64,000 nucleotides of DNA from Holothuria scabra (taxonomy: Eukaryota; Echinodermata; Holothuroidea; Aspidochirotida; Holothuriidae). The stretch is from the NCBI GenBank assembly GCA_037179385.1, contig CM074179.1:33939905-34003904 (forward strand). Reading direction: 5' to 3'. The position numbers and the translations under genes were made by a program. Below, piece after piece: positions 1-64,000 of the stretch. How positions within the stretch are numbered: the stretch's first letter is position 1; every line of letters begins with the position of its first letter. Below the pieces are notes generated by a model. The model was not told the DNA's origin. It ran no database searches and saw nothing but the letters and a program-made list of their open reading frames with translations.

Positions 1-820
1 ATGTGATTTTATAGTACGTAAGAGGTGTTGACGAAAAAAAGTGGATAAGTCTATTTTCAACGGGGTATTTGGTTGAGCATTATCTTTAAAAATAGGCAGG
101 TTTCCTCATTAAAGCACAGAAAGGTTTATCGTTTACTTACTTACGTCGACGCGGATAACCTGAGAGGCGCTTGAAGAATTGAGCGCAGCACTACAGACCA
201 AATCTCTTTAAAAATGTAATATTGCTATTACTTGAAGAGTATATCTTATTAATGCCACATATAAACTATGATAAAGCAGTAACTGCAGTTATATATCCTT
301 TTTTTCCTTCGTATTATTTCACTTTAAGCCGATCTCCATCGGCGATTCAAACGTCAGACGGGCGGGATGTATTTCAGTTCCGGTAGAGCAGGGTAACGGC
401 GCTGCGGCAAATGCTCGTTCGAAACCTCGGACAAATAATTCTTACATATGATCATGCTATGGTTACCTCTTATTAATACTTTGGATAAGATAAAATAGGC
501 AGACGTTACACTTCTGGAATTTAAGCAAGGTTCATTTGTTAAATATCTGGAAATTGTTAGATACTTTTCAGTTAGCGCCAAAGGTGATTATCATACTATT
601 TTATAGGGGAGCTCCCTAATGAAACATACTTAACGTTCACGGGCAACTTACATGTTACATGCGCAGATCTAGACATTCCGAAAAGGGGGACTGACTTAAA
701 AGAGAAAGCGGGGGTTGGGACGGACTTGCACCTCTAATTCTCAGTATGTGTATTGTTCAAGCCGGAGCAAAAGGGGAGGGCTGAGGCCGTAAAAGCCCAC
801 CCCTCCCCCCCCCCCCATTA

Positions 821-853
821 GATCCGCGCCTGTGCATAACACAGGCGCGGATC
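821..853. repeat. Perfect 14-bp inverted repeat (hairpin)
   Basis: GATCCGCGCCTGTG (821-834) is followed by a 5-nt loop and its exact reverse complement (840-853). It sits directly after a run of C. The GC-rich palindrome is unlike its AT-rich surroundings and is probably the end of a mobile-element fragment. Confidence 0.8.
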
Positions 854-1091
854 CACGAAGAATGTTCACGCTTATCGCAGTAACAAACGATGCACTCCAG
901 AACATCAATCATGAAAACAGCTTACAAACAACCACAACAATCACAAGCAATAAATTAACGACTACAACCGCATATGACTACCTTAATCACGCACAACCAC
1001 GGCAGCACTTAATATATACTTTGCAATTTTGAAAGGGAGAATTTTTAAGCCTTCCAAACCTGCTCTACTTTGTCTTGCAAATGCCGTATCC

Positions 1092-1265
1092 TTTACCCTT
1101 TACCGTTCTGCTCCAATCGGGACATATTTGGGCGCTCTCTCGTTGTTGTGGCCGACTTTTTGGGTAGCTACTCGCAGTTTTGAGCTCCGCGTGAAACATG
1201 AAAATAAGTGACAGCCGCGCCCTCCGTTTGGGTCCGAAAGGACCCAAACAACGGTAAAGGTTTTA
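1092..1265 (-). mobile_element. MITE-like element, copy D of the AACCCTTTACCGTT family
   Basis: The ends are inverted (ACCCTTTACCGTT at the left, AACGGTAAAGG at the right). The body matches, in reverse orientation, the copies at 52663-52712 plus 57831-58052 and at 58138-58401. Shared blocks include the CTGTCAC-type segment, a GAGCTC segment and the CGAGAGAG segment. No coding capacity is seen. Residues 1226-1249 form a perfect 10-bp hairpin with a GAAA loop. Shortness, inverted ends and repetition support a non-autonomous DNA transposon; superfamily not determined. Confidence 0.7.
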
Positions 1266-1831
1266 GGTGAACTCCATAAAAACCAATATTTCAGAATAAA
1301 ATCTTTGAAATTTAAACGTGCCCGGTGTATATCAAAAAGGGATGTATTATTATACTGCAACTTGCGGAAATTAGCAACCAGGGATTAAAGTCGAAGTACT
1401 TTTATTTAGTAGCGTCTGAGCGTGTTATATTAAAACAGAATTAAATCCTTTTGGGCACTTTCCTTAATTTTAATTATGTCGTATTTCGTGTTGACCCTTT
1501 CGGTTCCACTAACGCAGCAAACTAGGCTCTATTAATAATTGCTAAGTACATTTTGAAGGTAACGCATACTGGTTAACTTATTAAGCGACTTCATCGTCTA
1601 GCTTTCTGGGCCAAACAGAGTTTTACTTTCAGTCCATATAAACATATTATATTGTATTGCATATTTTTTCTGTAACTACATTCTAATTTGACATTTCTCC
1701 AGTTCCCGGTATTCATAATTGTTTTTAATCCAGCTAACTGTATTTTCGTACAAACTTTCACTTTTCCTTTGCTTTACGAAGGAATTACCGAAGCCAAAAA
1801 ACTTTAAGTATTATTTGGCTCACGCTTTCAT

Positions 1832-1840
1832 TATATTTAA
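1832..1840 (+). promoter_or_regulatory. Possible TATA-like box upstream of the receptor gene
   Basis: TATATTTAA lies about 95 bp before the proposed ATG at 1936. In sequence this AT-rich such matches are common by chance, so this is a weak suggestion only. A non-coding upstream exon is equally possible. Confidence 0.18.
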
Positions 1841-1935
1841 TTCTTGCAAAACTAAGTTTTGAGAGTTAATGCAGAATTTCTTCTACCCACAATTAAAACT
1901 GAGCGTAAAACGTGTTAAAGAAAACGGCGTTGGAA

Positions 1936-2290
1936 ATGAATCAGAGACAACGATGGAAAGTGATGGTTTTATCATCAATTCTTTTCTTCTTGGCATATTC
2001 CATAGGAATTACGGATGGAAATACCGATTGCACAAATATCCCTATTTTGAAAACTGGTGAATCGATAAGACTAGATTGTGACGACGCAGCGACGTCAGGA
2101 AACCAGTGGAAACACGAAGACGATCTCTTATTCGCCAACAACAACGCAATAAGCCGTAAATTTGCGCAAAGTACGGAGTTGTGTGCCAACTATTCTCTGA
2201 TAATTGATCCTGCAACCAAAGAGCATGAAGGAAGATATGCCTGCATTCGAAACTCGCACATCTTGGTTCAATATTGCCTAAAATTTCAGA
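1936..2290 (+). CDS. Exon 1: signal peptide and Ig-like domain 1
   Basis: The ATG at 1936 starts a basic N-terminus (MNQRQRWK) and a hydrophobic run, VMVLSSILFFLAY, typical of a signal peptide. An upstream in-frame GTG at 1912 is not a likely start. The Ig domain shows IRLDC, a Trp (QWKH), the sequon NYS and the closing GRYAC. Three further Cys (TDC, ELC, QYC) could form extra disulfides. The donor is CAGA|GTAAGA and the exon ends in phase 1. Confidence 0.8.
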
Positions 2291-5200
2291 GTAAGAATAG
2301 TTAATGAAAGAGGGAGGGTTAAAAAATCTGCAAATTCTTTTGCAGAATAAGACCACAACGAACTCTCTATTAAATTAGGCCTAATTATTAAAATGCGGTA
2401 GTAATGACATATTATGTAAAATGCTATGTAATGAAATATCATTCAGACAGCAATTGTCTTGCCCTATTCTTGAAAAGTATTCTCTCTTAATGGTTGGGAG
2501 TAATTATTTGCTCTTTTCTGGTATCGTTTCATAATGATATACACAACAAGTCCACTATTTTACCTAATTTAACGGAAATTAATTTAAACGGACGGTAACC
2601 TCTGAATACGGCAGGTTTTCATTTAGAAAAAATGAAAACGTAAGGCTGGAAGAACAGTTAACGTGACTTCGGGCCTGGGTTGGTGCTGGTTAAAGACTGT
2701 TGTTGAGAGTTCCGCGGTTGGTGGCTATAATGAAACGAAAGCGCGGATAAAACCGGGTGGTTGTACTTGGTTGGCAAGTATCAAGGCGTACTGGGTGTGT
2801 ATGTAATTTGATTGGACTGGGGCATGCCTGAGAAAGCACTGGTGTAAATGGAAGTAGCCCCTAATTGATCCGTTGGCTGAATGGACTACTGGGACTATAA
2901 GTCGAATACGATGCCTAGAATTACCTGGATGTAACGTTATGTTATTACAACTCGCCTTGCTTAAATTGAAGGTCTGTGAACTTTGCCTCAGACTGTTCGA
3001 TACACTCAGTCAGGCGAGCTGGCCTAAGGCTAGACTAGTATAGTTAAGTTACTAGGTATTAGTAACACGCCTTTGTTCAATCGTACAGATTAGGGCCTAT
3101 GAGTCTTATCATATCTGGGTTTACAAACACCCAAAACAAACAGAAATCAATAGATAAATTACGACTTAGTCTACAATCTACACACAAGTGTAAAATTAAC
3201 AAAAAATTATTTACGTTTGTAGTTAGGATAAGCGTGAACCTTAACAGTTAGTTGTAAAGCTTGAAAGTTTGACTGCTTTCACTGTACTGTGGCAATGCAT
3301 CGTGCAGTTGTTTGATCTAGTTGGGTGGTGAGTTGGAAACAGTTCCGACAAAACAAAGGCGTATTGCTGGGGAATGCAACCTTTCAAACCTATTTTGAAA
3401 TAAATGGGGGTTATGAATTTATGTCAAAGTACTTCACGCATTTTTTAACATGAGAGAACATTTTTAGTTGTTAAACAAAATCCCCTTTCACTGAAAAAGG
3501 AAGGAAATGCTGAAAAACCTGATATACTTCCGCCCAAACGAATAAGACGGGTGAAAAGCATGTGCAGGAAGAAGCAATACCCCCAATCGAAGCTTTGACT
3601 TTGAATAATCAGTAACTTGAAACTGATGCAGACATTTAACCATACAAAAGTTTTCTATAGAATTCTGTAGAAATACCTATAGGACTCTATAGAACTCTAT
3701 AGTATCAACGATTTTTTGTAGAAATGTTTACTGTCCTCTGTAGAAATTTGAAGTCCCTTTAGAATTCTATAGGATAGCCGCTTCTATGGAGAACAATTTC
3801 GATAGACTTATTCTACAGGATACTCTCAATAGAAATTCCATGGAAACTTTTTCATACATATCTATAGAACTTGCATGAAGGTTCTATAACATTTATATAC
3901 ATTTTCTTCACAACACCTATTTAACATATTAATTTACATAATTTGAAATAAAACTGGTTCATTCAAATCCCTTCTTTGATCTTTGCAATGATAAAAGGTT
4001 CGCACCCAAAATATTATTCTAAATTGAGCAAGAATTACTGAAATTCCATCTCTATTCACTGAATTACCTATGGTATTGGGTGAAATGGGCGTGGCCAATT
4101 GTTTGACATAAAACTTTGGATTCAAAAATTAAATATTTATGTTCATAGTAGGTTTAAACTTATTGGATTTTTGGCAAGAAATATTTTTTGCAGAAAATAT
4201 AAGTAGTTCATCAGTGTAGACAGATAATAGTAAGATTTATGACCTGTTTTCTTTGAAAATGAAAATAACGTTTGAAGTAACGTTTTTCATTACAAACGAG
4301 TCACAGGCGGGGTTTATGCACCATTTGCTCCTATTTTACGTTATCAAACAATGTCTTCAACAGCTAAGCGTAATTCCGCTCTTGGCCCCTCCGCTTTCTT
4401 CCCCGAGACAAAGGAGATATTGGAAAAAGGTTAAATCATCTTGGATGCTATATTTCATGCACATTATGCTTACGGTGCTGTATGGTTAGTTTCTCTACAT
4501 CTGTAATGTCAAATTACAGGTATTAGTCCATAAACTTACATACAATTTCTTAAGAATCTCTTTAGAAAAGGGGCCGATTTTCTATAGAACCTTCATACAG
4601 TTTCTTTAGACCCTTGACACTGTTTGTATAGACCCTCTATACGTTACTTATAGAACCTCTAGACAGCTTCCATAGAACCCCACTAATTCTCTAAAGAAGC
4701 TTATAGAGTTTCTTTCGAAACTTATAGAGTTTCTTTAGAAAAGGGGCCCATTTTTCTAAAGAACCTCTGCCGGGTTTCTTTGGGTTACTTAAGAGTTTCT
4801 AAAAAGCTGTTCTGTGGGCTTTTCTTTTAGAAGGATTGTTAGAATTTCTATATAAAATCTTATACAGTTTCTACAGAATTTTTTCTATAGAATTCTGTAG
4901 AAGAATTTTGTATGGGTAGGTCAACAATTTAGTAAAGTATTTAACACTTCAAAATCGTGTGAATGAAAAGTTCAAGCGCTATTTGACCATCACATAGTAA
5001 TTCAGCGTTAATAGTTTACAAACAGGCTATGGTAGAACTTAGGCCTTGTCCCAAAGTATCTTACGTAACGTACCGCAAATATGTTAATGTTAATTGGTGT
5101 CAAACGAAGGCGAGTACCTCTTAAAAGTTGCACAAATATGTTAGAAAGCCATGTTCCAAAATATCTTACGTTACGTACGGCAAGCACGGCAAATGTTAAA

Positions 5201-8200
5201 GGCATATTCTTGAGACAAAATTCTTTAACTTCAAAATAAGCAGAAAAATTTTCCGATTCAAAAGGTGAAAACGGCATCTGCATAGCCTATAGCATTTGGA
5301 AGATACAAAATTTTAAAGTATTGCAAATTTTTCTTGGGATTTGATGTATCATGGGAAATTTGTGATGTCATCGTGACACATTAATTTAACATTGCATTCA
5401 ATTTATTTATAATTATGATGACGCTGTAGGCTGAATTAAGCAATATTGCTGGTTGTAGTCTACGTATGGTGAAGGCGGGTAATGCTAGATCTACAGGAAA
5501 AGATATTCAACCATTCCAACAGAATCAAATTTCAAGGACAAACAGGATGTTCAATTATAAAGAAAAACAAAAGGAATCTGAAGCAATGTGCCTACATGAC
5601 ATAACTTTTTGTGGCTTTTAAGTGAGATATCTCGAGTTAAGAAAATGGTATTGTGATAGGATTTGAAGGCATGGTGTGGAATTTTTCTGTTTTTCTTACA
5701 AGACAGAAGCAAAATCCCACCAGAACATGCCTTTACCAACCACCTAAACCAACTTAATTCCATCTTAAAAATTATAAACCATTTACATATTCCTCACAAA
5801 AGTCATGTAGGCCTCTAGCCTGACGCGAGGAACACTCGATGCGAAGACTTTTAGTAAGACTGAGCAGTTAGTTAACAACTGTCATGTCCCTTTGGTATTC
5901 AGCTTCCTGCAGTCTGCATCTGGATAAATACTACACAACACTCCAGGTGGAGTTAAGCGTGTGGGATTCGATGTGTACATGGAAAATCGGCCCTCATGTC
6001 TGAGAAACTTCAAGGCAGAGTTCTTGAATTGCTAAGGATCCTCGACACCTGTTATGTGCTGGGGAGTAGATGTCAGTCTCTGACAGTATGAGGGAAGAAA
6101 CTGTATTTGTAACAGTTCTTCTCAGTTGAGATAATAGAATAACTGATCGAGTGGCGGCATCTAGAAGGCCTCCCGACCGGTTGTGAGAGGTTGACAAGAG
6201 GCAGTGCAAGGAGGCTCAGGCTGGCTTTGTAAAGTGTAGCAAGTCTGCTAGCAGATCTTCTGTCTTTGAGATTATCCCACCCTAGGTCTTTCAACATTTC
6301 AGTAACACTACTTCGGGAGGAATAGTTATTGCAGACAAACCTTGCATCTCTAAGCTGAACTTGCTCAATTTTGTTAATTAAGGAAGCCGTATAAGGGTCC
6401 CACACAGAAAAAGAGTACTTAAAATAGGGACGCAAAGGAATAAAATAGGCACTAGGCTTGATACTCTTGGGACAAGAGTAAGGATTTAGTTAATTTTAAT
6501 CAAACCAACAGTTCGGGAGATAACCTCTTTCGGAGGAAAATACGGCCATGGATGGCGCCATTTTCTCCCTTGATGGTTTGGAATCCTACCGCGAAATTCA
6601 ACGGACGCAAACGTTCAAAACACCTGGAAAATTTCATCGATCTTAGGAACCTTTGCAATTTTTAGTAACTTTGGCGACAGGAGAAAAAAAAAGCCGGTTC
6701 ATGTTGGGTAGCTCACCGGGCAAATTTTGAGATATCCAGCAATTTTACCACCTCGAAACAGCATAATTTTTAGGGAGCAATTCATTAAACAACAGGGCTC
6801 TTGGGATGAGTTTCAGTACCAGTTATTAGGTCAGGATTATTTTCATCAATGCAGACATTTAAGTCAGGAACCTTTTTACGGATATCTTGAAACTTGATGA
6901 AAAGGATTTTTAAACTAATTTTGTTGGTTTATAGTAAGACTCAATCAAAACTGGGGAGGAAGACAGCAAAGGGGAATTAGGGAGATACGAGTAATACTAT
7001 GAGCCCCAGGTGGGGAGGAAGTCAAAGCTATCATCATAAGGATCATAAGGTATCAGGGTTATCAAAGATAGAATATGAGAAATTTGGAATACCACATTGG
7101 CAGGAGATCCAGGTTACGTTTCTGTTGGCTGCTATGTCCTGGTAAACAGCAGAATTCATTTTCATTCGATTGACATGGTACCTGCTTTGACAGTGGTCAC
7201 AACAAATGGCTGTTTGCCTCCATTTCGAGGCTTTGCAGCATAACACGCACGTGAACTTGGAAGTTGACGGGCCAGTATTGGAATGCAGGTCCCAAGAGAA
7301 CGTGATGACCAGAATAGATAAGTAAGATACTGTTCGTTTAAAGGGCACAGAACCAGAGGGGAGGAACGGGGCCATCTTAAGTCGGTTATGGATGAACAAC
7401 AGACTAGTTAAGCTAGGTATGAACTTGACGCAATCATACGGGACCAAGAATAGTTTCGCATACCCCGAGGACCCACTCTCATTCCTTGATACAACATTGT
7501 TAATGACAAAAGAATACCTATTACACACAGAGACTGCATAGAACATTTACTGTACAACTCTTACGTTTCTTCAACTTAGCTCCCACACCACTCAACATAT
7601 TGTCTTGTATCAACCAGACCCTGAAAGCTTGATTTGCCATCTTTATAGTGATGTTTATCTTCTCCCTATTTGACTTTCTTCATCCTTCCTTTTTACTTAT
7701 AGAGAATGTCTAGAGACACTTTGCTTTTCAGATTTAACGTCAGAAGCCTCAGACAAACTCCGTATGTTGAAACGGTGATTACTTCCCTTTGAAGTCCTTG
7801 TTCAAATTGTAAAAAACAGATTATCGAAGAGGAAATTTATTATCTTCAAGTTGATGCTAAAATCAAATTCAATACAATTTAGCCACGCCAAAACGAGGAT
7901 GAAGTTCATAACCCTAGAAAGACGTCGGCACTTTTTGGTTACTAAACTTTACCAATATATAACACGTGTGTAAATTTATCACAGGTAGAAAGAACAGAAA
8001 CGTACTTGATCGACATAGTGTCTTGGCTCTATTGCGAATTGCGAAATGGAGAAATGAAAGCTGTAAAATAACTGATGAAGAGTGGAATAGAAGGATCAAT
8101 TCTCCCTGAGGTGTTTTTTTTATAATTCTGATCAAACAAAGGTTTTTCGAACTGTAAAACTCAAAGAAAACTTGTGTCACTTTCGTTGGAGGCAAGTTGG

Positions 8201-11200
8201 AGGCTGAATCGGCAGTTTGGAGGTGTGGGCACAGTAGGTTCAACTGATTTTGTATAGTTACAATAACTGTACATTTGCCACATAGCACTGTACTTCTGTA
8301 GATTGTAGAGGTGAAATTAGTGAATATATCATCTTTTTAAAAAACAAACACAAAATCAAATGTACTTAGATCAGTGTTTTCATACTACTGTAAAGTATTT
8401 ACACTTCTTACGAAAAACTGCACAAAACCTAGGGAAATGTAGGCCCACGGTTAAGTTTATTTTAATTGGCGTTATACTGTTAGAAAATTTAGTAATCCAT
8501 TGTATTTTAGCTGCTGTAATAGGTTCAAAACCGCAAAAAAAAAAAAAAAAAAAGAATTTTTATTAGGCTTGAGATAAAGCACCTTTACAACGTTAACGGG
8601 TTTATATATTTAAGAAATTTTTAAGATTCTGTTACATTTCTGTACAATGACTTATGCTAAAAAAAAGTTATCTTGAATTTGTTTCCAAGCTATAATTGAT
8701 ATCTTCGTGACAATCAATGGCCGTGACTCGGATGAAGTGAATTACCAACATTTTGAAGAAGGGAAAGAAGTTGTATTTGAATGCAGTGCATTTTCTGAGA
8801 AACCATTGCGGAACTTGACTTGGACGTTTAGTAACGGGGATACCACATCCGCACTCACTAACTTCTCGTACTCACGATATGTGCATGAGAACCAAACATA
8901 CCATGAAAAAATAGTCCTAAAGCACCGTCCTTGCTCAGAACAAGAAAATTTTACTTGTATTGGGATGGATGAAGAACCCACAGCGACTACATACGTTTCG
9001 GTGCATTACTTTACATATGGTAAGATTTGTAACTGTTCTGGAAACCATTGTTTGAAACTAGTAGTACATCATTAAGTCGGTTGAACTCTGTCTTATTTCC
9101 CTCGTAACATTTTTGCGTGGGTCTGGTGTCGGTTTAAGACAGTGTCTGCTGGATTGCCTCTGCAAAGATACTCACATGTCACGACAACTACCAGACATAA
9201 TAAGTTTACCTGAAAACCGATTGTTAATGTCCATTAAACCCCATCCAGACGCAAGGAAGAAGACTGCTATTTTATCAGATATCCACCTGACAACATTATT
9301 TAGTCGCAAGAGAAATTCTTCTTTTTTCTTCTTTTTCAGTCAGACGCCGGACCTACCTCAAACAATCACTGCATGATCTCCATCTGAATGAATACTGATC
9401 ATACTGATTAAACTGTTTATATCATAACGACTAATCAACTTACTGACTGACTGAGTTTTAACTTTCTTACTATCTCAGTAACCAACTATTTAATAAACTA
9501 CCCGAGCAAAAGAATTATTGACTAACAGGCTAACTGTCTGAATGACCGGCTGACTGACTGAATTACCAACGAAACATTATCATTATACGTATTATTACGT
9601 TTTAAGAGGTGGTAGAAAAGTTTGTGAATGCTGAAAAGGCCTTATCATATTTGTCGTATTTCTTTGTCGTAGCCCCTCCTGTGCTTCAGATTCTTGCCGA
9701 CAGTGAGAACATCGAGAGCGGATTATCAGTTTCTCGTGGAAAAGAATTACAGTTACGATGTTTGGCCAACGGTTCCAGACCATTGGTAAATTTGCAGATA
9801 ACATCAAGTAACACGGAGATCCACGCTGAAACAAAAACATTAGTCAGTCAACATGTGACGCATATCGACGTGAAATTTCGAGTTACCGAACCAAACACTT
9901 CAATTACCTGCCTATCAATAAGCCCAATAGTTGGACAGGAGAGATCAAAAACGATCTTTATTAAAATGACTAATCAGGAGGGCGTTTCAACAGGTACCTT
10001 TATAATAATTGGTACTAAGTCTTTTTGGTATTCTTAATGGTATATGAATAGGGTTCCTAATATCTACATGGGGCAGGAATGACGTTAATTAGTAGTATGA
10101 AAAGATTAGATTGCAACATAGAATCTAGCAAACACATTTAATGCTTAAATCTTTGTTAATTACATGATTCTGTGTTATGCTGTCATATCTCCGTGGAGAA
10201 AAAATGCATTGTTACAGTTTGATACAATCAAAATGATACTTGGTTTGCTAAATTTGAAATCATTTGCTTTCAAATAAAATAGTAAGTTGCAGCTGGCACA
10301 ACGTCTTCGAAATAATGTTAATTGTTGTAGTTAATGTGCGAATACAACCAATGTTACAACTTCAAACCCGCCGAAAGCTAAAAGCACTTTCACATATATA
10401 TGTTACTGTGCTATTGATTCTTTGTGTAGAGAACAAGCAAGTTTCGAAAGTCATACTCTTCTTTCTACTCGCCTTTCTTGTAATTGTGGCCAACATTGCA
10501 TGTTTCGGGATATTACAGAGTTTCAGACGTTTCAAGAAAAGTAAGTTCCAACCACTTTGTATGTCTGTTGGCCTGTATGTCTCTCCGGTTGTCTCTTTGT
10601 TTAGCTGTATTTATAAATTCTCATCTTTCAATGTATCTTTCAATAAATAATACATCTACGTGTTTATCAATCAACCTCTAAAATAAATAATACATCTGTG
10701 TATCGCTTAACGATACATACGCACATACTGTACATATGTTTGTACGTATTTTTAAATATATTTCTTAATGCGTCTATGTGTGTACCTTTCTATGTATCTT
10801 TTAGTAATGCATCTTTGTGTAAATGTTTCAATGGAAGGTGTCTCTTAAAAATAAATCAATGTATTATTTACGATGTATTTTCTAGTAATAAATCTATGTA
10901 TTTATCTTTCAATATATTATTATAAAAATTATTTTGTGTATTGCTTTGGCTGGTTACCTGTTTGTCTATCAGTTACTCTAAACGTTTCTCTCTTTTCAAG
11001 TTCAAAAGTAACCAAAAAAATCGACCATGGCATTTTTCATCTTGCTGACTAGATAAAATAATTTATATTTCAGGAATCGGAATATTCTATAAATGCAAAC
11101 TGACTGTGTTTAAAAGTTAGTTTCGTCCACTTTCTTTAACAGGATCCCGTTCACGGAAGGCTTTAAAGTAAGACTCTTTTTTAACAATTTATCAACAATT

Positions 11201-14200
11201 GTAATGTAATAAATTGACCGTCATGCAAATTTAGCTACAAAGTACACTGTTCAAGTTGTTGGCCGTGTCAGCTATTTATAAAGTTTCATCAAAGGTACTC
11301 GAGGAAAGCAATCTATGAAATGATATTTCTTTTTGTCTGCTAGTGCAACTAATCTGTTCCTATCCCAACGAGCAACAGTAAACGACGGTTCGTATAGTGA
11401 GTCGCCGTTGTCATGTAACGTGGAAGGTAACATTCTATTGTACTAGTTTGTTAGGATAGGCCTTCTTTAATTGGAAAACCCCGACCGCCTTCTTTATACC
11501 TGTCACATACTAAATTTGGTCATTTGAAACATGCTTTGCTAGATTTAAAATGGAATCCATCATACCAAATTTTCTCACCAGGAATTCGCAGCAAACATCA
11601 TCCAATGGGGTAAGCATTTAATGAAATTCATTTGTTGACAACTGTTAAATTAAAACTATTGTATACTCTTTAAAAGTTGGTTAAAAAAATTCACCAACAC
11701 TGGTCACGTATGTCAAATACCTGAAAGTGGTTAAGTTGTCCCCAATATTTGTTGTTTATTTGGTTACCACACAGGCTGGTTGCCCAATAAAGTGGTAAAA
11801 AACCTCTTGGATAACCCATTACTCAACAATTATTGGGTAAACTTTAACCAGTTTCAGGTATTTGACATACGTGACCAGTGTTGGTAAGTTTTTTAACCAA
11901 CTTTTTTTTAGAGTGTAACATTCGTTGCAATCGAACTGAATATTGTATTGCATTACATCAGATAGATTATTTAATCCATTCTTTGTTTCTTGCATACAGC
12001 GCAATGCTAGATGAATCTGTTCAAGATGGCGCAAACCAACTTTCGTTGGATGATGAAGGTAAGGTCAGAAACACAGTAAATGTAGGTAGCGTCAAACCCG
12101 TTTCCAGACAGGATTTTGGAGCAGCGGACAGTTTCTCAGAAGAGAAGAAAAAAGTTTACGGGGCCCATATCTGTGAAATTTGATAAAGTCAATAACAATC
12201 TTCAAACACCCTGGGGAACAATTATTTAGTCGTACCCCCCCCCTCCTTGGTCTGGGTGACATCTTCCAGAATTTGTCGGAACGGAAGCGCAGACAAATAG
12301 CCTGGCTCGCCAAAAACTTTACAAATTTGATGATTTTCGATTAGTGTTGAAAACAATCAAACAAATTTGTGGAGAAACTGTTCATTGCGTCGATATTATT
12401 CCCTGTGTGGGAGACATCCTTCGTAACAAAAATTTATAAAGCCATAGTAAAATTACATGAAGTTAGTGGTTACAGACGATTGTAATGATCCGAAGGGTGA
12501 GTGGTTAACGAGACTTAAAACTTTTCAAAAGCTCTGGAAGAAAATATAGTGATAGTACGCTTCACGGTATGAAGAAAAAGCCTATACCAGCCAGCTGCTA
12601 AGACTTGGCATCCAGATTTTTCCAACGTTAATCCATTCTTTGAAATGAAAAAATGGTTTTTCTACAGATTGTTACTCAATACTGGGAGACGAACAACAGG
12701 ACTGTAAGATGTTCCATTTGAAAGACATACGAATAATATTCAACATGAAAAAAAGCTCAGTATATAGCCGAAGAGTTGGAATGCTTAATGAAGGAAATGG
12801 TTCAGCACGATGTGTGGTACTATCAACAGTCAGTGGTATGTATGGTTACCCTCACTTATATGTAAACACTGAAATAAACTCATTTTTTCACTAAAACTAA
12901 AAAATATTAAATATTTAAATATTTAAAATTTATAAAATAATACCCCATCTGTTATCTTAAATTTAGATAAATTTAATTCAATCTCAACTCAGGAATATGA
13001 ATTGAAGATATCAATTTTACCGTTTGGAATTTTGTATGCGTCATTACCGAAAATCTTCTATTTTTTTTTTACCTTCGGTATACTTCATAGATGAATCGGT
13101 AACACTTGAAAAGCCAACCTGATAACCTTCTTCCTCCCATAACACATTTTAATGCGTAGGCAGATTATAATGTCCCAAAGCATAGACCTTCAATGGATCC
13201 CTAGGAAACTCACGCCATGACCATGCAGAGAAAGGTTTGTCTACAATCCAGCACAAATCACCGTGCTATTGCTTGAAATCTTCATCTAATAAAACCTTGA
13301 TGAGGTGATTTTCTGTCTAATCACCTACTCTACATTCCGGTGATGGAATTGGAAGTCTGATATACCTCTCTTTGACAGCAGGAGAGTCAGGTTTAGGGAT
13401 CATAATTTAAGAAAGATTCGATTCCGCTTGTGAACATAAGTTAAAGTAATAATGAAAGTTTTTGTTGCAATATTAATACCAGATGACAGACAAGACACAA
13501 TCGGCGTCAATTGGAGCTCCTACGTACAAAGACTGTTAGAACTGCCTGATACAGACAGCCTCGTGAAAACTGAAGGCATATGCATTGGCGACGGTATGTA
13601 TAGCCCGATTCTTTTGATTCAAGTTGAGGATTAATCTTAAAACGTAAAAACCTATAAGACAGAAGTTATTCCATACTTGTACTGCGTTCAATATACAAAT
13701 ATGCATGGCCTAAAGGTCTTCGCGGCAATTTGATATCATTTTCATATTTACCCGTGTAGACTGGGGGTTGTAGAACATGCCCACCGCTTTGCGTGAGGCG
13801 ACTAAAGGGAAACCAAACTTGAACTTTAACCTTACTTGAACATAAATTCAAACTTTGACCTTTTTATCGAGTGGACTGACACTACATTACACATCTAAGT
13901 GTGTGTCGTTAAATCTTATCTTATTTTGTACTTAGTTAACTATATTTGCATATTGGTTCAATACAGTAGAATATGTTGGCGTTCAGGGACATTATTTGCA
14001 TACAATCATGGTGGTGTTTCATATTTCTATGTGAAAAAAGATGTTTATTTCACAGTCACAATGTCTCATAATAAGCAGTTCCTTAACTAATTGCCTTTTT
14101 CCTTTTCATCTCAAAAGCAACCTTGTTCTTGATTACTGAGTATGTGGCATGTGGCACACTCGACCAATATATCACAAGCAAAGGACCAACAGATGATCTG

Positions 14201-17097
14201 GTACTTAAGAAAAGTAACCGCTTTACTAATGTTTTGGAAGTCTTATGCGGAATAGAGGTCATCCATTCTTACGGGGTGTGTAATATTACGCAATCCTCTT
14301 TTTAAGTCATCCCATTTAAAATTTGTTAAAATGTAAGTGTAATTTTTGGCACTTCAATTGTTTTTAAAACAATTGTTCTCGGTTCTAACTACTTAAATGC
14401 TATTTTACGGTTTGATTTACTCAGACAATTAGAGAAAATTTTATTTTCTTTAACTAAAATACGAAATCAATGTCATTCAGGTGGCTAAAATATTATGGAT
14501 GAAAGTATGCAATTTCATCTGTCATATTGATACACCACGCTAGTTGTTCATTCTCCATTTTGTCTTAATTCAGTTTCTTCATCCAGGTTTATCCATGGAC
14601 AGAATTCTTGTTTCAGACAGTGGCAAAATGAAGCTATATGACTTCTGTCTAACCGAAGACGCCCCAGGAATACTCTTAATCAAGAAAGAGAAGGTTCAAA
14701 AATTTACCATATTTTGAGTTTTGTCGTTAACAACGAATCGTAAAACAATTTTGGAACGATTCAGTCCCACACAATGTTTTGGTACAGATTCTAAGCCTTT
14801 TTCATCCCTTAGAAAAATGTCTAACCCCCGGTGTACAAAATAACCTTCAGAAAATTTGTTCAAAAAGTCCAAAAAGACTCCAGAGTTAAAGCAAAATCTA
14901 CGTAATGATGACTCTTTTCCCCAAGCACTTGTGAACCGCTGAACTGAATTGCAACCGTCTTCTTATTTGGACAACAGTTTTCAAAAAAGGTTCAATTTAT
15001 TTTTCCTGTTAGAATTGTTGGATATGAACAACGACGGCGCCACAATATCTCAACTGGGCGGGGGGGGGGGGTATAAACTAGGGTCAGAGTATAAAGCCGA
15101 GCTCAAGTCGCCAGTTCCCGGAAGTTCCGGAAGCTCTGGGGCTTCAGCGAACCCCTGGATAGGTAACTCAGTCTCTGGAGATGTATACTATTTATTAACT
15201 TCTGCGGCTAATTCAACTAACTGACCTACCTGGGTGACGACGGTAAGTAGGGGGAAAGGAAAAAAATTGTTTGGAAGTGCCCCTTTTGTCCCCCTGTAGC
15301 GAAAAACAGGATATGAATAAGGTAAAAGTATATCTAACAGTTCAGTAAAAGTCAATGTCGGAGGGCTGTGCCCGTTGCTGATTGACTGCATTGGTCGGTG
15401 GGCAGTTGTATGTTCGATCTGTAGATCTGTAACAATATCTTATAACGTTTTGATGTTGAGTTAATTTATAAATAATTTATTGGGAATTAAGCTTATGAGA
15501 TAGGTTTCCTTTTTATTGTAGCACATGAGCAAGGACAAGATCTTATTACCACCAGAAGCTTTGTCAAGGAACGAATACTCTACAGCTAGTGACGTGTGGT
15601 CAATCGCCACGATCATAGCAGATATGATTGCAAAAGGTTGTATGAAGCTATTTCCATAGATTAAGTACGAATATATAAAAAACCAAACACCTTTTCTACG
15701 TGAAACAACAACAATTTGATGTTACTTTGTACAAAGGTAACGAACAACTTATACAGTTTCAGTTTATAAAATGTAATTTACACTTCTTACTGATTTTTCA
15801 GGTTTTCTGCCTTGTTCACGTTCGAGAGATCCTTCTTTTACTCCAAAAGATGAGTTATACGAAGGCTGGTATCTGAATTCCGAAACATTTAACGAAAAGT
15901 GAGTACTATACTAGATATCTTCTATCAGAAGGAGTAATCGTTTTCATCATATTTGATAACCGAGCATTGGAATAAAGTATTGCAGGATTAAAAACCATGG
16001 AAGACCGAAACATTGAAAGGGCACAACAATATAACAAATAGCACTACTGCGCCCACGGGTAATTTACCGAAAAAAAAACCAAAAAAAAAAAAAAAACAAA
16101 CAAACAAACAAAAACCACACTTACAAATGGCTATAAGAAGTAACAAAAATACTGAAGCGCACTAACTTTTTACTTGTTCACAAGAAAATTCATAGAATGA
16201 AAATGAAAGTGCTTTTATCAAATAGGCCTAACCAATGGTTTTGTATTTATTCTTGGTGTAATGTTTAGCTCCTAAAAGACTCTGGAAATTTCATGGTTAC
16301 AATTTTACATGAAATCGTTCTCCTTTTTAAAACCATATGGAATAACTAAACGACTATATCTGTAACATAATAAGGCTATGTAAGTTATTCCAGCAGCCAA
16401 AAATAGGGTGCATTAAGTACAAACTTAAACGAAACGACTGAGGCAAAGGGAGACGGATAGACTATTTTAAGACTATCTACGTCCATTTTTAAGTCCAAAA
16501 ATTAAAATGGCACTGCCTGCGAATTTCATACAATCTTCATACTATCTTTTCTAGAATTCTTTTTAGGGACTCGGTCCTATCCAAATGTTGGAGTAACGAT
16601 TGTTCAGAACGTCCTAAAATCAGAGAACTACGCTTAGAGTTGGAAAAGGTAATGTAAAAAACAAATGCGTTATTGTTTGTAATATAAACAAGGTGCAACT
16701 TTAGTTTCACGTTTGTATAGGGGCCCAAAGGAGGAGTTCCAAATCCAAACCCCCTTTCGACATATCGAAAGCCTGACATATTGGGATATTACAAAAGCAG
16801 TAACTTTAATGTGTCCACAATTTGAAATTTTCCTGAGATTTCCAATGTCTATATCTCTACAGCAAAGCCTCGCACATGTAATGTTCATAGGTGTAGGTTG
16901 AGAAAATTCTGGCTCCGCCCGTCTAAATGCAATAAAACAAAGTAATGAAGTTGAACTCCTCTACAACTTTATTTTAACACTTACTCTTTATCTCTTTTAC
17001 CTTAATACAGATGTCAAAGTTTCTTGGTGACCAAGAGGCAATCCCAAATAGCACCTCGACTGACTTGTACACCCCAATGAAAAGTTGCGATGCCTAA
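1936..17097 (+). CDS. Ig-domain receptor tyrosine pseudokinase (16-exon model, 761 aa)
   Basis: Joined exons: 1936-2290, 8690-9019, 9673-9993, 10430-10540, 11143-11167, 11344-11426, 11582-11609, 12000-12058, 12668-12835, 13459-13593, 14118-14275, 14574-14693, 15522-15636, 15802-15898, 16555-16648, 17011-17097. Phases agree at every junction and the total is divisible by three. Layout: signal peptide (about 1-28), Ig1 (30-118), Ig2 (119-228), Ig3 (229-335), membrane helix (343-364), juxtamembrane (373-437), kinase-like domain (about 460-733), short tail with YTPM (753-756). It should be a type I plasma-membrane receptor. Family anchors remain: hinge ITEYV, PPE in place of APE, SDVWS, and CW...ERP. 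Catalytic residues do not: HRD is HPG, the loop Asn is Arg, DFG is DFC, and no Tyr is seen in the activation segment. The ligand is unknown. Three Ig domains recall FGFR-like receptors, but I cannot assign a subfamily. The weakest junctions are the exon 10 acceptor and exon 12 donor. Confidence 0.85.
3640..4915. mobile_element. Non-autonomous TIR element with TCTATAGAA subterminal repeats
   Basis: The left end reads CCATACAAAAGTTTTCTATAG and the right end is its near reverse complement (TTGTATGG at 4908-4915). The inverted ends are roughly 30 bp with mismatches. Dense copies of the palindromic words TCTATAGAA and TTCTGTAGAA fill the first 240 bp and last 370 bp, leaving a central unique stretch. 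A 78-codon open frame in the middle (4253-4489) resembles no known transposase. A DNA transposon derivative is the best explanation; the target duplication is not clear. Confidence 0.6.
5820..6435 (-). pseudogene. LINE reverse-transcriptase C-terminal fragment
   Basis: The minus-strand frame 6435-6073 reads as the thumb and C-terminal end of a CR1/Jockey-type LINE polymerase. It contains FSVWDPYT, INKIEQVQLRDARFV, MLKDLGWDNL and YKYSFFPHTVRD. At the next codon a stop replaces the Trp usually found in this W-N-x-LP block. The frame carries on recognisably but with more damage to about 5820. It is a dead copy inside intron 1 of the receptor gene, in the opposite orientation. Clade assignment is from memory of the motif pattern and not certain. 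Confidence 0.7.
7043..7546 (-). pseudogene. LINE N-terminal PHD-like zinc-finger fragment
   Basis: The minus-strand frame contains HSNTGPSTSKFTCVLCCK, AICCDHCQSRYHV and WISCQCGIPNFS. This is the PHD-like finger that stands before the endonuclease in many metazoan CR1-type LINEs. One zinc ligand appears lost (Arg follows YHVN where Cys is usual), and the WxC spacing is altered. Only about 600 bp separate it from the polymerase tail at 6435, so the endonuclease and most of the polymerase are deleted. It is not a host PHD protein. Confidence 0.65.
8690..9019 (+). CDS. Exon 2: Ig-like domain 2
   Basis: The acceptor is TTTCCAAG|CT and the donor ATG|GTAAGA; the exon is symmetric (phase 1 in and out). 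Ig landmarks are VVFEC, the Trp in NLTWTF and the closing ENFTC. Sequons NLT, NFS, NQT and NFT suggest heavy N-glycosylation of an extracellular domain. Confidence 0.85.
9673..9993 (+). CDS. Exon 3: Ig-like domain 3
   Basis: The acceptor is GTCGTAG|CC and the donor CAACAG|GTACCT; phase 1 to phase 1. The domain begins PPVLQI, with Cys in LQLRCLANGS and the closing SITC. The core Trp of the Ig fold seems replaced (VNLQI), so the fold may be divergent. Sequons NGS and NTS are present. Confidence 0.82.
10430..10540 (+). CDS. Exon 4: transmembrane segment
   Basis: This 111-bp exon (phase 1-1) encodes a short stalk (ENKQVSK), a hydrophobic helix starting VILFFLLAFLVIVAN, and the basic stop-transfer RRFKK. 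The donor is AAAA|GTAAGT. The polarity puts the Ig domains outside and the kinase-like domain in the cytosol. Confidence 0.85.
10541..11142 (+). repeat. Intron 4 with degenerate ATGTATCTTTCAATAAATA-like repeats
   Basis: From about 10560 to 10930 the intron is made of loosely repeated words such as TGTATCTTTCAAT, AATAAATAATACATCT and CTATGTAT. The periodicity is irregular and the copies are diverged. No exon signal was found. Confidence 0.5.
11143..11167 (+). CDS. Exon 5: 25-nt juxtamembrane micro-exon
   Basis: TTTCTTTAACAG precedes the exon and GTAAGAC follows it. It adds the basic segment RSRKAL just inside the membrane and changes phase from 1 to 2. It is supported by strong splice sites and by restoring the frame into exon 6. 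Confidence 0.7.
11344..11426 (+). CDS. Exon 6: juxtamembrane
   Basis: The acceptor is TGTCTGCTAG and the donor GGAAG|GTAACA. The exon encodes a Ser/Asn-rich cytosolic stretch (NATNLFLSQRATVNDGSYSE) with one Tyr. Enters in phase 2, leaves in phase 1. No domain is recognised. Confidence 0.7.
11582..11609 (+). CDS. Exon 7: 28-nt juxtamembrane micro-exon
   Basis: It is flanked by TTTCTCACCAG and GTAAGC and encodes GIRSKHHPMG. Enters in phase 1, leaves in phase 2. Both splice sites are good and the frame stays open into exon 8. Confidence 0.65.
11663..11917. mobile_element. MITE with about 68-bp inverted arms in intron 7
   Basis: The left arm begins TACTCTTTAAAAGTTGG and the right arm ends AGAGTGTA. 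The arms share long near-identical blocks, for example GGTCACGTATGTCAAATACC on one strand and its complement on the other. The whole is 255 bp with no coding capacity. The TA next to the ends would fit a Tc/mariner-like target, which is inference. Confidence 0.75.
12000..12058 (+). CDS. Exon 8: juxtamembrane, acidic
   Basis: The acceptor is TTGCATACAG and the donor GAAG|GTAAGG. It encodes AMLDESVQDGANQLSLDDE. Enters in phase 2, leaves in phase 1. No domain is recognised; it links to the first kinase-like exon. Confidence 0.72.
12668..12835 (+). CDS. Exon 9: start of kinase-like N-lobe
   Basis: TTTTTCTACAG precedes the exon and the donor is CAGTG|GTATGT (phase 1-1). An internal GTAAGA at 12704 could act as an alternative donor, but read-through stays open and supplies N-lobe sequence. 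The glycine-rich loop is reduced to EGNGSARCVV, keeping two of the usual three Gly and lacking the aromatic residue. Confidence 0.72.
13459..13593 (+). CDS. Exon 10: beta3-alphaC region, catalytic Lys and Glu not seen
   Basis: The frame reads VFVAILIPDD, then YVQRLLEL and TEGICIGD, matching the beta3, alphaC and beta4 run of tyrosine kinases. The VAVK lysine position is hydrophobic, and no Glu stands at the expected alphaC site. The donor ACG|GTATGT is good. The acceptor GAAAG|TT is weak, with no pyrimidine tract; upstream in-frame stops at 13446 and 13449 leave no better choice in this phase. Confidence 0.65.
14118..14275 (+). CDS. Exon 11: hinge and alphaD-alphaE of the kinase-like domain
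   Basis: TTCATCTCAAAAG precedes it. The sequence TLFLITEYVACGTLDQYI is a clear receptor-kinase hinge, followed by a short linker and GIEVIHSYG (the alphaE end, before the catalytic loop). The donor GGG|GTGTGT at 14276 leaves phase 0; GTAATA at 14280 is a rival donor, joined to an acceptor at 14586. Confidence 0.82.
14574..14693 (+). CDS. Exon 12: catalytic loop HPG and DFC motif
   Basis: The acceptor TGTCTTAATTCAG is strong. The exon reads FLHPGLSMDRILVSDSGKMK then LYDFCL, aligning with the kinase stretch from HRD through DFG. The catalytic Asp is Gly, the loop Asn is Arg, and the DFG glycine is Cys; the metal-binding Asp survives. The donor AAG|GTTCAA is poor, so the exon end may be a few codons off. 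A downstream acceptor (14586) would remove HPG but still leave no HRD. Confidence 0.78.
15522..15636 (+). CDS. Exon 13: activation-segment end and alphaF
   Basis: TTTTTATTGTAG precedes it (phase 0). Motifs are LLPPEALSRNEYSTASDVWS, equivalent to the APE-to-alphaF block, including the structural Asp of SDVWS. The activation segment from DFC to PPE shows no Tyr. The donor AAAAG|GTTGTA leaves phase 1. Confidence 0.82.
15802..15898 (+). CDS. Exon 14: kinase-like C-lobe
   Basis: It lies between TGATTTTTCAG and GTGAGT. It encodes GFLPCSRSRDPSFTPKDELY and a segment ending SETFNE, the alphaG region. Enters in phase 1, leaves in phase 2. Confidence 0.75.
16555..16648 (+). CDS. Exon 15: end of kinase-like domain (CW...ERP)
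   Basis: The sequence VLSKCWSNDCSERPKIRELR is the conserved alphaH-alphaI block of tyrosine kinases, including the structural Arg. Two in-frame acceptors exist, at 16554 and 16566; the upstream one has the better pyrimidine tract. The donor AAAAG|GTAATG leaves phase 0. Confidence 0.78.
17011..17097 (+). CDS. Exon 16: C-terminal tail with YTPM and stop
   Basis: TTACCTTAATACAG precedes the exon. It encodes 28 residues, ending DLYTPMKSCDA and TAA at 17095-17097. YTPM fits the YxxM consensus bound by PI3-kinase p85 SH2 domains when phosphorylated. That role is inferred from the motif alone. Confidence 0.72.
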   Translation: MSKFLGDQEAIPNSTSTDLYTPMKSCDA

Positions 17098-17267
17098 CTC
17101 AACGTTGAATTGAATCAAATTAATACTCCAAATGCGCCGACTTAAAATAGCCAAATCTGAAGCTATCACAGAATCATATTACATAGATTATACATATATA
17201 GGCAAACAGGGCTACATGAAGACAGACGCCTCATTTTAAGAAGGAAAAAGGTTGATTGTACCAATGT

Positions 17268-17273
17268 ATTAAA
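17268..17273 (+). terminator. Possible poly(A) signal ATTAAA
   Basis: ATTAAA lies 171 bp after the stop codon of the receptor gene. It is the second commonest animal poly(A) signal, but AT-rich sequence yields many by chance. Confidence 0.25.
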
Positions 17274-18599
17274 AACGAAGAAGAGTCTCCAGGAATTTTT
17301 ATTGAAAAGTGCCTCATTTTAAACCAAACCTGCTTTTCCATGTGCCATTAGCCTTTAATATCGGTCATAGCGTTGTACCTTCCGGGGTGGGGCAGGGTAA
17401 GGACGCCAAGAGCGGTTTCACAAGGGTTATTGACAGGAAGTCATGAGATTCTGAATGCCACAGACCGTGTGTTACTTGTGCGATCAGAGAGCTTTTATTT
17501 GAATGGAGACAGAACGCTTTGAGATGAGGTTAACGCCGTCAAGGCCAATCAGAAATCTGTCTAAGTTGTATCGTTCTTGGCATTTCTATTTTGCTTGTAC
17601 GGGAAAAGTAAGAAAACATAAAACACATTTGTCGTTTGCTACGGTAAGAATAGGTCCGGCTTGTTTTTTGACTGCCACAGCATTGCCAGTCGTCAGGTAA
17701 ATGAAAGCAAAATTCGGTCTTTCGAAGTACGGAGACGCGTCTGAAAAAATATACTAACTATGACGGAATCTGAGCAAGAGTTTACATCTTGCAATATCTG
17801 GAACCGTGAGGAAACGTATGATCTTGTTGTAAAATCAGGCTTCTACCCCTACAGCTTATTTCAATGCCATGCCTTCCAGTGAATTTCGAAGGTGGGTGTG
17901 TGGGGGGAGGCACAACCTGTGATGCCCCGACCGGGACGAATTTTGGACACCTTAGTTTGCTTTTCTGGACTTCAGGTCTTTGGCGACCGACTCACGTCGG
18001 CATACCTGTGCTATCCAAATTTCAGAGGACTTTGTTTGGCTATGACAACAGTTTTACTGTTCCCACGGGGGCTTTTGTGTCATTAAGGTTTAAAGGTGTC
18101 TCTTAAACTTTTTGTCTTCCTCGAACCCGTAAATTTTCGGACTGGGTCATTCTCCCCAGACTGACTGACTTATGAAGTGGGGGTCGTGACCTGTATCCCC
18201 CCTCCTTTAAACACGCTACTGATGACTTCTCGGGGGGGGGGGGGCAGTTGAATTCATTTATTTCAGTTAAACAGTCGTTTCGAATTCAGTTGCATCTGCT
18301 CTAAAACAGTTATCGGTACTGACCTTCTCATCCAAACTATTGTACTGCATTAGTCACTTGTCTAAGGATTAAGTTGCCTTGAAGGAGATGGTGTTCCGGA
18401 AGTGATATTAAACTGAAGCGGTGCAGGGAATAAGGGAAGGAAATACCTTTGCGGCAATTATACATCTTTTCTTCTTTTCTTCTAATTAGGTCTTAAAGTA
18501 TTATCATAAATTAAAATTTCTGTTGCACCACCTTCCAAGAACAGCTCCCTGGTTGGATCATCACGCGTGAACACTTTGGGTAGTGGGACCAAAGGGTTA

Positions 18600-18920
18600 G
18601 GTTAGGTTAGATGGATTTTTTCAGCAAAGTTTCCAACCAATTAGTGGCTCAAGTCAAGTCGGCCGGATGTAGCCAAAGGAAAACATTGGCCCAGACAACA
18701 TCTGAGAAAATTCAGAACGAAAAGAAAGTAAAACGAATGGTAGAAGGGGGAGAAAATTCACAAATAAGGAGAACACATGAAAGGAATACGTTAGAAAAAT
18801 TTATCGAGATGAGTTTTTACGGTTGGCTTCTAACCAATTGGTTTACGTCAGGCAGATCACGGTATTTTGTCCATTTGTCACGGTGGCTCACTGGCTTGTT
18901 TTCCACACTCCCTTGCCTAT
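18600..18920 (+). repeat. Dispersed repeat shared with 63590-63730
   Basis: AAAGTTTCCAACCAATT occurs at 18627 and at 63625, with similar flanks before and after it (TTAGATG or GTAGATG, then a GTCAAGTCGGCCGG or GTCGAACCGGCC type block). A second block near 18815 repeats the motif (TCTAACCAATTGG). It starts with a short GGTTAGGTTAGGTTAG run. No coding capacity is evident; element class unknown. Confidence 0.5.
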
Positions 18921-21211
18921 AATTGATTATCAAGCACAATGAAGGCAAAAAGGTTCTATTTTAAAGGCCTCGGTAAGACCTTTCAGTTACAAGTTGACTG
19001 CTAACCACTTGACCAGTCGGTCAAAATGGAAGAAAAATAGTAATGAAGAAGGGGGCTAATTTGCTGATGACTATACTGCGACTTTACTACTAAAAGGACC
19101 TTAAATGAGGGGAATAGTAATTGGCTGTGTCGAGAAGAATGTATACTCGAATATTTTTGGAACGAGCACTGAAACAAACCGGGCTAGAGACATTGGGGAA
19201 AAGGGCCGTTTTCAAATACGTGAACGCATGACCGAACGTTGGGGGGAGTTGATCTTTTGCCCGACTCTAGATACCCAATAAGAGCATATTCTCTGCCCAA
19301 CTGAGGCACAAAAGTCTGCGCGATTAGCACGATTTGGGCCAATGGGAGGAGTTCTGCAGCCCAGAATCACCTGACCCGTACGGCCATGCGTGAACGTCAA
19401 CGAAGGGACAGGAATAAGCAGGGAGGGCGCCAGACGTTTTGCTTGGGAATTTTGTAAGTATGATGGCACTATAGGCAAGACAAGCTTAGCCCCAAGGGGA
19501 CGAAACAGTACGGAGAGTAGACAGGGAGAGAAATACACTGGAGAGAACAAAACTTCAATATGGTGGACAGGGGCATTTTAACCTCCATTCACATACTGGA
19601 GAGCAAAACAAAGATAGAAGACAAAATATGAATACGGCGACGTAGGATAAGGGCAAATGTGAAGAAAATGAAAAGAAAATGTAAAAATGTGAATTTTATT
19701 TGAGTTTGACAGGTGTTACAAAATATTTTTGTGACTTTCATGAAATTCTTCATAATATGTCTTGTGTGATTGCAACGATGTTGGTGCAAGCATTAGGTAT
19801 TCAAGCCATGCATTTAGTATTTACAATTTTCGAAAAGACGGTAACATCTACAGGGGGTTAGACTTACGTATCTATCTAAAGACTTGTTGTAGCGGACTCG
19901 AGTTTACCATCGGAACTTGAAGATAACAATAGTTTTGTGATGTTAATTTCATATATTTTACAATTTCAGTTAAATAAAGCAACTCTGAAAAGAATTTAAG
20001 TGCTATAAGTTGAGTAGTACAGGAAGTGTTTTAACATTGGTCATTCATCAAATACGTGAAAAACGAAGGCCAGGTTTATACGTAATTGCTGTTCACAATT
20101 TATTTCAACAAGGCAAAATGTAACACGAGAAACGGAAGTTTATGAAACGCTCACTCCAATTAGGACTACCTGTAAATGTGAAGAGAAAGAAATGATTTAA
20201 GTACGAAAATTAAGCAAGCACTGTAACATAACTATATATGTGGGTCAATGTTTTTTATTCGTTTTACCATCTGTAAATATTGAAACAAATAGGCACTGCA
20301 TAGAGTTTACCACTGAATGTGAGAACAAATCTGTGTGATCACAATATTAGTTAATATGACCGTTCACAAGATCTGAAACCAGTAAAATGCCCATTTCTTA
20401 AGACGTTTCACTTCAATTCTACTTGTTGGAAGTGTCCTTAAAAATGAAAACACTGAGTGTGCAAGCGAACTTAGTGAGGGCAGTATTTATAAACGTGACT
20501 TGAGCAGGAGAAATAATATCTTCCAAAATTTACCATTTCTTTGGAGTTTAGAAGGCACGCAAATTGCTAATCGTTTGCTTTTCATTTTCAGAATATAAAA
20601 GAATCGTGGTTACTTACAAATCATTTTATTTATTGATTTGTTGCTGCTTTCTGCATTATTAGAATACATGGCATGCAAGAGTAGTATATAAAGGTTTAGC
20701 TATTAATTTGCGTTGGAATAAAGGTTACCTTATGGTAATGTCATGTTCAACTATTAAAAATAAAAGTTAAACAATATAAAGCATTTAAATGACAAGTTCT
20801 GTGTTCGCAATGTTTATCGTCAAACAAGGTTTTACCATTAGTACCAGCAGAAAGATGTAGAAACAGCGGTTGGTATATTAGCTGCAATCCCGTATCAAGA
20901 GCCTCAATAGGCATGATCTTTTTATCTTACAAGACTTAAATATCGCACTTGTAGTACATAATGTTAATGGCGTTAAATTATATCGTTGATGGATTGTTTC
21001 ATTCATGTCATCAGACAAGTCATCCACACGATCTTCTGTTCCTGTCATTATTGTTTCACACTTATTATGAAGATAAAGTTAAAAAGTAATTTCTTAAGAC
21101 AAATGGCTGTATTCTTCAACCATGTTACTCACTGCGGAGATGCAATTAACTGTATCGTGGTTTAGCGGCACTTTTCCCGTACTAATTATGAGGGACCTAT
21201 AATGTTTGTCA

Positions 21212-21241
21212 AGATGTGTCTGTGTGTGTGTGTGTGTGTGT
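21212..21241. repeat. TG/CA microsatellite
   Basis: A short tract of TG units with one interruption. Nothing else is seen near it. Confidence 0.85.
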
Positions 21242-22618
21242 AATGGGACGATAAAATTAACATTATGAGCAGCGTGAGAGCAACAGCATTAGCCTTGTTT
21301 AGTTTGCAAGCAAGCGATGAACCAGATCCCGACAAAGTGAGTGTATTTGGTCCAGATTGCACGTGGATGGTTTCCACCGATGCACACATGATGACTAGAA
21401 AATGTGGTTACACAAATCGTAACCACTTACTGTCCACATGATTGTTTCCGTGCCAACGTTGGTACGTAATATATCGTCCTTTCACGTTTGTTGGTCGATG
21501 TGATATACCTGAATATAATCAATGCAGCACTGTGCCGGTTACGTGTTGTAGATATCAATCCATATCGAAAAGTTTTGTACAAAAACGATCATTTGGTCAT
21601 TTTACACAAAACTTCTAAAGAGATGAGATGAACGCAACCCATAAAACGCCGATTTGTATTCGACAAAAATAAATTTTGATGATTTAAAACTTTAGTGACG
21701 TCATAATTGGGGGAATTTCCCCCAAACAACGCGTCATCTCATGCCACATAAATGCGGTTCAGCCATTTCGATATATATGTGACTGGAAGTGTTAATCCTG
21801 TAATTTTTTTAAATTTTGGGTGAAATGCACATTTTTGCGTATAGACATCAATTCCTATAAATAAATTATTAACGACAAAATTAAAGGGTGAACCCAATCA
21901 AAAAAAAAAAAAAAAAAAAACACTCACTGTGTGTTTAATGGTACAAACATCACAAATCCAATTTAGTCAGACCCTTAACCCAACCCCGAGTGCTACATTT
22001 AATAAGGGGCCAAACCTCTCACCCCAAACTATAATTTTGGTACAGGGGTACCGAAATTCTCAATTGGCTTAGCTTTTTGATTGACAGTTAATTCTAACAA
22101 TGCAGAGTACCAAAACAAAACTTATATTACACAGCATGAACGGTACTGACAGTGTTTTGATTATATAAATTGAATTTTTCTTTAGTCACTTTGAAGCAGT
22201 AAACAGAGATTGTATCTGGATGAGGATGAATTTCAGACAATTGTGAAAGGGGATTCAGTAAGAAGGCTGAAGAGAACTGAGCCTTTAAGACAAAACCGAA
22301 CAATACACCATGCGCCCACACACTGTAACTCATTTGTGAGGTTTATAATCGAAACGTTTCGATATGCTTTGTTACTTTTGACTCACAATCTAGTGATACA
22401 CATGAAGGATACAGGACTGCACTATTTCTCATAATGCTTATCAGGCTAATTGAAGAATCACCACCTACGGGCTATAGGATTTCAAGTATTTCTAACATGA
22501 TCTTGTTCAAGATCAATAAAATTATATGGCGCATTTTTCAAATAATTATTCTTATGCGCCTTATAAGACACAGTGGAAAACAAAAGACTAAGTTGGACTA
22601 TCAGATACCATCACAGGC

Positions 22619-23400
22619 TCAGGTAAATAGGTGGGTTTTTAATAAAGACTGAAAATGTTCCAGAGAGCGTGCTATCTGAATTGAAGGGGGCAGATCATTC
22701 CATAACTTAGGGCCTTGGTCAGCTAGTGCGCGCTCACCAAATATGGATCTATATCTAGGAACAATCGGATTGACAGTGGTCTCAGATCTGAGTTCATATA
22801 TTGTTTTCTTAAAGGAGAACATGTTGGACAGGTAGAGTGCAATGTTGTGTAGGGATTTATAAACAAGAAACAAGATCTTGAATCGATTCCTGTAAAACAC
22901 TGGGAGCCAATGCAACTCCTTCAGCAAGGCTAAGGATGGGAATAACTTGTTCTTGTTAGCAACTCGTATGGCAGCGTAATTTTGCACACGCTGTATCTTG
23001 TACAGCATACATTTCGGAATACCCGTTAGCAAAATATTGCAATAGTCGGTACAGGTATGAACCAGTGCATTTACAAGAGCAATGGTAGCGTTCTTGTTTA
23101 GGAATTTAGCACACTGTCTAATGTTATACAGAGGGTAAAAAGCAGTTTTACTCTCACTATTAACACGATCAGATATAGGAAGACCCTGATCTAGCCAAGT
23201 TCCTCAGTCTTACTTCACGGATGACGAAACTTTAACAGGGGTGTTACCAACAATAATATTTTCAGTGTTAAGTCTGGACAACTGACAAGTTTCCCTAATT
23301 TTGCTGCTATCAAGTTAGGAGAAAGTCCAGTAAAAGCAGCAAATATTGCACCTTTTTGCATCTTGATACCATTGAAAACCGGCAAAATTTCCATACTACC
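22619..23400 (-). pseudogene. LINE ORF2 C-terminal fragment
   Basis: The minus-strand frame from 23032 down to 22619 reads as the C-terminal end of a CR1/L2-like LINE polymerase. It includes LYKIQRVQNYAA, ELHWLPVFYRNRFKILFLVY, ADQGPKLWNDLPPSI and SLLKTHLF. The frame extends upstream to about 23200 (FYPLYNIRQCAKFLN, then the NALVHTCTDYCN block). Above that, stops and frame changes interrupt recognisable blocks such as WLDQGLPISDRV and NIIVGNTPVKVSSS. The rest of the element is absent, as expected for a 5'-truncated dead insertion. Confidence 0.75.
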
Positions 23401-24651
23401 CACCCTTCCCTTCTCTTAGACCCTTCACCAGGGTGGCGATGTATGTCTCCCTTGCGAAAAAATAAATATACCTATGGTAACCCTAACTGCAGACAAGAAG
23501 GGCAGTTTACACCCCTATGCTAATTCTGAGAATGACCATCATTCAGAGAACGATAATATTCACAAGCAGCGGTGGGCCGTTGGGGGTATGTTATGTCCAC
23601 GGACGTCCTACATTAACATTAACAGAGGATCATGGGAAAATCGGTCGCCACCGTTCCGGAGATCCAAAAAGAGGTAGAAAGATGTTACCGACTGTTAGAC
23701 CAGGGAGTTGTAGGCTAGACCCAATAAAAGCTATGTATAACTCGGACTTTCCATATACATTGACAAAGTAGACTTCGTAGATTGTCGCTACTTTACGTGT
23801 GATAATATGCAAGATGGCGTAGAAAAGGATAACTTTTTATTACCCTTCAAAAAACACCTAGCGTTTGGCAAGCCTAAGTTTAGCATTTCGTAACTGCTTC
23901 CAAGAGAGAAATCTAACAAACGAGCTCACATCAAATTCTAAGATTAAACCTAGGTCTAGATGCGTACATGTCATGACTGTTCTCAGAGGGCGAACTACAA
24001 GCACTCGCGAGATAAGACAGTACAGTGTGTGTGCTACAATACTACAATGTTCTTCAGCTTGTTAGCGTTTAGCGAAACTGTACGTATACGCGATATACTA
24101 CAGGTACAATGCGGCCGTTGTGTGATGAGCAAGTTTACTTTTTGCAAATTTGACTTACTCAAGTATTCTTTTACAAAACAATAAAATACATAAATGCCAA
24201 AATGAAAACTGCTCATTTTAGGCCATATCATAACCAAAGTGACCATAAAGTCTCGTTCCCGTCTACATGACCCACTCTACATAATGAACTCGATTGTATA
24301 GCAAACTGCTCACTGAGAATCAAGAAACATTGAACGAAAGAACTGCCCCTCGAAAATTTGAAGCCTGCCTAGGGCACTGTCCATGACGTAATGGACAGTG
24401 CAATGAAACTGCACGGCATAAATGGAAATCTCCAGTGACAGTTAATGACCTTTTCTAAATGGATAAGAAGTCCATGAAGAAGTTTGGGTTGTAAGGTTTA
24501 ATAACCGTGTTTACGAATATAAATCAAGGTAACAAGTGTTTTACGGCGTGATGACCCGTAGTGCGCTGCACACTACTTCAACAGGCAAAAACTACTGCAC
24601 TTCGTCTTTACTCTGTCCGACGCGACGTCTTGTCGCATGGTGTCGTTAAAG
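23401..24651. other. Intergenic stretch, nothing recognised
   Basis: No open frame resembles a protein and I found no long repeat. Short open frames on both strands are of the size expected by chance. Confidence 0.4.
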
Positions 24652-25412
24652 CTAGCCGCACACTATACGACTTTGCACATCGCAAATCAACTAAACCGTC
24701 GTCACCTAGTTTTGAATCGCCGTTACGATTATAAGTCGCAAGACATGGCCACGTACACTATAAGACTGGCTATCGCACATTGTCAGTTGACGATTAGGGA
24801 ATGCACACCCACGTTTGGCACGTGCACACTACTGCTATACATATTACGGTACAACAGTACAGAACAGCATAAAATTTGAACTATACAGTACTTTCAGTGG
24901 GTAGCAAGCGTACTAGCTATGCTAGTTTACGGCTCACCAGTGATGTCGACTGCCTCGCCAATCTCTTCAACTTTTTTTTCAAGTCTTCCTAAAGGAATAG
25001 GTTTTGCTTTCACAGTTATAAAGTACAGGTCGTTGCTCCCACGTTTCTATGAGTTTTTCTTATCTCTACTCGCCGTACTCGGTTTATATATCCATCTTTT
25101 CAACTGAATACTTTCACAAAGTTACGTCAAAAGTTGTCACCGGACCAAGCATCATACAAATTTCACCGTATTTATACCACATGCATATAAATCAGTAACT
25201 TTGATTGGTCAGATTTTTCAGTCACTTGCGACTGTCGCCCTACAGAGTCGGGGATAACCAACATGTTCGTTCTTTCCTACTGAAGGCGATGCAACTTTGA
25301 ACTGGTCCTTAAACTACGAGTCGCAGTCGAAACCTACGCACACTACACGACTGCTGGAGATCCGACGATCGAGTTGAGTTGCAACTCACAAAATCGCATA
25401 GTGTGCGGCTAG
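24652..25412. mobile_element. 761-bp element with about 23-bp terminal inverted repeats
   Basis: The left end is CTAGCCGCACACTATACGAC and the right end is the reverse complement of CTAGCCGCACACTATGCGAT; the match continues for a few bases with two mismatches. No transposase-like frame is seen, so it would be non-autonomous. The superfamily is uncertain. A second, similar end begins at 25418 facing away from it. Confidence 0.6.
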
Positions 25413-25431
25413 TTTTAACTAGCCGCACACT
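25400..25431. repeat. 15-bp palindrome where two element ends abut head to head
   Basis: AGTGTGCGGCTAGTT (25400-25414) is followed by TT and then its exact reverse complement (25417-25431). It is formed by the right end of the 24652-25412 element and a second copy of the same end pointing right, which runs on into about 25600 without a clear partner. Confidence 0.7.
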
Positions 25432-25612
25432 ACACGACTTGGCACGCCGAACATCAACTCAATCTTCGATACAACTGCGATTGTCAGCTAAACACACCAC
25501 ACCGCAAGACGCCGCGTCGGCTGTAGTCCTGGCGGTGTTGCAATTTTCACCACTAGAGTTCCGTCGTGTGGTAAGCCGTCGGTCGGATTGAATATGTTCA
25601 ATCGCAGTTGGA

Positions 25613-28600
25613 TGCAATCGGTATGCTTTATTTCCGGGTAACACGGCCACGACTACCAAAGAAGTGTCTACGATTTATGCAAATTGTTCACAACGGAGAT
25701 TCTTCGGTAGGCCTAGTCGTGACGGTGCGTACCGGGTTTACAGGGGCTTTAGATAACACGACGTGGCCAGGGAGGGGCGGCGTTTCAACCCAAAGGTCAC
25801 GTAGTCGAGCTCGTTGGCATCACCTTGGAAAGCCCATGCGTATCACAGGCGGTTTCAAGAAGAAAGTGAATAGAACGCCTGACTGCCATGCAAACAGTAA
25901 GACATGCTGTGACTACACCTCTGTAAAAACGAATGCGCTGTTGGTGTTTCGGGGATAGGAACAATAACGGTGGTCAAATATATTGCTGGCAGTGTTTGCG
26001 GTACATGACGTGATTTTTACGGATGATTAGTCGACGCTGGATGGAGGCAACCAAAAATCTGGTCGGAATTCGACAATCGTCACTACTTGTGGAAATGGGG
26101 TTTTTTCAATAAGAAAAAAAAAGATTGAAAAAATGGCAAATTTGCCAATTTGAGGAGTGCCGGACGTCTGCAACCCCCCCCCCCCCACCGATCCGCCACT
26201 GGTGAAATATTCTTCCTTAAGGATTGTCTCCTTCATTCGAAGTGTAGTAGGCCTAATCCTGTTAAAAAGACGAATTCCAATGTTTTGCTTCGATCTTTAT
26301 GTGCTTTTGGGATATGTTTTAATCCAACTTTTCAAATAACTTTTTAATGAATGATTTCACCTACTCTCTTCATTGCGAAAGGAGTCACCCTATTTAAAAA
26401 CGTACGTGAGTGACAATAGTGATCATGAAATTTCAAACGATTTTAATTGTTCCTGAAGTAGTCCAAAATATCTATGTTTTAAAAGTAAAAAAAAAAAAAA
26501 TACAATGTATCATTTTGAAACATGGCATCTACGGGACCGTGTTGAAATGGCTTTTGCTTTGTTTGAAAGCTGTCGATGAAATACTATTGAGGGAATTCTG
26601 ATGTGAACCCTTTTCACATGAAGCAAACGGCAAAGGCATTTTCTCCTTTCAATATACAGGGATATTAAAAATCATTCAACACAATGGTTAGTTGTTAGCT
26701 ATGCACATAGATCAAAAGAAGAAGCTTGCGTTACATCTCCTTCTTTTACAATTACTCATTGTGCTCAAATTGCGTGAAAGGCAAGTAACACATACTTGGC
26801 CGACCTCTTTACCTACACCAAATGTAACGCGCCGGTAACATTTTGTGTATTTTGGTATATTTAACACTGCCAATGTGTTCATCAGATGTGAAACCTGAAT
26901 ATTAAAAGTGTACCATATATATAGGAATCCGATCAGCGCTTGTGTTTAAGTGACTAAGGCAGCCATTAATGGGATCCATCAGCCATTAATCGTCTTCATG
27001 TATTGTCTACATGAATTTTAAACCCTCTTATTCAGTGAAATTGAGGAATTTAGTGTACAACTACCCATGATACAGGTAAGCAAGGAAATTGAAAAGGTGA
27101 AACACCCCAGTTATGGCCGACTGAAATTAGACCACCACTTGCTGCCCCGAATCGTGTATATGTAGTTTACTTAATTTCTTCTCTGGGCACCGGTGGCGCC
27201 AAATTGTCAAGATTTGGGGCAACTAGGGGCAAAGGATAATGTTGGGGGCAAAAGCTGGTTGCGCTAGGCACGAAACCGAAACGAAATCCAGGAACGGAGT
27301 GGGGTCCAGGGGCTACGCCTCCCGAAGCTCTGAGAATGTAGATTAACTCTGGTTAAAAAATTAGCCTCTGGAGAGGTGTACTATTTATTATTCGGTTAAT
27401 CCTACTTCTGACTGACCTAAATCCTAAATGGGGGGGGGGGGGTGTTAGTGGGGGAGGGGAAAAATCTCTTGCTCCCCCTCCGTAGCGTTATATTTAGAAA
27501 GATCGGTGTCTAGTGCAAATAAATCTTTGTTAAACCAACGCAAATTTTGTTTTAAAGTTACTAGGATTTGAGCTAGTTAAATGAGTAACAACCAAATTGT
27601 TTTGAAGCAAATACAACACCGCGCCCAGTAAAATTTAACATCTGTGTTTTAAGAGTGAACGTTTTATCGTGTTCAGCTTTCCACAACCCATAAGAAAGCT
27701 AGATACTTCTCCATCTTAAGTTGTTTTGCTAAAACATTTTTCTACCCTTCCCTTTCACAAAGAGCCCACGCAGAACATGCCCTGTGATATTTGAGGTTCT
27801 CTGTGCTCTTGAAGTTGAGATCAAAGTGCCATATAACAATCTGAAAAGTGTTGGGTATACCCTGTAAAATTTTAGTCCGGGTGACGAGTGACTTTCTTTA
27901 AGGTCAAAGGTTACTTCGTAAAGGTCACTTGTAATTTGAGGTTTCACAACCGCGCACGAAATTTGAGGCCGAGGATGAATACAAAGCATGGGCGTCCGCA
28001 GAAAAAAGTCAGGGGGCGGGGCAAAATTTCTGGCGGGCCAAACCTCCAAGTCACCATGAATTGACACAAAGCATGCAAAAATTTCATCCAAAAATGCCTC
28101 CCAGACCGCCAGAAATGGCATTTCTAAAGCCTATTTTTCGCATAGAAACTTAGAAAACACGTTTTGTTCGCGTTTTTGTTTTGATTTTTATACGTTTTTT
28201 TTTTTTTCAAATTTTTGATTTTCCAGGGGGGGGGGGGGCAAGTGCCCCCCTCTTGCCCATACCTGTGGACGCCCATGACACAAAGCTGCACGGTACAGAA
28301 ATGCATTGAATATATCTGGATTTAGAATGAAAATGATTTTGGCAAATGTACACCTGAATGGCGAGCAATCGGTGTCCTATCATGGGGAATCGGCAGACAC
28401 CGATTTCATTCGACATACACCGACTAAAAAAGACACACACCGAGTTTAATTTACACATACCATTTTAAATCGGCCCCTATCGCATAAAATTTCTGACTGG
28501 CAAATCAAATTGGATTGTCGGCCCTGTGGAGGTAGTGTAAATCGTTCGGTCAGCGTTGTACATTTCATCGTAGTCATACGGGTAAAAAAACTGCGGAAGA

Positions 28601-30583
28601 CGATTAAAATGCGGTCGAAAAATATTTAAAAATTTGTAGCTTACATTGGAAAAAAATGAAATCATAGGAGAACGTTTGAGAAATTTGTGATCTTTATTAA
28701 AGAGTCTATAACAGGCACAATCTAATAGATTTAGGACAGGTCGTTTGTTGAGGTTATATACTGTCTCTATTCCACGGAGAAAGAAAAGAAAAGAAAGATT
28801 TTGTCAAGGGAGACTGGGGGGTACGGTCTTTTGCCCCTTGCTCCTCGTCTTGATGCAAGGCCCTGTCGAAGATTTGTTCACGACAAAACCTTGTCACTCT
28901 CTAACAGAGTTGAATTCACTCCAAGAATAGTGAAATTCACTCCAAGAAAAGTGTAGTTCACTCCAAGAACTCTTTTCACTCTTTTACTGGTGTCTGCATT
29001 GATCAATCTTTACAAGAAATCCCTCCATCAACCGTTAAACTCCGCTCTTTTGGGGTGAATTTACTTTCTTTTGGAACGGACATCACCATTGTAAGAAATT
29101 AGTGAACACTTTATTAGCGTGAATTCACACTTTTAACCCTATTAGAAAGTAACTCAGGTCACTGTTTCCTTTCTAGTATTTCCCAGTAGCCATTTGGATT
29201 GAATTTAATTCATGATTGAATCAATTATATATCATTCGACCTATATTTTCAGTAAATCTTACCACGTTCGACCTACTTAAGTAACCCATAACGGGATTTA
29301 TACATTACGTGTGGTTTTATCAGAAGTGGACATTGCGTGCAAGGGTCGAGCCGCCTTAAATTACGTTCTGTACGTTAGTGCAGTTGTAAAGGCCCCATAA
29401 GATGTGTCAAATAGACCATGAAACAGATTTCAAAATTCCTATTCCGTAGCAAGCACATGGGGACTAGACAAAATGTTACTGAAAATGTTTCTTAAAATAT
29501 TTACATCAATAAATGATGATTCCCAACCGTAATAAATTTGCAAATTATTGGGAAAATGATCGAAATTCAATCACATTTTTTTGCCAAAAGAAACCAAAGA
29601 ATTTCGTTTCAAAAAACTAATGACGTAATTACTATCAAATCAGAGATTCCATTCAGATAACATAAGTGTCACATGGCGAGACTGCCAGGTACCTAGCAAG
29701 ATATAATGTCGTAAACAAGACAATCTTAATATCCAAACACAAACGATTCAGGTGCTTAATTTATTGTATAGGAAAGCCTCCAAGGGATCTGCTACCATTC
29801 TTAAGAATGAAGGAATCTTAAACTTTATCCTGTATCACAGAACTTTTTGAATTGTGAGCTAATAAGAGAAATTAGGTGTGCACAGTTAGATGAAGGGCAT
29901 CAATGTCGATTTCCAAGTCTCACCATTGATAGTACTAGTTTCACCAACTTGACAATTCGAACTATCTACCGACGTGTTGGGAAGCAAACTTCATATTTGT
30001 GGCCGTTATTGCGCAATCTTAAACTCTCGGCACTCGCGGTGAAATGCATTATGGGAGACCGCACTCTAGCTAGCCTACGCAGAGCGCAAATGGACACCCG
30101 TTTAAAATGTCAGTAATTCTTATTCAAGGTCTAACGCGATTGATTATTTTGGGGGATTAAAGAAAAAAAGAAAGTTAATCATTCGAAAGAAACAGGGGAT
30201 CAATTTTGGCTAGAGTCTTCGTCATAAGCTTTCAGATTAAACCGAGGGATTGAGAGCTCACTTGCGAACTTTAAAATTACACATTTTTCGTCTTCGAGGT
30301 GAGAATGTGTTGAAATATCATTTAAAAGAGAGAGATTAAAAAATATTTCCAATAAATATTGGGACCTTTCTTCTTATCCTTTTATCTTCACTACAAATTC
30401 TATAAAGAAGTCTGTATTTGTCTTTGTTCTGCTAATCTTTTCATTATATATACATACTTTTGCATCACTTTCGTATGCGCACGCCCGATTCATGGTATTG
30501 AGTTGGATCTTGTAAAGCAGTGCTGTAATATACTATTTACCATCATGCGTTGTTTTTCAAGATGGCTGACTGGCTAACACTGT
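25613..30583. other. Intergenic stretch with homopolymer tracts
   Basis: It contains C- or G-tracts at about 26166-26186, 27430-27441 and 28227-28238. They are embedded in short GC-rich words (CCACCGATCCGCCACTGG, GGGCGTCCGCAG) that look like ends of dispersed repeats. No gene was recognised. Confidence 0.4.
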
Positions 30584-31034
30584 AGGGAGCACACCACCAT
30601 TACTTTTTTCCATCGACTAACACATTATTTTGCCTTCACATCCCACTAAAGCTACCTCTCACATGAAAGCCAAGGAGATAGCCAAGCATACCACAAATTC
30701 AAAATAGCATGATCGTTTAGATTTTGAGCTACATGGGGAAGACGTTTTTTTTTTTGCTCTGCACTCACCCCTATTAATCCGCAAAGTGACGGAAATTAAC
30801 TCTTTGTCACATCCAGTACTAAAATGGTCTAAATTACATTCAATATATCCCACTTTTCCATCACTAACACATTAACATCTCCTCTTTTATATCAACGAAA
30901 AATAGGCAGCAACTAATTATTCTAATGTAAGCAGTTTACACTTAAAGAGGACCTAAAATTGACAGGTACAGGACGATGTACTTAGGAACTACTTTTCCCG
31001 GGAAGGCCGCTCTGCTAATGGTGGTGTGCTCCCT
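30584..31034. mobile_element. 450-bp inverted-repeat element (MITE candidate)
   Basis: AGGGAGCACACCACCATTA (30584-30602) is repeated exactly in inverse orientation at 31016-31034. The interior has no coding frame and carries two related TCCATCACTAACACATTA-like words near 30612 and 30856. The true ends may lie slightly outside the perfect 19-bp arms. Confidence 0.6.
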
Positions 31035-32117
31035 GTGTCAAGTGTACTGCAAACAGATTCGTAGCATAAACAAGGCGGGATTGACCTTCTTCAGGAGAAT
31101 TGGAATAATTTATTAACGAAACGTTTCGGGGAAAGTATATTTCGTGATCAAATTTGATAATTTGATAATTGTTGGGCAGCTTCAGGGATGATTCCGGGTA
31201 AAATTTGTGACCATTCCCAATCGAAGAAAGGTGACCTAAAATCTCCCGGTGGTTATTGCGCCTTTCAAAATTGTGTGGCGTCATCAGGGCTTATTACATT
31301 TTGGTGACCCCGACGTCAGCTTCCCAACTAAGATGATCAGAGTAAGAACCAAGGTATTGAACACAGGTAGGGATCTAATTAAATTACTGTTTAACATAAA
31401 TTATGAAAAATATGGTTGAATTACCAGTGTGGATGGTCGTAAGACAGTGTAACGAAACTGTGTCAGCCTAAAGTTAGTACCGTATTGCAATATTCTCAGT
31501 CATAGACACGGTAAAATCACTTTCTTACCGTTTAGGCGTAACGTTATCCTTGCTCCTTAGCAAGCACGTGTATACAACAATTTTGGACTAAGCATCTCAT
31601 CCTACCCCAATAACCAAAGGGAGTGTACATTTTTTGTTTCTACGAGCTATAACGATTTTTTTAAATAAAAAAAATCTGACTTCTCTTAAGTGTGGAAAAT
31701 ACTGTATTAGGAACGTAAGTTGGGAAGAGTTTTGTTAAATAAATACTATTGTAGTTAAATAATACTATCTGGGGAATGAGTGAGGATTGAGACTTCTTGC
31801 CGACATTCAAACTTTGTTGCCTTTTTGTAGACAAAATATTAAAGAACTAAGAGCAGGAAATTTTAGAGAAACGGCACTGTAGCGGGTCGGAAAAGTTATA
31901 CCCCTGGCTTCTCCATGAGCGACCGCGTACTACAATTTAGGACGCACGAAACGCAGGGGAAGTTTTATCATTTTAAAAATAAAAATTACAAATATGGAGC
32001 TGGTATTAGGAAGAATAAAAATTGGGAAAACCACATTGTAGTTGACTCGTGCCTCTAATGGCAAATTTCCTAATTTTTTTGAACCAGTGGGAACACCACT
32101 GTATAAGAGATCTGAGA

Positions 32118-32300
32118 TTTTCGGCGCGCGAAGAGCGCCGAAATTTTACCCCATCTAAACAAATATTGGTAGATATGTGTAGCTTATATTGCAGAAAGCT
32201 TTGGCTTCTGGGTTTCCTGTAAGGAAATTTAAAGAGTTGAGGGATCACCGAAGAATCTGCACTTCCTTTTTTAATGAGTGGCAAATCTGAGAATGCTTGC
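32118..32300 (+). repeat. Dispersed repeat shared with 59205-59390
   Basis: Shared blocks in the same order are GCGC/GAAG/GCGC-type words, TTATATTGCAGAAAGCTTTGG, TTCTGGGTTTCCTGTAAGGAA and GGCAAATCTGAGA. The second copy carries small differences throughout, so the family is old. A further diverged copy of its start lies near 31980. No coding frame. Confidence 0.6.
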
Positions 32301-34513
32301 ACGACGACTGGATCAGTGTTGCTGATGGTATCTAAGGCCTACGAATTTACACTCTCCTATAATATTTTAAAAGTTTCCCAAACTTTGTTGTCCCTCTTAT
32401 TTCAAATTAGGAGCTTTCATTGAAGAAAGTTTAGAATTATTTGAAAGACAATTTATAAAATAGTATTATAGCTGCAGGTGTCTCTAATGTGTTATCACAT
32501 ACATATGGAAGTTACCGGATTTCGTCATTTCCAGAGCGTGAAAAGTTCACCAAAGGGATTTATGAGCAAGAAATATGCATTTTAAAAAGGAGATTTTGCG
32601 CTGGGAGATTTGGAAACAGTATGAAAGGGGTTTTCTGACCCGGAGAGTAGGGGAAAAGGTTGGCGGTAGTATGTTTCCGCCCCTCATTTTTACTGGGGTC
32701 TTCCATTTTGTCGCCCCACGCCACTCCGCTTCCTACGCCTATGTCCAATGCACAGTTAAAGTAACCAAATTCCTAGCAACTAACGGTAATACAAGTAGGC
32801 CTACGGCCTAGGCCTACACTTACGTTACTGCCCAGGACTATAGTATGGTAAACTGTGTCATACGTGGGATGATTGAAAATGAAATGACCCTACACATCAG
32901 TTTTTAAGTTAATGCACTCACTACGGAATTGATTGACCGATTGATTAGCCATTAGATACTATGCTTGTCGAAGACCTCATACTCTACCTCATACTCCAGT
33001 CTTTGGGAGAGAAGATGTAGGAAGGCATGATAGGATGGCAACCTCAAGATGAAAATTCGGGACTTCTTTGGTAAGTTTTATTTAAAGTTTAGGTAACAAG
33101 GACAAAGTTATGTACCAAGGACTCTCTTTCTTCGACTATTTCCATAAACTGTAGATACTTCTAGAAGCGAAGGCTGTTTTTCCTGTAGATGAGCTTTGCT
33201 TTTCGCCCCATGTCATTAGTATGATATGGCTTAATTTTTTTCACTGCTGTAATGAATTGATTCATTTTTCAACATAAATTTTAAATGTTTTCCAATGATG
33301 GTGCAGAAGTCAGGTTAGGAGCAGGCAGCTAGCTACCAATGACTAGATGCACCTTTCGGCTACTTGGTTTTAGTTTGCAAAGTGTAGATTGCTAGATAAT
33401 TGACTGAAAATTACCACAAAAGTCACATGCAACCTTTCCGAAACATTTTAGCATGAAAAAAGTGCAGTATGCGTTTTAAGGTCATATGATAGACTTCACT
33501 GATGGTATTCTCAGCTTCTTCATAACCTCTTGAGGAGGGTCAGTTTCAAAATAATCGATTTACTTGGATTATCTGCCAGTCATTGCTAACCTGAACGCAA
33601 TGCATATTTCTAAATTGTGATCCAATTGTTGTCTTTCAGTGGAACTGGCTTCTTAGGGAAGCAGTTGGAAGTTTTGTTTCGCCTAACGTGCCTTTGCCAG
33701 AGGGTCGGGAGGACTTTAGAAAGAGTATTTCTAAATTGTGATCTGTTGATGATTATTATAATTGAAGTTTCTTTAATTGAGTAAACTGACAATACAGAAA
33801 CCAACACTGCATAAAATAAACACTGTGTCCATGTTCATAAGTTGCTAAGTATGACTGCATGATGTAAATGCGTCCAATTATGATGAGATGGCAAGTGTCT
33901 GATATCTCAGAGGCGAATGAGATCATTTTAATAATTTATTTAACGCACTCTTGGCCGCTCGGATACTTTTCGCTGAAAATAAAAACCATCCCCTCTCTTC
34001 GCTCTCTTCAAGGAAAGATGTAGGTTATGGCAGTAAAACTCCCACAGTAATTGAAATTTGAAATTATTTACGACTTGAAATGTACAGAAATTGCACAAAG
34101 TAACTGTTGTGATATGCTTCCAGCAGACATGGAGCCGACTGGCACTGACATGATTTCAAAAAAATAAGTTGTACAGGTTAAACAGGTACCTTTTGGCTGT
34201 CTCACTCCACCCGCAGGTGAAAAATTAGAAATGTATCAAGAGATACAATGAGGTGCAGTTATTTGTTTGAGTTTTATTCTTTCTTCTATTTGTACAGAAC
34301 CCAAAGAAACACAACCAAAGCTGACAAAGTCCGAACGACAAGTATTGAGTTATGGGGGTGTGCATCTCCAATGTCATGTCTCACCCGCAAAGCCTTATAT
34401 TTCACACAGATAAACAAGAAGTTAACTTGAGTATTTGTAGTAAAGCTGCAAAAAGTCTGTGTCTGCAAAAAAACGTATTTGCTTGAAATGATTTTCCCAA
34501 TTTTCCATCCATC

Positions 34514-34530
34514 CATATATATATATATAT
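34514..34530. repeat. (TA)n tract abutting the first Penelope-like element
   Basis: About eight TA units end directly at the left inverted repeat of the element at 34531. Confidence 0.85.
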
Positions 34531-34664
34531 AGTAAAACAAATCGAAAACACTTACTAAATACTTCTAACAGGAAAAGTAAATCAACGGAGAAAACTGTAC
34601 AACATTTCGAACAGGTCAACTGTCCTTCGTCAAGTAAACTGAATTACCAACCCATGTAAAAATA
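34531..34664 (-). repeat. Left 134-bp inverted repeat of PLE1
   Basis: It is the reverse complement of 35841-35974 with three mismatches in 134 positions. Penelope-like elements are known to carry LTR-like repeats in direct or inverted order. The near identity indicates a recent origin. Confidence 0.85.
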
Positions 34665-34675
34665 AAAGTTCTTCC

Positions 34676-35824
34676 AAGTTACGCCCGTCTGGGAATGGGT
34701 CTTTTTGAAGAACAAATGGAAGAAAAAAACCGATTATTCGGAAAAGGTATATAGATGACGTCTGGGGCCTGTGGGATAAAGGGGAACAGTCTTTCCTGGT
34801 TTTTATGGAAGAACTTAATTCAATGTATCCAAATGAATTAGTGTTTACCTATGAGTTCGACTTCTCCAGAGTGGTTTACCTAGATTTAGAAATTACCCTT
34901 AACGAAGGTCGTATTAGTACTAAACTCTTTACTAAGCCATCTTGTAAGAATCCTTTATATTTGCACTATTCTTCGTTTCACAAAAAGTCGGTTAAAGACA
35001 ATATCCCTTTTTGTCAAGCTCTCCGCATTAAAACTGTTTGTTCCAATGATGATGATTGTGATAAGAATTTAAAAACTTTAGAAATAAACTTAAATAAGAG
35101 AGGTTATCGTACCGAGGTGGTCAAAGAAAAATTTAATAGGGCTAAAGGTTTTCCTCGTAGTTCTTTACTTAGGACCAGCAAAGGTGAGAACGTTTCGACT
35201 AAAGCACCAAAAGCCCCATTTGTGGTTACTCGTAATCCTCGCTTACCTCCCTTACAAGAAATCATTAATAAACACTTCCATATTCTTTCTATGTCAGATA
35301 AAATGAGGGAAATCTTTGTTTCACCACCAAAGGTAATTTACAGACAACCCCCTAACTTAAGAGATTTGCTCGTAAGAGCGGGAGTGCCGAGAAACACTCC
35401 GACAAATTTGGGGAATCACAGATTACACGAAAAAATCTGTGTTACTTGTGAAGTTATGTCAGTTACAGACTCCTTTAAAAGTTTTTATACAGGGAAAGTT
35501 TTCAAAATACTAGGTAGTTTTAACTGTATGTCGATTGGGGTTATTTACCTTATTAATTGTTTTGATTGTGGGAAGCAGTATGTGGGTGAGACGGGGAGCC
35601 AATTAAGACAGAGACACCGGGGTCATAGGCAAGAACTGAAAAAAGCTAACACTCCTCTTGGAAAACATTTTAACACGGGTTGTAAGTTTTTCAATTTAAT
35701 CGCCATTCAATCGGTCGAGGGACTTAACAAAACACAGAGGGAACAAAAGGAACGTTTTTGGATATACCAACTCCACACGTTTGTACCAAAAGGGATTAAC
35801 ATTCGAAAAAGCCACAGTTCATAG
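34676..35824 (+). pseudogene. Penelope-like element 1: truncated RT and GIY-YIG endonuclease
   Basis: A frame from about 34676 reads YARLGMGLFEEQMEEKN, the block just before the RT active site. It then shifts frame in an A7 run near 34722. The next frame reads KRYIDDVWGLWDKG (the YxDD motif) and runs open to 35824. It covers the RT end, a linker with an ICVTC pair, and a GIY-YIG nuclease domain (GVIYLINCFDCG then QYVGETG and RQRHRGH). The upstream half of the RT is missing, so the copy cannot be complete. The RT and GIY-YIG pair is diagnostic of Penelope-like elements. The downstream 339-codon part is undamaged, and the flanking inverted repeats are nearly identical. Confidence 0.88.
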
Positions 35825-35840
35825 CCGTTTTTTGCATTTG

Positions 35841-35974
35841 TATTTTTACATGGGTTGGTAATTCAGTTTACTTGACGAAGGACAGTTGACCTGTTCGAAA
35901 CGTTGTACAGTTTTCTCCGTTGATTTACTTTTTCTGTTGGAAGTATTTAGTAAGTGTTTTCGATTTGTTTTACT
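35841..35974 (+). repeat. Right 134-bp inverted repeat of PLE1
   Basis: It starts 17 bp after the stop codon and mirrors 34531-34664. It contains a hairpin with hammerhead-like conserved words (35872-35908). A further 60 bp of unique sequence separate it from the (TA)n tract at 36032. Confidence 0.85.
35872..35908 (+). ncRNA. Hammerhead-ribozyme-like core in the PLE1 repeat (degenerate)
   Basis: TTGACGA, then a GGACAG/CTGTTC hairpin, then GAAACGTTGTAC. Known Penelope-like elements carry minimal hammerhead ribozymes in their terminal repeats, with the order CUGANGA, stem II, GAAA, a tiny stem III, cleavage site. Here the first core base is T instead of C, one extra A precedes stem II, and no stem I is obvious. 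Activity is doubtful. Confidence 0.35.
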
Positions 35975-36031
35975 ATGTATCCTTCTGGAAACACGAAGAG
36001 AACTTTTGAGTTGTACGGTGGAATTTATTTG

Positions 36032-36074
<43 letters not shown>

Positions 36075-36095
36075 TATATAGATATATATATATAA

Positions 36096-36143
<48 letters not shown>
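36032..36143. repeat. Interrupted (TA)n microsatellite
   Basis: About 110 bp of TA with single-base interruptions (AAT, GAT, CAT). It lies between PLE1 and PLE2. Confidence 0.95.
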
Positions 36144-36148
<5 letters not shown>

Positions 36149-36189
36149 TGGATCCTACCTTTGGTCGACATTCCTTCGTCTAAAAATGT

Positions 36190-36240
36190 ACATTAGGTCG
36201 ACATTTACGATGGGTCAACATTTTCGTGCCGACCTAATGT
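36190..36240. repeat. 11-bp inverted repeat between the two PLEs
   Basis: ACATTAGGTCG (36190-36200) and CGACCTAATGT (36230-36240) are exact complements with a 29-bp spacer. A related GGTCGACATT word also occurs at 36163. Function unknown. Confidence 0.6.
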
Positions 36241-36573
36241 TTGGTTCACGATTTCAACCCCTTCTGCATACATTCTTAATAAAAAAGTGCATGTATATTA
36301 CCTTCATGGTGCCCTCTTTATTGTGTCTTTATATAGACGTAATAAACACAATGTATAGTATGTAGATTTGCACGTGAAAAAAGGGGTGTTATATCTTGCG
36401 TTTTCTAAAAATGTACATTTAGTTAACACGTAAGTATTGCAAAATACCTTTAATACTTTGTTTATTTTATTATAACTTGTGCGTACGTCATACATAATAA
36501 ATATACTATACATATTATTGTTGGCGCTGTTGAAGTTTATGGTGGTATTTTATTTGAATTTTTTAGTGTCTCT

Positions 36574-37803
36574 ATGTGCAGATACATTAATTATTTACAG
36601 GTAAATGGGACGGCTATGGGTACAAAAATGGCACCGTCATATGCCAATATATTTATGTATCATGTGGAAGAGGGAATTTTGATGCAATCTTCAAACAAAC
36701 CCTTATTCTATGTACGATATATAGACGACGTTTTTATGATCTGGGACAAAGGGCTGGATAATTTAAAACAATTCTTTAATGTTGCTAACAGTTTTCATCC
36801 TTCCATCAAATTTACTTTTGATTATTCCTTTAAGACTCTGCCCTTCTTAGATGTTCTGGTAATGATTGGAGACGGTAAGATCACCACGTCCGTCTACACT
36901 AAACCTACAGACAGACATACGTATCTCCACTTCAATAGTTTCCACCCCCGTCATACCAAACACTCTATTGTGTACAGCCAGTTCCTTCGGTACCGCCGTT
37001 TATGCTCCACTAATAACATTTTTGTGGAAAGGGCCACTGAATTGGTTAACTTTTTTCTCAACAGAGGATATCCCTATAAACTCCTCAACAATTACTTTCA
37101 TAAAGTTCTTGCTACACCGAGGCATAATCTCCTTCGGTATCGCACAAAATCGAACTGTGACCGCATTCCCTTAGTCATCACATACCACCCATCCAATCGC
37201 ACCCTTACCCACAATATCAAGAAATCTTGGGAAATACTCAAATCTGACCCCTCGATTTCTGAAATTTTCAGGGACCTCCCGATGATTGCTTATAAACAGC
37301 CACGTAATTTTAGAGCCATGTTAGTTCGCAAAACCCTTCCCACTGTAGACAATCCCAAAACAGGCAACAGGAAGTGTAATAAACCCCGGTGCCAAGTTTG
37401 CAATCATTTAGAGCTTTCCCCCACCATTTACCACCATGCTTCAGGTATAACTCTAAAACCGGGAGACTTCGATTGTGACTCATGTAATGTAGTTTATTTA
37501 CTTTTCTGCATTCAATGTCCCTTAGCTACGTACATAGGCGAAACAAGCACAAAATTCCGACTTCGTTTCAATAATCACAAGCTCAGCATAAGAAAGAATA
37601 ACCCTGGATTCCCGGTTGCCGAACACTTTAATCTCCCTCAGCATAACCTTTCCCATTTAAAGTGTGCCTTGTTGTACGGCAATTTTAAAAGCGCTCAGCA
37701 GAGATGCAACCGTGAGTTACAAACCATCATCTCACTTAACAATCATAAATCGGGTCTGAATAGGGATTTGGCGTTCATGGGCACCCAAGCAGTTGATACC
37801 TAA
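36574..37803 (+). pseudogene. Penelope-like element 2: 5'-truncated RT and GIY-YIG endonuclease
   Basis: This 409-codon frame begins inside the RT domain at NGTAMGTKMAPSYANIFM. It continues with YVRYIDDVFMIWDKG, FLDVLVMI and YTKPTDRHTYLHF, all RT blocks of Penelope-like elements. A Cys-rich linker (CNKPRCQVC and FDCDSCNVVYL) leads into GIY-YIG (VVYLLFCIQCP, TYIGETSTKFRLRFNNHK), and the frame closes at 37803. The N-terminal third of the RT is absent, so this is a 5'-truncated copy, although the rest has no stops. Protein differences from PLE1 show that it is a different family. The ATG at 36574 is incidental, not the native start. Confidence 0.88.
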
Positions 37804-37865
37804 GCGAGGAAGCAGAACGAGTACGTGTATACAGTCTTTTTTTGCACTATAGTGTTTTTGTACAA

Positions 37866-37908
37866 CTGACGAAGGGCTGTGTAATTTAAGCCCGAAATAT
37901 TTTGTATT
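37866..37908 (+). ncRNA. Hammerhead-like core downstream of PLE2
   Basis: CTGACGA, a GGGCT/AGCCC stem II with a 10-nt loop, then GAAATATTTTGTATT, where ATA/TAT could form a short stem III. The core words fit the hammerhead consensus better than in PLE1, but an extra A precedes stem II and stem I is not clear. Its place just after the PLE2 frame matches where such ribozymes occur in this element class. Confidence 0.4.
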
Positions 37909-37974
37909 CCACGGACTTATATTATAATTTAGTTGGAAATGAATGTATCCATTTTTTGTGTTCTTTTGTTATTT

Positions 37975-41645
<3,671 letters not shown>

Positions 41646-41748
41646 ATGGGTATCAAGACGGGGTATTGGAGTGGAGTAATTCTCACCATCCTTTATGCTC
41701 GTCACCTTGTACAAGCTCAGGAATCGAGCTTCAGCAGTAGCGAAAGCG
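41646..41748 (+). CDS. Exon 1 of VWFC gene: signal peptide
   Basis: The ATG at 41646 has a good context (AAGATGG). It opens MGIKTGYWSGVILTILYAR, with likely cleavage after VQA, then a Ser-rich start of the mature chain. The donor is AGCG|GTAAGA, phase 1. A TTATTTAACAG word at about 41631 could be the acceptor of a 5'-UTR intron. Confidence 0.65.
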
Positions 41749-44700
41749 GTAAGAGACTTTTTTTTTATTAAGATTGTGTTGAAATGTCGTATGACTTAAA
41801 GAATAACTACATTATTTAAAACCATGCACGACATACATTTTTCAACCGTATCCCCAATATTGGCGATACTTGTTCAAGTCTTACGAAACTAGTTTTCAGT
41901 GGTTTCAGTGGTATATAAAGGCGTGGGTATTGGGCAATGGCCCAGAAAATTGGCCCATGCCCCCAAAATTGGCCCATGGCTCCTCTCACAGATGCCAGTC
42001 TTTAAATTCTGAAAAGACGTGCTTCAGTAGCACAAGTTTTACTTTACGTGGTAGCATATCTGACACGAATCTTATTCAAAAAATTAGTACATGGTTTATT
42101 TATGGAAATATCTGATTGTTATAAAGTTTATATGGCCATGTAAAACCAGATGTTAAACCCTACATTGGTATCTTGATTAAGTTTTATACGGCTGTATCAA
42201 GCCAGATATAAAGTGGTGGAATGCGTTTTCAGATATGCAAATATAGTTTCAATTGGCCATATTAAGCAAGATATATGTTGGTTAAATGCTTTTCAGATAC
42301 GCAAATAAAATTTTGCATGGCCACATTAAGCCAGATGAAACTTGATTAAACAGTTAAATGCTAGTCCAGATATGTACATAAAGTTTAATATGGCCATATC
42401 AAGCCATCTATAACTTGATGAAATAATTGCCCAGATATGTAATTCTACAGATGCCCATACCACGCCAGATATAACTTGATGAAATGTTTGTTCAGATGTG
42501 TAATTTAAGTTTTATATGGCCATAACAAGCTACATATAACTGAATAAAATACCGTGTCAGACACATATTCAACTTTTAAATGGCAATTATAATACTTTTC
42601 GTTTATGTTTGTGTACCTGTTCTACAGAAAGGCCTTCTTTGGAAACTAAAAAATTCAGCCAACCAAAATCACAACATTCAAACCGGATTCGGCCATATTA
42701 GACTAATATATATGCAAATAACTTTTCAATGTGGGCGTGTTCAGACGTTGAACTCCTTGATTTTCTTTTTTATGATTAAGGATGGAAAATGTGAAAATTC
42801 GTAAAACCTTAACAAAATTTATGTTGTAACCAGGGCTGTAACGCCCAACTCCGGACTCGGACTCAATTCCGGACTTGAGTCCGGTTTGCCTTGGACTCGG
42901 AATGTGCCTAGAATGGAAAGGCCCTCTGATCGAAATTGGCCCGGAATGGGGTGCCACTGGACTAAGACTCGAACCCGAGTCCAGACTAGCCGAGTTGGCT
43001 TAAATGAAAATTACATGTCTCCTCAGAGTACAATTTTCGCATATTTTCTAATAGGCTATCAGCCAATCAATTGTTTGGAGGAATTGTCAAAGCCTGGTGG
43101 GGCTCCCCCATTGGGGGCATGAGATTGTTTAATATGTTGAGGATCGTCAATTAAGCTGTTCAGGTTGGAGTTTGAGCTAATTAAGGATAGCTACTGTAGG
43201 CCTAGATTCTTGGGGAAAGGGTTTTCTATAGAAGCGTAGTTACATGAAGTTTTGCTAGGTTGGGCCTCGATCTTGGGTACCCTAGTTAGGCATATGTGGC
43301 CGGGTCTTCTAACCCAAAGGCAAAGGTATGGTGGGTGAATTAAGCAATGCGCCTGAAACCCAACATTAGGTGTGTCATCCGTTATGAAAAGACTTTGAGC
43401 ACACCGAGTTGGCCTGAGAGAGGCATCAACATTGTTTCTAAAGGCATGATCTTTTCACCCCAAAAAGTTCTTTATCCTCCTTACCTACTTACTTGAGCCC
43501 CTCCCACATAATGTTTAACATTCATTCTCACCCCAGACACGACCTCACTTTATTATTTCAGGGTAAGCTTTCAAGTTGGTACTTGGAGCTTTGGCATTAA
43601 TTAAACTAGCTGTCAATCAAAACGCTGAACAAATTGAGACATCCGTAGGCTTCTTTCAAAATGTTTGGGGTGAGAGGATCAGCCCTTTAATTATTACTAC
43701 AGACCATTTTTTCAGGAGCAACTAACACACGACTTCATGGTATAGTTAAGGAGCTTGTAGGCAGGCTCTGTCCCTGTTGTAGCAGCTTTATATTTCGGCA
43801 CCCCTAAATTCCGATACCCATATATTCCGACAAATCCATTTCGTTCCAACACAAGCTTTGTTCCCACACCGCTATGTTCAAAAACTCCATCGTAGATTAA
43901 TAAGGAGATTATCGTAAATAAAGGGGTGTTGGAACATACGGGTGTCGGAATATCGTGCAGTCATCTAATGCCTTCATTAATGTATGTAGGGATAATCTAA
44001 ATGAACTACAGGCAAGGCATGGACCACATGTTCATAGCAGCAATTGTACAAGGTGTGTAGCAATCAATAGTTGTTCCATCAGGAAGTTGTCCCTGACAAC
44101 TTCCAGGACCCGTGTAGTGAGTGGATTAGATTCAACTCAACGCATTAAAAAATACCACTGTTTCAGCTTGAGTAGTTTGTGTTGTCCTAGAAGATTACAG
44201 CACTTCAAGATTTTTGTCATCTCCTCTTACAAGTTCAGATCCATCAATTTTTACTGCTTTTGTTGTAAAAATTTGTATTGTTGAATAACTTGGAATAATA
44301 GGTACAGGTTGCTGGACCTTGGAATTCATACAACAAAGCCCTTGCTTCAAGATGATTTAGCTGTTCAAACATTGATAATGAACCCCAAGGATGACAATCA
44401 GGTGTGAAGTCCAGTAACGGCAAACAACGGTGAACTAGAACTCGGTGGTATATATAGCCAATTCACCGCTGTTTGTTGTGATCAGGGAGTTTTCCCTGAA
44501 AACTCCCTGCATGTACAGACATCAGATAACCAAAATTTACCAATGTTACAAGAAGGTTTTGGCAGGTGTAATTGGCAATTGTAGTGATATCTATTCAGTG
44601 GCGAGGCAACGGGGGAGGGGACTTGACGGGGCATTTGTCCTTTTGATTTTCCCTTGTCCCCCAGTTGCCCCCCAAATAAAGTTGCTGGAATGGAAGCGAA

Positions 44701-47700
44701 TGTGGCCCATGTGAGTGTGTGTATGTGTGTATTCGGATAGGGTGGGAGGTGCACTGGCGCATGTGTTAACGTGCAATTGATACTGACGAAAAGTTTGCCT
44801 ACGTGCCCTTTAAGTAGGGCTACATCCTTTTGGCAGGGGTGGCGCCAGCGGGGGGGGGGGGCATGGCCACCCCGTCGGGGAAGGTCGGCCATTTCGTCGG
44901 GGAGGCCTAAAAAATAAAAAAAAAAATAATAAAAAAAAGAAAAAGAAAAAAAAGCCTACAGGGAATGAAATTACTGGATAGGTAAACTTTTTTTGTCTTG
45001 AAATACTATTTTATTACACATTAGAATCGATTTCAAATCACTTCTTCTTTGCTCGGTTAAACCTCATTTCATATACCTTGTCGTTTCTCCTCCCCGTCGT
45101 GAAACTGACGGCAATTTCCTTCGGGGAGGCCTAAAATGAAGGTAAAGGACTGAAGTTACTGGAAGGATAATCATGAACTTTTTTTCTTTTTGAACTATTT
45201 TATTCTTGTGACCGTATTTTAATGCCTATCTGAATATGTTTTAATCACTTCTTACAAGCTCTGTTATACCTCATCCTATCTTCAATCCTCAAGGTCATGC
45301 CCCCGCCGGGGAAGGCTGCCCTTCCCCCTCTTGTTGTTAAAACGCAATTTCGTCGGGGAACCTTCATCTGAATGTCCACCTTAAACTGATATAAAAGATG
45401 CGGGTTCTATATAAACTTCAGTAATCCGGACGGTCTTCTTGGTTTTGCTCACTAGAAGACCATATTCTTCAAGGAAACTCACAATTCCGAATGTTCCTGA
45501 CAAAAAACAGACAAGAGGCTGTTCAGGTGCATGCAGTGCCCAATGATCTGCCATCTGGCCTGCCCCGACAGCCGAATTCTAGCAACGGTAATGAGAATCG
45601 GCCAGAATGTTTTGAGCTACACATAATGATAAACAGTAGCGTGAGGATGTCTCCCCATAAGTCTGGCTTAAAATTCATTTAAAACCACCTTGTAGCGTGA
45701 CTTATTTTCAAATACGTCGTAAGTAAAATCATTTATAGTCTGGGGTTAGGGCAGTCACGTAGAAAAACTCAGCTTGGATCTTGCAATTGAATACAACGAA
45801 GATTCCTAGTAGATTCAAACACATTAGTATGATTTAAATTCCGTACGATGCACAGTCTTCCCCCCCCCCCCCCAAAAAAAAGGGGGGGGGGAAAGACCAT
45901 TTCGTCTAATTGTAGCAATACCTTTTATCTGGGAATTTTCTGATCCACTTACAGCAAGTTAGACCTTTTTGCTGTTGAATTTAAACGTTCATTTCAAAGA
46001 AAAGCTCAAAATAAGGATGGCTTCATCTCTAGTAACAAGTCTGGGAAATGCCATTTCCGGCTGTTTGACAGTCTGAGGGACTGGATTTTTTTAACAATTT
46101 TCTGTACGTTCCGCGCCAACTGGTGGTTGCGCTCCGCTTTGATATTTTGGCCGAACAGATTACTTACGAAAACAATGCATGCTGGCATATTATTCTTCGT
46201 TTTGGGACAGAATTATAAAGTGAAATTTTAATTGTGAGAGAAAGCTCAAATTAATGACTACTTTGTTTCTAATTACCCTACCATCCCAGGAAATGCCTTT
46301 TCCTGCTGTCTGGTGGTTCTCAATTTTTCAAAAAAATCTGTGTGCTCTTTCGGACAAGATTACATTTTTCGAGACAAATTCTGCCCGCTCCCAAACCGAA
46401 ACGCTCCCGTACGCCTATATATTTCAATATATAAGATATAAAACTTCAAATATATAGGAAGCCAAACTTTTCCGCGGGAAAATTTTCGAATATGGTCCGA
46501 GGGCCTCAATCTGCCCGATGATATTCAGGAACCCCAACAAAACTACAGACTACCCCTACTTGATTTTTCTTATAAGAGGGTCTGTCATAAAATTTCAATT
46601 TTTCACCAATATAAGCTTCAGATTGTTCAAAGTGACAAAATTTTCCTATTTTGCTCTTGAAAGGCATATCACTTAATAAAGAACCTAATTTTTTCGTTTT
46701 TACCCTGCAAAAAACAAATTTTCTTGTATTAAATCCCAAAATTTCTGCAATATAATAAGCTCCTAATTAAATCTTCGTTAAAAAAGGGAAAAACTTTTCG
46801 GGCAAAGTTCTAGTCTCGTCTTGAGACCTTAGTACGTAAACTTAGAACGGTTACATACAAAATCTCAGCAGAATTTCAGCTGTCGCGTACAAAACGTTTT
46901 TGATTTTGCCCATATGAAGGATAGATTCTTGAATAAACACCCCAACTTTTTTATGGTCCTTCCAAAAGTCAAAATTGTTTCAAAAATTTTCGTTTTTTTC
47001 TTCAAAATAAACTCCAGATTTTTAAGTATTTGTTAAAAAGAGAGTCCAAAATTTCGGCGCGCTACGCGCGCTTCAAATTCTGCCGAGTCACGTCCCACCG
47101 GGACTAGGTCACCACCTTTGTCGAGGCCTTGAAATGCTGGCCCCCCTGTCGGGCAAATCCTGGCGCCATCCCTGCCTTTTGGGTTAGGTCAGTGGTTTCC
47201 AATCTACGTATGATACATATATAACTAATGATACAAAGTTTTCTTGTCTTGGCAGTGCGCGGCTCGGTACAAAACGTGCTTCATTTATGTTTTTATTGTT
47301 TCTTATTATCCCTCACGCATGCATCAATTATTTCTGTATGCTGCACGCCAACTGATGATTGCGTTTTACTTAAATGGTGTCATTACAGCTTAAAACGTCT
47401 TCAACACTTTGCCCCTTTGCCCATCCCCAGCACCCCACCCATATAAAAACAATCTGGTTAAGTCACCGACTAATACAGTGGTACTCCATGGCACCGCGCA
47501 AAAATGTAATGATAGTCACAAAGAATAAAGTTGTTAATCTAGGAGTTAGATCAACCGAAAAATCAATATATTTCCCCCGCGACTTGATTTTTCACCCACA
47601 TATATGCTAAAACCTCAGAGCTTTCGTGGGCGTCGCCTCCAAGGTCCACACCGGGGCTTTGCCCCTAGACCCCACTAGGGGCCCTAAGGCGGGTCCTTGG

Positions 47701-50700
47701 ACGCCACCGGCAAGGCCTCACGCTTCGCGCTCGTTTTCACGCTGCTCGAGAAGAACTTTGTTCCCAGCATTTTCCTTTGCCCTCACTTCGTCCCTCAAAA
47801 TTTGACATTCTGTCGCCGCCGCTGGACATATTCTTAAGGAAAGCCAAGGGTGAATTTACATTGGAGCACTACCTACCCTTTTGATAAAGTATGGTAAAGT
47901 TTTGATTTGAGCTGAAAACCATTCCATAAGAAACCTTTGATAAAAACTTATTTTAATGAAGCAAATACTGTTCTTGGATTATTTGCGTTTTTAATGATCA
48001 GATTGTATTGAGGGAGGGACAAGTCAATTGTACCTACCGGTAACAATGGACACAAGGAAACCTGTCGATAAAAGTTGATATTAAAATTGGAAAATTATGT
48101 TCTCAAGTACCTATATATAAAGCAGCTATGACTGTTGTGTCTCCTACCTAACAGCTCCCAAATTTTGACACTAAGGAACCAACCAACAAAGAAAGTGAGT
48201 CTGTGAATGATATACTTCCATCATTTTAGTTAGAATAATACAAGTTTTTACTGAATTCACCCCAAAGAAAAAAACAAAAAAACAAACAAAACAAAACAAA
48301 ACAAAAAAACAACAGAATGCAAAAATGCGTTGAGGTTTAAATGATACATAAATTTTACACTTCAAATAAAGGCACGTACCATATCTTCTCAGTCAAATGT
48401 TACAGTATACATCTAGCAGGTTTAAAAATAATTTTGTTATCCCAGATGACCTTTAATGCAACTTCATACCAAATATGAAATCAGTCAAAGTTTCCTTGCT
48501 TAAAATAACACTTTAACAAGATTTTCAGACTTTGACCCCCTGGCCCCAGATGACCTTTAGCCTTCACCAAAAGCAATAGGGACCAAATTCTGACCGTAAC
48601 CCACCCATCAACACATCTAATATTAAATCCATCCAAGTTTTCTATCTTGAGATATGGCACTAACAAGATTTTCAGACTTTGACCCCTGGTAACCCTAGAA
48701 GACCTTTGACCTCCTTCATAAAACAAAGATACATCTCCTGACCATAACGCATCTACATACCAAATATCAAATCTGTCCAAGTTTCCTATCTTGAGATATT
48801 AAGTTAAGGGGATTTTCAAACTTCGACCCCTAATGACCCCAGATGACTTTGCCCTCCACCAAAAACAATGGGGACTGTCTCCTGAGCATAACGCATCCTC
48901 ATACCATCTATCCAAGTTTACCTCCTTGAGGTATCGCGTTAACTAGTTTATAATACATTGACCCCTGGTGATCCTAGATGACCTTTGACATCCACAAAAA
49001 TCAGTAGAGACCATTTGCTGACCATAACGCATCAACAAACCGAATATGATATATGATGAACTAATCCAAGTTTCTAACCTTGATATATCACATTAAGGAG
49101 ATTTTCAGACTTTGACCCCAAATGACTTTTAACCTCTACCAAAAACTAAAGCGAACATACTTGACCATAACGCATCCACATACCAATTATAATATCTATC
49201 CATGTTTGCCACCTTGAGATATCGGGTTAACGAGTTTTAATACATTGACCCCTGCTGACCTCAGATGGCTTTTCACCCCACCAAAAACAAAAGGGACCAT
49301 CTTCTGACCATAACGCATCCACATACCCAAATAAAATTTAAAATCTATCCCAGTTTCCTAGCCTTGAGATATCTTTTTAACGGGGTTTTCAGACTTTGAC
49401 CCCGGTGACGCCACATGACCTTTGACCTCCACCAAAAACGATAGAGACAATTTATACTGTATCTACAGTCTTCATATGAAACCTGTCCTTCCTTCCTACC
49501 TTGAGATATCACCTTAACAAGGTTTTCATACTTTGACTCCTGATGACCCCGGATGACCTTTGACCTCCTCCAAAAATAATACGGTCCATCTGCTGACCAT
49601 AACGCATCCACATACCCAAATATAAAACCTGTCCAAGTTTCCTAGCCTTGAGATATCACCTTAGCAAGGTTATCAGACTTTGACCCCTGGTGACCTCGGA
49701 TGACCTTTGACCTCCACCAAAAACAATAGGGTGCTTCCTCTAATATGGAGCATTTTTGTACCACGTTTGAAAACTGACATTTCTATCTGGAGATATCTTG
49801 TTAACAGGCCAATTGTCACAAACACACATACACACATACACCTATACATGCATACACACGCTAGCATGACTGGGCAGGCTTCTGTTTCATCGAAACCCCA
49901 AAACCGTTAAATATCGACATCGTATTTACCAATGGATCAGAGGTTGGTAGGCTAATTAGAGTGAACTTCGATGACAGTACACAGGGTTCCTCATGCTAAG
50001 TATCTTTTTTTTTTTTTGCAAGACACAGGTGACTGCTAAAATGGAATTTTACAATTCTTCCTGACAAACCTACCTCTTGACCAGCCCTTTGAAACTAGAA
50101 AAAACAGTGCCGCTGCAGTGGCTTTGGCAAAACCTCTAAGGACTATTACACATGTAAATTGCTCTTCTAACAGAACTAATGTCTTTTATTATAATTTTGT
50201 ACGACTCTTTATGTAGCTGTCTGCTGTGTCAAGGCATAGTGGTTGTACAAAACTAAAAATCGGTCACACTTTTTATATAGACCTGCATGGCATGATTTTT
50301 CAAACTTCAGCTGCGTGTTTTCTTAACGTACGATACTTAAAACTTAAAGTTGAAATTTCTTTAACCTTCCTGTATGAGTTAAAATGTTAAGCTTTAAAAA
50401 TATATTGAACAATCTAGCTGCCCCAGCTGTACATTTTGAATAAGATTAATGACCCATCGGACCTGCAGTAGCGTACTTAGTGAGGCACCCATGTTTGCAA
50501 GGGTGTCATAAAGTTATGTCTGAAAATGCACTTTAAGTCCCTTTACATGTCGAGGCACTATGAGAAGATTATTGGTTAGCAGAATAAAGCTAAAAGAAAT
50601 TAAGTTTACCCTACTAGTATGCTTAGTTAGTTCCATAAGTTGGGGAAGGCTGCTCTCAGGCTGCTAATTGTCACGCATTTTCACGCATTTCGGTGTAATC

Positions 50701-53700
50701 TCAACCTTCTATGATGAATGTCTACATCTAGTGAAAAACGTCATCTTACAACGTAAAAAAAAGAAAATGAGAAGATCAGGGAGTTGTGACGTTTTCCTGA
50801 GCAGGTGCACATTTCCTGTCAATGAACAAGTGCCTATTGCTGATATGTCATGCCAAATCATTTCTTGAACATAATTTCAACACAAATCTGATAAAAACAC
50901 ACATGCATGCATTTAAAGGGGGAAGTGTAAGCAGAAATTGGGGTTTTACATAGAAGAAGAACCAAATCCCCACAGTCTGGGGATATTTCCATTCAAATGG
51001 AATGATATATCTTTCGAGATATCAGCAAATGAGGTGATTAGATTTGCGTTCCAAAATGATCTTAAGGGCAGCAGAGATTATATCATTTTGTGCCATGTAC
51101 AAGAAATGCTTTGTTTCCCTTTTTTCAAACTCGCAATGTTAACCTTGACGTTAATAGGACCTCCCGATGTGAATTACAAAGCTTGAAAGTTCTCATGCCA
51201 CTTATGTAATCACATTTTGATAATTTGTGACTGTTGAGGAGAAAATAGGCTCGATAGTTTAAAGAAAAACAAAAAAGTTGGCATTATGGGAGGGATGATG
51301 TCAAATGTGCTAGCTTCAAGTTCACAGTTTGTTGAAAATATGACAGTTAAACTTGCTCATATGTTGAGAACCACACATCGGGTTTCATGCAAATTTCACT
51401 CAGAATGCTAAGTATAAGTACCCCTCTAACATTTCAAAGTTGGATATGACCTTAAAACCTTTCCTTAATAAATCAGGCAACACAATCTGTTGGCTGGTTT
51501 GTGCTGCCGCTGCCAAAGCTTTCTTCATGGTCAGAAAAGTTTATTTCCTGTTTGCCGAGTTCAAAGAGAGTTTCATACATTTTTAACAGTCACTTAAACA
51601 GCGAATGTCGTCGAGCATACATTATGCCAATTTTGTCATTATTGGACTTTCAATTGCTGATAAAGAAAAGAATTACCATAGTTTAGGGAACGAATTGTTT
51701 CCCCATTTACATTTCTTATGAGTTTCATTCCACCTCCGTTATCAATATATATTCATATTCAAGTTTAGTCTGTGAGGAATACCTGCCGGCTGCTACAGGC
51801 GTCGGAATGGTTTCTTGAAAGTTCCAAGAGCATGAAACACCTGTAAATTGCCGCAATTCTGGGCATGCAGTAGTGAGGTTCTAGAAGTGCCATTTCCAGA
51901 AATCATCATCCCTTCTTAACAAGATATTCCCTCGTCAGTTGTCCGAGCGAATCCCAACCTTGAAAGAGAGGCCCGTTCTCTGTTTTAATGACATCACCCA
52001 TGAGCGTTGCTTGCCAATGATTACCTTACCTCATCTTGTGGTAGCAGCGGTACAGTTTATTTGGGAAGGCTATTTTTCTTATAATTGTGCAATTTTTCCT
52101 TTTTTTCCCTCTTTTATTGATATGACAATTGTATTACAGATCAAAGCTCAAAATAACGAACGCTTCAGATTTACTTGCAAGACTGGAAATGACATTCCGG
52201 CTGTTAGAGGATCACGATTATTCAAATTTTGTGCAAGCTCCGGGCTAACCCAATGATTGCACTTCCCTCATATTTATTTTTTCATGTCGTCTCTGCCGTT
52301 GTTGAAAAGGGAGAAAAAATAGTAGCTGCATATTCAAATTGTTACGTTACATGGACACGATGAACTTGATTCAAATAATTGCTTGTGTATGTGCCTGTGA
52401 ACATGCTCGTTTGTGCCGCTTTAGGCTTACTGTAGCTCCACGCTATCTCAAGATAGCTACCATAACTGTCCCTATGGAGTATATAAAACAATAACATTGT
52501 GTCATAGGTCGTTCGCATTAACAGATCATCTGTACATTGTTCGTGCAGGAGGATTAAACATTAGGAACCATGTTTGAATTCGATGACTTTGGTTTAGCAA
52601 ATTTAACCCAAACCACGTTGATGATACGTTAAAAACTTTAATTTCCATTTCTAAATTTATATTTAACCCTTTACCGTTGTTTGCGTCCTTTTGGACCCGG
52701 GGAGAGCGCGGCGAGCTTTTTAAGTGCATTGAAACGGCACGTACAAAACAAAAACAAAAACAAAAACTCAAACCGGATTGGGCAAAAACATAAACGGAAA
52801 CTATTTACAGACTGCTAAATCAAACAGAAAATTATGTTCATTACAGTAATAAAGCTATATATACAGATATTTACAAAACTGTGTACAGAAAATTACGTTC
52901 ATTACAGTAATAAAGCTATACATACAGATATTTACAAAACTATTTACAACAACATAAGCACCTTACAGACCCACCCAATTACAAGTTGACCACCACACGG
53001 TTCCTCCTCACCAAAACGAGTGGACCCCATCGCCTACCGAACGCCGACCTTAGCAAACGAACGAAGTCGGAATCAACCCTCAGCCTCACCTCCGCCTTCA
53101 CCGACGCCAGGACGACGTCCGCAGGCTTCCCCATCCCCCTAAAAACAACGTTACATCGGTCTCTCCATAAGGCCAGCTTTTTGGAGGCCGAAACAAAGGT
53201 AAGTATGCCCTGAATACTTGTATTGCATGGCGGGGGTGAAAGACCATACAAGGCATAGTCCTGGCCGACCGTCCATGTGTTGCCCAACGTCAAGCGATCA
53301 GTCAGGACTTGGAACCATTCCCAAAAGAGGGCCACAAATTCACACTGTCAAAACACACGTGACACACTCTCCCACTTTGTGCATCCAGTGCGTGGGCAAA
53401 TGCCATCTCCAAGACGCCACCGAAGACGCTTGAGATTAGTTACAATCGCATCATGTGCGATTCGCCACAACAGGTCTCGCCTGCGGTAATCTAATGATCT
53501 GCTGTGGACCACACGCCACACTTCCGACCCTGAAGCATAGTGGTTGGACTGGACCTGGTCAACCAATTCTTCAAAAACAGCCCGGTATAGGTCCCTTGCA
53601 CGTAACTGCGAAACATCCCCAACTCTAGACATAATTAGGAGCGTTTCTCTCATTTGACTGTATGCTTCCGAGGGCCTCCAGCTGTGGGGTTCACTGTTAC

Positions 53701-56700
53701 TAAACAGGGAGGGAAAGAACCGACGGAATGATAATCCTCCCCAATAACGGACAAAATAGGCAAAAGGCATTCTGCTGTCTACAGCACTATGAACACACTT
53801 GGTCAGGAGGAAACGGAGTTTGGAAGGAAAATGCACAAGGCCCAACCCACCACGCCTAACATCCTGATATACCACCCTCTTCTTACCAGCTCCGTCTTCC
53901 CTGACCATAAAAACCTAAACACAGCCCTTTCGAGACGCAACAGGATACCCTTTGGAGCAACCAGAACAGTGCCTGGATACCACAAAAGGGGATAAATAAA
54001 ACGATTGATAACTGTCACCTTTTCGAACAGGCTAATGTGGCGCTCGCCGAAGTCGTTCAACCTAGCCTCCACCAGGTCCACTTTCTCATTCCAGGTAAGT
54101 AACTCGGTTCGCCCATAACCAAACCATACGCCGTTGATCTTTATGGCGTCGTCTACCCATGATGCAGCGAAGGGCAGTCCTCTTGACCGCCACTTACCTA
54201 GGCGAAGTCCTTTGGTCTTATTAGGATTCAGTCTGGCACCTGTGGCTCTTTGAAACTTAGACAACGTGCCAGTAAGGGCCTTGAAAGAAGCTAGGTCCGA
54301 GACTACGCATGTGACGTCATCAGCATACTGAAGGCACTTAACTTCAACACCACCAGGTATGTGAAATGGTTGAAACAAAGGCTCGACTTGAAAGGCTCTT
54401 GCAAGGGATTCACTAAATAATACGTAGAGTAGAGGTGATAGGGGGCACCCCTGCCGTACCCCACGTTGGACACTGAAGGGGTCTGACGGTAGGCCATTAA
54501 CGATAACCCGACTGTTTACACCATTACACAACAAGGAGGTCCATTTAACAAAAACTGGATTCGAATAAAACTTCTTTAAAATTTTAAAGAGAAATCCATG
54601 ATCAACCATGTCAAAGGCCTTCTCCTGATCGAGGGAGACAAGCGCACATGGAAGATCACGGTCCATCACGTATTCAACCAAGTCCCGCACCAACCAGAGG
54701 TTCTGCTGAATACTGTGTCCCCGCACCGCACATGTCTGAAAGGACCCTACAAGATCTGGCATAACTGTGCCTAGCCTGTTGCAAAGGACTTTCGCCAGAA
54801 TCTTGTAGTCTACATTTAACAGGGTGATTGGCCGCTTGTTTTTCGGTTCGAGGGGGTCTCCTGACTTAGGCAACAAAGTTATCACGCCTGTGCGTTGCGA
54901 GTGGCTCAATGAGCCAGCAAGGAAGGCAGAGACGAATACATCACGGAGATCATGTGCAACGGTACCCCAGAATCGTTTATAGAATTCCACTGGAATACCG
55001 TCGGAACCAGGTGACTTTCCGGCTTTCATCTTCGCCACTGCCCTCCAGAGCTCGTCAATAGTCAAAGGGGAGCCAAGTCCATCATTCTGATCTTTAGGGG
55101 GGGTCTTGTCAATATTATGTAATAGGGACTGCCTGGGTATACAGCTGCTCATAAAAGTTTTTAAATACTCCTACAATGTCGAGAGGGTCCTTATGTATCA
55201 CACCGTGGGCGTCACGGACTGCTTTTATACGGCGATCGATGGCATACCTTGTGACGTCTCGGTAGAACTTAATGGTTGGTTTTTCCTCGGCCTCCACGCA
55301 ACGAACGCGAGCACGAACCCGGGCCCCATGTAGTTTTCCATCAAGATACTGTTGGATTGCGTGAAGTGCTGAGCAGTCCCCTTTCCTCTCCCTAGAGCAA
55401 AGCGAGATGAACTCCTCCCTTCTTCGACGAGCTCTTGCTACACAGTATTCAACTGTAAATTGTTTGATACGGGTCTTAACGTCATCCCACCACTCTAAAC
55501 CCGTTGAAAAGGCCGGCCTCAAAGTTCGCCACCCTTCGTACCTGGCCTTAAACTTTTTGCTATATTCAGTCTCCGTTAAAATGTCTGTGTTCATTTTCCC
55601 GAACCCCCTCCCTACTGGCCATGACTCTGGGGATTGGAATGAGACAGTAACTGCATCGTGGTCCGAAATTGGACATGTCACAACTTCACAGTTAATTGGT
55701 GACAGTGCAGGTGGAGCGTACACCCGGTCCAACCTTGAGGCGTCCGTGCCATCAGGACGGTGCCAAGTGAACATGGACAAGCCAGGATGCTGTACTCTCC
55801 AAACGTCAACCATGTCATGATTCTTTGTGAACATGTCCAATTCCACCATACCGACACTACAGCTTGAAGATGTGAATGTGGACATTCGATGGAACTGTGT
55901 GTCAGGGACACAGTTGAAGTCTCCAGATAGGATACAAGGGGCACAGCCAGGAACGAAGGATGGCAGGGTAGCAAAAATGTCCCTTCTGTCTGTAGGTTGG
56001 TTGGGTGCATAAACGTTACACAGGAAGAAGTTCCCGCAAGGATGTTTAATGGTGATGCATACTAACCGGCCCTCATGATCACGATCAACTTTTCCGACCA
56101 GGGAAGTCCATCTTGGTGAAACTAAAATGACAGATCCACATGAGGACGCAGAACCAAAGGAAGCGTGCAAACCCCCACCCCATTCGTAGGACCAGGAGTA
56201 GACATCGTCTTCATTAACAATGTGAGTCTCTTGGAGGAAAACGAAGTCCACACCTAATGATTTACAAAATTGGAAAATTCTGGACCGCTTCCGACTGTCC
56301 CTCATGCCATTAACGTTCAGGGTCATGAGGGACAGGGGACCATTCATGGAGGAATGTGGAGTGTGAAATTACAAAACCGTCTCTGACCTGGCCTTTTTAT
56401 TACAGGGGTCTGGTGCTGGTGGCACAGGACAAACTCCCCGGTCCGACACCTCCCCTGAGGCCGACCTTTTCAACTTAGACTCTGGTTCAACGGCCTCACA
56501 CAAATCAAACCAGCCCTCCCCAGATGGTGGGTCCTTCGGTGGAGGCTCTGAGGCAGGTCCTCCCACATCTGACATGGCAGTGTCAGACTCAGAGTCTGAA
56601 GACAGTCTAAGGTCACTCTCTACTGTTGAGATGCCAGCCTCCGCAGGAGCTGGTGGGGAGTGTGCCTCAGGTACTGATGAGGAGGGTTGAGAAGGGCCTA

Positions 56701-59700
56701 CGTCAGGGTTCCCACAGACCACCTCACATCCCTTAGAAGCTAGAAATTCTTGTTCCACCTGATGTGCCACCTCATCAGGTGAAGGGGACCTGGGTTCCTC
56801 TGCCATTGGTTCTGGGTCTGAAGGCGAGGGTTCACTTGCGGGCTCCACATCTGCACTTGCACGCGCAGAGTACGATGTGGGGCAGGCACCAGAGACATGT
56901 TCCTCCTCCCCACACAGGTTACACCGCACCTGATCGGGACATGTTGCCCTGTCATGCCCCAACTGCAGGCATCTGCCACAACGTTTGTTTGGGCATGAAT
57001 CGGCCTCATGCCCCTCCTCTCTACACTGGAAACAGGTGCGGAGCTGCCCAAAATACCTGCTGTGGGCCTTAGAACCCACTATGAACAGGACGGTGGGGGG
57101 ATGTCTTGTTTCAGCTCCATACGGAACTGTCTCTTTCCGTTGAGAATACCGGCTAATTAACCCTCACTGTATTTCACCCAACGCCAGTCTGAGACAGTTC
57201 CGTACTGTCCTAGAACCCTCGCCACCAGGCCCTGATCTACCTCAAAATTGAGGTACAACACCGTCACCTCCACAGAGCAATCATATGGGGTGACAGTGAG
57301 ACCCTCCACACTCTTAAGGGAGGAAACTCCCTTCAATCGGGCAGCATCAGTCCGGAACTTCAAATCATACGTATTCCGGAACGCAAGGGCCTGCAGCATC
57401 CCTATATCCTTAACTTCTACCTTATTGTTCTTCAACACAGAAAAAACATGCTGGGGTGTAACATTCCCCCTCGACTCAAACTGTAACTTAACGATGCTGC
57501 TATCCCGACCTCCGGGCATAGCAGCAAAGGTTTGTGGCACAAGGCCACGCAGCAACTAGGGAGAAAACTTCAGCACTGTAGGTCAAATCCAGGCAGGGAA
57601 TATAGAAAGGGAACCCCACACTAAACAACTACAGACCAGACGTGTTTCAAAACGAGCACGACCAAACCCCGTCCCCAAGCGAGAGAACACAATCAAGCAC
57701 TTCAATAATATGACAGTAGTATAGTACAGTATAAAAAGCACAGCGCAGCAGCACAATACCAAAATTCAGCACGATCAGCGAGAGCTCCGAGAAAACACGT
57801 CCGCTCTCGACGAAGACCAGAACTGAACTCGCGCGGCTGTCACCCATCTTCACTGTTTCACGCGGAGCTCTAAACTGCAAGTTCCTACCCGAAAATTCGG
57901 CCACAACAACGAGAGAGACAATAGTTTAAGGTCACGGGGTCAGTAGCCTACGGAAGCCGATACGGGGCATGCTACGTTCGCTTTTCCGCCCCTTCCGAGG
58001 CGCGGAATTGGCGCACATATGCCCCCATTGGAGCACAACGGTAAAAGGTCAATCTAAATTATCTGCACCACGGGGCTGTGCACACCCGCAGAGACACCCG
58101 CATCAGCTTTGCAGTAAACACACTCCACAGGCTTATTTTAACCCTTTACCGTTGTTTTTTGTGTCCTTTTAGACCCAGACGGAGAGCACGGCTGTCACCC
58201 ATCTTAACTGTTTCACGAGGAGCTCGAAACTGCGAGTAGCAGCTACCCGAAAATTCGGCCTTCACAACGAGAGAGACAATAGTTTAAGGTCACGGGTCAG
58301 TCGCCTGCGGAAGGTGATGCGGAGTGTGCTACGTCCGCTTTTACGCCCACTCCCGAGGCGCGCAAATACGCCCATATTGAAGCACAACGGTAAAGGGTTA
58401 ATCTAAAGTATCTGCACCACGGGGCTGTGCACACCTGAAGAGACAGCGGCATCAGCTTTGCGTAAAACACACTCCACAGGCTTTTTTTTTTTTAACCCTT
58501 TACCCCGATTGGAGCACAACGGTAAAGGGTTAAAACATTCTTTGTGTATCTGGTGTGGTTTTTCTCCAAGTGGTAACAGTCCCGTCCCGCAGATTGTTCA
58601 CTATTTTGGGCCTTAGGGGACACAAAAAAATTTCAGTTGACACTGCTGGATACACTCATGGCGCCGGGGACTGAGTGCAAAGCGCGAGGCTGTTACGGAC
58701 TGTGTCTACTGTCCTGTCCTGGAGGCTATGCTGGGGTCCAGGGGCGAAGTCCGAGGAAGCTCCTGCGTTGTAGGGTATTTTTAATGTACTAAAGCCGCCA
58801 TTTTAAGCTTAATTCTGTTAAATAAAACTCGTCGACAAATTAGTTGGGTCTCGAACAGTAAGAGTTTTGCGGTAGCACGACTTTTACCAAGAGAGATCCG
58901 ACAAGCATTTTTTTTTTAAAAAAAGGATAGGGAAGCTGAACTGATGAGAAAAAAGTTACTGCACATTTGATATTGTCCAAAGGGCTACACCTACGCCGAC
59001 CGCTACATTCAATTAGCGGGGAGCAAATACCAGGGTTCGATTTTATTTTCAAAGTGTAAAGGGCATCTGGCCCAGATCTTTTCTCCTGTCCTGGTAAGGT
59101 GTCTACAGCGGCGTTGCTAGACATTTTAGCCGGGAGGGAATGCGCAAACATTCAAATTTTACGATTTTTTAAGTGTGAATACCATTGTACTAGGGACGTA
59201 ATTTTTGGCGCCTGAAGCGTGCTGAAATGTTTTTCTGTTTCAAATATTTGAAAATATGGAGCTTGTATTGCAGAAAAGTTTGGGATTCTGGGTTTCCTAT
59301 AAGGAATTTATTTCATTGAAAAATTGGGAGATTACTGAAAAATTTTCATTTCCTATTGGCAAATCTGAGATTGAGGGGCTACCAAAGATCTTTGATGTTA
59401 ACATAATGTTATCCAAGGCGTATGAAGTAAGGCTCTTCCACAAAAGTTTTTCAGTCAAGAGCTTATATTTGAGAAAATTTGGAATTTTATAAAAGAAAAT
59501 TTATGAAAATAGTTACCGGTGTCACCACGACATTATTGTAAAGTCTAAGCCTAGGATAGAGAACAACTGCTGTGTTTTTAGCATTGAAGGTTTAAGTCAT
59601 AGGGAGTTTAAAACCCCCAAAACCACCCTCGTGGCTACGCCAATGTAGTGCATGAAGAAGTGGTTACAGCATCAGAGTCCTGAAGGAGTTCAAGTCCTTG

Positions 59701-62463
59701 CTCGGTCAAACCGAATACTTTAAAAAGAGAACCTGCTGCTATTGTGCCAACCGAACCAACCCATTTTCTTAAGTTACATCTACTTCAAAAAAACATTTCT
59801 TCTGGCATAAAGATATTTTTCGGGTTTTCATATCTGCCTTCACAAGGCCATATCAAACCTGTTTTGGCCACAAATTTCTAGATAAAAGCATAAGCCAGAT
59901 ATGTATTTTAAGCTAGAGTACATAGAAAGAAAAACCCTTTAATATGTACACCCTTCTCTTTCCTAAGCTGACCAAATGCAAAAATCTCCATGTGTATATA
60001 GAGGGACAATGTTCGAGGATCGGACATCTTTTAATGTTGATAAATGTACTCTGTGTACATGTGACAACAGTGTAACTACTTGTAACATCGAATGGTGTCC
60101 ACCCCAAACATTGTGTGAGTCCAGCGAACTAACAACCATACAGGAGGAATGTTGTCCACAGTGCCCTACGAACAGTAAGTACTTGCTTAAAACGACCTTG
60201 TGAGATAGTTTCCATGTGTGAAAAATTGTGTTGATTTCAGCATTACTGCTTGATTTGATTAGTTTTGTGTAATACTACCTGTTCACGCCCCTGCCACTAC
60301 AAAAGAATTTGTCAATGTTCATTTTACAATTTACGAAAGGTGTAGATGATATCGGTGATTCTCCGTTGCAGTTACCGTCAGAACACTCCGGTACAGACAG
60401 GCGTGGAGCAAAATTACAAAGAAAAAGTATGGGGGTAGGGGAGCTTTGTGTTATCAAGACTGTCAGAGCAGAGTGCCATCATCAGTTGGCGCAGAGTTTA
60501 TGAAACCTTCTGCATTTCAAGCCTCCCTCACAACCGAAAACGGCACAGCTTGAAGATTCTAGGGGCGTGTAAATTTTTTATGGCCCATTTTCTACGGTCA
60601 TTCTGCCGTATTTTTATGTACATAAAAGTTAGACATTACACATGACACTTGTCTAGCTACTTTCACACCTCCCGTTATTGGTCAGTACATTTCAAATGAC
60701 ACACATTTCGGACACTTTTTTGCAAGTGAAGTGAATATGTAGAAGACCTTTTTATACATGCGATCCACATTTGTCGGAGATCTTTGTCATTTTCCATGAC
60801 AATTTCACTTAAACTATAGTGTTTTCTGTTTTTCGGTCAAAGATTTCAACTTATTAAAATAGTCAGCCATTTGGGGCATCGTGTTGCAGAAGTTTTATAA
60901 ACAGGCTCAAGAAAAATTTTACCTTTTCGGCTACAGACATCCGGATGGGTCGCGATTTTTTATTTGTTGTTTTTTGTGAATGGTACCTTGATGTGATACA
61001 TTTCTGTTTGCGGGCAAATGCTTGAGAGAATTTGTATATTCGACCAGTAAAACTCACGAATAATAGCTATATGCGCTGCCCAAAGGGGCAGTGAATTTTT
61101 GGAACATTGTTAATATTTCATGAAAATTTTACTGAGACTGTATGACGAACACTTTTCACAAGTTCCGGCACATTTAGGAATTTCTGGAAAACCATGACTT
61201 TTTTGAAAAGTTTAAGTGGCTTCAGAATTTTTCCAAACTCCTGCCCCGATTTTTCCAGGTTCCTGTCCGAATTTTTGATTTTGCGGAAATTTGGGGGAGG
61301 GTGGTAGTAAGCCCCAGTTTCCACCGTCTCGTACGCCACTGGGTATGTCAGCTTCACCCAAGCGCTAAGGTGAGGTCATGTGAGGTAATGGTGGTAAGGT
61401 TCCGACCCTTGAGACACAATTGACCCAACATGGGTTTGGTTGTCGTACTGGCCAAATAACTGGCAACACTAGGTTGGCTTTGTAAAGTGCAAATTTCTTT
61501 CAATCATATATGACTCAAATTTTGCATTCACCACACCAAGTATGACTTTGGAAGACATTTGTGAAGTCCTAGGAACTGAGATTGAAAAAAAATAATAATT
61601 TTTAAAGGATGGTACAAGAAGATGTGACTTCTGCTATACAACCAACTTGATTTCCTTCTCCTTTTGTGATATACAGAGGTGCACGTGTTCAAAACTAACA
61701 ACTTATTCGACGAGTGGTTCCCTTTCACTGACGGAAGTTCGAGAAAGATTTGGTTTGGTTTTGATATCAGCGTCAATAAAACGTTGACTTCTAAGAAGAT
61801 TAGAGGGGAAAACATGTGGAAATTAAGTGCTTGGATAAGTGCATACGCGAACGGAACCGGAAGAAGATTCTCAGAGAAGAATAACGTACTGAAAGGAAAA
61901 AACAGAGACAAGGAATTTTCGAGGGCTCTCTATCCTCCATGGGATTGGTCTTATGTTAGATACACTATGAAGTTCGTTGGCGGTACTTGTTCAGACTACA
62001 AATATTTTTGCATTCAGTTTGGCTTAACTGCAGCACCACGAGCTATCTACGGTCGTCCAATTGAGCTACAGACAGTCAACAACGAGTCAAACAGACTTAC
62101 ACATTGTGTACCTCTTGGGGAATGCAAAAGTAAGTTTGTAGTAACCAATATCAACTTGAAAAGTAACCTGTATTGATCTTTAATTAAACAAAATGTAGAG
62201 CTGTAGAGTTCTGACATCTTCTAGCACGTATTAGTTAACCTTTTTTCGGATTGTCTCATTTCATCTATCCCATCCCTATGCAATGCTCATTTTCCCGTCA
62301 GATCATTGCGTTCCTTAGAAACGTGTCAATAACTTGGTTGTCTTAACTTTAGACCCAAACGTATGTAAAATTACATTACAAAGTGTGCAAAGAGCTCGAC
62401 GATTTGATGGAGTATCAGTTTATGAAAATTTCTGCTTAACTCCATTGTTGTGTACGTGTATGG
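41646..62463 (+). CDS. Secreted or membrane protein with VWFC domain (partial gene)
   Basis: Proposed exons: 41646-41748, 45456-45587, 59968-60174, 61677-62129 and, weakly, 62353-62463. Every junction is phase 1. The product starts with a signal peptide (GVILTILYARHLVQA), has a polar linker, then a ten-cysteine VWFC domain, then a 151-residue region of unknown fold with Cys pairs near its end. VWFC domains are found in extracellular proteins such as chordin-like BMP regulators and matrix proteins, so an extracellular or receptor-ectodomain role is likely. No stop codon or membrane helix was reached, so the 3' end lies further on or was missed. About 335 residues are covered here. I do not recognise the family from this part. 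Confidence 0.65.
42118..42600. repeat. Degenerate tandem array, about 54-74-bp units
   Basis: The word TGGCCATATCAAGCCAGAT recurs in altered form at about 42132, 42191, 42256, 42319, 42393, 42447 and 42517. It alternates with AACTTGATGAAAT and CAGATATGTAA-like blocks. Seven to eight units are visible and well diverged. A related half-unit lies at 59845-59905. Confidence 0.7.
42836..43000. repeat. Dispersed repeat rich in GACTCGAGTCCGG words
   Basis: It starts AGGGCTGTAACGCCCAACTC and is full of GGACTCGG, TTGAGTCCGG and CGAGTCCAG. A related copy in the opposite orientation lies at 62970-63145 and ends GACTTAGCCCTAG. No coding capacity. Confidence 0.55.
45456..45587 (+). CDS. Probable exon 2 of VWFC gene: linker
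   Basis: The acceptor TTGGTTTTGCTCACTAG has a strong pyrimidine tract. The donor AACG|GTAATG is good, and the 132-bp exon is open and phase 1-1, matching both neighbours. It encodes a low-complexity polar linker (for example VPNDLPSGLPRQPNSSN) with no known domain. It could be a chance match, since nothing but splice signals and phase supports it. Confidence 0.45.
45860..45891. repeat. C14-A8-G10 hairpin tract
   Basis: A run of C is followed by A8 and a run of G that can fold back on it. Such tracts are prone to sequencing and assembly error. Confidence 0.8.
49416..49428 (-). promoter_or_regulatory. Perfect DR1 nuclear-receptor-like element
   Basis: TGACCTTTGACCT is the complement of AGGTCAAAGGTCA, the direct repeat with one-base spacing bound by HNF4, RXR/PPAR and related receptors. 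It lies within a tandem array unit. Binding is not shown; the match is exact. Confidence 0.4.
49554..49566 (-). promoter_or_regulatory. Perfect DR1 nuclear-receptor-like element
   Basis: A second exact copy of TGACCTTTGACCT, 138 bp after the first. Confidence 0.4.
49701..49713 (-). promoter_or_regulatory. Perfect DR1 nuclear-receptor-like element
   Basis: A third exact copy, 147 bp after the second, in the last array unit. Earlier units carry one- to three-base variants, for example at about 48701 and 48979. Confidence 0.4.
52663..52712 (+). mobile_element. MITE copy A, left part (split by LINE)
   Basis: It begins TTAACCCTTTACCGTTGTTT and continues to GCGCGGC (52706-52712), where the LINE interrupts it. 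The continuation is found at 57831 after the LINE. Confidence 0.8.
52825..52946 (-). repeat. Two 61-bp direct repeats in the LINE 3' UTR
   Basis: CAGAAAATTATGTTCATTAC begins the first copy at 52825 and recurs with one change at 52886. Both include ATTACAGTAATAAAGCTATA and CAGATATTTACAAAACT. Confidence 0.85.
52979..56347 (-). pseudogene. LINE ORF2: APE endonuclease, reverse transcriptase, C-terminal domain
   Basis: The N-terminal frame (56347-55115) has all APE endonuclease landmarks: LMTLNVNGMRD, FLQETH, SGDFNCVPD, ASRLDRVY and ISDHDAV. The next frame (55152-53803) has RT blocks GSDGIPVEFYKRFW, LLNVDYKILAKVLCNRL, LVSLDQEKAFDMVDH, QGCPLSPLLY and the active site YADDV. The third part (53908-52979) is the C-terminal domain, ending near FVSASKKLALWRDRCNVVF. 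A frame change near 55117 and another near 53885 break it, and one in-frame TGA at 53350-53348 stands where the context suggests Trp. Catalytic motifs are otherwise present, so inactivation looks recent. Confidence 0.88.
56369..57555 (-). pseudogene. LINE ORF1 with three CCHC zinc knuckles
   Basis: The first part (57555-57157) resembles the N-terminal RNA-binding region of ZCCHC3-like ORF1 proteins of Tx1-type LINEs (for example LSSLKSVEGLTVTPYD in other members, here VSSLKSVEGLTVTPYD). A TAA stops it at about 57157. The frame continues open for 30 codons, then shifts at a C6 run near 57096. The second part (57079-56369) has three knuckles: CFQCREEGHEADSC, CGRCLQLGHDRATC and CNLCGEEEHVSGAC. 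A Pro/Ser/Glu-rich tail follows. It would bind LINE RNA. Both lesions indicate a dead copy. Confidence 0.82.
57831..58052 (+). mobile_element. MITE copy A, right part
   Basis: It restarts with the target duplication GCGCGGC, then TGTCACCCATCTTCACTG, matching copy B at 58190 onward. It ends at the imperfect inverted end AACGGTAAAAGGTCAA. Confidence 0.8.
58138..58401 (+). mobile_element. MITE copy B, intact 264 bp
   Basis: It runs from TTAACCCTTTACCGTTGT to CACAACGGTAAAGGGTTAA, so the inverted ends are about 15 bp. The interior matches copies A and D. The 85-90-bp linkers on either side (58053-58137 and 58402-58491) are near copies of each other (CTGCACCACGGGGCTGTGCA), so MITE plus linker form a tandem unit of about 354 bp. 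Confidence 0.82.
58492..58533 (+). mobile_element. MITE copy C, 42-bp remnant of fused ends
   Basis: TTAACCCTTTACC joins directly to CCGATTGGAGCACAACGG and TAAAGGGTTAA. Nearly all of the interior is gone, leaving only the two terminal regions. Confidence 0.78.
59205..59390 (+). repeat. Dispersed repeat, second copy
   Basis: It shares ordered blocks with 32118-32300, including TTGTATTGCAGAAAAGTTTGG, TTCTGGGTTTCCTATAAGG and GGCAAATCTGAGA. No coding frame is convincing. Confidence 0.6.
59655..59720 (+). repeat. tRNA-like SINE head or tRNA pseudogene (candidate)
   Basis: GTGGTTACAGCA resembles an A box/D arm, and GGAGTTCAAGTCCT a B box/T arm, at about tRNA spacing. The anticodon arm has too short a loop and the acceptor stem does not pair, so this is not a working tRNA. 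Confidence 0.3.
59968..60174 (+). CDS. VWFC-domain exon of second gene
   Basis: TTCTCTTTCCTAAG precedes it and the donor is AACA|GTAAGT; phase 1-1, 207 bp. Ten Cys in VWFC order are visible: SPCVYRG, KCTLCTC, TTCNIEWC, TLCES and ECCPQC. All the spacing landmarks (CxxCxC and CCxxC) are kept, so the fold is well supported. Confidence 0.85.
61677..62129 (+). CDS. Exon with a 151-residue domain of unknown fold
   Basis: The acceptor TTTTGTGATATACAG and donor AAAA|GTAAGT are strong; phase 1-1. Blocks include FDEWFPFTDGSSRKIWFGFD, the aromatic PPWDWSYVRYTMKF, CSDYKYFCIQFGL and CVPLGECK. The alternation of hydrophobic and polar residues suggests a beta-rich extracellular domain in which one or two disulfides close the end. 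I do not recognise it. Confidence 0.75.
62353..62463 (+). CDS. Possible further exon of second gene
   Basis: TTGTCTTAACTTTAG precedes an open phase-1 stretch reading PNVCKITLQSVQRARRFDGV and ENFCLTPLLC, with a donor-like ATGG|GTGTGT. The paired Cys suit an extracellular protein, but the donor is in a GT-rich run and the exon could be chance. Confidence 0.3.
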
Positions 62464-64000
62464 GTGTGTGTATTTGTGTGGGGGGTTGTACGGTGGCCAT
62501 TGGGGTCCGGGGACCCACACCCTACTTTTACAATGCGATCATATATTCCGCATATAAGTTCTTACGATCGAGGACTGCATCTATATTTATCATGTCCTAT
62601 CTCGTACAACTCCCAAACTATCAGAAAGCACTTCAGGATCTCTCTTTGTCCCGCACGCTCTGTACACTTTAAAAGCCGTAACTTTCTTCAGCTGGGTCGT
62701 TACAAACAACATTCCTTCTGATAACAGTTGCCATCCAAGAAACACATTAGTGAATGCTAAGAGCTTCTTTAGATCTTCCCAGCACAAAATTGAGCCCGCT
62801 TAATAACAAATATATGTTGTGTGTGTGTATGTACATTGTTGATGGTTTTTCTTGATGCAGAATCGCTATAAAATAAATAAATGTAATGTTTATGAGATAA
62901 CAAATTTACTTGAGATAAAATTCATTGATTTAAAATATGCAACCACCGTTCTCTTTCAAGGTAAAAAACCAGTGCTTTAGTTGAGTTCAGAGAGTCGAGT
63001 TACCAGTCCAGCAATTTTCAAGGACTCGAGTTTTTACTCCGGCTTGAGTCCCCCTGTACTCCATGGGGAAAACCAATCTCTCGGGCCGAGTTCTTCAAAT
63101 TCTGAATTCAGTAGTCTGAGTCCGGACTCGACTTAGCCCTAGAAAAAAACTGCATTTCAATCACAAGTTGCGTTTTGAAGATGACAATTTAAAAAAAGAG
63201 AGAGAGAGAGAGAGAAAATGCATTATGTGAAGTCATTCATGGTGCACTTATTTTAGTTTGCATTAAATTTATTTATATTGTTACCCATGTTACCTCGGCA
63301 GGGAATATTAGGCTTCAGCCTGAAATATGGTAATGGGTAAGGGTAATGCTTGGATGGCTCGTGGTGGTGGCGGCTAGGGGAACGATGACGATGATGCATT
63401 CACAATTGGCCATGTCTCATGTAAACATATTCCGAGGCACCAAAGAAAGTTTAAGTGGTCAATAACAGAACGGTGCATTAAGTAAAGTAAAGATTCACCG
63501 GAAGCAACCGGTAAATATTAACAGTATTTGTATGGGCTACAGTAAAAGTGAACGATACAACACCGAATGTTCGGTAGAAGGGGATTCCATAGCGTAGGTT
63601 GGGGTAGATGAGGAGTTTTACGGGAAAGTTTCCAACCAATTGGTTCAAGTCGAACCGGCCACGGCCTTTTTCTCAGTGATGGCTTACTGGTTTTTATTCC
63701 CTACTTTACTTAGGCTTAGGACCAAGCATAATGGCAGTACGTTCCATAGTTTAGAGGCAGCTACAGAAAATATATTTCAGTCAGCAGCATTGGAGAGTTT
63801 TCGGAATGACCAAAGTTTTTTTTTTCACATTAGATCTTAAATTTTCGACCAAAGAAGTATGTTTTAAGTAAGGGGTTGTCAGTAAGATTATTTATAAGTA
63901 AACTGGAAGCCTGTGAAAACGAAAACAAAACAAGTCTTCTTTTTTCTCAAATCAGGGCTGCTGCAGTCTGTACACATTGGATCATTTTTTATCAAACTTG
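62464..64000. other. Right end of window: repeats, no clear exon
   Basis: It holds a GT-rich run, an inverted copy of the GACTCGAGTCCGG repeat (62970-63145), a GA tract (63198-63217), and the repeat shared with 18600 (63590-63730). Later exons of the VWFC gene were not found. Confidence 0.45.
63198..63217. repeat. (GA)n microsatellite
   Basis: About ten AG units with no interruption. Confidence 0.9.

Follow-up and report, generated by a model that had tools for sequence, protein, structure and literature searches.

A Holothuria scabra receptor pseudokinase gene belongs to a sea-cucumber family with Ig-type ectodomains and a conserved YxxM tail

Results

Gene structure

The window, by which we mean the whole 64,000-nt stretch of Holothuria scabra DNA that was analysed, contains a gene of 16 exons on the + strand (1936-17097), which splice-phase assembly joins into a single frame of 749 amino acids. 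Every internal exon boundary has AG before or GT after it, and the phases agree. The product consists of three Ig-type domains, a membrane helix and a kinase-like domain; the Ig-type and kinase calls come from a Pfam scan, and the signal peptide and membrane helix were recognised by eye. The exons are as follows.

1936-2290, +, exon 1: start, signal peptide (by eye) and Ig-type domain 1 (Pfam Ig_3, residues 38-104)
8690-9019, +, exon 2: Ig-type domain 2, phase 1-1 (C2-set_2, residues 142-215)
9673-9993, +, exon 3: Ig-type domain 3, phase 1-1 (Ig_2, residues 248-287)
10430-10540, +, exon 4: membrane helix (hydrophobic stretch, by eye)
11143-11167, +, exon 5: 25-nt juxtamembrane micro-exon, placed by splice sites and phase only
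11344-11426, +, exon 6: juxtamembrane, placed by splice sites and phase only
11582-11609, +, exon 7: 28-nt juxtamembrane micro-exon, placed by splice sites and phase only
12000-12058, +, exon 8: juxtamembrane, placed by splice sites and phase only
12668-12835, +, exon 9: juxtamembrane Tyr440, degenerate glycine loop RRVG, Ser490 in place of the beta3 Lys
13483-13593, +, exon 10: alphaC region, Tyr507 at the Glu place
14118-14275, +, exon 11: hinge to alphaE
14574-14693, +, exon 12: HPG (586-588), Arg593 in place of the loop Asn, DFC (606-608)
15522-15636, +, exon 13: PPE and SDVW
15802-15898, +, exon 14: C-lobe
16567-16648, +, exon 15: CW...ERP box
17011-17097, +, exon 16: C-tail with YTPM (Tyr741-Met744) and stop

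A first-pass annotation of this DNA had described 16 exons, two of them micro-exons, in one frame with consistent phases, and our reassembly agrees; of the span it gave, 12668-17097, the end stands but the start does not, since the gene begins at 1936. The kinase-like domain matches PF07714 with an E value of 2.9e-25 and 89.5 bits (Pfam cut-off 23.1), and the Ig models also score above the Pfam cut-off. No tandem paralogue of the gene was found inside the 64,000-nt window. Elsewhere in the window we noted by eye long frames that resemble Penelope-like retroelements at 34709-35824 and 36454-37803 (+; reverse transcriptase end and GIY-YIG-like part) and LINE-type retroelement frames at 53348-57555 (-; endonuclease and reverse transcriptase).

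Evidence on the exon joins is provided by P0089, a protein of 267 amino acids encoded on a 920-nt contig, which aligns with the window protein from residue 492 to the stop, covers exons 10-16 and is identical at 162 of 265 positions (61%). We take its source tag, 'lgn', to mark sequence assembled from public reads, which may be of RNA or of DNA. Because exons 10-16 of the window gene span 3.6 kb with six introns, the short contig is best read as the spliced transcript of a relative, the alternative being an intron-free copy, and P0089 supports the predicted joins from exon 10 onward. The first-pass annotation had singled out the exon 10 acceptor and the exon 12 donor for checking, and alignments of relatives bear on both. 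The one residue of length difference between the window gene and P0089 lies near the exon 12/13 join; P0089 begins at exon 10 and hence holds no evidence on the exon 9/10 join, across which 66 of 83 relatives (described below) align without a gap, 15 having deletions and 2 insertions.

Catalytic residues

Position and family alignment place Ser490 where the beta3 Lys is expected and Tyr507 where the alphaC Glu is expected. The HRD motif reads HPG, with Gly588 at the Asp place, the loop Asn is replaced by Arg593, and DFG reads DFC, so that Asp606 is kept and Gly is replaced by Cys. Of the residues expected in a catalytically competent kinase, the DFG Asp alone is present; other residues stand at the places of the beta3 Lys, of the alphaC Glu, of the HRD Asp and of the loop Asn. 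The earlier reading of HPG, Arg and DFC, of a weak glycine-rich loop and of a missing beta3 Lys and alphaC Glu was thus accurate. Its statement that all main catalytic motifs are replaced proved slightly too strong: most are, but the DFG Asp and the HRD His are retained. The product combines an ectodomain, a membrane helix (by eye) and a kinase fold lacking essential residues, and so has the make-up of a receptor tyrosine pseudokinase.

The residues that remain are largely structural ones. The kept His of HRD and Phe of DFG belong to the regulatory spine, and the APE Glu and the ERP-box Arg, which form the usual C-lobe salt bridge, are present in 83 of 83 and 74 of 74 relatives respectively. 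As judged from these residues, the structure of the domain is kept and its chemistry removed, and we are highly confident that it is inactive as a conventional kinase. The retained DFG Asp may leave room for binding of metal or nucleotide.

A sea-cucumber family

A kinase-region query returned 28 family proteins among 34 hits, and a profile search returned 119 hits, of which 79 belong to the family, hereafter family A, or to its sister group. These rows end at an E value of 2.2e-63 (1.7e-58 for P0092), and the row that follows, labelled elephant-shark ephrin type-A receptor 7, stands at 4.5e-23. Both searches pooled gave 86 proteins; P0092 falls in the sister group, leaving 85 relatives, which are protein clusters and not genes, as they may mix isoforms with sequences from several A. 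japonicus assemblies. By table count 58 of the clusters are from A. japonicus, 23 from H. leucospilota and 4 from unnamed sources ('lgn'). The searches were non-exhaustive: the profile search scored the 8000 candidates sharing most words and missed 7 of the 28 family proteins found earlier. As far as these two protein searches go, family A is large, and each member whose species is named comes from a sea cucumber. P0105, an Ig-only protein of A. japonicus, was left out of it. A PF07714 search of the H. scabra genome itself, where the window occupies C1:33939905-34003904, gave 148 matches; because the window gene's own exons escaped this search it is blind to family A, and the count gives no paralogue number.

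The replacements seen in the window gene recur throughout the family. Taking as denominator the members with a residue in the column, and excluding P0092 and the window gene, the HRD place has H in 84/84, P in 84/84 and G in 79/84 relatives, with Asp at the third position in one of 84 (P0042). Ser or Thr occupies the beta3 Lys place in all 78, Phe or Tyr the alphaC Glu place in 80 of 82, and Lys the loop Asn place in 83 of 84; the DFG place reads D in 82/84, F in 84/84 and C in 83/84. We define family A by HP.L, Lys or Arg in the loop, DFC and a C-tail YxxM; the window gene shows all four, with Arg in the loop, and groups with P0089 inside family A in the tree described below. It is the most divergent member at conserved columns, keeping 29 of 33: it has Arg in place of the RWMG Trp and of the loop Lys, and lacks the juxtamembrane LPxIP motif. 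The stem that it shares with P0089 in the tree is long (1.14).

That divergence is what could be said for a decaying pseudogene, a reading that we consider very improbable. The frame is open through 16 exons, and comparison with P0089 shows zero stops and gaps of whole residues only, whereas in the absence of selection one would expect about 6 stops for every 100 missense changes (P ~0.0025; a rough figure and partly circular, P0089 having been listed for its open frame). Neutral decay is further disfavoured because identical letters are fixed in relatives that average 45% identity in the domain (38 of 86 proteins), and a lone decayed gene is ruled out by 85 relatives with shared replacements. 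The conserved equivalent substitutions in these relatives strongly support the first-pass view that this is a pseudokinase and not simply a dead gene, and the window gene almost certainly belongs to a real functional family. An error in the gene model, with true transcripts carrying an HRD- or DFG-containing exon, is scarcely credible. The donors of exon 12 (gttcaa) and exon 13 (gttgta) do look weak by eye, but a pattern scan, which intron-split patterns would escape, found HRD...N nowhere in the window and no DFG on the + strand in 12000-17200. The introns of the window gene show no canonical catalytic exon; transcripts with such an exon spliced in were what the first-pass annotation had named as fatal to its reading, and a hidden catalytic exon was rejected on this ground; moreover, the relatives themselves carry HP (84/84) and the Cys of DFC (83/84). 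An alternative donor after exon 11, noted by eye, would remove the HPG, whose H and P are present in 84 of 84 relatives. Of 892 tblastn matches, 48 lie within the gene span off any exon, and the 20 printed among these are weak (best E 0.025).

Ectodomains

We compared ectodomains in the 38 of 86 proteins with a clear membrane helix, taking the 200 residues before the helix, which are not necessarily homologous Ig domains. After 10 of 703 pairs had been dropped as more than 85% alike or with too short an overlap, the ectodomain was more divergent than the kinase domain in 693 of 693 pairs (25% vs 45% identity), a difference that suits varied recognition. An Ig stretch of P0092, a member of sister group B, is 83% identical to P0007 of group A over 18% of P0007. 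This likeness suggests that ectodomains have been exchanged or that the receptors are paired, although it may also come from a fused gene model.

Sister group B

Group B consists of P0092 and 14 further proteins (P0133-P0146), 13 from A. japonicus, one from H. leucospilota and one unnamed. The catalytic loop in this group reads HP[GAVE]L, or YPGL in one half of P0133, and Lys replaces the loop Asn. Most members have LYDFW, the exceptions being LYDFC (P0135 and one half of P0133), LYDIW (P0143) and VYDFW (P0146). At the beta3 place Lys is kept, or Arg is found in two, and 12 of the 15 tails have YF.L or YF.V. In a tree of 45 rows (22 of the 86 family A proteins, 9 of the 15 of group B and 14 active kinases, with P0030, P0147, P0155 and P0119 left out), group A (100/100), group B (99/94) and the active kinases (100/100) each lie on one side of a branch, and long branches join A and B to the active kinases. 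If the root lies among the active kinases, both groups trace back to one shared loss. Catalysis was probably lost once and early, a single origin being unproven since long branches meet in the tree (tool warning).

C-tail and conserved tyrosines

YxxM is a docking motif for the SH2 domains of PI3K p85. Among the 68 tails of relatives that align, all have Tyr at the place of Tyr741 and 67 have Met at that of Met744. An alignment-free count found YxxM after the last RP box in 71 of 85 relatives, as against 11% of shuffled tails; the commonest form is YVPM, and the window gene has YTPM. Of the 14 relatives without it, 10 end before the tail or within 6 residues of it, and four (P0025, P0062, P0063 and P0075) have tails of 26 to 49 residues that lack the motif. 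Of the 74 relatives that can be scored at the juxtamembrane Tyr440, 67 have Tyr, and the activation segment is without Tyr in 66 of 78. Conserved tyrosines that lie outside the activation segment suit phosphorylation by another kinase. An ITIM at the juxtamembrane Tyr was considered and dropped, as only 8 of 68 fit.

Discussion

Comparison with known receptors

Family A shares an Ig ectodomain with the FGFR family. Most of the top PDB rows are FGFRs, both by family profile and by structure model; with the window protein as a single-sequence query, EGFR, JAK2 and CSK entries rank above FGFR. The structure model is that of P0065 (74 rows), which replaced one of P0054 (23 rows; pLDDT 57.2, Foldseek top rows BTK). 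FGFRs differ from family A in being active and in carrying tyrosines in the activation loop, of which P0094 and P0097 have two.

The ErbB/HER family is defined by a receptor L and furin-like ectodomain, and its member HER3 has several tail motifs. A Pfam scan with E up to 1 found no receptor L or furin-like domain in the window protein. Family A may work in a HER3-like manner, yet it is not an ErbB because its ectodomain differs, being of Ig type where that of HER3 is of the EGF-receptor type. Human receptor pseudokinases, few genes per species, resemble family A in having altered catalytic residues in a receptor. In the table of PMC13259870, however, eight of them all keep H-R or H-K and none has H-P or DFC. 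The same table credits HER3 with VCIK, HRN...N, DFG and an ATP site that is accessible; family A retains, from these HER3 motifs, only the HRD His and the DFG Asp and Phe.

Proposed mode of action

We lean towards the view that family A proteins are diversified Ig receptors, enzymatically inactive, that are phosphorylated by a partner and dock PI3K in the manner of HER3. On this view the diversified ectodomains would recognise a variety of ligands, the tail Tyr would be phosphorylated by a partner that is an active tyrosine kinase, and PI3K would dock on the phosphorylated tail via its SH2 domains, with the pseudokinase serving as a folded platform for dimerisation or allostery. The model is HER3, whose kinase domain is impaired and whose tail recruits PI3K after phosphorylation by a partner, as summarised in PMC13259870. 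The first-pass annotation proposed that the protein signals as a scaffold, decoy or allosteric partner; the conserved YxxM tail narrows this choice towards a phosphorylated docking receptor, and on whether the partner-phosphorylated YxxM route is the one used, our judgement is evenly balanced.

It is unlikely, to our mind, that the proteins are instead decoy or dampening receptors with an incidental tail, blocking or tuning active sea-cucumber receptor kinases whose ligands they share. The domain is predicted to be inactive across family A, and the 83% Ig stretch of P0092 and P0007 recalls paired receptors, though both are pseudokinases; a pure decoy, however, would find both kinase fold and tail superfluous, and both are strictly kept. 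An unorthodox active enzyme or nucleotide sensor, in which the DFG Asp and the new loop Lys make a different catalytic or binding site, seems less probable still. Those two residues are nearly fixed (82/84 and 83/84) and some pseudokinases have proved active, but the Lys, the Glu, the HRD Asp (found in 1 of 84 relatives) and the loop Asn are lost and the glycine loop is degenerate. Going beyond the partner-phosphorylated docking receptor that we prefer, one might tentatively imagine a single ancient loss that gave rise to two sister groups with differing docking tags (A with DFC and YxxM; B mostly with DFW, beta3 Lys or Arg, and YFxL/V), and, within one animal class, a large and fast-diversifying Ig recognition repertoire built entirely on a dead kinase, acting like paired immune or self-recognition receptors and signalling only via borrowed kinases. 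We regard this wider scenario as possible but doubtful.

Relation to earlier work

The A. japonicus genome paper of 2017 (PMC5638244) names five expanded families; one of them is 'tyrosine-protein kinase receptor', whose expansion it connects with the nervous system and with signal recognition. A 2026 preprint repeats the list (PMC13228809). At the two places in the main text of PMC5638244 where 'kinase' occurs, loss of catalysis is not mentioned. Some A. japonicus relatives in our searches bear tyrosine-protein kinase receptor names, and the expanded family probably includes family A. Tyrosine kinases go unmentioned in passages of two Chiridota heheva genome papers (PMC8913654, PMC10764150), and 'sea cucumber' is absent from the main text of a study of the holozoan tyrosine kinome (PMC8662651). 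A search of a single literature library found no paper treating family A as a pseudokinase family; the sea-cucumber pseudokinase papers that it returned concern MLKL, a different protein. The expanded A. japonicus receptors would probably need to be re-read as receptors without an enzyme of their own. With dozens of relatives, two stages of loss and one nearly invariant replacement site, the family offers a natural test of why a kinase fold persists after catalysis is lost.

Neighbouring kinase genes

Two kinase genes lie ~63 and ~109 kb downstream of the end of the window gene. Their catalytic-loop exons, at 4753-5022 of L021 (G000:C1 ~34020300) and 4692-4904 of L022 (G000:C1 ~34066200), have HGD...N and DFG with an activation-loop Tyr. 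Both kinases look active from these motifs and are candidate partners. A similar HGD exon occurs in L027.
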